This document shows, piece by piece, positions 1 to 34,348 of a DNA stretch of 34,348 nucleotides. Position 1 is the first letter of the stretch. Every line of letters begins with the position of its first letter. The stretch covers positions 1-34,348 of the forward strand of contig JAJQCB010000084.1 in the NCBI GenBank assembly GCA_021203005.1, in the 5' to 3' direction. The stretch is from Clostridiales bacterium. Lineage in GTDB: Bacteria > Bacillota > Clostridia > Lachnospirales > Lachnospiraceae. The position numbers and the translations under genes were made by a program. The notes beneath the pieces are model-generated. The model was not told where the DNA came from. It did not search any database and was given only the letters and a program-made list of their open reading frames with translations.

Positions 1-2
1 TT

Positions 3-1451
3 CATATCGGCAAAAGCCACATGAGCCAGTACTGCAGCGGCAAGACCGTCCCCCGGGCGGACATCCTGCGCGTGCTTGCGCAGGTACTGGAAGTCAATCC
101 GCTCTGGCTCCAGGGCGGGGATGTGCCGCGGGATATTATAAATGCTGAAAGCATTTCATCGGATGCGGAAGAATCCGCCGCAGAACCCAGCTCATCATCA
201 ACATCATCACCTGACCAGAATAGAGGAGACCACACCATGAGACAATTTCAGAAATCAAGCAAACTCGACAATGTATTATATGATGTCCGCGGACCGGTCG
301 TGGACGAGGCGCAGCGCATGAGCGACTCCGGCATCCATGTCTTAAAGCTGAACATCGGAAACCCTGCACCGTTCGGTTTCCGCGCACCGGAAGAAGTAGT
401 CTATGATATCCGCCGGCAGATTGCCGACTGCGAAGGCTATTCCGATTCCAAGGGGCTCTTCTCGGCGCGGAAAGCGATCATGCAGTATGCGCAGCTGAAG
501 CAGATTCCGAATGTGTCCATATCCGACATCTACACCGGCAACGGTGCCAGCGAACTCATCAACCTTTGCATGCAGGCGCTCCTTGATACCGGAGATGAGA
601 TTTTGATCCCGTCACCCGACTATCCCCTGTGGACCGCTACCGCCACGCTGGCCGGCGGCACTCCCGTCCACTACATCTGTGACGAGCAGTCGGAATGGAA
701 CCCGGATTTGGAGGACATGGAGAAAAAAATCACAGACCGCACCAAGGCGATCGTGATCATCAACCCAAACAACCCCACCGGCGCGCTCTACCCGAGGGAA
801 GTCCTGGAAAAAATCGTGGAGATTGCCCGCCGCCACCAGCTTATGATCTTCTCCGACGAGATGTACGACCGCCTGGTCATGGACTGTGAGGAACATGTCT
901 CCATCGCCTCCCTGGTGCCGGATCTGTTCTGCGTCACATTCAGCGGGCTCTCCAAGTCCCACATGGTGGCAGGCTTCCGCATCGGCTGGATGATTTTAAG
1001 CGGCAACAAGGCGCTTGCAAAAGACTACATTGAGGGGCTGAACATGCTCTCCAACATGCGCCTCTGCTCCAATGTCCCGGCACAGTCCATCGTGCAGACC
1101 GCCCTGGGAGGATACCAGAGCGTTAAAAATTATATCGTGCCCGGCGGACGGGTCTATGAACAGCGAAACTACGTCTACGAGGCCTTAAACGACATCCCCG
1201 GCGTCAGCGCCGTGAAGCCCAAAGCAGGATTTTATATCTTCCCGAAGCTGGATGTGAAAAAATTCAACATATTCAATGATGAACAGTTCGCACTGGACTT
1301 CCTGAAAGAAAAGCGCGTCCTCGTCGTGCAGGGCACCGGCTTCAACTGGAAGCAGCCGGATCACTTCCGGATTGTCTATCTGCCCCGGGTTGAGATTCTG
1401 GAGGAAGCCATGGGAAAACTGTCCGACTTCCTGCAGACGTACCGCCAGTAG
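3..1451 (+). CDS. alaA: HTH (XRE-like) segment fused in frame to AlaA-type alanine/PLP aminotransferase; 5' end outside window
   Basis: The reading frame is open from the window edge. Its first ~35 residues (SHMSQYCSGK, then LAQVLEVNPLWLQG) look like the C-terminal half of an XRE/Cro helix-turn-helix domain. A Ser/Glu-rich linker follows, and then a full fold-type I aminotransferase. The aminotransferase part, starting at the ATG at 237, is 404 residues and strongly recalls E. coli AlaA from memory: SSKLDNVLYDVRGP, LNIGNPAPFGF, YTGNGASELI, IINPNNPTGALY, and the PLP lysine in FSGLSKSH (about residue 240 of the enzyme). The expected reaction is glutamate-pyruvate (or related) transamination in the cytoplasm. 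No stop separates the two parts, so a regulator-enzyme fusion is possible. A good internal ribosome site before 237 means the enzyme may also be made alone. The gene ends at TAG 1449-1451. The enzyme call is secure; the fusion is seen in sequence but its function is inferred. Confidence 0.87.
   Translation, partial: HIGKSHMSQYCSGKTVPRADILRVLAQVLEVNPLWLQGGDVPRDIINAESISSDAEESAAEPSSSSTSSPDQNRGDHTMRQFQKSSKLDNVLYDVRGPVVDEAQRMSDSGIHVLKLNIGNPAPFGFRAPEEVVYDIRRQIADCEGYSDSKGLFSARKAIMQYAQLKQIPNVSISDIYTGNGASELINLCMQALLDTGDEILIPSPDYPLWTATATLAGGTPVHYICDEQSEWNPDLEDMEKKITDRTKAIVIINPNNPTGALYPREVLEKIVEIARRHQLMIFSDEMYDRLVMDCEEHVSIASLVPDLFCVTFSGLSKSHMVAGFRIGWMILSGNKALAKDYIEGLNMLSNMRLCSNVPAQSIVQTALGGYQSVKNYIVPGGRVYEQRNYVYEALNDIPGVSAVKPKAGFYIFPKLDVKKFNIFNDEQFALDFLKEKRVLVVQGTGFNWKQPDHFRIVYLPRVEILEEAMGKLSDFLQTYRQ
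222..239 (+). promoter_or_regulatory. Internal ribosome binding site and ATG for the aminotransferase part
   Basis: AGAGGAGA (222-229) lies 7 bases before the ATG at 237-239, which is in frame with the upstream HTH reading frame. Starting here gives a 404-residue protein, the normal AlaA length. The sequence therefore supports either internal initiation of the enzyme or a relic of two once-separate genes. Confidence 0.6.
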
Positions 1452-1526
1452 CAGAAATAGGCAAAACTAACAAAAACAAGCCATGTTTAACCGCCTTTTG
1501 TATTTCAGTTTGTACAAGAAAAGCTC

Positions 1527-1555
1527 TTGCAATCTCGTTTCATTTGTATTATGAT
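1527..1555 (+). promoter_or_regulatory. Sigma-A-like promoter of the ferredoxin gene
   Basis: TTGCAA (1527-1532), a 17-base spacer and TATGAT (1550-1555) give a near-consensus promoter about 50 bases before the ferredoxin ATG. It suggests that the short ferredoxin gene is transcribed alone, since a strong terminator follows it. Confidence 0.6.
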
Positions 1556-1607
1556 GGTGGAAACGAAGCACCCGTTGCTTAAAAGATTATCAAAGGAGGA
1601 TTTTATC

Positions 1608-1778
1608 ATGGCATATGTTATTGGCGATAGCTGCATTTCCTGTGGAGCTTGTGAGGGTACATGTCCGGTAGGCGCGATTTCTGAGGGCGATGAGCACTTC
1701 ATGATCGACGCTGATTCCTGCCTGAGCTGTGGCGCTTGTGCTGACGGATGTCCGGTAGGCGCAATCGAGGCTGACTGA
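1608..1778 (+). CDS. Clostridial-type 2[4Fe-4S] ferredoxin
   Basis: This 56-residue acidic protein has two CxxCxxCxxxCP clusters: CISCGACEGTCP at residues 9-20 and CLSCGACADGCP at 38-49. That is the classic pattern for two low-potential [4Fe-4S] clusters, and the length matches clostridial ferredoxins (about 55 residues). It is a soluble one-electron carrier for pyruvate:ferredoxin oxidoreductase, hydrogenases or Rnf, and could also supply the low-potential electrons used to reactivate corrinoid proteins (inference). The start was set at the ATG 1608 because AAAGGAGG lies just upstream; longer readings lack a ribosome site. The gene has its own promoter and a strong terminator, so it is probably monocistronic. 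Confidence 0.95.
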   Translation: MAYVIGDSCISCGACEGTCPVGAISEGDEHFMIDADSCLSCGACADGCPVGAIEAD

Positions 1779-1804
1779 TCCATAGCAACTACTTATGAAT
1801 GAAA

Positions 1805-1843
1805 AAAGCTGCTATCCCATATGGGGTAGCAGCTTTCCTTTTT
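1805..1843 (+). terminator. Intrinsic terminator after ferredoxin
   Basis: A 14-bp stem pairs 1805-1818 (AAAGCTGCTATCCC) with 1823-1836 (GGGGTAGCAGCTTT), with one G-T pair and a 4-base loop. It is followed by CCTTTTT. It lies 27 bases after the ferredoxin stop. Confidence 0.92.
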
Positions 1844-1891
1844 ACACGATCACCGGGAACTCTATTTCCATACCAACTACGGAGTCCACTC

Positions 1892-2386
1892 ATGCAGAAA
1901 ACCTTTTATGACAGACTGGCACGCCCTTTTGAGGCAGAAGAGCGAAAAAAAAGAAGACTGATCCGCGCAAACGATATCGTCTCCAAAGCTTTTTATATAG
2001 CATACCCTGTCCTGCTGGCCGTGCTTGCCCTGATGCGGGATGCACGCCTGATCCGTGTCTTTCTGGTGCCGCTGCTTTCTTTCCTGGCCGTCACAATATT
2101 CCGCAAAGCCCTCAATGCCCCTCGTCCCTATGAGGTCTGGGACAGTCCGCCACTGATTCCCAAAGATACAAAAGGAATTTCTTTCCCGAGCCGCCATGTG
2201 TTCTGCGTATTTATTATCGCCATGGCAACGGCCTATGTCTGCAAACCTGCCGCTATCGTCATGATGACTGCCGGTGTCTTTCTGGCCGCAGTCCGCGTCA
2301 TCGCCAGAATACATTTTATCAAAGACGTCGTTGCGGGAGCTCTGATCGCTATTATACTGGGATGGGTTGGATTCTGGGTAATCTAA
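1892..2386 (+). CDS. PAP2-family membrane phosphatase
   Basis: This is a 164-residue PAP2/type-2 phosphatidic acid phosphatase-like protein with about four hydrophobic helices. The three family motifs are visible: a KALNAPRP-type first motif, FPSRH as the second (PSRH instead of the common PSGH), and RVIARIHFIKD as the third (R-x5-H-x3-D). Such proteins hydrolyse lipid phosphates such as undecaprenyl pyrophosphate or phosphatidate at the membrane. The exact substrate cannot be told. The start at ATG 1892 was chosen because GGAG lies 7 bases upstream; a longer in-frame reading from 1799 would begin inside the ferredoxin terminator. It converges with the broken gene on the other strand. Confidence 0.85.
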   Translation: MQKTFYDRLARPFEAEERKKRRLIRANDIVSKAFYIAYPVLLAVLALMRDARLIRVFLVPLLSFLAVTIFRKALNAPRPYEVWDSPPLIPKDTKGISFPSRHVFCVFIIAMATAYVCKPAAIVMMTAGVFLAAVRVIARIHFIKDVVAGALIAIILGWVGFWVI

Positions 2387-2458
2387 ATGCCACCTATAGC
2401 AAAACAGCCCGAAGCCCGGATTATTCCTGAAAGTATTTCCTTCCGCCCCGGCCAGGCA

Positions 2459-2966
2459 TTATTGCACGTCATCATACTGAACCATATAATCCGATTCATC
2501 CAGCGAATAATATGCGATCTGGTCCGAATCTACATAACACATGCCAAGCTTTTCCAATGCGATCTCTGCAATCTCCTCAAGGTTCTCCGCGGATGCCAGC
2601 CGTTTTTCTCTGGTATCGTTCTCATCCTCCTACTCTGTGATCTGCTCCTTCAAGTAAGTAATCTGAGCCGCCCGAGCGGAAACCCGGTTCTGCATCCCCA
2701 GATACAAACAGCAGATAATACCAAAAAAACAGATCGTCATCGTCAAAAAAAAGGACAGAGCCCCTGTTGATGGACTCTGCCCGTTGTCTATTCTCCTGTG
2801 CGTGGCGGCAAATCTCCCGTCTGCGAATCCGCTCCTCGCGCTCCGCGATAATATGAGCCGGCACCTTTACCGGCTCCAATACATACGACCCATCCGCCAT
2901 CTGTACGAACCGACAATACTGCCCTTTGTCCTCCGTCTCTATCATTTCCTCAGAAAACTGACTCAT
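2459..2966 (-). pseudogene. Broken FtsL/DivIC-like septum formation initiator gene (frameshift plus in-frame TAG)
   Basis: Read from the ATG at 2966 (GGAG upstream), the minus strand encodes a charged cytoplasmic N-terminus, MSQFSEEMIETEDKG onward. After a one-base correction it continues into a membrane helix (TMTICFFGIICCLYLG), a coiled-coil-like stretch, and a tail with EIALEKLGMCYVDSDQIAYY, the usual layout of FtsL/DivIC proteins. The frame breaks in a run of eight T (plus-strand A at 2745-2752); seven would keep it open. A second lesion is a TAG at 2632-2630. The corrected frame ends at TAA 2461-2459, for about 168 codons. The family assignment rests on layout and tail motif. Either this is a decayed or redundant copy, or one or both lesions are sequence errors. 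Confidence 0.72.
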
Positions 2967-3077
2967 ACCACAACATCTCCAACTTCCAGGATTGTGTAAC
3001 CACAAGATATAGTATATCGCATTTTCTGACAGATGTACAGCACTTTCGACAGATTTTCACATAAATTTTAATTATTC

Positions 3078-3272
3078 TTATGCTTTCCCGTCCATATCGT
3101 CCTCTGTATTTTCATTTTTCCCTGAAGTATCATTATGCTCTGCATTTTTATCTTTCTCTGAAGGGTGTTTAAAAAGAAAATGAAAAGCGCGGAGTGCAGC
3201 CAGAGGTATCTTACTCCAATAACTGTCTTTTTCCACTTTCTTTTTAATCTCCTCCAAATGGTCATCTCCCAT
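3078..3272 (-). CDS. Small charged hypothetical protein
   Basis: This 64-residue ORF begins MGDDHLEEIKKKVEKD and starts 7 bases after a very strong AAAGGAGG, the main reason to accept it. It is rich in Lys, Glu and Asp, with an acidic C-terminus (NTEDDMDGKA). It has no membrane segment or recognised motif; a central KIPLAALRAFHFLFKHP stretch could form an amphipathic helix. It follows citrate synthase by 50 bases on the same strand and may be co-transcribed. I do not recognise it. Confidence 0.6.
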   Translation of the reverse strand: MGDDHLEEIKKKVEKDSYWSKIPLAALRAFHFLFKHPSEKDKNAEHNDTSGKNENTEDDMDGKA

Positions 3273-3322
3273 ACGATTTCCTCCTTTTTGTGTTCGAATG
3301 CCAGCTTAGGCAGATCAGAACC

Positions 3323-4675
3323 TTATCGCTCCTCTCTGTCCAGGTATCGGCGCTCCGATGTCAGGCTCTTATAGGCCGGACGGATAATCTTGTTGGCCGA
3401 CACCAGTTCCTCAATCCGGTGCGCGCTCCATCCCGCAATCCGTGCAACAGCAAAAAGCGGCGTGTAGAGCTCCTCCGGAATCCCCAGCATCTGATACACA
3501 AATCCGCTGTAGAAGTCCACATTCGGGCTGACGCCCTTAAATATTTTCCGCTTGTCCGCAATCAGCTTTGTCGCGGCAGTCTCAATATTATTATAAAGCG
3601 CCATCTCTTTTGCCATGTCTTTCTCAGCGGCGAGCGCTTCCACAAAGCCTTTGAATATCTCCTCTCTTGGATCCGACAGAGAGTACACGGCATGTCCCAT
3701 TCCGTAGATCAGACCCATGTGATCAAAAGCCTCCCCGTCCAGGATTTTAGAAAGGTAAGCGGAAACTTCCTCGATGTCCTCATAGTCCCGCACATGCGCC
3801 TTGATATCCTTCATCATGTGCATCACCATGATATTTGCACCGCCGTGCCGGCTCCCTTTCAGAGAACACAGTGCCGCTGCAATAGCGGAATAGGTATCTG
3901 AACCGGACGAGGTGACCACCCGGGTGGTAAAAGTGGAGTTGTTGCCGCCGCCGTGCTCCGCGTGGAGCAGCAACGCCACATCCAGCACCCTGGCCTCCAG
4001 CTCCGTATAGTTCATATCCGGGCGCAGCATCCGCAGAAAATTCTCCGCGATGGAGAGCGCCGGATCCGGTCTGTGGATATACATACTTTCATCATTGTCA
4101 TAATGGTTGTAGGCATGGTAGCCGTAAACCGCAAGCATGGGAAAAATGCTCATCAGCTGCATACACTGACGCAGCACATTATCGATATCCAGATTGGCGG
4201 CCTCCTCATCATAAGAAGCCAGCGTGAGCACGCTCCTCGTCATGGAATTCATGATGTCATGGTTGGGTGCTTTCATAATGACATCTCTGGTAAAGTTGGA
4301 GGGCATGGTGCGCTTTTCACCCAGTATCTCACAGAATGACATAAGTTCCGCTTCCGTAGGCAGTTCTCCGAATAGCAACAGATAGGTTGCTTCCTCGTAA
4401 GCAAATTTTTTACCGGAACTGCCCGTAATCAGATCCCGGACATCATATCCCCGGTACGTCAGCTGGCCGCGGCACGGTGTCTTTTTCCCATTCACATTTT
4501 TAAATGCCTTGATATTGGAGATGTTGGTAAGACCGGCCAGAACGCCTTTTCCATTCTCATCGCGAAGGCCAACCTTAACGCCAAGCTCCTGTGTCAATGT
4601 TTTGCTTATCCGGTCATTTTCATAGCACAGTTTTTCTTTTTTGCTGAAATAATCCTGAAATGCCGCGTTATCCAT
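3323..4675 (-). CDS. gltA: Citrate synthase (citrate/2-methylcitrate synthase family)
   Basis: This 450-residue protein condenses oxaloacetate with acetyl-CoA in the cytoplasm, the entry to 2-oxoglutarate and glutamate synthesis. Family marks are LLLHAEHGGGNNSTFT (catalytic His, residues 238-241), GSRHGGAN (His 277), YGMGHAVY with DPREE (His 328), PNVDFYSG (Asp 387) and ARIAGWSAHRIEE near the end. The length suits the roughly 450-residue clostridial type rather than the shorter bacterial dimeric form. The start at ATG 4675 follows AAGGAAAGG and matches the conserved beginning; the frame stays open upstream to 4843 but that part looks non-coding. It lies downstream of a PucR/CdaR-type regulator on the same strand, about 200 bases away, with its own likely promoter. 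Confidence 0.95.
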   Translation of the reverse strand: MDNAAFQDYFSKKEKLCYENDRISKTLTQELGVKVGLRDENGKGVLAGLTNISNIKAFKNVNGKKTPCRGQLTYRGYDVRDLITGSSGKKFAYEEATYLLLFGELPTEAELMSFCEILGEKRTMPSNFTRDVIMKAPNHDIMNSMTRSVLTLASYDEEAANLDIDNVLRQCMQLMSIFPMLAVYGYHAYNHYDNDESMYIHRPDPALSIAENFLRMLRPDMNYTELEARVLDVALLLHAEHGGGNNSTFTTRVVTSSGSDTYSAIAAALCSLKGSRHGGANIMVMHMMKDIKAHVRDYEDIEEVSAYLSKILDGEAFDHMGLIYGMGHAVYSLSDPREEIFKGFVEALAAEKDMAKEMALYNNIETAATKLIADKRKIFKGVSPNVDFYSGFVYQMLGIPEELYTPLFAVARIAGWSAHRIEELVSANKIIRPAYKSLTSERRYLDREER

Positions 4676-4723
4676 ATATAAAACCCTTTCCTTTTCGTAT
4701 GCTGCATTATTAGCAGCACAACC

Positions 4724-4751
4724 GTTATATTCCTCACAGGTCACTGTACAA
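4724..4751 (-). promoter_or_regulatory. Likely promoter of citrate synthase
   Basis: On the minus strand TTGTAC (4751-4746) is followed by a 16-base spacer and TATAAC (4729-4724). This would start transcription about 40 bases before the citrate synthase ATG. A small hairpin, TGCTGC/GCAGCA (4700-4718), would lie at the very start of the leader. Confidence 0.5.
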
Positions 4752-4839
4752 ATAACACAGCCCGTACCGTTTACCGCATGGACTGTGTCATTGTGTAATC
4801 GCTGTTTCAATAGTTGTGAAAACCTTAACACAGTTTTTA

Positions 4840-4860
4840 GCACTCGTCAACCACGAGTGC
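4840..4860 (-). other. Hairpin downstream of the PucR/CdaR regulator
   Basis: GCACTCGT (4840-4847) pairs perfectly with ACGAGTGC (4853-4860) around a 5-base loop, just after the regulator's stop. No T-run follows on either strand, so it is not a clear intrinsic terminator. The 10-mer CACTCGTCAA (4841-4850) recurs at 33291-33300, so it may belong to a dispersed element. Confidence 0.45.
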
Positions 4861-4878
4861 CAGTATTTCATAGAATCT

Positions 4879-6333
4879 TTAGAATTTCGTGTCCTGCGCA
4901 ATCTCAAACGACAGCAGCAAATGAAGCCTCACCAAATCATCATCCAGATCATCCGGAACCAGTTCTCCCAGACGCTTCAGACGATACAGCAACGTATTGC
5001 GGTGCAGATGCAGCGTTCTGGCAGTCTCCGCGATATTTCGCTCTTTTTTCAGATAAATACGCAGCGTCTCATAAAAATCCGTGTGATGTTCGTCATCATA
5101 ACTGCGCAGGATCTTCAGTGCAGAATGAAGCGTATCCGGAAGGATGGAGCTTTTCATCTGCTCCAGCAAGTAGGGGAGGACATAATTTTTTCCCTCATAC
5201 ACCTCCCCCACCTTCTTTTCACAGTGCTCCGATGTAACCTTCGCATACTGATAATTGTCATAAAAAGAATCTGCAAGATAAAATATCTGCCCCATTGCCG
5301 CATAATATTTGGCATTTGTAAGCCACGGTTCCAACTGACGCGTCGTCTCCTCCAGAGATGTGATTCTCAGGTTGCAGAGCAGGCACACGGATAAATCCAG
5401 GGTAACCGCATACAGATTTTGGAAGACGACATTCAGGGAATGCGCCAGATGTGTGTTGATACTGTATGGCTGCAGAGGAGCATCCAGTTTTAGGAAAACC
5501 AGGGGATCCCCCTCCTGCCAGCCGAGCAGAAGCAGCCTGCGGCGCAGTTCTGAAGAATCTGCTTTTTCATCGGAAACAGCAGTCCGGATCTGTGCATCCA
5601 GAATCACATGACTCTGCTCCTGGATATGAAGCTGAAACCACCGCTCAATGTAAGCACAGAAAAGAGAATAGCAATCCAGTTCACCCGGATTAATTTTTCC
5701 ATCCATAGCAATCAGCGACGCCGAACCTAAGAAACTGTCCCGGATAATAAAATTATAGTGATAGGATTTGTTCGGGAAGAACGGCTCGTCATAAGTGTAT
5801 ATTCCTTTCCGGGTAATGTGGTCCGGATCGGACTGGTTGAGAGTCAGAAGAAACTCCATATCACTGGAACCGTAAAGCAGCAGAGAGTCCCACAGTTCAT
5901 CCACCTCTCCCACCCCGTATCCCGGCGTATGCGCCAGATGCCGCTGCAGCGGATCCAGCAAAAATGCCGGCCGGCCCAACACTTCCGCGGAAGCGTCAAA
6001 TAAGTCCTGCAGCATCGCTCCTGTCGTGATCAGATTCATCATCGCGGTGTCCCATGATGTATAAAAAGAAAGCACATCCAGCACACAGTTCAGCACTTCC
6101 TCCAGATCCGTGGTATCCAGCTTCAGCAGATCATTCCTGTGGGTACAGATCACACTATCATTCCCGTTTTTAAACAGATCGCTGAGCCTGCCGATATACA
6201 AGGTGTTTTTTTCCATCGTGACATTCGCGGAAAATAAACGCACTGCCTCAATCTCAAACGCGTTGGAACGTATTTCTGCCTGAGGGTGAAACTCTCTCAG
6301 CCCATAGGCAAATATCTGCATGCTTAATCTCAT
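4879..6333 (-). CDS. PucR/CdaR-family transcriptional regulator
   Basis: This is a 484-residue cytoplasmic regulator. The C-terminal ~60 residues form the PucR-type helix-turn-helix: LRIYLKKERNIAETARTLHL, then HRNTLLYRLKRLGEL and RLHLLLSFEI. The long N-terminal half is a divergent sensor region with no motif I can name. PucR/CdaR proteins usually activate pathways for purines, sugar acids or aromatic compounds. It is divergent from the URO-D/MFS pair starting at 6580, the usual arrangement for a regulator and its target, and citrate synthase lies downstream. The ATG at 6333 follows AAAGGA at moderate distance; Met5 is an alternative start. The family is sure, the effector unknown. Confidence 0.86.
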   Translation of the reverse strand: MRLSMQIFAYGLREFHPQAEIRSNAFEIEAVRLFSANVTMEKNTLYIGRLSDLFKNGNDSVICTHRNDLLKLDTTDLEEVLNCVLDVLSFYTSWDTAMMNLITTGAMLQDLFDASAEVLGRPAFLLDPLQRHLAHTPGYGVGEVDELWDSLLLYGSSDMEFLLTLNQSDPDHITRKGIYTYDEPFFPNKSYHYNFIIRDSFLGSASLIAMDGKINPGELDCYSLFCAYIERWFQLHIQEQSHVILDAQIRTAVSDEKADSSELRRRLLLLGWQEGDPLVFLKLDAPLQPYSINTHLAHSLNVVFQNLYAVTLDLSVCLLCNLRITSLEETTRQLEPWLTNAKYYAAMGQIFYLADSFYDNYQYAKVTSEHCEKKVGEVYEGKNYVLPYLLEQMKSSILPDTLHSALKILRSYDDEHHTDFYETLRIYLKKERNIAETARTLHLHRNTLLYRLKRLGELVPDDLDDDLVRLHLLLSFEIAQDTKF

Positions 6334-6399
6334 GTCATGTGATCCTTTCTTTTTTTGATTCCTTTATCTGTACTTCTTCTGTCTTCTTCGTCCATATAT

Positions 6400-6460
6400 T
6401 TTTGTATATTATACACCAATAATCCCAGATTAACAATCCCATCTTTTGTATACTTTATAC
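6400..6460. promoter_or_regulatory. Promoter of the PucR/CdaR gene and two operator-like GTATA dyads
   Basis: On the minus strand TTGTTA (6436-6431), a 17-base spacer and TATAAT (6413-6408) form a good promoter for the regulator. The plus strand shows TTTGTATATTATAC (6401-6414) and TTTGTATACTTTATAC (6445-6460), two similar dyad-like sites about 44 bases apart, the first over the -10 box. They may be operators for autoregulation and for the divergent URO-D gene. I see no clean plus-strand promoter. Confidence 0.5.
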
Positions 6461-6579
6461 GTATATCATTCCGATTAAATATGTTGAAATATAAGTAATA
6501 GGGCGGGTTGCACGGAGGATTTTTATTGTGCTGTCGAAGAAACCGTCACATAACAAAATCACAAGGAGGAGAACTAACT

Positions 6580-7698
6580 ATGAACTCAAACGAAAAATTT
6601 GAACGGATGCTGCGCCTGGAAAAACCGAAAGATCGCTCGGAGATTCCCTATATGCCGCAGATCTTAACCTGGGCCGGCACCTGCGCCGGCATCTCGCAGG
6701 CAGAGATCGTAAACAATGTAGACCGCAATATCGAAGCGCTCGACATTACTTTCGAAAAAATCGGAAAACCGGATGTCATGATGTGCACCCCTTTGAAAGA
6801 CAACGTATTTATCATGGGACTCCCTGTCCGTCTTCCCGGAAAAGAGCTGGGCGAAAACGACCTGTACCAGTTTGTGGAGACAGACCTTTTTGATCTGCAG
6901 GATGGCGAGGAATACGACCGCATTTTACAGATGGGCTGGCAGGCATGGAACGGCATGATGCTCTGCCGCATCCAGAATCCGCCGTTTACCTCGCCGGAGC
7001 AGTTGATGGCGCGGTTCGGCGTTATGGGAGAAAACTGCGGAAAGATGGCTATGCACTTTATCCCGCAGGGCATCGCACCATTGACGCACACAGCCTGCGC
7101 TCCTGTCTATGACACGCTGTCCCAGTCCCACACAATGGAAGAATTCTGCTTTGACATGTTCGATTATCCGGAAAAAGTGCAGGAAGTTATCATGAAATGC
7201 ACGCCGGATGTCATCGGTCAGGCGATCGGCGGAGCAAAACAGGTACACGGCACCCGCGTCGGCGTCTACGCGATGCGCTCCTCCGCCACCTTCGTTTCCC
7301 CGGATTCCTTCGAGGAATTCTGCTGGCCGGCGTTAAAGATGATGATCGAAGCATTCTGGGCTGAGGGCATTACAACTGTCCTGCATGCGGACGGCAACTG
7401 GCTTCCGATGCTCAAATACTTCAAGGAAGTCCCCAAATCCAGCGTACATTTCGAGCTGGACGGAGACACCGACATGCGCAAGGCATTCGAGATACTGGAA
7501 GGATGGCAGAGCATGCGCGGTGACGTACCGGCCTCCCTGCTCTGCTATGGCACACCGGACGAGGTTTCTGAATACTGCGAAAACCTGATTCAGGATATTG
7601 GAATGAAAGGCGGATTTATGCTCGGTTCAGGCTGCGAAGTGCCGATGAATGCGAAGCTGGAAAATGTATTGGTCATGGGGAATTCCCTGAAAATCTGA
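6580..7698 (+). CDS. URO-D-superfamily protein, corrinoid methyltransferase-like (copy 1)
   Basis: This 372-residue protein has the fold signature of the uroporphyrinogen decarboxylase superfamily that includes MtaA/MtbA-type methylcobamide methyltransferases and O-demethylase components. Visible marks are SFEEFCWPALKMMIEAF, LHADGNW (His 269, Asp 271), a GDVPASLLCYGTPDEV segment (Cys 322) and GSGCEVP (Cys 352). MtaA/MtbA use H-x-C...C for zinc; here the first Cys is replaced by Asp, so zinc could be held by His, Asp and Cys. True heme-pathway HemE is unlikely given these differences. The ATG at 6580 follows AAGGAGGAG. An MFS carrier follows 70 bases later, probably in the same operon, and a PucR/CdaR regulator is divergent. 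Methyl donor and acceptor are unknown. Confidence 0.88.
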   Translation: MNSNEKFERMLRLEKPKDRSEIPYMPQILTWAGTCAGISQAEIVNNVDRNIEALDITFEKIGKPDVMMCTPLKDNVFIMGLPVRLPGKELGENDLYQFVETDLFDLQDGEEYDRILQMGWQAWNGMMLCRIQNPPFTSPEQLMARFGVMGENCGKMAMHFIPQGIAPLTHTACAPVYDTLSQSHTMEEFCFDMFDYPEKVQEVIMKCTPDVIGQAIGGAKQVHGTRVGVYAMRSSATFVSPDSFEEFCWPALKMMIEAFWAEGITTVLHADGNWLPMLKYFKEVPKSSVHFELDGDTDMRKAFEILEGWQSMRGDVPASLLCYGTPDEVSEYCENLIQDIGMKGGFMLGSGCEVPMNAKLENVLVMGNSLKI

Positions 7699-7768
7699 CC
7701 AGAATTATTTTTGCACCAAACACTCAGAAATGAGTAATAATCATCACAAAAAAGGGAGTGAAAAACAA

Positions 7769-9097
7769 ATGTCACAAAACAAATCAATTAACATCGGATT
7801 TCGGGGATGGATGCTTGTAATCTATCAGTTTACCGCATTTTTTATGTACACTGCATTTACGAACTATCCACTGAACATCCTGGCAGACTTTTACGGAGGT
7901 GCCACAAAAATTTCCACCATTTACACAGTCTGCGGACTGATCGGAATTGCTATCCAGCTGATATTATCAGGGCAGATCCGGAAATTTAACATCAAGGTAT
8001 TCAGTGCGACTCTCGGATTGTGCACCCTGGTTCTTGGTCTTCTGATCATGTTCCTGCCGTTTTCCAGCGCGAACGTGTGGTGTATCTGTTATACACTGGA
8101 AGTCATCTGTGCGACCATGTATGCTACGTTCTCAGTAAGTATCCTGGTAGGCCAGTGGTTCCCGAGGCGCAAAGGCACGATCATGGGAATTGCGACTATC
8201 GCATTTCCGGTTGCAAACGGATGTATCGGCGCATTTGCAAACAGCGTTTTTGCCACGGGCGAACCGAATGTGAGCGGAGCTTATATGCCGTTTTTCATCA
8301 TCTTTGTCATCGGCTGGCTGATCGGTGTTATCTTCTTAAAGGATTACCCGGAGCAGTGCGGGTGCTACCGTGATAATGACAAGAGCCTGACGCCGGAAGT
8401 GGCAAAAGCCATGATGGAACAGGAGCTCGAAGACAAGAAGACAACCGTATGGAAAGCGAATCACCTCTATGCCTGCCGTGACTTCTGGTTCATCGTCATT
8501 CCGGAAGGATTCCTGCTCATGTTCTCCGTCGGCATTATGACCCAGACCAGCGCAATCATCGGACAGTTTGAGGAACAGCTTTCCTTCCTGGGCGGATATG
8601 CCGGTGTCATGGTCATGATCATGATTGTCGGATGCCTCGGCAGTTATCTTCTTGGTGTCATCGATACCAGGATTGGCACGAGAAAGTCTATCATCATGGC
8701 ATCTGCGATCATGCTCCTTGCGGGTATCCTGGGCATGATTCCCAATGCGATCTCACTGCTGATCTCCATGATCTGCCTGGCGCTGTTTATGGGTGCAGGC
8801 TCCAACTACACAGTATCTTCGGCGGCACAGTACTGGCGCAGGGAAGATTTCTCCAGCGTGTTTGCAGGTCTGAACCCGATCGCGAATATTTTATCTACGA
8901 TGGGACCGATGATGATTGCGCGGCTGATCTATTCCGCGATGGGCTATCAGGCTGTATTCATGGTGACGGCGATTGCCGGTGCGTTATCTGTTGTCCTGAT
9001 GCTTCTGTTTAAGCCGTCTCATGTGAAAGAAATCGACGATAAGTACAGATCAGCAGCCGGAAAACCGTTGGACGATGCTTTGGCTGGACGCATGTAA
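7769..9097 (+). CDS. MFS transporter, oxalate/formate antiporter-like (OFA) group
   Basis: This 442-residue protein has about 12 hydrophobic segments and a central hydrophilic loop (residues ~205-235). The N-terminus reads NIGFRGWMLVIYQFTAFFMY; the loop after the fourth or fifth helix holds GQWFPRRKGTIMGIA, a typical MFS/OFA motif, and DTRIGTRKSIIMAS is the equivalent in the second half. OFA-type carriers exchange small carboxylates, but the substrate cannot be read from sequence. GGGAG lies 10 bases before the ATG at 7769, so this start is preferred over the in-frame ATG at 7730, which lacks a ribosome site. It is co-directional with the URO-D gene and followed by a hairpin, so the pair probably imports and processes one compound. 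Confidence 0.9.
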   Translation: MSQNKSINIGFRGWMLVIYQFTAFFMYTAFTNYPLNILADFYGGATKISTIYTVCGLIGIAIQLILSGQIRKFNIKVFSATLGLCTLVLGLLIMFLPFSSANVWCICYTLEVICATMYATFSVSILVGQWFPRRKGTIMGIATIAFPVANGCIGAFANSVFATGEPNVSGAYMPFFIIFVIGWLIGVIFLKDYPEQCGCYRDNDKSLTPEVAKAMMEQELEDKKTTVWKANHLYACRDFWFIVIPEGFLLMFSVGIMTQTSAIIGQFEEQLSFLGGYAGVMVMIMIVGCLGSYLLGVIDTRIGTRKSIIMASAIMLLAGILGMIPNAISLLISMICLALFMGAGSNYTVSSAAQYWRREDFSSVFAGLNPIANILSTMGPMMIARLIYSAMGYQAVFMVTAIAGALSVVLMLLFKPSHVKEIDDKYRSAAGKPLDDALAGRM

Positions 9098-9130
9098 TAT
9101 TTTTCCTATATATCGAAAACCCTACATACC

Positions 9131-9170
9131 TGCAAAAGCGGCCAGCTAAAAACCGGCCGCTTTTGCATTT
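9131..9170 (+). terminator. Terminator after the URO-D/MFS operon
   Basis: GCAAAAGCGGCC (9132-9143) pairs perfectly with GGCCGCTTTTGC (9155-9166) around an 11-base loop; T9131/A9167 extend the stem. Only a weak T-stretch follows. The position just after the MFS stop supports termination. Confidence 0.75.
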
Positions 9171-9177
9171 GAGATAT

Positions 9178-9285
9178 TTATTCATTTTTCATATATTCTA
9201 TAATCATCCCGTCTGTTTTTGCCCGGCATACATGAATGGAATTTCCGAAATAATCTCTATTCTGCGCAAAAATATCGCTTTTCCT
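9178..9285 (-). pseudogene. C-terminal remnant of an AstE/aspartoacylase-like deacylase
   Basis: On the minus strand these bases read ...KSDIFAQNRDYFG, then SIHVCRAKTDGMI and a short tail to TAA at 9180-9178. The intact deacylase at 12410-13363 has KGDILGEIRDYFG and VIHVCRAKTNGMI at the matching place near its own C-terminus. The similarity also holds at DNA level (gcccggca.acatg.atg and ttccgaaataatc). No N-terminal part or start is present. The homology stops where the AAA_14/DUF4143 ATPase gene ends, and the two overlap by two bases in different frames. This is best read as a gene cut off by recombination or insertion of the ATPase gene. Confidence 0.75.
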
Positions 9286-10639
9286 ACAATTCCGAGAGAT
9301 CTATCTGATAAATATACCCCCGCGGCTCTGCTTCCCGCTGATAAAACATAACCATGTACCACGGCAGATATTCTATGCCATTTTCCTCCTCAGCATTTCC
9401 TTTGCAAAAAACAATTTTTTTTCCAAAAATCCAGTTTTCAACCTCCGACATATGATTTATGGCCTGGTGCTTTTTGTAATCATTTCCGGATTTCACTTCA
9501 ATTAAATCCGTCTCCATCCCGTTCTGTACCACAAAATCCACTTCACCTATTTTTTTCGATTCATAATAATGAAGAGAAAAGCCCCCGGATCTGATTGACT
9601 GTGCAAATGCATTCTCCAGAATACTTCCCATATTCACCGACACATCTCCATTCAAAAGTACAAACTGGATATTCGTCATACACGCTGCGCAGAGCAAGCC
9701 AGTGTCATTTAAAAACAGCTTGAAGATGTTTCTCTTTTCATTTATCTGCAACGGCGGCTGCGGCTCCGTAACATTATAAGAGGGCAGCGCCACTCCTGCA
9801 TCACTCAGCCACAAAAATGAGTTCTCGTAGCGATTATACCTGCCATTTCCATCAACCTTATTCAAAAAGAACCTTCTGTTTTTATCATTTAACTGCGACG
9901 GAATGCTGTCGAAAATTGCCTGTATCTTAATCCGCTCACTCCCGACCGCGTATTTTGAAATATCCAGACGATATAACTCCAGGATATCCCTCTGTACCTG
10001 AACAACCTTTCCGATATCATGAGTATCCACATATGTCTGCACTGCGGCAGGCATCCCGCCAACGACAATATACGTATAAAAAAGCTTCAGCATCGTTGTG
10101 TGGATAGCATCAGGAACCGATTCTTTTTTCACATAACATTGTCTGAGACGTGAAATTGTCGACTCCTGCACTCCGTTTGCATACGCATATTCCTCAAAGT
10201 TCATGGGGTACATATAATAAATTTCTTCAAAACCCACCGGATAGGAACGCACCTCATGATATCGGACGCCCAGCATGGATCCGGACTCAATATAATCAAA
10301 TCGTCCGTCTTCTACCAGGAATTTTATCGCAGACCGGGCATTCGGGCACTCCTGAATTTCATCCAGAAATACCAAAGTCTTTCCAGGCTCCATTTTCTGC
10401 ATTTTAAAAGCTGTCAGATTTTCTATAATCGTGTCTGCATCCAGATTCCCCGCAAAAATCTTTTGCGCATCCGTGTCAGTGACAAAATTAATTTCCACAA
10501 AATTCTCATACTGCTCGCGCCCGAACTGCTCGATGATCGTTGTCTTTCCAATCTGTCTTGCGCCGATCACACAAAGTGCTCTTTTTGGCTTTTCATCTTT
10601 CCATGATTTAAGCTTTGAATAAATTTGTCTCTCAAGCAT
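9284..10639 (-). CDS. AAA_14/DUF4143 ATP-binding protein (copy 1)
   Basis: This 451-residue protein has an N-terminal AAA-type ATPase (Walker A GARQIGKTT at 26-34, Walker B TLVFLDEIQE at 88-97) and a C-terminal DUF4143 part ending in a PD-(D/E)xK-like nuclease signature, GEVDFVV...DLIEVKSG. The family is widespread and patchy in anaerobes. Many members look like mobile or accessory genes; the biological role is not settled, with defence or toxin-like ideas only suggested. GGAGG lies 11 bases before ATG 10639, a rather long spacing. The promoter overlaps three 12-bp repeats spaced exactly 33 bases apart. Its 3' end abuts a deacylase remnant, a sign of insertion. A distant second copy lies at 31992-33212, also next to a LysR gene. 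Confidence 0.9.
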   Translation of the reverse strand: MLERQIYSKLKSWKDEKPKRALCVIGARQIGKTTIIEQFGREQYENFVEINFVTDTDAQKIFAGNLDADTIIENLTAFKMQKMEPGKTLVFLDEIQECPNARSAIKFLVEDGRFDYIESGSMLGVRYHEVRSYPVGFEEIYYMYPMNFEEYAYANGVQESTISRLRQCYVKKESVPDAIHTTMLKLFYTYIVVGGMPAAVQTYVDTHDIGKVVQVQRDILELYRLDISKYAVGSERIKIQAIFDSIPSQLNDKNRRFFLNKVDGNGRYNRYENSFLWLSDAGVALPSYNVTEPQPPLQINEKRNIFKLFLNDTGLLCAACMTNIQFVLLNGDVSVNMGSILENAFAQSIRSGGFSLHYYESKKIGEVDFVVQNGMETDLIEVKSGNDYKKHQAINHMSEVENWIFGKKIVFCKGNAEEENGIEYLPWYMVMFYQREAEPRGYIYQIDLSEL

Positions 10640-10664
10640 AGGTCACAATACCTCCGATATCAGC

Positions 10665-10745
10665 ATTGTAACATTTTTCCGAGGTTTTTCAATGGTTTTT
10701 GTAACGTTTTTCCGTTTCTGACCATTACTTAACGTTACATTTTTC
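10665..10745 (-). promoter_or_regulatory. Promoter with three 12-bp repeats at 33-bp spacing, upstream of ATPase copy 1
   Basis: Plus-strand repeats start at 10668 (GTAACATTTTTC), 10701 (GTAACGTTTTTC) and 10734 (GTTACATTTTTC); both intervals are exactly 33 bases, about three helical turns. On the minus strand TTGAAA (10692-10687), a 16-base spacer and TACAAT (10670-10665) make a good promoter. The first repeat covers the spacer and -10 edge, and the second lies just upstream of -35. This is the geometry of a cooperative repressor. Confidence 0.6.
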
Positions 10746-10793
10746 ACAGGAAAGTCGTTTTCAATGTACCTGTCTGAAAAGCTGCCACAACAT

Positions 10794-11672
10794 TCACAGG
10801 AATTTAAAATTATCCTTGAAAATCTCTTTCATCGGATTATAATTGTCCACATTCCAGGCCAAAGTCAGGCTGGGGTCGCTGACCTGATCTACTTCTAGAA
10901 AGCGCACATTAGGAGTCTTATACAGGTTGTTGCGGGTATCGAGCATACAGACGCCTACACCGGCCTCCACCCAGAGCATCTCCTCCTGCAGGGATGAAGC
11001 AAACTTCACTTTCGGCGTGAACCCGCAGCTCTTACACCCGTCCAGTATCAGGCGCGGCGATGTCTCCGAATCCTCCGGCGACACCATGATAAACGTATCA
11101 TCCTTAAAATCCGAAAGCTTGACATATTTTGCGTCCGCCAGCCGATGATTTTTATGTACGACGATATGGTCTTTGGTATGGACGATGACCTTTGTCTGAA
11201 TCTTTTCCCGGTCTTTCACATCAAAATACAGGGTGATAATCAGATCCAGCTCGTTGCTGTACAGCTTCTCAATCAGCATGTTGAAGCTGTAATTGCGCAG
11301 ATTTATTTTCACCTGAGGATAAAACTGCGCGAAGTGCTGCAGAACTTCGGGAAACAGATCCCCCACATACGCACCTTCGAGAACACCGATATTTAACTCG
11401 CCACTTAAGCCCGCAAAGCTGCTCTGCGCTTTTGCCACTGCAAGATTATAATCATTATAAATCTTCTCAAATTCCTCCAGCAGCACCACAGCCGCCGGCG
11501 TCAGCTTCACAGAGCGGTTATTACGGATAAACAGCTGCATATTCAGCTCCATCTCAATAGATGCGATCTGGCGGCTGAGCGCCGGCTGTGTGATAAAAAG
11601 CTTGTCCGCTGCCTTGGTGAAATTCAGACATTTCGCGGTTGTGATAAAATACTTAATCTGCACTATCGTCAT
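10794..11672 (-). CDS. LysR-family transcriptional regulator (copy 1)
   Basis: This is a 292-residue LysR regulator. The N-terminal winged helix-turn-helix spans residues 1-60 (QIKYFITTAKCLNFTKAADK and TQPALSRQIASIE), followed by a substrate-binding effector domain (LNIGVLEGAYVGDLFPEVL). It closely resembles the second LysR at 31102-31977, especially in the first 60 residues, so the two are paralogues. AAAGGAG precedes ATG 11672. A consensus promoter lies 55-80 bases upstream. It is followed on the same strand by the AAA_14/DUF4143 ATPase, 154 bases on, which has its own promoter. Targets may be the nearby small membrane genes, the deacylase operon or the URO-D/MFS pair (inference). Confidence 0.92.
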   Translation of the reverse strand: MTIVQIKYFITTAKCLNFTKAADKLFITQPALSRQIASIEMELNMQLFIRNNRSVKLTPAAVVLLEEFEKIYNDYNLAVAKAQSSFAGLSGELNIGVLEGAYVGDLFPEVLQHFAQFYPQVKINLRNYSFNMLIEKLYSNELDLIITLYFDVKDREKIQTKVIVHTKDHIVVHKNHRLADAKYVKLSDFKDDTFIMVSPEDSETSPRLILDGCKSCGFTPKVKFASSLQEEMLWVEAGVGVCMLDTRNNLYKTPNVRFLEVDQVSDPSLTLAWNVDNYNPMKEIFKDNFKFL

Positions 11673-11725
11673 ATAGAACTGATCTCCTTTCGGGCATTGC
11701 GGGCAAATTCCAGCTGGCTGTCCTT

Positions 11726-11754
11726 ATTATACACCTTGTTATGCACCTTGTCGA
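11726..11754 (-). promoter_or_regulatory. Promoter of LysR copy 1 with a direct repeat in the spacer
   Basis: TCGACA (11754-11749), a 17-base spacer and TATAAT (11731-11726) match sigma-A consensus at 11 of 12 positions. ACAAGGTG occurs twice in or beside the spacer (minus strand of 11732-11739 and 11744-11751), spaced 12 bases, a possible autoregulatory site. Confidence 0.6.
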
Positions 11755-11763
11755 ACAGCAATC

Positions 11764-11809
11764 GACAAAACCCCCAAAACTTCGCCAGGCAAAGTATTGG
11801 GGTTTTGTC
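11764..11809 (-). terminator. Long near-palindromic hairpin, probable terminator
   Basis: GACAAAACCCC(C)AA (11764-11777) pairs with TTGGGGTTTTGTC (11797-11809), one bulge. The loop can fold further through ACTT/AAGT and GCC/GGC steps, giving a hairpin of about 46 bases. It lies between the small-ORF pair and the LysR promoter on the minus strand. No long T-run follows, so termination is likely but not certain. Confidence 0.6.
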
Positions 11810-11827
11810 AAATAGGGTTTTCGGATT

Positions 11828-11947
11828 TCACCTTTCGGTTTCGTAATAATTCAATGTTCTTATTTTTTCCCCATCTTCGAGAAAATAGCCGGCAATCGTA
11901 ACGCCAAATACCATCGCAACTGCTTCAATAATAATACGAGCTACCAT
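11828..11947 (-). CDS. 39-residue single-span membrane peptide
   Basis: An ATG at 11947 follows AAAGGAGG at 7 bases, one of the best ribosome sites in the window, and opens a 39-codon frame beginning MVARIIIEAVAMVFGVTIAG and ending in a charged tail (YYETER). One hydrophobic helix spans residues 4-22. It starts 19 bases after the 110-residue two-span ORF, so the two are probably co-translated. Small membrane partners of secondary carriers (MetS-type) look like this, but no large carrier lies beside it. Function unknown. Confidence 0.55.
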   Translation of the reverse strand: MVARIIIEAVAMVFGVTIAGYFLEDGEKIRTLNYYETER

Positions 11948-11965
11948 AACATTTCCTCCTTTTCC

Positions 11966-12298
11966 TTAACAAGCTGCCTGTTCCTCTTTGGAAAGCTTGA
12001 AATAACCCGGTTTTCCGGGAAGCACAGCGGTAAGAACCACTCCGAGCACCAGGGAGATGATAACGCACAGGTATACCTGGTGGAAATTCGACATGCCCAG
12101 GTAATCCTGAAGTCCGCATGTGATCCAGATTACATTTGCGATCCACGATACAAAGCATGTGATTGCAGCCGCAACCGTACTTCTCTTGGTTTGTTTTTGT
12201 GTATACTTAGTATACACGTTTGTTTTTTGGACGCCCAATTCACCTTTCTCATCCTGCCATGCATTTTGGTTATCATTGCCATTTCTCCTTGTAATCAA
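11966..12298 (-). CDS. Small two-span membrane protein, hypothetical
   Basis: This frame of up to 110 codons holds two hydrophobic helices, AAITCFVSWIANVIWITCG and VYLCVIISLVLGVVLTAVL, and a soluble tail, PGKPGYFKLSKEEQ. The start is uncertain. The longest reading uses TTG at 12298, right after the deacylase terminator and without a good ribosome site. A GTG near codon 27 lies inside a strong palindrome (12199-12217) that could be an operator. No ATG occurs before the second helix. The gene could therefore be N-terminally decayed. It is followed by the 39-residue membrane ORF. I do not recognise the family. Confidence 0.5.
   Translation of the reverse strand: MITRRNGNDNQNAWQDEKGELGVQKTNVYTKYTQKQTKRSTVAAAITCFVSWIANVIWITCGLQDYLGMSNFHQVYLCVIISLVLGVVLTAVLPGKPGYFKLSKEEQAAC
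12199..12217. repeat. Perfect palindrome GTGTATAC-TTA-GTATACAC
   Basis: Two perfect 8-base arms surround a 3-base centre. The site lies in the putative N-terminal coding part of the two-span membrane ORF. On the minus strand TATACT (12214-12209) within it could be a -10 box. It resembles the GTATAC-type sites at 6401-6460. Probably an operator for a dimeric regulator. Confidence 0.45.
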
Positions 12299-12311
12299 TC
12301 AAAAATCAACG

Positions 12312-12353
12312 AAAAAAGGAAGCCTGAAATCACGGTTTTTTCAGCTTCCTTTT
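12312..12353 (-). terminator. Intrinsic terminator after the deacylase gene
   Basis: On the minus strand AAAAGGAAGCTGA (12353-12341) pairs with TCAGGCTTCCTTTT, one bulged G, and the 3' arm runs into a six-T tract (A at 12312-12317 on the plus strand). It lies 57 bases after the deacylase stop and closes the long operon. Confidence 0.8.
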
Positions 12354-12409
12354 CCACAGATTTTAGAAAAATTTAATTTTTTAATGTCTCTTTTTCATTG
12401 TGCCATGCA

Positions 12410-13363
12410 TTATTGTAATAACACGCCGTAAGCCACCATCGGTCCGTCTTTTATGATCGCCAAACTGGATACCTGATACAGAATCATCCCGTTGGTTTTC
12501 GCCCGGCACACATGGATGACGATTCCGAAATAATCACGGATTTCGCCGAGGATATCTCCTTTTGAAAAAAATTCTCCCGGCTCAAAAAAAGGATACCAAC
12601 ATCCCGCAACCGGGGCATTTTCATACACCGTCTCCCGAAACAGCAGCGGTTTGGGCACGGGCTTATCCTCCGCATCACCTGCGTCCAATATCTTAAGATA
12701 AGCCAGGATCCGCCGGACATCCTTCTTATCCATGTCTACCTCCGCTTTACTCCACATTCCGCGGCCGCCGCGTTCCAGAAGAATGCTGGGGATCCCGATA
12801 CTGCTGGCATAATTATAGGCGCCGCCCGCAAGGGACTGGGACTCCACCAGGCAGCCGGCAGACACACGGCGGGCCATCTGAAACGATGTTTCTCTCACCT
12901 GCGGATCCGACTTGCCCACATAATAGGCATATGTGTGAAGCTTCTCGTAACCGTCTCCGGAGTGCAGGTCAATGTAGTAATCCGCCGCGGAAAAGAGCTC
13001 TTTTGTAATCGTATAACAGATCTGGTCCGCCACTGTTCCGTTTGCCCTGCCGGGGAATTCCCGGTTCAGGTTCTTGTTATCTTCGTAGACCATACTCATG
13101 GTACGGCGCAGGAAACCGCTGACATTTACCAGCGGAATAATGATCACGGTCCCTTTCACTTCTTCCGGCTGCAGCTCATTTCCCAGTTCAATCGCAGCCT
13201 GAATTCCGACATACTCCGCATTATGGATTCCCGCTGTGATCAGCACAGTCTTTCCCTCGCCTCCGCAGATTACCGTCATCGGAAGCTCATATCCGCATCC
13301 TGTTACTTTCAGAAATCCCGACTTTTTTTCACCCGGGCGCACCTCCATATTTCCAATTCTCAT
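12410..13363 (-). CDS. Succinylglutamate desuccinylase/aspartoacylase (AstE/AspA, M14-like) zinc deacylase
   Basis: This 317-residue metal hydrolase carries zinc ligands GIHNAE (His 47, Glu 50) and IDLHSGDG (His 134), the substrate-binding NLNREFPG (residues 98-105) and a catalytic glutamate in ILLERGGRG (Glu 197). Family members remove N-acyl groups from amino acids or cleave related amides in the cytoplasm. The start at ATG 13363 follows GGAGG at 7 bases; the longer reading to 13408 lacks support. It is the last gene behind the Opp-type transporter and the extra binding protein, with a hairpin in between, so it probably processes what the operon imports. A decayed C-terminal copy sits at 9178-9285. 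Family sure, substrate unknown. Confidence 0.9.
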   Translation of the reverse strand: MRIGNMEVRPGEKKSGFLKVTGCGYELPMTVICGGEGKTVLITAGIHNAEYVGIQAAIELGNELQPEEVKGTVIIIPLVNVSGFLRRTMSMVYEDNKNLNREFPGRANGTVADQICYTITKELFSAADYYIDLHSGDGYEKLHTYAYYVGKSDPQVRETSFQMARRVSAGCLVESQSLAGGAYNYASSIGIPSILLERGGRGMWSKAEVDMDKKDVRRILAYLKILDAGDAEDKPVPKPLLFRETVYENAPVAGCWYPFFEPGEFFSKGDILGEIRDYFGIVIHVCRAKTNGMILYQVSSLAIIKDGPMVAYGVLLQ

Positions 13364-13391
13364 AAATATCCTCCATATCCTTATTCGCTGC

Positions 13392-13422
13392 AAAAGCCTG
13401 TGAGCCAAAACAGCTCACAGGC
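13392..13422 (-). terminator. Terminator or attenuator between the binding protein and deacylase
   Basis: GCCTGTGAGC (13396-13405) and GCTCACAGGC (13413-13422) form a perfect 10-bp stem with a 7-base loop. On the minus strand it is followed by TTTTGC. It would reduce, not necessarily abolish, transcription into the deacylase gene. Confidence 0.72.
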
Positions 13423-13537
13423 CAGTTTTACACAAGGCTGCTCGGGGAAGGTAACGGCATTACAGCCCGCAGCCAGCATAACAAGTGCAGGGCACAAATA
13501 TGTCCTCTGCCCCATTCATTATAAAATATGCAAGGTT

Positions 13538-14806
13538 CTATTCCGACAGTCTCTCCATCACAGACTCGAGGTCGCTGGCCTGCGCCAGTTCCACAAACGC
13601 TTTATAAGTCGCATCCTCATTATAAGCCCGTATGACGCTCATGAGATCGGAACTGCTGTAAGCATTTTCATAAATACTCTGCGTATAGCCGAACAGCTCC
13701 GCATACTCTTCATCCGATGCCGCGGTCCAGTATGACTGGTAGATACGGAACGCCTCCCCGTCAGGATTCACCAGATCCGCATCGCCCTTTAAGGCATTGA
13801 AGACAGCGACAAAAGCAGGCGCTGCCATGGAAGCATACTTGCCTTTCACATAGTGCAGCATACCGTAACCGTTGTCTGCGATATCATAAATAGCATCGTA
13901 GTTTTCCTGCGAAAAGCAGTCCACAACCCCGACTCGCATGAGCGCCGTATCAGCCTCAATCTCCTCCTTCATGTCATCAAATACCGTGCTCAGTCCCACA
14001 GCGGAGAGAAGCGCATCATACTGCCCCATATCCAGCGCGGTATAGAAGTTGTCCAGTCCTTCCTCCAGCTGAATATATCCGGGAGTGATGACGATTAACA
14101 CATCGTCCCGCCCGGTCTCCACCTGCGTCACTTCTGTCACCTGAGCCAGGTTTTCAATGGTGTCGTCATAGGTCACGCCCAGTTCATCCTGTATCGCAGT
14201 CAGCATTCCTTCCACACGGGTGTAATGCATATAGTTCTCCGCGTTTCCGGCTCCGCCGCTGACAATCAGGAATGTGCCCGCGCCATCCGCAATAAAATCT
14301 TCCGCCATCTCTTTTCCGGCGTTGTACTCCTCCTCGGTGTCCGGGCCGATCACGCCCAGAAACCACTCATTATCCTTTACTGCCTCGAATTCAGAGTCGC
14401 TGATGGAAGAGGAGCCCAGCACATAGTACATTTCATTCTCCTCACAGGCAGCGACAACGCTCTCCAGATCTGTCCCGTAAAAACTGATGATTGCAGAGGC
14501 ACCCTCTTCCTTTGCCTCCTCCACAAAGGCAATCTCATCATCAATGGAATCCAGATCCCCTGACATAATAAATTCTACGGGGAAGCTTTCCGCGATATAA
14601 TTCCTGTAATAATTGTAAAACATTGTCATTTCAGGGTCTGTCGTACTGTAGACGGCCACACCGATCTTATACGTAGTGTCGTCACTCTCCGCAGCCGCAG
14701 ATGCTTCCTCACTCTCGTCGACGGACGCGCTGCCGCATCCCGCAAGAGAAAACAGCAGCAGACCCGTCAATAGAATACTTAAAAGCCTCTTTACTTTGTT
14801 CTTCAT
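13538..14806 (-). CDS. Type-1 periplasmic-binding-protein-like lipoprotein (sugar-type fold)
   Basis: This 422-residue exported lipoprotein has a signal peptide MKNKVKRLLSILLTGLLLFS and lipobox SLAGC (Cys 24), then an acidic linker and a periplasmic-binding domain beginning TYKIGVAVYSTTDPEM. The segments SAIISFYGTDLESVVAACEEN and FLIVSGGAGNAENYMHYTRVEG match the Peripla_BP type-1/4 style that binds sugars and other small ligands. No permease of the matching sugar class is nearby; instead it trails an Opp-type transporter by 104 bases. It may be a second binding protein or a ligand sensor. GGAG lies 6 bases before ATG 14806, preferred over the ATG at 14818. Fold call is good, ligand unknown. 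Confidence 0.85.
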   Translation of the reverse strand: MKNKVKRLLSILLTGLLLFSLAGCGSASVDESEEASAAAESDDTTYKIGVAVYSTTDPEMTMFYNYYRNYIAESFPVEFIMSGDLDSIDDEIAFVEEAKEEGASAIISFYGTDLESVVAACEENEMYYVLGSSSISDSEFEAVKDNEWFLGVIGPDTEEEYNAGKEMAEDFIADGAGTFLIVSGGAGNAENYMHYTRVEGMLTAIQDELGVTYDDTIENLAQVTEVTQVETGRDDVLIVITPGYIQLEEGLDNFYTALDMGQYDALLSAVGLSTVFDDMKEEIEADTALMRVGVVDCFSQENYDAIYDIADNGYGMLHYVKGKYASMAAPAFVAVFNALKGDADLVNPDGEAFRIYQSYWTAASDEEYAELFGYTQSIYENAYSSSDLMSVIRAYNEDATYKAFVELAQASDLESVMERLSE

Positions 14807-14910
14807 ATCAATCTCCATCTCGCACGCCGGTTTTCATCGGCGGCGCCCATTCTATGATTATGCAATATAAGGGTATGGTGCTTAAACCTTTTCCCCTGGT
14901 ATTGTCATCA

Positions 14911-15870
14911 TTATGCATACAGATGGCATGCTACCTGATGATTTTCCTCAGTTTGTACGAGTAAAGGACGTTCTTCCTTACACCGTGCCATGCATTTCTC
15001 ACAGCGGTTCTGGAACGGGCACCCGGGCGGAACATCCACCGGACTCGGAGCCTCGCTCTCAATACTCTCGATGGGCTTATCAAAGTCCATATTCAGATCA
15101 AATACAACCCCGATCAGTGCCTGTGTGTACGGATGCATGGCATGGTTCGCAACTTTGTTTCCCGGCAGGACCTCAACGATATTGCCCAGATACATGACCG
15201 CGACCTGATGTGCAAACGCCTGTACGAGCGCCATATCGTGGCAGATAAAACCAAAGGCGATATCCTTTTCCTTCTGCAATTTTACCAGAAGCTCAATAAT
15301 CGTCTTCTGCACCGAGACATCCAGCGCCGATGTCGCCTCATCACAGAGTATGATCTCCGGCTCCAGCGCCAGCGCCCGCGCGATTCCCACGCGCTGCCGC
15401 TGCCCGCCGCTCATATTATTCGGGTAGCGGGTGGCAAAATCTCCGGGAAGTTCCACCATTTCCAGCAGTTTTCTCGCGGTAGCCTCCTTTTCGCTCTTCT
15501 TAATCCGGTTGAAATTCAAAAGAGGCTCACAGATAATATCCATGATCTTCATCTTCGGGTTGAACGCAGCCGCCGGATCCTGGAACACCATCTGAATATT
15601 CTGGCGGTGCAGGCGAAGCTCTTCGCCCTTTAACTTTGTGATATCTTTACCGTGGAAAAGGATTTCGCCCTCTGTCGGCTGCTCCAGTGAGACAACCATA
15701 CGCATGAACGTGCTTTTTCCGCAGCCGCTCTCTCCTACGATACCCAGCGTCTGTCCCTTATAGATGTTTAACGATACATCGTTATTTGCAGTCAGGGTAC
15801 GATGGTTTGACGCCGGATATTTCTTTGTTATATGCTTTGCTTCCAGTATTAACTCATGTGTATCAGACAA
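14911..15870 (-). CDS. Oligopeptide/nickel-type ABC transporter ATPase (OppF/DppF)
   Basis: This 319-residue ABC ATPase has Walker A GESGCGKST, signature MSGGQRQRVG, Walker B IILCDEATSALD and switch His in FICHDM. The C-terminal oligo_HPY domain ends with PPGCPFQNRCEKCMARC, the Cys-rich tail common in OppD/F and DppD/F. It energises import together with the OppD-like protein. The start was set at TTG 15870 because GGAGGG lies 7 bases upstream inside the end of oppD; it overlaps oppD by 8 bases, implying translational coupling. An ATG at 15897 would give a longer, less supported start. Confidence 0.92.
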   Translation of the reverse strand: MSDTHELILEAKHITKKYPASNHRTLTANNDVSLNIYKGQTLGIVGESGCGKSTFMRMVVSLEQPTEGEILFHGKDITKLKGEELRLHRQNIQMVFQDPAAAFNPKMKIMDIICEPLLNFNRIKKSEKEATARKLLEMVELPGDFATRYPNNMSGGQRQRVGIARALALEPEIILCDEATSALDVSVQKTIIELLVKLQKEKDIAFGFICHDMALVQAFAHQVAVMYLGNIVEVLPGNKVANHAMHPYTQALIGVVFDLNMDFDKPIESIESEAPSPVDVPPGCPFQNRCEKCMARCKEERPLLVQTEENHQVACHLYA

Positions 15871-16651
15871 ATCGGTACCCTCCCATCGCAGGAACACTTT
15901 CGAGCAGTTTTTGCGTGTAGGCGCTGGACGAGTGCTTCAGAATCGTCTCTCTGTCCCCTGTCTCGACGACGTGTCCGTCTTTCATGACAATGATTTTGTC
16001 CGCCATATAGGCAGCCACGCCCAGATTGTGGGTTACCACAATAATTCCTGTATTGTATTTATCCCGCAGTTCGATCATCTGGCGCACGATCTGTGCCTGT
16101 GTCGTCACATCCAGTGCGCTTGTGGGTTCATCACCGAGCAGGAGCTTCGGCTGAAAGGTCATCGCCATGGCGATTCCGACTCTCTGGCGCATTCCGCCGG
16201 AAAGCTGGAACGGATAACTTCTCATGATATTATCACCGTTGGGCAGCCGGGTCTTTTCCAGCATTTCCACCCCCAGATCCCATGCTTCCTTCTTTGACAT
16301 CTGGCGGTGTGTGCGGATATACTCCACGTACTGAGCCCCAATTCTGCGGATCGGATTGATCATCGCGCCGGAATCCTGAAAAATCATGGAAATCTCCGTC
16401 CCGCGCAGGTCCCGCCACTCTTCTTTTGAGTAAGTCAGAAGAGATCTGTCCTCAAACTGGATATCGCCTTCGCTCACATAACCGCCGCCGGGCAGACACC
16501 CCAGAATCGCACGGATCACTGTTGATTTACCGCTTCCGCTTTCTCCCACAATGCTGACGATCTCACCCTTTTTCATTTCCAGGTTCACCCCCTGCACCGT
16601 AGGTGCAGGGTTTTTCCCATAGGTGATCGAAACATCCTGTATTTTCAGCAT
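15863..16651 (-). CDS. Oligopeptide/nickel-type ABC transporter ATPase (OppD/DppD)
   Basis: This 262-residue ABC ATPase has Walker A GESGSGKST, signature LSGGMRQRVG, Walker B LLLGDEPTSALD and HNLGVAAYMAD. It is shorter than many OppD proteins because it stops soon after the nucleotide-binding domain and lacks the long Cys-rich tail, as NikD/DppD-like forms often do. GGGAGG precedes ATG 16651. It follows the binding protein by 13 bases and overlaps oppF, so it is part of the operon. Confidence 0.92.
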   Translation of the reverse strand: MLKIQDVSITYGKNPAPTVQGVNLEMKKGEIVSIVGESGSGKSTVIRAILGCLPGGGYVSEGDIQFEDRSLLTYSKEEWRDLRGTEISMIFQDSGAMINPIRRIGAQYVEYIRTHRQMSKKEAWDLGVEMLEKTRLPNGDNIMRSYPFQLSGGMRQRVGIAMAMTFQPKLLLGDEPTSALDVTTQAQIVRQMIELRDKYNTGIIVVTHNLGVAAYMADKIIVMKDGHVVETGDRETILKHSSSAYTQKLLESVPAMGGYRFV

Positions 16652-16664
16652 CGGATTTCCTCCC

Positions 16665-18284
16665 TTAATTCACAGGCGCCCAGTCTGTCGTGATCCAGGT
16701 GTAATCCAGCGGATACATTTCCACGCCGGTGATTACGCTGTTGTTGTAAGTGATGGAGCTGTTGTAGTAGCCGTGCACGATGGTCGCGGCGTCGTCGATC
16801 AGAATCTGCTGCATCTCGATGTACAGTTCCATCTTTTCATCCTCATCGGTGGAGACGATCATCTGCTCATACGCGGCGTCATACTCCTCATTGCTGTAAT
16901 AACCGTAACCGTCAGAATTTCCGCTGTAGAAATATCCAAGGAACGCATCCGGGTTTCCGGTAGGTACGATGATGGAATTCGCCGTAACCATATCAAAATC
17001 TCCGGATTCCTGCAGGGCGAGAATCGTGTCATAATCCTTTACCTGGTAATCCACGCCGATGCCGATGCTGTTTAATACGGTAGAAACAGCCTCCGCGAAT
17101 GTCTGCAGCTGACGGCTCTCATAAGCCAGGTAAGTCAGGTTGATATTTTCCCCGTCGATCTCGCGGATGCCGTCTCCGTCGGTGTCCACGATTCCGGCTT
17201 CGTCGAGCACTTCCTGCGCCTTGTCGAGATCATATTCATAGGGGTCAGTCAGCTCGTCATATCCAAAGTCCATGGATGAGGGCAGTACAGAATAGCCGGC
17301 CGTATAGATACCGCCCACCGTCACACTGCACATCGTCTCATCGTCGATCGCATACTGGATTGCCTGGCGCAGGGCGTCATTCGCAAGCAGGCCGTTAAAG
17401 TTAAAGTAGGTATTTGCCAGACGTCCGCCTGCCGTACTTTCCACCGTGTAAGCCGAGTCATTCATCAGCGTTTCCAGATCGCTGGCCGTTGTGACATTTT
17501 CCACCACATCCACATCGCCGCTCTGGATCGCCATGGCTTTTGTGGTGCTGTCAGTCATATAGATCGCTGTATATCCTTCGTAAGGGACATCTCCGTTCCA
17601 GTAGTTCTCATTCCTCACAAACGTTTTGGATGTAGCCTCCACATAGCTGTCCAGGACATAGGGACCGGTGCCGATCACAGAGTCAACCACGCCTTCCTCA
17701 TAGGAATCCACGTCGATCACTGCAAAGTACGGGTATGCCAGGATCCCTTTCAGGTTTGTCGTCACATCCGCGCAGACAACGGTAATGGTTCCGGCTTCGT
17801 CGTCCGCCTCAAACGTTGCGCCATCCAGGAACTGTGACGGGACAGAAGCACTTCCTTCCTCCTCTTTCTCATACATCATCTCCCAGCAGGCCACAACCGC
17901 CGACGGGGTCAGTTCTTTCCCGTTGGAGAATGTGACGCCATCGCGGATATGAAGCGTCCATGTGATATAGTCTTCTGTCGTCGCCTCATCGCAGAGGTTT
18001 TCCTGTGCAACCGCATCCATATCAAAGGCAAAGAGTGTCTCACCTACACCAAAACGCACCAGAGACCAGGCGGAATTGACATTGACAGAAGGGTCAATGT
18101 ACTCTGAGAAGTAATCGCAGCCAAAGGTAAATGTACCATCGCTGCTCCCAGATGACGTGGATGCGGTTTCTGTACCTGTTGTGCTGCCGCTGTCAGAGCT
18201 TTCGCTCCCGCAGGCCATCAGCCCTGTGGCCAGCACTGCAACTAACGCAGCTGACACAATTTTCTTTACAACATTCTTTTTCAT
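16665..18284 (-). CDS. Solute-binding lipoprotein, family 5 (peptide/nickel/opine type)
   Basis: This 539-residue extracellular lipoprotein has a signal peptide and lipobox LMAC (Cys 25), a Ser/Thr-rich linker, then a family-5 binding protein: TLHIRDGVTFSNGKELTPSAVV, VIGTGPYVLDSYV and NENYWNGDVPYEG. These are typical of OppA, DppA and NikA. The ligand cannot be read from motifs. A cobalamin riboswitch and a metal ATPase at the head of the operon make a metal or metal complex at least as likely as peptides. AAGGAAGG precedes ATG 18284. Order in the operon is permeases, this protein, ATPases, an unusual middle position for the binding protein. Confidence 0.92.
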   Translation of the reverse strand: MKKNVVKKIVSAALVAVLATGLMACGSESSDSGSTTGTETASTSSGSSDGTFTFGCDYFSEYIDPSVNVNSAWSLVRFGVGETLFAFDMDAVAQENLCDEATTEDYITWTLHIRDGVTFSNGKELTPSAVVACWEMMYEKEEEGSASVPSQFLDGATFEADDEAGTITVVCADVTTNLKGILAYPYFAVIDVDSYEEGVVDSVIGTGPYVLDSYVEATSKTFVRNENYWNGDVPYEGYTAIYMTDSTTKAMAIQSGDVDVVENVTTASDLETLMNDSAYTVESTAGGRLANTYFNFNGLLANDALRQAIQYAIDDETMCSVTVGGIYTAGYSVLPSSMDFGYDELTDPYEYDLDKAQEVLDEAGIVDTDGDGIREIDGENINLTYLAYESRQLQTFAEAVSTVLNSIGIGVDYQVKDYDTILALQESGDFDMVTANSIIVPTGNPDAFLGYFYSGNSDGYGYYSNEEYDAAYEQMIVSTDEDEKMELYIEMQQILIDDAATIVHGYYNSSITYNNSVITGVEMYPLDYTWITTDWAPVN

Positions 18285-18348
18285 GAATTTAATACCTTCC
18301 TTTCAATTTCATTTCAATCATTTATGTATTTTTCTTTACATACTCAGG

Positions 18349-19176
18349 TTACTCATTTCTGGGATCCAGCACATCCCGGAGGCTGTCGCCCAGAAGATTA
18401 AAGATCACAACCGTGATAAAAATCGCAAGACCCGGGAAAATCATCAGCCACGGAGCCGCCGTCATATACGCACGCCCCTCATTCAGCATCAGACCCCACT
18501 CCGCCGTCGGCGACTGTGCACCGAACCCGAGGAATGATAAACCAGCAATCTCCAGCATCATGGTACCGATATCTGTCGCACCCGTGATCAGAACCGTCGG
18601 GAGCGCGTTCGGAAGCATGTAGCTGACAAGGATATGTGATGTCTTTGATCCCGTAACCTGTGCTGCCGCTATGTAATCCCGGTTGCGTATCTTTAAGACC
18701 AGGCTTCGCGACAGCCTGGCGTATTTCGTCCAGCTCACGATGGAGATGGCGATGATCGCATTTTTAATGTTTGCACCGAGGATACCCGCTACCGCGATGG
18801 CAAGCACCATGCCGGGGAAAGAAATCATCATATCGGAAATCCGCATAATGATCGCGTCCACAATTCCGCCGAAGTAGCCAGCGATAATTCCGAGCAATGT
18901 CCCCAGCACCATGATAATCCCGACCAGGATCAGGGCGGCGCTTAAGGATGTCCTTGCACCATATACGACACGGGAAAACAGATCCCGTCCCATCTTATCC
19001 GTTCCAAACCAGTGCTCTGCACTGGGTGCCTGCACCGCATCCGCCAGCACCGACTCATACGGGTCGTGCGTTGCAATGAGCGGCGCGAAAATCGCCACAC
19101 AGACCACCCCGATCGCTAAAATGAGGAACACGATAAAGCTGGGATTCTTTTTTGCAAATGCTTTGAATTTTGCCAT
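18349..19176 (-). CDS. ABC transporter permease, OppC/DppC/NikC type
   Basis: This 275-residue inner-membrane permease has about six helices. The N-terminus carries the OppC_N type start, and HWFGTDKMGRDLFSRVVYGAR is the family's signature. The EAA-like loop DYIAAAQVTGSKTSHILVSY contacts the ATPases. AAGGAG precedes ATG 19176, four bases after the oppB stop, so the two permeases are tightly coupled. It pairs with the OppB-type permease to form the channel. Confidence 0.92.
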   Translation of the reverse strand: MAKFKAFAKKNPSFIVFLILAIGVVCVAIFAPLIATHDPYESVLADAVQAPSAEHWFGTDKMGRDLFSRVVYGARTSLSAALILVGIIMVLGTLLGIIAGYFGGIVDAIIMRISDMMISFPGMVLAIAVAGILGANIKNAIIAISIVSWTKYARLSRSLVLKIRNRDYIAAAQVTGSKTSHILVSYMLPNALPTVLITGATDIGTMMLEIAGLSFLGFGAQSPTAEWGLMLNEGRAYMTAAPWLMIFPGLAIFITVVIFNLLGDSLRDVLDPRNE

Positions 19177-19180
19177 ATCT

Positions 19181-20119
19181 CTAACTCCTTTCCCTCATTC
19201 TCGGATCCAAAAAACCGTAGGAAATGTCCACTACCAGATTGATCACCATGTAAATCAGGGCAATCCACAGCACATATCCCTGCACCAGATTATAGTCCAT
19301 CGATGTGATCGCACTCACCGCCAGGTTTCCGAGACCCGGATAAGAGAAGATCACCTCCACCACCGCGGTTCCTCCCAGCAGAGACCCCATGGAAAGGCCA
19401 AGCATAGTCACCAGCGGAAGGATGGAATTGGGAAGCACATGCTTCCACAGAATCGTGCTTTCCTTAATACCGCGGCACCGGGCGCCGACCACATAGTCCT
19501 GGTTGAGTTCTTCCAGAAACGCCGTCCTCACCTGCCTCGTGTACTTCGATGCCATGGCGATCGCGAGGGTCACCGAAGGCAGAATCAGCTTGGCAAATCC
19601 CTGGCCGGTAGATACCACCGGCAGCCACCCCAGCTTCACGCAGAAGACCAGCATCAGCAGCAGGCCCACCCAGAAGTTCGGCAGGGATACGCCCAGGAAG
19701 GTAAAGCCCCGCACGATGTAATCGATCACACCGCCCTGGTGCGTGGCCGACAGGATTCCAAACGGAATCGCAATGGCGAGCATCAGCACCAGAGAGCACA
19801 GCGCCAGCTTCAGGGTCGGCCAGATCCTGCTCATCAGCAGGGTCAGCACCGGTTTATTGTATGCGTAGGAAGTGCCGAAATCCCCGTGAAGACATCCCGA
19901 CAGCCAGTTGACATACTGGACCAGGAACGGCTCGTTTAACCCCAGCGCTTCTCTCGTCTGATCCATGATCTCCTCACTGGGTATGGAACCGCTGGCCGCA
20001 TACATGGCCTGCACCGGGTCTCCCGGAGCAATGTAGGTAAGCGCAAAGGTCAGAAAACTGATTCCGAACAATACAATAATGATCTGGAGGATCCGTTTCA
20101 GCAGCTTGCTTTTGTTCAA
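19181..20119 (-). CDS. ABC transporter permease, OppB/DppB/NikB type
   Basis: This 312-residue inner-membrane permease with about six helices begins MNKSKLLKRILQIIIVLFG and has FALTYIAPGDPVQAMY, GDFGTSY and the EAA-like loop DYVVGARCRGIKESTILWKH. The C-terminus GFLDPRMR is typical. Translation starts at TTG 20119, with AGGAGGA 7 bases upstream. It begins only 14 bases after the P-type ATPase reading frame ends, with no terminator, which places the transporter in the same riboswitch-controlled transcript. Confidence 0.92.
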   Translation of the reverse strand: MNKSKLLKRILQIIIVLFGISFLTFALTYIAPGDPVQAMYAASGSIPSEEIMDQTREALGLNEPFLVQYVNWLSGCLHGDFGTSYAYNKPVLTLLMSRIWPTLKLALCSLVLMLAIAIPFGILSATHQGGVIDYIVRGFTFLGVSLPNFWVGLLLMLVFCVKLGWLPVVSTGQGFAKLILPSVTLAIAMASKYTRQVRTAFLEELNQDYVVGARCRGIKESTILWKHVLPNSILPLVTMLGLSMGSLLGGTAVVEVIFSYPGLGNLAVSAITSMDYNLVQGYVLWIALIYMVINLVVDISYGFLDPRMRERS

Positions 20120-20133
20120 TGATATCTCCTCCT

Positions 20134-22599
20134 TTACTGACTCTTTCTCTTCTTGTTAAATTTATACAGAACACGGATGGAGTTCAGCACGCAGAGTACC
20201 GCCACACCGGAATCGGCAAAAACGGCAAACCACATGCTGGCCTCTCCCATGAGACCGAGTACCATGACCAGCACCTTGATGATCAGAGCAAACACTACGT
20301 TTTGCATTGCCACCTTTGTGGCAGCCCGCGCGATTTCAATGGAATCTGCGATGGAAGTCAGGCTGGAATTCATAAACACCACATCCGCCGCCTCAATCGC
20401 GGCATCTGCTCCGCTGCCCATTGCAGCGCCCACATCCGCGCCAGCCAGTACCGGCGCATCGTTGATTCCGTCTCCGACGAACATCACCGCGCCGTTGCGT
20501 CTGCGGATTTCCTAAATCTGCGTGAGCTTATCCTGCGGCATAAGCTTTGCATGAACCTCCTCGATTCCGGTTTCCCTGGCGACTGCCATAGCGCTCTCCT
20601 CACCGTCGCCGGTCAGCATCGCTGTCCTGATATCAATCTCATGCAGCGCCCGGATCGCGGCAGGCGATTCTTCCTTAATGGAATCCGCGATCACAATGTG
20701 GCCGATAAACTTTCCGTTTAACGCTGTCAGTACTTCCGTTCCGTAAGTCGTAGGCGCATAATCAGAGATATCGACTCCGAACTGACGCATCAGCTTGCGA
20801 TTACCGCACAACGCCTCACCTTCCGGCAAAATTGCACGGATACCCTGTCCCGCAATTTCCTCCACCTTATCCGGATGAGGGATGTCAATCCCCTGTTCTT
20901 TCACGTACGCGATGATACTGTTGCCGATCGGATGCGTAGAATTCAACTCGCACGCCGCGCTGCAGGACAGCAGTTCTTTTTCGTCCGCACCATTCGCAGG
21001 AACCGCCTCCTGCACATTGAAGTTACCCTTTGTAATCGTTCCCGTCTTATCCATAACGACGGTTGTAATGTTTTTGATCGCTTCCAGGGAATTGCCTCCC
21101 TTAAAGAGGATACCAATCTTGGATCCGGCTCCGATTCCCGAGAAAAATGCCAGCGGGACGCTGAGCACCAGTGCACACGGACAGCTGATCACCAGGAAGG
21201 TCAACGCTGTGTAAACCCAGTAATACCAGTTTCCGGAGACCAGAGCGGGGAGGATAGCCGTCGCCAGAGCAATGATAACCACGATCGGCGTGTATATTCT
21301 GGCAAAACGAGTGATAAAACGCTCCATCTGGGGTTTTGTTGCCGCCGCATTCTCCACGGAATCCAGAATCTTCGTCACCATGGATTCCTCCAGAAGTTTT
21401 TCCACACGGATTTTCAGGACGCCGGAGGTGTTCACGCAGCCAGATGTAACCTCATCGCCGTAGCCGGCTGCCACCGGAACCGGTTCACCGGTTACCGGTG
21501 AAGTATCAATGCGGCTTTCACCGTCCACGATGACGCCGTCCAGCGGAATCCGGTCGCCCGGACGGACCAGCAGGATATCTCCCACTACCGCATCCCCGGC
21601 ATCGATGACTCTGACCTCTTCCCCGACCACCAGATTCACGACATCCGGACGCATATCAACCGCTTCCATAATCGCCTTGCGGCTGTTTTCCACTGCCCGG
21701 TGTTCAAAGTACTGGCCGATCCGATAGAACAAAATCACGCCCACCGCTTCCAGATAGTTCTGTATGATCAGGGCGCCTACCGTGGCGATTGTCATCAGAA
21801 AGTTCTCATCAAATATCTGACCCTTGGGAATATTTTTGAGCGCTGTCAGCACAATCTTTCCGCCCAGAACCACATAGGCGATCAGGCATACGATGATCAT
21901 TGCCAGGGGCAGCTGTTCCGTGTTGCTGGTCTCGTGAATGATCTCCGCCAGAACAAAGAAGACCGCGCCGACAATGATGCCCGCCAGTTCCAGCTTATCC
22001 TTCGGAATCTCCTTTTTCTTTTTCTTACCCGCCTCGGAAGCCTCCGCAGGAGCTGCTGCCGGAGACACTTTTTTCTGCCGCGGCTTTACAATGACCTCTG
22101 ACTCGATACCTGTACAGATTTCCTGAATAACCGGAAGCAGTACATCGGGATCCGGAGCCGAGACACGAAGCTGTTTTGTGGAATATGTGATTGTCGCGTA
22201 ATCCACCTGCGGCAAGGCTCTGATTTTGGCCTCCATCTTGGCTGCGCAGTTTGCACACCCGAGATTTTCCAGGATGTATACCCTCTTTTTGTTTGCCGCA
22301 TCCGGCATATCGCAGGTGCAGTTTGCCAGGCTTTCCCCGCAGACATCGCAGTACTCCTCATGCGGATGACAGATCTCGCAGTCACAATCCTCAGGATGTC
22401 CTTCCACGTGATTGTGGCTATGTCCCTCGTGTCCGTGATCATGTCCGCAGCCGCAGGAATCTCCATGATCGTGCTCATGTTCTTCATGGCCGTGGTCATG
22501 TCCACAGCCGCATACATCTTCATGATCGTGCTCATGTTCTTCATGGCCGTGGTCGTGGCCGCAGCCGCATGCATCCTCATGGTCCAGTGATGCCACCAT
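20134..22599 (-). pseudogene. P1B-type heavy-metal ATPase (ZntA/CadA-like) interrupted by one in-frame TAG
   Basis: The frame covers 821 codons but has a TAG at 20514-20512 (codon 696). Up to there it holds a His/Cys-rich N-terminus with three 19-residue repeats, an HMA domain with GCANC (115-118), the actuator TGEP (370), the membrane CPC motif (473-475), phosphorylation motif DKTGT (517-521) and HP (556). After the TAG the same frame carries on with EIRRRNG, the hinge motif GDGIND and the last helices. Without readthrough the 695-residue product lacks the hinge and last transmembrane helices and should be inactive. The CPC and HMA motifs fit Zn/Cd/Co export. ATG 22599 follows AAAAAGGAGA. 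It heads the operon behind the cobalamin riboswitch and 14 bases before oppB. A single C-to-T change or a sequence error would explain it. Confidence 0.8.
22417..22584 (-). repeat. Three tandem 57-bp repeats encoding His/Cys-rich metal-binding units
   Basis: Residues 6-61 of the P-type ATPase are three copies of a 19-residue unit built on CGCGHDHGHE and EHEHDH. The DNA copies are nearly identical for the first two and more diverged in the third. They are likely Zn/Co/Ni-binding sequences and a site of copy-number change. Confidence 0.85.
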
Positions 22600-22652
22600 T
22601 TTCCTACCATCTCCTTTTTCTATTAAATTTATTTGAATCCCACGGAAAATAC

Positions 22653-22671
22653 CGGAACCAGAACAGTTCCG
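22653..22671 (-). other. Small hairpin between riboswitch and ATPase, possible expression platform
   Basis: CGGAAC (22671-22666 read on the minus strand) pairs with GTTCCG (22658-22653), loop 7, followed by GTATTTTCC. It could act as a weak terminator or compete with an alternative fold under riboswitch control. The 170 bases between riboswitch and ATPase start hold no other clear element. Confidence 0.35.
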
Positions 22672-22768
22672 ACAAAGATACCATTACACAGAAATTCAGC
22701 GGTACTTGTAATATCAGTACGCCAAAAAAGCTGCTTCTCATCGTCCGTAAGAATCAAGCCAATATCAA

Positions 22769-22935
22769 TTACAAGCAGTTCTCCTGACTCAAGATCATCA
22801 CTCCAGAGCGCCTTCCCAGGCTCATCTCGCAATGCGGCCCAGTGACATAACTTATGCTCTGAAACTCCCTAACACAGTGACGGGATCGTACCGGATTTGC
22901 ACCGGTTTCTCTATTAATCCTCTCGGAACTTGTAA
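22769..22935 (-). promoter_or_regulatory. Cobalamin (B12) riboswitch
   Basis: Read on the minus strand, the element has the conserved boxes in order: GGTGCAAATCCGG, CCCGTCACTGTG, GTCACTGGG, CTGGGAAGG and GATGATCTTGAGTCAGGAG. The closing P1 stem pairs TTACAAG (22935-22929) with CTTGTAA (22775-22769). This is the aptamer that binds adenosyl- or methylcobalamin and lowers expression of downstream genes. It precedes the P-type ATPase/Opp-type operon by 170 bases. An extra hairpin (CTGGT/ACCAG) sits just before P1, and the region further upstream to 23094 is very AT-rich with no clean promoter. The whole stretch 22600-23143 holds no convincing gene. Confidence 0.93.
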
Positions 22936-23094
22936 CGTCTGGTTTTTACCAGCAGAAGTTTGAATTTATTGCCAAATTAATTAATATTCAACAATTTATA
23001 ACACAATATCACAGTTCGTTTCTATTGTATTTTGTTTTTTATATGTTTTTTTTAATATTTTTTCTATGTTTTATTCTCATGTTTTTATAATGCT

Positions 23095-23131
23095 AAAATT
23101 CCAACGCTTCGACGTGAAGCGTTGGAATTTT
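23095..23131 (-). terminator. Intrinsic terminator after URO-D copy 2
   Basis: A perfect 16-bp stem (23095-23110 with 23116-23131; arms AAAATTCCAACGCTTC and its complement) surrounds a 5-base loop. The 3' arm on the minus strand ends in TTTT. It lies 12 bases after the URO-D stop and separates it from the riboswitch operon. Confidence 0.87.
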
Positions 23132-23143
23132 GCGGATTTATAT

Positions 23144-24262
23144 TTACTTTTGCGGGTGTGTCTCCAGAAATTCATGCGCTGCCTCGCTCATCGCCTTGAC
23201 ATTCTCCGGCTTCGCATCCGACGGAATATCGCAACCTGTGGCAACCATGCATCCCCACGGTCCGATATCCTCCAGCAGCTTTGTGACATAATCTTTCACT
23301 TCTTCCGGGGTACCGAAGCTCATCAGCTCACAGGGAACATCGCCGAGAATGCACACATTCGGTCCGACAATCTCACGGCACTTCCGGATATCCGTCTTGG
23401 AATCCAGCGCCAGGACATAAGTCTTATCCTCCAGACGTTTGAACTTATCGATATTCATCGTCCAGTTTGAATCCAGATGGAAAATCGGGATGACATTCAG
23501 CTCGACACACAAATCGTAGTACGCCTTGAAAGAGGGCCACACAAACTCATCAAACATATTCGGGGAAACCAGATCCGGGCCGGTTCTCCAGCCGCCGATC
23601 CACACGCCGAGCGCGTGGGTATCAATGATCTGCTGACGATATGTTTTCAGATTACTTTCCAGCACGATGTCAAAGATCTCATGCATCAGCTCCGGCTCTT
23701 CCATCAGGTCATCCATGAAAAAGCACTCCAGAGAACGCCCGCCACAGAAATACTCAAACGGTGTAATCATCAGGAAATCACAGATGCACGGGATTCCTGC
23801 CTCCGCAAACTTAGCATAAGAACGGGGGATTGCCTCAAAATACGGCTTTAGATTTTCCCAGTTGTTATCGCATTTCTCAGCGACAAATTTTGCCTGCCAG
23901 GCATCCCAGCCCATGGCTTTGATATCTTCGTACTCCTCAGCCTGCATGTTCTCGGATTCCACGATCTGCCACATCTCATCGTCGCCCAGGTCAATGCCCG
24001 GAAGCGCAGCTTTGGAAAGCCACTGTGTACCCAACAGATAAGGTGAAAAGATTACGTTCTGTGTCGCATCCGCGTCCACCGCCAGATGCTCCGCCAGGTT
24101 TGCGTCACATGCCTTATCAAAATCCGTGATGTATTCCTTCATCAGGACATGCTGGCTTCTCGCGTAGTAAGCGTTCCCGCACGGCACGACCGGGACACGG
24201 TCTACCGGCTCACAGCGGACTGCCTTCCGAATACGTTCCAGACTATCTTCATACTTTCCCAT
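23144..24262 (-). CDS. URO-D-superfamily protein, corrinoid methyltransferase-like (copy 2)
   Basis: This 372-residue protein has the same layout as copy 1: SLERIRKAVRCEPVDRVPVVP near the start, MFDEFVWPSFKAYYDLC, FHLDSNW (His 262, Asp 264), a GDVPCELMSFGTPEEV segment and ATGCDIPSDAKPENVKAM (Cys 344). His, Asp and Cys stand where MtaA/MtbA carry the zinc ligands His, Cys and Cys, so a metal-dependent methyl transfer to or from a corrinoid is plausible. Extra cysteines cluster at 159-180. GGAGGAGG precedes ATG 24262. It has its own promoter and terminator and lies between cobU and the B12-riboswitch operon. Substrate unknown. Confidence 0.88.
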   Translation of the reverse strand: MGKYEDSLERIRKAVRCEPVDRVPVVPCGNAYYARSQHVLMKEYITDFDKACDANLAEHLAVDADATQNVIFSPYLLGTQWLSKAALPGIDLGDDEMWQIVESENMQAEEYEDIKAMGWDAWQAKFVAEKCDNNWENLKPYFEAIPRSYAKFAEAGIPCICDFLMITPFEYFCGGRSLECFFMDDLMEEPELMHEIFDIVLESNLKTYRQQIIDTHALGVWIGGWRTGPDLVSPNMFDEFVWPSFKAYYDLCVELNVIPIFHLDSNWTMNIDKFKRLEDKTYVLALDSKTDIRKCREIVGPNVCILGDVPCELMSFGTPEEVKDYVTKLLEDIGPWGCMVATGCDIPSDAKPENVKAMSEAAHEFLETHPQK

Positions 24263-24337
24263 GATAAACCTCCTCCGTTTTAATTTTACATATCAGGCAG
24301 ACAACAGACCCGCACCTGACTTTTTCTCTGTAAACTC

Positions 24338-24366
24338 AGTATAAACGGAGTGGGAAAGGTTGTAAA
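24338..24366 (-). promoter_or_regulatory. Promoter of URO-D copy 2
   Basis: TTTACA (24366-24361), a 17-base spacer and TATACT (24343-24338) lie about 80 bases before the ATG. The bases upstream, TACTTATTTTACA, match the promoter of URO-D copy 3 (TACTTTTTTTACA), which suggests shared control. Confidence 0.6.
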
Positions 24367-24422
24367 ATAAGTAGTTCAGATTCTACCATGCAATTTGGTT
24401 ATAACTGAAATACTTCTGATTT

Positions 24423-24935
24423 TTATTTCACTCTGATTGGAACCCCAGCCACCACCTCAACCACCTCATCGGCGAGCGCCGCCACACCAGCATTAGCCCG
24501 CGCCAGGCAGCGCTGGTATTCCTTCGTAGAATCATCGTAAGAAATCCCGTCAGAAAAGACATTATTTGTGACAATAACCAGGTGCTCCGCTTTTCCGGCA
24601 AGATGATGGATTCCCTCCATCACAACCCCAACCACATCATCTTTCCGCCCACTCTCACTGTACATCTCATTAGCTGCCAGATTGGAAAGACATTCCAGCA
24701 AAACCACCACGTCGGCAGGGATATCCGCATCTTCCAGATGGGTATAACATTCCAGAGTCTCGAAGCCTTTCCCTACACGCAGCTTCCGGTGTCGGGCGAT
24801 TCTGCGCTCCCCTTCCTCACCAAAGGGCTCCATCGTCGCCACATAGACCATTTTTTGTGTTTTCAGTTCCATGCAGCGGCTCTCCGCATACTCTGATTTT
24901 CCGCTGCCGCTGCCGCCTGTCACAAGAAGTATCAT
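24423..24935 (-). CDS. cobU: Adenosylcobinamide kinase / adenosylcobinamide-phosphate guanylyltransferase
   Basis: This 170-residue CobU/CobP-type enzyme phosphorylates adenosylcobinamide and attaches GMP in assembling the B12 lower loop. It has a Walker A loop GGSGSGKS (residues 7-14), a YVATMEPFGEEGERRIARHRK segment with the conserved RxxRHR-type motif, VVLLECLSNLAANE as Walker B, and NNVFSDGI near the end. The length is close to the usual ~180. GGGAGA precedes ATG 24935. It sits 43 bases downstream of the AbiE toxin gene and is separated from cobT by that pair. cobS and cobC are not in the window. Confidence 0.93.
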   Translation of the reverse strand: MILLVTGGSGSGKSEYAESRCMELKTQKMVYVATMEPFGEEGERRIARHRKLRVGKGFETLECYTHLEDADIPADVVVLLECLSNLAANEMYSESGRKDDVVGVVMEGIHHLAGKAEHLVIVTNNVFSDGISYDDSTKEYQRCLARANAGVAALADEVVEVVAGVPIRVK

Positions 24936-24978
24936 TGTGCGTTCTCCCGTTTCCTGTTTTCACACTCATAAGAGATTC

Positions 24979-25923
24979 CTATTCCCCAATACTGTTGAAA
25001 ACCTCACTAATTTTTTCAAAGGTATCAATCGCTCTGTCAAAATCCTGCTTTTCCGAGGAATAAAGCAAATCTTTATGCAAGGCTTCATATCTGTTTCTGA
25101 TATTATTATCAAAATACTTTCTCCAGCTTTCAAAGTTATATGCGCCAACCGGATCATACTCTTCAGAAACGTTCCTTTTTTGCAGATAAAATTTATCGGT
25201 ATTTTTTGTAAGAGTCAGCAATCGTTTTAATTCTTCTGAATTCTTTAAAAATGTCTGTATATCAGCCCTTTCAAACAAAACAGTAACATCATATATATGG
25301 CGAACTTTTCTTGCCAGCGTACCACAAATTGCATGTCTTTTTACTGACATAACCTTATCAAGAAAAGTCCTCGTAACATCCAGCGTATTTACTGACACTG
25401 CTTCCAGTTCAAACTCTGCTGCAGCATCCGCCATGCCCGCGCTTTCCAGATATTCCTCAATATAGGTCTTCATTTCTCTCTTCGAAAAAGGATCCGGCCT
25501 GATGCTGGAACCTATTTCAAGCTTAATACGACAAGCTTCCCTGTCTTCATTCTCCGGCCAGACATAGGAGCTCTTATTGCGGTCGTTACGCTCTGATTCA
25601 ATTTTTTGCATCTGAAAACCGCGGGTCATCGCATTTTCCACACATTTTAAGGATTTACTATACTTTTTATTGCTCAATAACTCACTGGGAATAAAGGTGA
25701 GATCAATATCTTCTGAAAAACGATTAATTGTTCCGGGGAAACATTTGCTGAGGGATGTTCCTCCCTTAAACACACACTGGTCAGCATACGCGCTGTTCTG
25801 TAAATTCTGCATCATCTTTACGATATAATAATCCCTCCGAACAGCATCCTCCGGGATTCCCAACCACTTCGAAACAATTGCTATAAGCTGTTCAAATTCT
25901 GCCCTATGCATGTGAAGATTCAT
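24979..25923 (-). CDS. AbiEii/AbiGii-type nucleotidyltransferase toxin
   Basis: This 314-residue protein has the nucleotidyltransferase core FKGGTSLSKCF (residues 52-62) followed by SEDIDLTF (70-77), the GG...DxD pattern of AbiEii toxins in type IV toxin-antitoxin/abortive-infection pairs. Related enzymes disturb tRNA or other targets; the substrate here is unknown. The start at ATG 25923 follows GGAGG at 6 bases and overlaps the antitoxin gene by 20 bases, the usual coupling. Longer readings to 25998 would lie inside the antitoxin frame. It sits between cobT and cobU. Confidence 0.9.
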   Translation of the reverse strand: MNLHMHRAEFEQLIAIVSKWLGIPEDAVRRDYYIVKMMQNLQNSAYADQCVFKGGTSLSKCFPGTINRFSEDIDLTFIPSELLSNKKYSKSLKCVENAMTRGFQMQKIESERNDRNKSSYVWPENEDREACRIKLEIGSSIRPDPFSKREMKTYIEEYLESAGMADAAAEFELEAVSVNTLDVTRTFLDKVMSVKRHAICGTLARKVRHIYDVTVLFERADIQTFLKNSEELKRLLTLTKNTDKFYLQKRNVSEEYDPVGAYNFESWRKYFDNNIRNRYEALHKDLLYSSEKQDFDRAIDTFEKISEVFNSIGE

Positions 25924-26605
25924 AAAATTCCTCCATCCCCGGTATTTTGTAAGAGGAAAGAGCCGACAAAAACTGCTGCAGGGTATTATCTTTCCCAAAA
26001 TAAGTCAGAAAGCTTTTCAAAAAAGCAATCGTGGATTTCTTGTATTTTCTGTTTTTTAATACGGAAACCGTGACGGAATCCGAGTATTTTTCAACATATT
26101 TCCTCATGTACTCCGCCAGTGCTGACTTATTAATATTTTCAATGTTCTCATAGTTTTGAAGAATTTCCATTGTTTCAATTACAGGAACCACTTCCTGCGT
26201 AATAGCCATTTCACTATTTTTAACACAAACATTGCCGACATTCTTCTTCTGTTCTGATATGACTGAAGATAGGACTTCTGTCCGTTTGCTTATCTGCGTT
26301 GTCAATCCAACCTTATTATAGAGCCTATATCCTATCACAACTCCCTGATCATTTCTTGTATAGTGATTAATAATTTCATTCTCACTGATAGGTACAATGC
26401 CAAATCTTGATTTTTGCGGTCTATAGTATATCCCCTTTGCCAGGTGAACCAAAGCACCCTGTTTTCTCATCCTTTCAAGCGTTTTATAATATGAGGTCTC
26501 CGGAATGGCGCCAAAAAATTTTTCATACATATCACCTGCCTCAAAAATCTTGTTCTTCGGCTCGCTTTCGATTACAGTCTCTATATATTTTGCATAACTG
26601 TTCAA
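25904..26605 (-). CDS. AbiEi-type antitoxin / regulator
   Basis: This 233-residue protein has an N-terminal winged helix (residues ~1-65, YKTLERMRKQGALVHLAKGIYYR) and a longer C-terminal domain, as in AbiEi antitoxins that repress their own promoter and neutralise AbiEii. The frame starts at TTG 26605 with AGGAGG nearby; an ATG three bases upstream is out of frame. Its promoter is overlapped by a 16-bp inverted repeat, a fitting operator. It overlaps the toxin gene by 20 bases. Confidence 0.86.
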   Translation of the reverse strand: MNSYAKYIETVIESEPKNKIFEAGDMYEKFFGAIPETSYYKTLERMRKQGALVHLAKGIYYRPQKSRFGIVPISENEIINHYTRNDQGVVIGYRLYNKVGLTTQISKRTEVLSSVISEQKKNVGNVCVKNSEMAITQEVVPVIETMEILQNYENIENINKSALAEYMRKYVEKYSDSVTVSVLKNRKYKKSTIAFLKSFLTYFGKDNTLQQFLSALSSYKIPGMEEFYESSHA

Positions 26606-26627
26606 CCATCACCACCTCCTGAAATTT

Positions 26628-26655
26628 ATTATATTCTAAAAAAGAAGGATGTCAA
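26628..26655 (-). promoter_or_regulatory. Consensus promoter of the AbiE pair, -35 inside an inverted repeat
   Basis: TTGACA (26655-26650) and TATAAT (26633-26628), spacer 16, are perfect consensus hexamers. The -35 box is the inner end of the 16-bp inverted repeat at 26640-26688. Transcription would start about 16 bases before the TTG start codon, a very short leader. Confidence 0.75.
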
Positions 26656-26688
26656 GTAAAATTGATTTTTAATTGACATCCTTCTTTT
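26635..26688 (-). terminator. cobT terminator that doubles as AbiE operator
   Basis: AAAAGAAGGATGTCAA (26640-26655) and its complement TTGACATCCTTCTTTT (26673-26688) form a perfect 16-bp stem with a 17-base AT-rich loop. On the minus strand a six-T run follows, so it can terminate the cob transcript 53 bases after cobT. The same DNA covers the AbiE -35 box. Confidence 0.8.
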
Positions 26689-26741
26689 ATTCACTCTAAC
26701 GGTACATACGTCACGAATCCTGACTAGTCAAACGGACTCAT

Positions 26742-27758
26742 CTACCTGTAAATATGAACCGCCATATCCAGAATCGGGAAGAGTGCCACTGCACCGCTGC
26801 CCTCGCCCAGGCACATATCGCAGGTGAGGAACGGCGTCTTCCCGATGGCTTCCAGAAGCATCGCTCCCGCCGGCTCCTTTGAGACATGGGAAGCCAGAAT
26901 ATAATCCGCCGCCTTTGGCTCCAGGCGAATCGCGATAAGCGCAGCCACAGTTGAGATAAAACCGTCCGCCACAACCGGGACATGATAGAGCGCGCCTCCG
27001 AGGAACACTCCTGCAAGACCTGCGATATCAAGTCCGCCCATCTTCGCCAGCACGTCGATCGGGTCCTGCGGATCAGGCCGGTGCTTTGCCACCGCCGCTT
27101 TGATCACCTCAATTTTTCGCGTGAGACCCGCGCTGCTAAGCCCGGCCCCCCTTCCGGTCACCGTCTCCACCGGCACATCGAGGAGCACACTGGTCACCGC
27201 ACTGCTGGTAGTCGTATTTCCGATTCCCATCTCTCCTGTTGCCAGAATCTGATAACCGGCCTCCGCCTTTTCTTTCACCAGCTGTATCCCGGTCTCAATC
27301 GCGCCAATTGCCTCATCCCTCGACATGGCAGGCTCCAGATACATATTTTTTGTACCGTAAGCAATCTTGCGCCGCTCAACTCTCGGCGTATCAACCGCCA
27401 TCCCGATATCTACAGGGAAAATATCTGTCCCCGTGTCTCTGCACATAATGGCTACGCAGGAGCGCAGATCCAGAAAATTCTCCGCCACAACGGCTGTGAC
27501 TTCCTGGCCCGTCTGTGTCACGCCCTCAGCCACCACACCGTTGTCCGCGCACATGATAATCAGACCTTTTTTTAAGAGATCCACGTTCTCACTGCGCGAA
27601 ATTCCCGCGATCTGAATAACCGCCTGCTCCAGCTTTCCCAGACTGCCCAGTGGTTTCGCAACCGTATCCCAGTGCGCTTTTGCTCTCCGCATGGATTCAC
27701 GGCAAACCGGCTGTATTTGTTTTAGCTTTTCATATAATTGTTTCTGAGTCACACTCAT
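26742..27758 (-). CDS. cobT: Nicotinate-nucleotide--dimethylbenzimidazole phosphoribosyltransferase
   Basis: This 338-residue CobT activates the lower-ligand base for B12 by making its alpha-ribotide. Marks are TVAKPLGSLGKLE, MCADNGVVAEGVTQTG, ATGEMGIGNTTTSSAV, TGRGAGLSSAGL and the catalytic glutamate in CLGEGSGA (residue ~319, matching Glu317 of the Salmonella enzyme). Length is normal. It starts at ATG 27758 with GAGGGA upstream and follows cobJ by 94 bases. The downstream terminator/operator separates it from the AbiE pair. Confidence 0.95.
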   Translation of the reverse strand: MSVTQKQLYEKLKQIQPVCRESMRRAKAHWDTVAKPLGSLGKLEQAVIQIAGISRSENVDLLKKGLIIMCADNGVVAEGVTQTGQEVTAVVAENFLDLRSCVAIMCRDTGTDIFPVDIGMAVDTPRVERRKIAYGTKNMYLEPAMSRDEAIGAIETGIQLVKEKAEAGYQILATGEMGIGNTTTSSAVTSVLLDVPVETVTGRGAGLSSAGLTRKIEVIKAAVAKHRPDPQDPIDVLAKMGGLDIAGLAGVFLGGALYHVPVVADGFISTVAALIAIRLEPKAADYILASHVSKEPAGAMLLEAIGKTPFLTCDMCLGEGSGAVALFPILDMAVHIYR

Positions 27759-27852
27759 TCCTTATTCCCTCTGCAAATTGCCGACTCATTTTTTCTCCAC
27801 TGCAAGTACATATATCCAAAACCATTTCATCATTTCCAGATGACCGTTTCTC

Positions 27853-28581
27853 TCACAGTCGATACCCCCTGGGCGTCACCATCTTCCCATCCAGAATCTT
27901 GGTCTGGGAATTCCCGATAAACACCGTCGTAAACATATCCACCTGCGTATCCCGCAATTCGCTCAGCGTATAAATCTGCATCGATTCCCCCTCGCGCCCG
28001 ATGTTGGCAACGGTGCCGCACACTGTCTCCGCAGCTTTATACCGAAGCATCAGATCACAGGCTTTCTGCAGATGATCATACCGTTTTTTGCTGGACGGAT
28101 TATAGAGTACGATAGCAAAATCCGCCTCCGCCGCGGAAAGCAGCCGTTTTTCAATGGTCTCCCAGGGTGTCAGCAGATCGCTCAGGCTGATTACAGCAAA
28201 ATCGTGAGTCAGCGGCGCGCCGAGCACACCAGCTCCTCCGGTCGCGGCTGTCACGCCGGATATCACTTCCACCTCTATCTGCGGATAGGACACGCCAATC
28301 TCCAGCATCAGACCAGCCATGCCGTACACACCCGCATCCCCGCTGCAGATCATCGCTACGGTTTTTCCTTTCACCGCTTCCTCAAAGGCCATCTCGCACC
28401 GCTGCGCCTCCCTGGTCATCGGGGTCGTAAGAAACTCCTTTCCCGCAAAATGTTCTTTCACCAGGTCCACATACACCGTATATCCCACGATCACGTCACA
28501 GCGTTCCAGTACGTTCGCTGCCCGGATTGTCATCTGTTCATAGGAACCCGGACCAATTCCCACTACATAAATTTTACCCAA
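27853..28581 (-). CDS. cobJ: Precorrin-3B / cobalt-factor III C17-methyltransferase
   Basis: This 242-residue SAM-dependent enzyme is of the CobJ/CbiH class, which methylates C17 and contracts the corrin ring. It begins with KIYVVGIGPGSYEQMTIRA and has VIVGYTVYVDLV, ICSGDAGVYGMAGLMLE and VISGVTAATGGAGVLGAPL, and ends GKMVTPRGYRL. In an anaerobe the cobalt-early (CbiH) reaction is expected. Translation starts at TTG 28581 with GGAGG 7 bases upstream. It follows cobM by 95 bases on the same strand. Other ring-building genes (cbiL, cbiG, cbiD, cbiE/T, cbiC, cbiA) are not in this window. Confidence 0.94.
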   Translation of the reverse strand: MGKIYVVGIGPGSYEQMTIRAANVLERCDVIVGYTVYVDLVKEHFAGKEFLTTPMTREAQRCEMAFEEAVKGKTVAMICSGDAGVYGMAGLMLEIGVSYPQIEVEVISGVTAATGGAGVLGAPLTHDFAVISLSDLLTPWETIEKRLLSAAEADFAIVLYNPSSKKRYDHLQKACDLMLRYKAAETVCGTVANIGREGESMQIYTLSELRDTQVDMFTTVFIGNSQTKILDGKMVTPRGYRL

Positions 28582-28676
28582 AATATATCCTCCGCCTGCT
28601 TATTCTATTTCCATTACATTGACACATTTGCTTATTCACGCTCTGCAGCCAATGTATCATTTCTTTTCTCCCTCAC

Positions 28677-29435
28677 CTATTGAGAAGCCTCCCGGAACTC
28701 CGTAGAAAACGCCGGGTTGTACAACTCAGAACGGCTGTAATTCGAGTGCGTCACCACATCCCCGATGATCATCAGTGCTGTCTTTGTAATGCCATGCTCC
28801 TTTGCCGTCTGCGCCAGAGTCCCAACGGTACAGATGTATTTTTTTTCATCCTCCCAGGTCGCTTTATACACGATTGCCGCCGGGGTATCCGCCTGATATC
28901 CGCCCGCAATCAGCCGCTCACTCAGCTGCTCCAGCAGCCCTGTGCTCAAAAACACTACCATCGTCGCCTGGTGCGCCGCAAAGGAGGCAATCTCCTCTTT
29001 CTCCGGAACCGGTGTGCGTCCCGCCATGCGGGTGATGATCACGCTCTGGGAGACATCCGGCAACGTATACTCCAGATTCAGCGCACTCGCTGCTCCGCAG
29101 AAAGCACTGACTCCCGGGCAGCTCTCATAAGCAATCCCAAGCTCATCCAGGATATCCATCTGCTCACGGATTGCCCCATAGATACAGGGATCCCCCGTGT
29201 GAAGCCGAACTGTCATCTCCTGACACGCTTCCGCTTCCCGCATCACTTCAATCACTTCTTCCAGCGTCATCTTCGCGCTGTTGTATATTTTGGTTCCTTC
29301 TCCGGCATAATCCAGAAGCTGCGGATTCACTAAGGATCCGGCATAGATAATCACGTCCGCCTGTTGCAGCAGACGCATTCCTCTCACTGTGATCAGGTCG
29401 GGAGCTCCGCTCCCGGCACCCACAAAATACACCAT
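28677..29435 (-). CDS. cobM: Precorrin-4 / cobalt-precorrin-4 C11-methyltransferase
   Basis: This 252-residue SAM-dependent methyltransferase of the CobM/CbiF class has VYFVGAGSGAPDLITVRGMR at the start, IYAGSLVNPQLL, RLHTGDPCIYGAIREQMDIL and CPGVSAFCGAASAL, all diagnostic. It methylates C11 in corrin synthesis. GGAGG lies 8 bases before ATG 29435. It is first in the cobM-cobJ-cobT run, and a TATAAT box lies just upstream. No cobalamin riboswitch precedes it, unlike many cob operons. Confidence 0.95.
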   Translation of the reverse strand: MVYFVGAGSGAPDLITVRGMRLLQQADVIIYAGSLVNPQLLDYAGEGTKIYNSAKMTLEEVIEVMREAEACQEMTVRLHTGDPCIYGAIREQMDILDELGIAYESCPGVSAFCGAASALNLEYTLPDVSQSVIITRMAGRTPVPEKEEIASFAAHQATMVVFLSTGLLEQLSERLIAGGYQADTPAAIVYKATWEDEKKYICTVGTLAQTAKEHGITKTALMIIGDVVTHSNYSRSELYNPAFSTEFREASQ

Positions 29436-29455
29436 GGCAGTTACCTCCTGTGTTC

Positions 29456-29461
29456 ATTATA
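29456..29461 (-). promoter_or_regulatory. -10 box of the cobM operon
   Basis: A TATAAT box on the minus strand lies about 20 bases before the cobM start, implying a very short leader. The -35 region is weak (ACACTG or TAACAC at 16-18 bases), so an activator may be needed. Confidence 0.4.
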
Positions 29462-29523
29462 TCGTAATCTTTTACTACAGTGTTATAATTATTCGACTAT
29501 TTTTTGATTTTTTATATGCATTG

Positions 29524-29557
29524 ACAAAACAACCCCGGAACATTTCATTCCGGGGTT
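29524..29557 (-). terminator. Intrinsic terminator after URO-D copy 3
   Basis: AACCCCGGAA (29531-29540) pairs with TTCCGGGGTT (29548-29557), a perfect 10-bp GC-rich stem with a 7-base loop. On the minus strand GTTTTGTC follows. It lies 19 bases after the URO-D stop, ahead of the cobM promoter. Confidence 0.85.
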
Positions 29558-29576
29558 CGATCTGTCTTACATTTTT

Positions 29577-30806
29577 TCAATATTTCCCGTATTTTTCAAC
29601 CGCCTCATACCAGGCAGCCAGATTTTCTTTCTTTGCGTTATCCAGCGAGATGGCATTGGACATCATGTAGCCGCCGCCCGGCGCGCAGATATCCAGAAGC
29701 CGCTTCGTCTCCTCCGTCACTTCCTCCGGCGTGCCGTACATCAGCAGGTTTGTATCGAAATTCCCCGCCACACAGGCTACATCCCCCAGAACCTTCTTTG
29801 CCTTTGCCATATCCTGTTTCTCAAAGAGATAAACCACTTTGCCTTTCGGAACATCTTTTATCACGTCCAGTCTGGTAAAATAATTTCCCTCGCAGAATAC
29901 AAACGGCGTAATCCCGGCTCCGACCACCGCGTTGATCATTTTTTTCAGCGGCGGCCAGTAATACTCCACGTAGTCATCCGGCGACATGAACTCATCCACG
30001 CCCGCATGGAGCGGAATGAACAGGCTGTCCGAGTGGGACATTTTGCACAGGCCGATGGCCGACTCGATGGAGACATCCGTATAGCGGTCCACCGCCTCCG
30101 CCAACAGTTCCGGATCCGTCTTCATATCCATCACAGTATTGATTAAGCCACGAATATTATCTGCAAAATCATCAAACGGATGGCTGGCCACCGCGTTGCC
30201 CCACACCGGAAATCCCTTCTGGATCAGGTGCATGGTCACATCCACACCGGTCTGTATAAAATCCGAAATCTCTTTCCCGGCATCCAGCATAGCCTGCAGA
30301 GCCTGCTGCAGCGGCGGCGCCGCCAGCGCGGAAAATCCCATCACCGTGCTGCCGCACAGGCTGTAAGGATTCAAAATCTTTAGCCCGCCCAGAGTCTGAA
30401 ACTTTTCCGCCAGAACCCGGTGAAGCAGATAAGCGGAAGGGTCCTTTAAAAACTCCTCATACTCCTCATCCCCCATGAACTCGTGATCCACAACCTGATA
30501 GGTAAAGTTATCACCAAATTGCTCCGTTTTCCCCGGATAATTAATATTAATGGGCTGCAGGATATCCATTCCCTTTTTCGGGAAAAAATCCGGCATATAA
30601 AAATAATCCGGCTTCATATCCTCAAGCATACGATCCAGCGCCGGAATCAGATTTCTCTGGTCAAGCATCCCATCCTTGATGGAAACACCGTATTCCAAAG
30701 CAACCAGATTTCCTGTCGTCGGCACAAACGGAACCCGGTCCGGCTCCTTCAGTGCGATCGCGTCCTGCACCCGCTTCATTCTCTCGCCAAATAATTGTTC
30801 TGACAT
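29577..30806 (-). CDS. URO-D-superfamily protein (copy 3), altered metal site
   Basis: This 409-residue protein has the superfamily start ERMKRVQDAIALKEPDRVPFVP, then DDYVEYYWPPLKKMINAV, a GNFDTNLLMYGTPEEV segment and a Gly-rich end, GGGYMMSNAISLDNAK. Where copies 1 and 2 have H-x-D it has FCEGNY (Cys 305, Glu 306), and where they have G-C it has N-A (about 384-385). It therefore lacks the usual His and distal Cys zinc ligands. It may use another metal arrangement, or act without zinc. GGAGGAGG lies 7 bases before ATG 30806. The leader contains a hairpin and a promoter resembling that of copy 2; a LysR gene lies upstream. Confidence 0.87.
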   Translation of the reverse strand: MSEQLFGERMKRVQDAIALKEPDRVPFVPTTGNLVALEYGVSIKDGMLDQRNLIPALDRMLEDMKPDYFYMPDFFPKKGMDILQPININYPGKTEQFGDNFTYQVVDHEFMGDEEYEEFLKDPSAYLLHRVLAEKFQTLGGLKILNPYSLCGSTVMGFSALAAPPLQQALQAMLDAGKEISDFIQTGVDVTMHLIQKGFPVWGNAVASHPFDDFADNIRGLINTVMDMKTDPELLAEAVDRYTDVSIESAIGLCKMSHSDSLFIPLHAGVDEFMSPDDYVEYYWPPLKKMINAVVGAGITPFVFCEGNYFTRLDVIKDVPKGKVVYLFEKQDMAKAKKVLGDVACVAGNFDTNLLMYGTPEEVTEETKRLLDICAPGGGYMMSNAISLDNAKKENLAAWYEAVEKYGKY

Positions 30807-30861
30807 AAGTAATCCTCCTCCTGCTTTCATGGGGACAGTGTCAAATACTGCTCTTCATGGA

Positions 30862-30887
30862 GAAAGGCTGCCGCAAAGCAGCCTTTC
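30862..30887 (-). terminator. Hairpin in the leader of URO-D copy 3, possible attenuator
   Basis: GAAAGGCTGC (30862-30871) and GCAGCCTTTC (30878-30887) form a perfect 10-bp stem, loop 6. It lies between the promoter at 30915-30943 and the ATG, so it could attenuate the URO-D transcript or end transcription from LysR. Only a short T-rich stretch follows. Confidence 0.5.
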
Positions 30888-30914
30888 CCGTTTGTTCTTA
30901 TATAACCTGTAAAA

Positions 30915-30943
30915 ATAATAGCAGAAAGAGGGACATCTGTAAA
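30915..30943 (-). promoter_or_regulatory. Promoter of URO-D copy 3
   Basis: TTTACA (30943-30938), a 17-base spacer and TATTAT (30920-30915) lie about 110 bases before the ATG. The upstream bases TACTTTTTTTACA resemble those at URO-D copy 2. Confidence 0.6.
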
Positions 30944-30980
30944 AAAAGTATTGCAGAATCAAGGTATAAGCAATTGCTTA

Positions 30981-31103
30981 TCGCACGTAGTGCGCCTGTG
31001 CTGCTGCACATGCATTCACGAATGCTCAGAGAGTATACCTTGTCGCACGAAGTGCGCCCGTGCTCCAGCACATGCATTCACGAGTGCTCGGAGAGTATAC
31101 CTT
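30981..31103. repeat. Two 61-bp direct repeats, each with several small hairpins
   Basis: Copy A (30981-31041) and copy B (31043-31103) differ at about eight positions. Each has CGCAC-n3-GTGCG, a GTGC(T)...(A)GCAC hairpin and a GCATTC-like palindrome, and ends GAGAGTATACCTT. An inverted AAGGTATA and the palindrome ATAAGCAATTGCTTAT flank copy A at 30962-30982. They lie just after the second LysR stop. No open frame fits them. Confidence 0.8.
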
Positions 31104-31977
31104 ATGCCAGCATGCAATTGATGAAAAGTGCAATCGCCGGATTTACATTATCTTTTTTCCATCCAAAGACAAATTTGCGCTCCGCCAGATGAATCCGATC
31201 CAGACAGATCAGATTCTTATTCAGGCATCCATAGCTGTCCTGATTCGTCACGCTGAATCCAAGGCCAATCTCCGTCCATAAAATCTGCTCGTCCGGCGAA
31301 TCCGCATATTTTACACGGGGGACAAAGCCTGCCCGCCGGCAGTCATCCTCCACTCTTCCGGCAATCCAGCTGCTCTCCTGGCGGCGAAGCGTGATCATCG
31401 GCACACCTTTTAGCTGCTCCAGACCGGTAATATTCTCTTTCGCGAGAGGATGAAACCGGGACAGCAGGATAACCGCATAATCTTCCGCCACAGGCTCACT
31501 GCAATAAGAAAGATTATCCTCCACTTCAAAATCCGCGGTATAAATCAGATCTGCTTCATCCTCTGCCAGCATGCGCTGCAGTGTGCCGAAAGAGCCGCAG
31601 CTCGCATCAACGGCGATATTCGGGAACTGCTCACGGAACTGAAAATAGCGTTCTACCACATTCGGCGCAATAGGCTGACCCTGCAAAAAACCAATCCTCA
31701 GGACACCACTGCGGCCTTCGTTCGCATACTGCGCATTTTTCAGAATCGTTTCGTACATTTTTTCATATTTCGGCAGGTCGTGCATCAGGATTACCGCGGC
31801 AGGCGTCAGAAAGACTTTGCCTTTAGAGCGGACAAAAAGCTGCATATTCAGTTCTTTTTCCATCGCCGCGATCTGCTGACTGAGCGCCGGCTGTGAGATA
31901 TACAGCTGCCGCGCCGCCTCCGTAAAATTCAGGCAGCGGGCCGTGGTCATAAAATATTTAATCTGTAAAGAAGTCAT
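31102..31977 (-). CDS. LysR-family transcriptional regulator (copy 2)
   Basis: This is a 291-residue LysR protein: an N-terminal HTH (QIKYFMTTARCLNFTEAARQ and SQPALSQQIAAMEKE, residues 5-45) and a two-lobed effector domain (LRIGFLQGQPIAPNVVERYF). The first 60 residues are very similar to LysR copy 1. GAGGGA precedes ATG 31977, 14 bases after the DUF4143 ATPase stop, so the two may be co-transcribed. URO-D copy 3 lies downstream on the same strand and is a plausible target. The stop overlaps the end of the 61-bp repeat array by two bases. Confidence 0.92.
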   Translation of the reverse strand: MTSLQIKYFMTTARCLNFTEAARQLYISQPALSQQIAAMEKELNMQLFVRSKGKVFLTPAAVILMHDLPKYEKMYETILKNAQYANEGRSGVLRIGFLQGQPIAPNVVERYFQFREQFPNIAVDASCGSFGTLQRMLAEDEADLIYTADFEVEDNLSYCSEPVAEDYAVILLSRFHPLAKENITGLEQLKGVPMITLRRQESSWIAGRVEDDCRRAGFVPRVKYADSPDEQILWTEIGLGFSVTNQDSYGCLNKNLICLDRIHLAERKFVFGWKKDNVNPAIALFINCMLA

Positions 31978-31991
31978 AGGCGGTCCCTCAT

Positions 31992-33212
31992 CTATAGCAG
32001 AAGATTTTCGGAAAGAACCTGGATAATATTTTTATGCACAACGCCATCTCTTTCCTGTAACAAAGGATCCAATGTGAGCAGATATTTCGGATAATTATCG
32101 CGAATCTGATAAAACGGTCTATATTCACGCTCCTCCGTTTCCCGTTCCGCTATGGTCATAGCCACCTGAATATAGCGGTAATCATTTGTTCTGCGAACAA
32201 TGAAATCACATTCCAGCTTCCCAATACGACCTACACTTACCGAGTATCCACTGTTTCTAAGATACAAATATATTAAATTTTCAAGAGCCGGCCCGTAATT
32301 GATCCGGTTATCAGTCACCGTCATAAAGTAAATGCTTAGATCAGCAAGGTAATATTTCTGCTCGCCGGAGAGAGACTTTTTTGATTTGCAGTCAAACCTC
32401 GGACATTCATATATAATTTTTGCATTCGCTAATATTTGGATATACTTTCTAAGGGTTTCTTTTTTCACAGATATTTTTTCAGTTTTATTGAAATAATCAA
32501 ATAATGTCTGTACACTGAACGTAGCACCAAAATTATTGATAACATAATTTTGTACCCTTTCGAAAACATAACGGTTCCGAATCTTTACATTTGATTTAAT
32601 GTCTTTATTAAAAATTTCTTCAATAACGCTCTTTGTATAAAATCGCCTCGCCTCCATATCAGGATATTCCAGTGCTTTAGGGAAACCGCCGTTAATAATA
32701 TATTCATTAAATTCAGCTGTTATATCCCCGCTGACAGATCTCCCCAAATATTGTTTCATATTCATATACTCTGAAAAATCCAATGTAAATATTTCAAATT
32801 CAAGATATCTTCCCGTCAGTTTGGTTGCAATTTCCCCGCTTAGCAAATACGAATTAGAACCTGTCAAAAAAATAGAAATATTCCCATCTGTATTAAATGC
32901 ATTTATGATTTCCTCAAATCCCTTAACATTCTGCACTTCATCAATGAACAAATATTTAAAATCATCATCCTTGATCAACGAATCAATCTTTTCCTCCAGT
33001 AACTCAGGCGTCTTAACAGACTTATTCGATCTTTTGTCAAGATCAAGATATATGATATCTTTCTCCGGCACGCCGGATGCCAGCACTTCGTCTCTGATCA
33101 ACTGCATAATACAGGATTTCCCGCAACGGCGAATACCGCTGATCACCTTGATCATGTCTGTCTGATAAAATGGTCTGATTTTGGAAAGATATTTTTCTCT
33201 CTTAAACAGCAT
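31992..33212 (-). CDS. AAA_14/DUF4143 ATP-binding protein (copy 2)
   Basis: This 406-residue protein has Walker A GIRRCGKS (26-33), Walker B YLFIDEVQ (87-94), sensor-like IFLTGSNSYLLSGE and a DUF4143 half ending in a PD-(D/E)xK-like region, LECDFIVRR...YIQVAMTI, where Gln replaces the usual Glu before V-x. It is only distantly similar to copy 1 (9284-10639) and so not a recent duplication. GGAGG lies 9 bases before ATG 33212. A long leader with three dyads precedes it. Codon use is more AT-rich than in its neighbours, in keeping with acquisition. The role of the family is not settled. Confidence 0.9.
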   Translation of the reverse strand: MLFKREKYLSKIRPFYQTDMIKVISGIRRCGKSCIMQLIRDEVLASGVPEKDIIYLDLDKRSNKSVKTPELLEEKIDSLIKDDDFKYLFIDEVQNVKGFEEIINAFNTDGNISIFLTGSNSYLLSGEIATKLTGRYLEFEIFTLDFSEYMNMKQYLGRSVSGDITAEFNEYIINGGFPKALEYPDMEARRFYTKSVIEEIFNKDIKSNVKIRNRYVFERVQNYVINNFGATFSVQTLFDYFNKTEKISVKKETLRKYIQILANAKIIYECPRFDCKSKKSLSGEQKYYLADLSIYFMTVTDNRINYGPALENLIYLYLRNSGYSVSVGRIGKLECDFIVRRTNDYRYIQVAMTIAERETEEREYRPFYQIRDNYPKYLLTLDPLLQERDGVVHKNIIQVLSENLLL

Positions 33213-33257
33213 ACCTGCAAACCTCCGATTTTATATCTTTATATACTCTTTACGCAC

Positions 33258-33285
33258 ATTATTTCGTGATTACATCACGATCCAA
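33258..33285 (-). promoter_or_regulatory. Promoter of ATPase copy 2 with a dyad filling the spacer
   Basis: TTGGAT (33285-33280), a 16-base spacer and AATAAT (33263-33258) make a plausible promoter about 50 bases before the gene. The spacer is almost exactly the dyad CGTGAT-n3-ATCACG (33265-33279), a typical repressor position. Confidence 0.5.
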
Positions 33286-33298
33286 TTCTTCACTCGTC

Positions 33299-33373
33299 AA
33301 ATACATGCCAGCATGTATTTTCCAGCTTTGCACGCTTTATCACTAAGTTCAAAAATACTTCACTAAGTGATAA
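33299..33373. promoter_or_regulatory. Two further dyads upstream of ATPase copy 2
   Basis: AAATACATGC/GCATGTATTT (33299-33320) is a perfect 10-base palindrome around CA. TTATCACTAAGT (33337-33348) and ACTAAGTGATAA (33362-33373) form an 11-of-12 inverted repeat that also contains the direct repeat CACTAAGT, 20 bases apart. They look like operators or leader hairpins. Confidence 0.5.
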
Positions 33374-33390
33374 ATGCGTCGTTTGCACTC

Positions 33391-33418
33391 ATTATATCAC
33401 CATTTCCGAAAATCACAA
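33391..33418 (-). promoter_or_regulatory. Distal promoter upstream of ATPase copy 2
   Basis: TTGTGA (33418-33413), a 16-base spacer and TATAAT (33396-33391) would give a leader of about 170 bases that includes all three dyads. Nothing else coding was found in 33213-33586. Confidence 0.5.
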
Positions 33419-33419
33419 G

Positions 33420-33464
33420 TTAAGGGTGCTAAATTTGTAAAAAAATCATTTTTAGCACCCTTAA
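33420..33464. terminator. 14-bp inverted repeat between PhlG-like gene and ATPase copy 2
   Basis: TTAAGGGTGCTAAA (33420-33433) and TTTAGCACCCTTAA (33451-33464) pair perfectly around a 17-base AT-rich loop. A six-T run follows within 8 bases on the plus strand. It may terminate the minus-strand PhlG-like gene ending at 33587, or act as an operator like the similarly shaped repeat at the AbiE promoter. Confidence 0.55.
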
Positions 33465-33586
33465 ACCACATTTTTTAATATGTCTTTTCCCCAAAAAATT
33501 AATTGATGCAGCCTGACCTACCATTCATAACTGCACTTCGCCTTTTGCGACTATGCAATTATAATTTCTGTAAAGCTATGTCCAAG

Positions 33587-34222
33587 TTACAGATATTTAT
33601 AGCGCGCGTTTTCCCCTGTTCCCTCTATTTCAAAGCTATAATAGGGACAGATCTCCGGATCTGTGATGACCCTGTAGAGAGAATATAACTGCGGCAGGAA
33701 TACCTCCCAGTTTCCGGTTTCCTCCGCCGCATGAGCGGCCCAGATAAGCCTGGAATCCTCATACTGGTCTCCTTCTTCATGCAAAGGGATAGCGGAAGAC
33801 ATGCCGACCACACCGCACTCGCTGGACTGCCACTGATGAACGCGGTATGCTTCCTTTCTGGTGGTTTCCGGATCGTAGGATCCCTCTTTCCCTTCCAGAT
33901 TAAATCCGACCGCAATGATGGCGTGATCATATTTCAAAACCCGCCGCACATGAGCCGGGACTTTGGCGACATCATCGAATCGAATATACGGGGTGATCAG
34001 TTTGCCGTCGTTCCATTTCTGGGGTGCCCGGTGGATGGAACCGATAGGGCCGTTTTCTCTGGGGTCTATCATCCAGGATAATCCTATATGCTGATTCGGA
34101 TGCCAGAGATTATCCCCTTTTTCCATGTTGCACCAGAACCAGTTCAGCATTTTCGATGTAACCCCGTCCAATTCCCATTCCAGATGCGTTCCCAGATTGT
34201 CCTGTCTTGTCTCTTTTAACAT
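33587..34222 (-). CDS. PhlG/phloretin-hydrolase-like (DAPG hydrolase family) protein, short form
   Basis: This 211-residue protein has TSKMLNWFWCNMEKGDNLWH with HPNQH following (His 41, His 45), a VHQWQSSECG segment (His 129) and AAHAAEETGNWEVFLPQLY (His 164, Glu 168, an HxxxE pair). These match the pattern of the zinc C-C hydrolases PhlG (diacetylphloroglucinol) and Phy (phloretin hydrolase of Eubacterium ramulus), recalled from the literature. It is shorter than those ~290-310-residue enzymes, lacking much of the N-terminal part. It would split an acyl group from a phenolic ring. AAGGAAGG lies 7 bases before ATG 34222. No neighbour confirms the substrate; the URO-D genes would fit plant-phenolic use. 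Confidence 0.78.
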   Translation of the reverse strand: MLKETRQDNLGTHLEWELDGVTSKMLNWFWCNMEKGDNLWHPNQHIGLSWMIDPRENGPIGSIHRAPQKWNDGKLITPYIRFDDVAKVPAHVRRVLKYDHAIIAVGFNLEGKEGSYDPETTRKEAYRVHQWQSSECGVVGMSSAIPLHEEGDQYEDSRLIWAAHAAEETGNWEVFLPQLYSLYRVITDPEICPYYSFEIEGTGENARYKYL

Positions 34223-34249
34223 TTTGCTACCTTCCTTTCTGAATTTTTT

Positions 34250-34269
34250 GATGATTCTATTATATCATC
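34250..34269 (-). promoter_or_regulatory. Promoter -10 with flanking dyad, PhlG-like gene
   Basis: A minus-strand TATAAT (34264-34259) sits between GATGAT (34250-34255) and ATCATC (34264-34269), a dyad; ATCATC recurs at 34287-34292. The -35 is weak. A plus-strand TATAAT near 34334 could belong to a gene beyond the window. Confidence 0.45.
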
Positions 34270-34348
34270 TGCTAATCACAATAAAAATCATCAGATTTCT
34301 TTATTTTTAACAATAAATTTGTTGTAAATATGATATAATGAGCGCAGA

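Follow-up and report, generated by a model that had tools for sequence, protein, structure and literature searches.

A cobalamin riboswitch-linked importer operon with a P1B ATPase and a zinc deacylase in a Lachnospiraceae genome, putatively for cobalt acquisition

The combination of a cobalamin riboswitch with a metal-type ABC importer, often accompanied by a zinc-family pump and an amide-cutting enzyme, looks like a means of fetching cobalt when B12 is low. Such a set was found in the window (the whole 34,348-nucleotide stretch of DNA analysed here), in which the riboswitch is followed on the (-) strand by genes for a P1B ATPase, oppB, oppC, a family-5 solute-binding lipoprotein (SBP5), oppD, oppF, a second binding lipoprotein (SBP1) and an AstE/AspA-type deacylase. 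The riboswitch-importer arrangement is confirmed as real and goes beyond chance, since it recurs in other genomes. Cobalt is in short supply and forms weaker complexes than zinc or copper, and its acquisition by B12-making gut anaerobes is poorly known, many CbiD-positive genomes being without a CbiM over the cut-off. A recurrent riboswitch-controlled importer accompanied by a putative ligand-cutting enzyme and metal pump provides named genes for testing cobalt capture and the selection of cobalt versus zinc. Because NikABCDE importers linked to a B12 riboswitch had been predicted earlier (PMC2667541), the core is known, and the expanded operon constitutes the new part.

Operon layout and leader

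The preliminary description of this DNA, made from the letters alone, had proposed a complete cobalamin aptamer at the head of the set. This was borne out by a full-length match to RF00174 (22757..22948, (-) strand, running 22948-22757; model positions 1-189), scoring 99.7 bits (gathering score 31.5; E 5.3e-24), which extends 13 bases past the end first assigned. Our own covariance model, R1, scored the element at 119.5 bits, the window being among the 22 training rows of that model. Switching by adenosylcobalamin is predicted from the sequence. Gap measurement likewise upheld a single-strand gene series with mostly small spacings: 14 bases between ATPase and oppB (measured to the frame end at 20134), with the GGAGG of the importer inside them, 4 between oppB and oppC, 64 between oppC and SBP5, 13 between SBP5 and oppD, an overlap of 35 between oppD and oppF, 92 between oppF and SBP1, and 129 between SBP1 and the deacylase, or 174 if counted to an ATG at 13363. 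Upstream, between a UroD-like gene and the riboswitch, a perfect inverted repeat with 15-base arms and a T-rich end (23096..23130, (-) strand), seen by eye and absent from the consensus terminator scan, probably marks the end of the upstream transcript. The neighbourhood includes CobU, CobT and two corrin-type methylases, and the operon thus has the riboswitch and B12 gene context expected of B12-regulated cobalt importers.

Control by the leader may be translational or weak. On the 3' side of the aptamer, a candidate regulatory hairpin with a 6-pair stem and a 7-base loop (22735..22753, (-) strand) was recognised by eye, and the same form was visible in 14 of 21 leaders examined and missing from the other 7. 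Among 10 distinct leaders, pairing extends to 95% of the cells, and slid versions reach no more than 63%; covariation does not rise above shuffles in this set, its score being attained by 85 of 500. The hairpin is followed by a run of six T (22724..22729, (-) strand), a stretch that an alternative stem pairs with the 3' strand of the aptamer. The folding energy of the leader is ordinary (z -0.14). Of 27 leaders from relatives, 21 gave a terminator in a home-made scan, as did 33 of 135 letter shuffles, and the candidate in the window leader (22674-22650) was also picked by the consensus scan. A leader terminator was rejected as general expression platform: it is absent from the four most window-like leaders (L167, L169, L170 and L176), which miss that stretch.

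Proteins encoded by the operon

The gene next to the riboswitch (20134..22599, (-) strand) was correctly described as encoding a His/Cys-rich P1B-type metal ATPase, with family matches, an HMA domain and a CPC motif (at 473). Its reading frame in the window is not intact, being broken by an in-frame TAG (20514-20512, codon 696 of 822) beyond which the remainder runs on in the same frame to 20134; the frame is whole in six relatives. The N-terminal piece passes the cut-off of TIGR01512, the Zn/Cd-type P1B ATPases (347.4 vs 313.5 bits). The protein therefore resembles ZntA/CadA-type ATPases in HMA domain, CPC motif and TIGR01512 score, and differs from them in lying behind a B12 riboswitch and in its interruption in the assembly.

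Both permeases of the importer, oppB (19181..20119; NCBIfam Opp2B, 396.1 bits, cut-off 350) and oppC (18349..19176; Opp2C, 338.5 bits, cut-off 300), exceed nickel-permease cut-offs, and the ATP-binding proteins oppD (15863..16651) and oppF (14911..15897) were assigned by family match; all four lie on the (-) strand. SBP5 (SBP_bac_5; 16665..18284, (-) strand) is NikA-like by family, profile and structure comparison, scoring below the NikA cut-offs (190.6 of 600 for Opp5A_nikA and 140 of 393 for nickel_nikA). A sequence-profile comparison puts nickel-binding proteins closest to it among solved structures: of seven solved sequences below 1e-60, which include several versions of one protein, six bear a name that denotes nickel binding or nickel transport, and the seventh, 3rqt from S. 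aureus, aligns to the profile over the stretch that SaNikA covers, at a nearly equal score. The contact residues given for E. coli NikA, R97, R137, Y402 and H416 (PMC2667541), are absent from SBP5: in profile alignments counted by eye they face, in that order, an unconserved a, an unconserved d, either t or G (a one-place shift separates the alignments) and a gap.

The type-1 periplasmic-binding fold claimed for SBP1 (13538..14818, (-) strand) is suggested by structure prediction; at 0.001 the protein matched no Pfam or NCBIfam family, and it belongs to no named one. For the last gene, membership of the AstE family stood, and the originally assigned start became doubtful. The longer frame opens with a TTG at 13408, within a terminator-like hairpin seen by eye (13392..13422, (-) strand, read 13422-13392; 10-base arms, then TTTT) that is not in the consensus scan, and translation probably begins at the ATG at 13363, which has a GGAGG (gene 12410..13363, (-) strand). 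The enzyme passes the cut-off of AstE_AspA PF24827 (94.6 bits vs 25) and has the H, E, H zinc pattern; numbered from 13408, H62, E65, H149 and E212 are invariant across 21 sequences, the first three presumably forming the zinc pattern. AstE_AspA was the only family reported by Pfam at 0.001, with no match to PF01955 (CbiZ). Compared with DoeB, AstE and AspA, the enzyme is alike in catalytic family and zinc-ligand pattern, and it lies far under the DoeB equivalog cut-off (TIGR02994, 104.3 of 402.7 bits).

Recurrence across genomes

Among 51 loci whose OppB is closely related to that of the window, 32 carry a cobalamin riboswitch upstream in the same orientation; 29 remoter loci carry none (Fisher p 2e-9, kinship ignored). 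Thirty-one of the 32 were detected by R1 at E <=2e-5, and L180, doubtful by R1 (E 0.97), was included after an Rfam match at 35 bits; the remoter loci gave 0/29 at R1 E <=1. L172, with a partial R1 match (E 0.0017) unlisted by Rfam, stands outside the 32; the Fisher figures were computed on a set that counted L172 instead of L180, which leaves the total unchanged. The contig of L168 begins 94 bases before the ATPase, too close for a riboswitch call. A crude text pattern for riboswitches had missed the window's own and was therefore replaced by R1. Going by record titles, the 32 loci belong to Lachnospiraceae, Oscillospiraceae, Tissierella, Intestinibacter and Selenomonadaceae/Veillonellaceae. 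A tree of OppB was built from the window, L144, L114 and 60 of the 80 fetched loci, with L168, L172, L174, L180, L183 and L216 left unlabelled; in it, a single clade takes in 30 of the 33 rows labelled with a riboswitch.

A search for the same gene order elsewhere, proposed as a check on the arrangement, recovered it exactly in six loci (L167-L170, L176 and L180), five of them with almost identical OppB. The deacylase lies near 18 of the 51 importers and the P1B ATPase near 21, counts that take near-identical loci as separate. The Veillonella importer adjoins CorA and two P1B ATPases (L206-L209 and L211). In L178 and L181, the stretch that holds the deacylase also has a gene for a BtuC-like permease, whose best model is BtuC at a score below the cut-off. 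In L114, the deacylase is divergent beside an Opp-type set; the genome, G029, has no RF00174 match, and R1 gives merely E 0.42 in the locus.

CbiD, the marker of de novo B12 synthesis, was detected in 33 of 60 relatives and in 34 of the 35 genomes with the importer, a set to which L168 and L172 contribute. The idea that the importer replaces CbiMNQO was discarded, as no complementarity was seen: CbiM occurs in 13 of 34 CbiD-positive importer genomes and in 14 of 33 CbiD-positive relatives, and is missing over the cut-off from 21 and 19, respectively. The window's own genome has a CbiM, separate from the operon. Cultured bacteria with the riboswitch-importer arrangement include Intestinibacter bartlettii (L191) and Schwartzia succinivorans DSM 10502 (L212), and a search of the L212 genome gave no CbiM.

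Cargo and competing readings

Known systems provide the frame for interpretation. Riboswitch-linked NikABCDE-type sets were classed apart from nickel-specific importers because of the B12 riboswitch and predicted as cobalt carriers (PMC2667541). The window operon matches them in placing a peptide/nickel-family ABC importer under such a riboswitch; as far as that source's description of them goes, P1B ATPase, second lipoprotein and deacylase are unmentioned. The earlier claim that no such system had been described holds for the full set among the open-licence papers searched, its core having been predicted. The CbiMNQO cobalt importer of C. difficile, reported in the relevant part of PMC11477304 to be under a cobalamin riboswitch, would share cobalt uptake with the window importer and differs in being ECF-type, from another protein family. 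The staphylopine importer CntABCDF is also Opp-type and takes metal as a chelate, cobalt included, and a CntA-staphylopine-cobalt structure was listed in the structure comparison of SBP5; the best window proteins score far below the Cnt cut-offs (CntA 92.6/800, CntC 253/440, CntD 235.6/380, CntF 236.7/385). B12-riboswitch control is not known for the Cnt importer, and searches of open-licence papers yielded no metallophore system specific for cobalt and governed by B12.

On balance, we regard the window set as probably a B12-repressed operon for cobalt acquisition. At low adenosylcobalamin, the riboswitch would permit expression; SBP5 would capture cobalt bound to a small organic ligand and OppBCDF would take the complex in, a cargo deduced at class level from the riboswitch, the Nik-type permeases and the B12-making carriers. 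SBP1, judging by its fold, may be a second capture protein. In the cytosol, the zinc enzyme might split an amide bond in the ligand, which would thereby be released or reused, and the co-expressed Zn/Cd-type ATPase might export zinc or other metals entering by the same route, so that wrong metals would be expelled and cobalt remain. Of the preliminary proposal of cobalt import at low B12, the recurrent riboswitch control, nickel-type permeases, NikA-like SBP and CbiD association support the outline, the cobalt cargo being deduced; the roles proposed for deacylase and ATPase are conjectural, as is the substrate, and the pump is of Zn/Cd type and interrupted in the window.

B12 riboswitches govern corrinoid uptake as well (PMC11477304 and PMC4285132, in the parts concerned), and the operon could import an incomplete or foreign corrinoid, the deacylase being a remodelling amidohydrolase that does the work of CbiZ. 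The deacylase-BtuC-like pairing of L178 and L181 and the scarcity of CbiZ (6 of 49 genomes, not the window's) agree with this; however, the machinery is Opp/Nik-type, its permeases being of the nickel kind and its binding protein NikA-like, Pfam at 0.001 places the enzyme in AstE_AspA and in no corrinoid family, the carriers nearly all have CbiD and the P1B ATPase is left unexplained, making it unlikely. We give somewhat less credence to nutrition that bypasses B12, in which failing methionine synthesis at low B12 would call for import of peptides or N-acyl amino acids, the deacylase releasing the amino acid. The importer family does contain peptide importers, whose binding proteins rank among the top structural matches of SBP5, AstE/AspA enzymes act, from their family names, on N-acyl amino acids, and the divergent deacylase of L114 lies in a genome without an RF00174 match, but nickel-type permeases, metal ATPase and CorA neighbours and the tie to de novo B12 makers argue otherwise. 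That a nickel importer was merely brought under a B12 riboswitch is very unlikely: the family names that score best and the solved structures that come nearest do point to nickel binding, yet B12 control is repeated across families and the NikA contact residues are missing. Hardly credible is a split into two units, riboswitch and ATPase being paired and the importer and its partners following by chance. Two same-genus orthologous importers, in G014 and G009 (recurring as L173/L174), lack riboswitch, ATPase and deacylase, but only 14 bases, holding the importer's GGAGG, separate ATPase from oppB, and in L171, L175, L177, L178, L181, L186, L202, L210, L212, L217 and others the riboswitch precedes oppB and no ATPase lies between them.

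Cobalt acquisition could, as a speculative and rather improbable extension, form a B12-governed chelate cycle in anaerobic Firmicutes, in which an N-acylated ligand would be exported by MATE transporters, the cobalt complex would re-enter through a porin where an outer membrane exists and then through this importer, the deacylase would cut the ligand to release cobalt, and the Zn/Cd ATPase would filter wrong metals. MATE genes are present in several riboswitch-importer stretches; a direct search with two of them gave 6/51 and 4/51, a first cluster list having joined more. In Selenomonadaceae/Veillonellaceae MAGs (L199, L200, L201, L203 and L204), the stretch encodes at least one of a porin-like SLH protein and a MATE exporter. 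These neighbours, like the CorA and P1B ATPase genes beside the Veillonella importer and the B12 genes near the window operon, also count in favour of the cobalt-acquisition reading itself. A GNAT acetyltransferase, also cited within the chelate-cycle reading, adjoins the deacylase behind its own riboswitch in Tissierella (L193).

Organization of the operon and its site

The window is one entire contig of an assembly of 3.83 Mb in 312 contigs (completeness 95.2, contamination 6.4). One of the three cobalamin riboswitches in this genome lies on its minus strand (22948-22757, 99.7 bits), followed 3' on the same strand by genes for a P1B ATPase, OppB, OppC, a family-5 binding lipoprotein (SBP5), OppD, OppF, a second binding lipoprotein (SBP1) and an AstE/AspA-type deacylase. 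The riboswitch score and family matches bear out the one-strand arrangement of riboswitch, ATPase, importer, second lipoprotein and deacylase put forward in the preliminary description, and the operon finding is real. Downstream of the aptamer, a hairpin with six T was found, together with an alternative stem pairing the aptamer's 3' strand with the same stretch; judged from sequence, these elements are compatible with an OFF switch. The folding energy was not unusual.

A perfect inverted repeat seen by eye (23130-23096) separates the riboswitch unit from the upstream UroD-like gene, and CobU, CobT and two corrin-type methylases are encoded further upstream on the same strand. Between CobU and CobT lies an AbiE-like toxin-antitoxin pair, an AbiEii-type nucleotidyltransferase with a DUF6088 partner (24979-26605, minus strand). 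The window also carries two AAA_14/DUF4143 genes (9284-10639 and 31992-33212, minus strand), the latter sharing 98% identity over 258 residues with a gene of another species of the genus (locus L124), which suggests recent movement. In genome G012, orthologues of the UroD-like gene and of the window's LysR gene border a different block, and thus the operon occupies a variable site. Near that block are a riboswitch, then btuFCD-like genes (read by eye) and an ArsR-type regulator, as well as a P1B gene.

The predicted P1B ATPase, of the Zn/Cd type, is present as a gene, but its frame of 822 codons is broken by a TAG stop at codon 696 (20512-20514, minus strand). Since the frames of all six relatives with the window's gene order lack internal stops, the stop reflects either a recent lesion or an error of assembly. 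The number of His/Cys-rich repeats at its N-terminus (about 22599-22290, minus strand) differs between orthologues. For the deacylase, the most likely start is the ATG at 13363, preceded by GGAGG. The enzyme is probably active, judging from the histidine-glutamate-histidine pattern and later glutamate kept in all 21 aligned sequences. Because a hairpin with TTTT lies between SBP1 and the deacylase, the latter may be only partly co-transcribed in the window. The corresponding gap is at most about 40 bases in L167, L170, L176, L179, L180 and L182, which argues for a single transcript in the family, and wider in L168 (about 235 bases) and L169 (about 150).

Recurrence of the riboswitch-importer pairing

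Scanning 84,980 species genomes with an OppB alignment (A1) yielded 124 relatives. The best 80 were retained as loci, 51 of them close (L167-L217, OppB 49-93% identity) and 29 remote (L218-L246, 38-43%). These 80 were searched with a covariance model (R1) trained on 22 riboswitches: that of the window plus 21 that Rfam had detected in relatives, irrespective of the neighbouring genes. Among these best 80 of 124, a same-strand riboswitch upstream of the importer was found in 31 of the 51 close loci (E up to 2e-5), a partial match in the case of L179, and in none of the 29 remote loci (E up to 1). Rfam confirmed the riboswitch in 8 of 8 loci of one set; in another eight it detected L180 and L197, and none in the remaining six (five R1-negative, one R1-doubtful). 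With L180 (35.0 bits), 32 of 51 close loci are riboswitch-positive (best 80 of 124). R1 gave one more match, at 17162 in L182, which is downstream of the importer and ahead of other genes.

The proposed check for the same order elsewhere gave a positive answer: among the best 80 of 124, ATPase-oppB-oppC-SBP5-oppD-oppF-SBP1-deacylase occurs exactly in six loci (L167, L168, L169, L170, L176 and L180), corresponding with the window to about three lineages, since OppB is near-identical in L167-L170 and L176.

In a quick OppB tree with several long branches, 30 of 33 riboswitch-labelled rows fell within one clade, whose 49 rows also include 13 labelled none and 6 without a label, and the label required 9 changes versus 18.6 in shuffles. 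A distant importer in G032 (OppB 41%) lies immediately 3' of a riboswitch, indicating that the link arose or was retained more than once. In G014 and G009, from the window's genus, the order is SBP5-oppB-C-D-F-SBP1, with OppB 84% and SBP5 merely 36-37% identical; these loci (L173, L174) lack riboswitch, ATPase and deacylase. A methyltransferase gene precedes G014's importer, and clustering suggests the same for G009.

Cargo, B12 synthesis and proposed role

The window's permeases exceed NCBIfam nickel-permease cut-offs. SBP5 reached none of the cut-offs listed for NikA, peptide and Cnt models, and its best model was a nickel-binding one. A profile of 31 SBP5 relatives matched seven solved sequences below 1e-60, several of them versions of one protein: six named nickel proteins and 3rqt, an unnamed S. 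aureus chain matching like SaNikA. E. coli NikA contact residues were not conserved in this profile. The top matches of the predicted SBP5 structure (mean pLDDT 87.0) were nickel binders, and as glutathione and dipeptide binders also ranked high, the modelled fold is not decisive for cargo. SBP1 is predicted to adopt a sugar-binder-like type-1 fold (mean pLDDT 86.6; best match E 3.9e-9, 12% identity); three of four remoter blast relatives (26-31% identity) lie near other ABC ATPase genes in the fetched stretch.

The B12-synthesis marker CbiD was found in 34 of 35 importer genomes (G000 and G061-G094, including those of L168 and L172) versus 33 of 60 relatives, a set that leaves out the window's genome and includes G032, G014 and G009. 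CbiM exceeded its cut-off in 13 of 34 CbiD-positive importer genomes (G074, below the cut-off, is not among the 13) versus 14 of 33 CbiD-positive relatives, and thus no pattern of CbiM replacement by the importer emerged. Of the 14 searched genomes that hold riboswitch-negative close loci, 12 carried CbiD and 2 CbiM.

Low B12 would turn the operon on and lead to import of a cobalt-ligand complex. With regard to the Zn/Cd-type ATPase, a flow-equilibrium model for zinc proposes that suitable metal pools can be maintained by import and export acting together (PMC12632275). According to passages of PMC2667541, a B12 riboswitch is predicted upstream of NikABCDE in Clostridium tetani and Desulfitobacterium hafniense, and riboswitch-preceded members are separated from the nickel-specific remainder. 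Passages of other sources list cobalt transporters as one class in cobalamin regulons (PMC3766115), place three cobalamin riboswitches of Clostridioides difficile ahead of CbiMNQO, a BtuCDF-like set and cob/cbi genes (PMC11477304), and report increased CbiMNQ cobalt transporter and CbiZ proteins in corrinoid-starved Dehalobacter restrictus (PMC4285132). The passages of these four papers do not describe a B12 riboswitch with P1B ATPase and deacylase, in line with the earlier statement that no described system with this exact set was known. Thus, the core, a B12-riboswitch NikABCDE-type importer, is of a known kind, and the expanded operon is new.

Partner genes across loci

Partners were searched with the window's genes by tblastn or blastp, in stretches of differing length and counting kin loci separately. 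Among the best 80 of 124, with 51 close and 29 remote loci, the fetched stretch contained a deacylase relative in 18 close loci and 1 remote locus, a P1B ATPase in 21 close loci and no remote one, and SBP1 in 11 close loci and no remote one. Of the 32 riboswitch-positive close loci 12 carried the ATPase, as did 9 of the 19 without a riboswitch (13 versus 8 once L180 and L172 are reassigned), which counts against a tight ATPase-riboswitch link; for the deacylase the figures were 14 of 32 and 4 of 19.

Several layouts were found ahead of oppB: riboswitch-deacylase (L194), riboswitch-deacylase-GNAT acetyltransferase-riboswitch (Tissierella L193, 6881-9019), ATPase-deacylase (L198, L216), riboswitch-MATE-porin-like (L199, L200), riboswitch-MATE (L201), riboswitch-porin-like (L203, L204) and riboswitch-LysR (L189-L191). 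Veillonella loci combine two P1B ATPases, CorA and importer without riboswitch; in L206 these and MATE are consecutive (3386-16539), with no Rfam match at gathering threshold. Families were checked for the L193 GNAT, L199 SLH protein, L189 LysR, L203 porin-like protein (below cut-off) and MATE, and L206 CorA, first ATPase and MATE; other layout genes were assigned from clustering or tblastn.

In L178 (2250-8050) and L181 (16561-19709), the deacylase shares a stretch with a BtuC-like permease and ABC genes, hinting at corrinoid or siderophore work. SAM-dependent methyltransferase genes adjoin the importer in L044 (6353-7120), L178 (13736-15355), L187 and L188; the three proteins scanned each fell below every named cut-off. 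A glycyl radical enzyme is encoded directly upstream of the riboswitch in L170 (4660-7068), and clustering points to relatives in L176 and L181; a THF riboswitch lies upstream of the cobalamin riboswitch in L194 (528-617).
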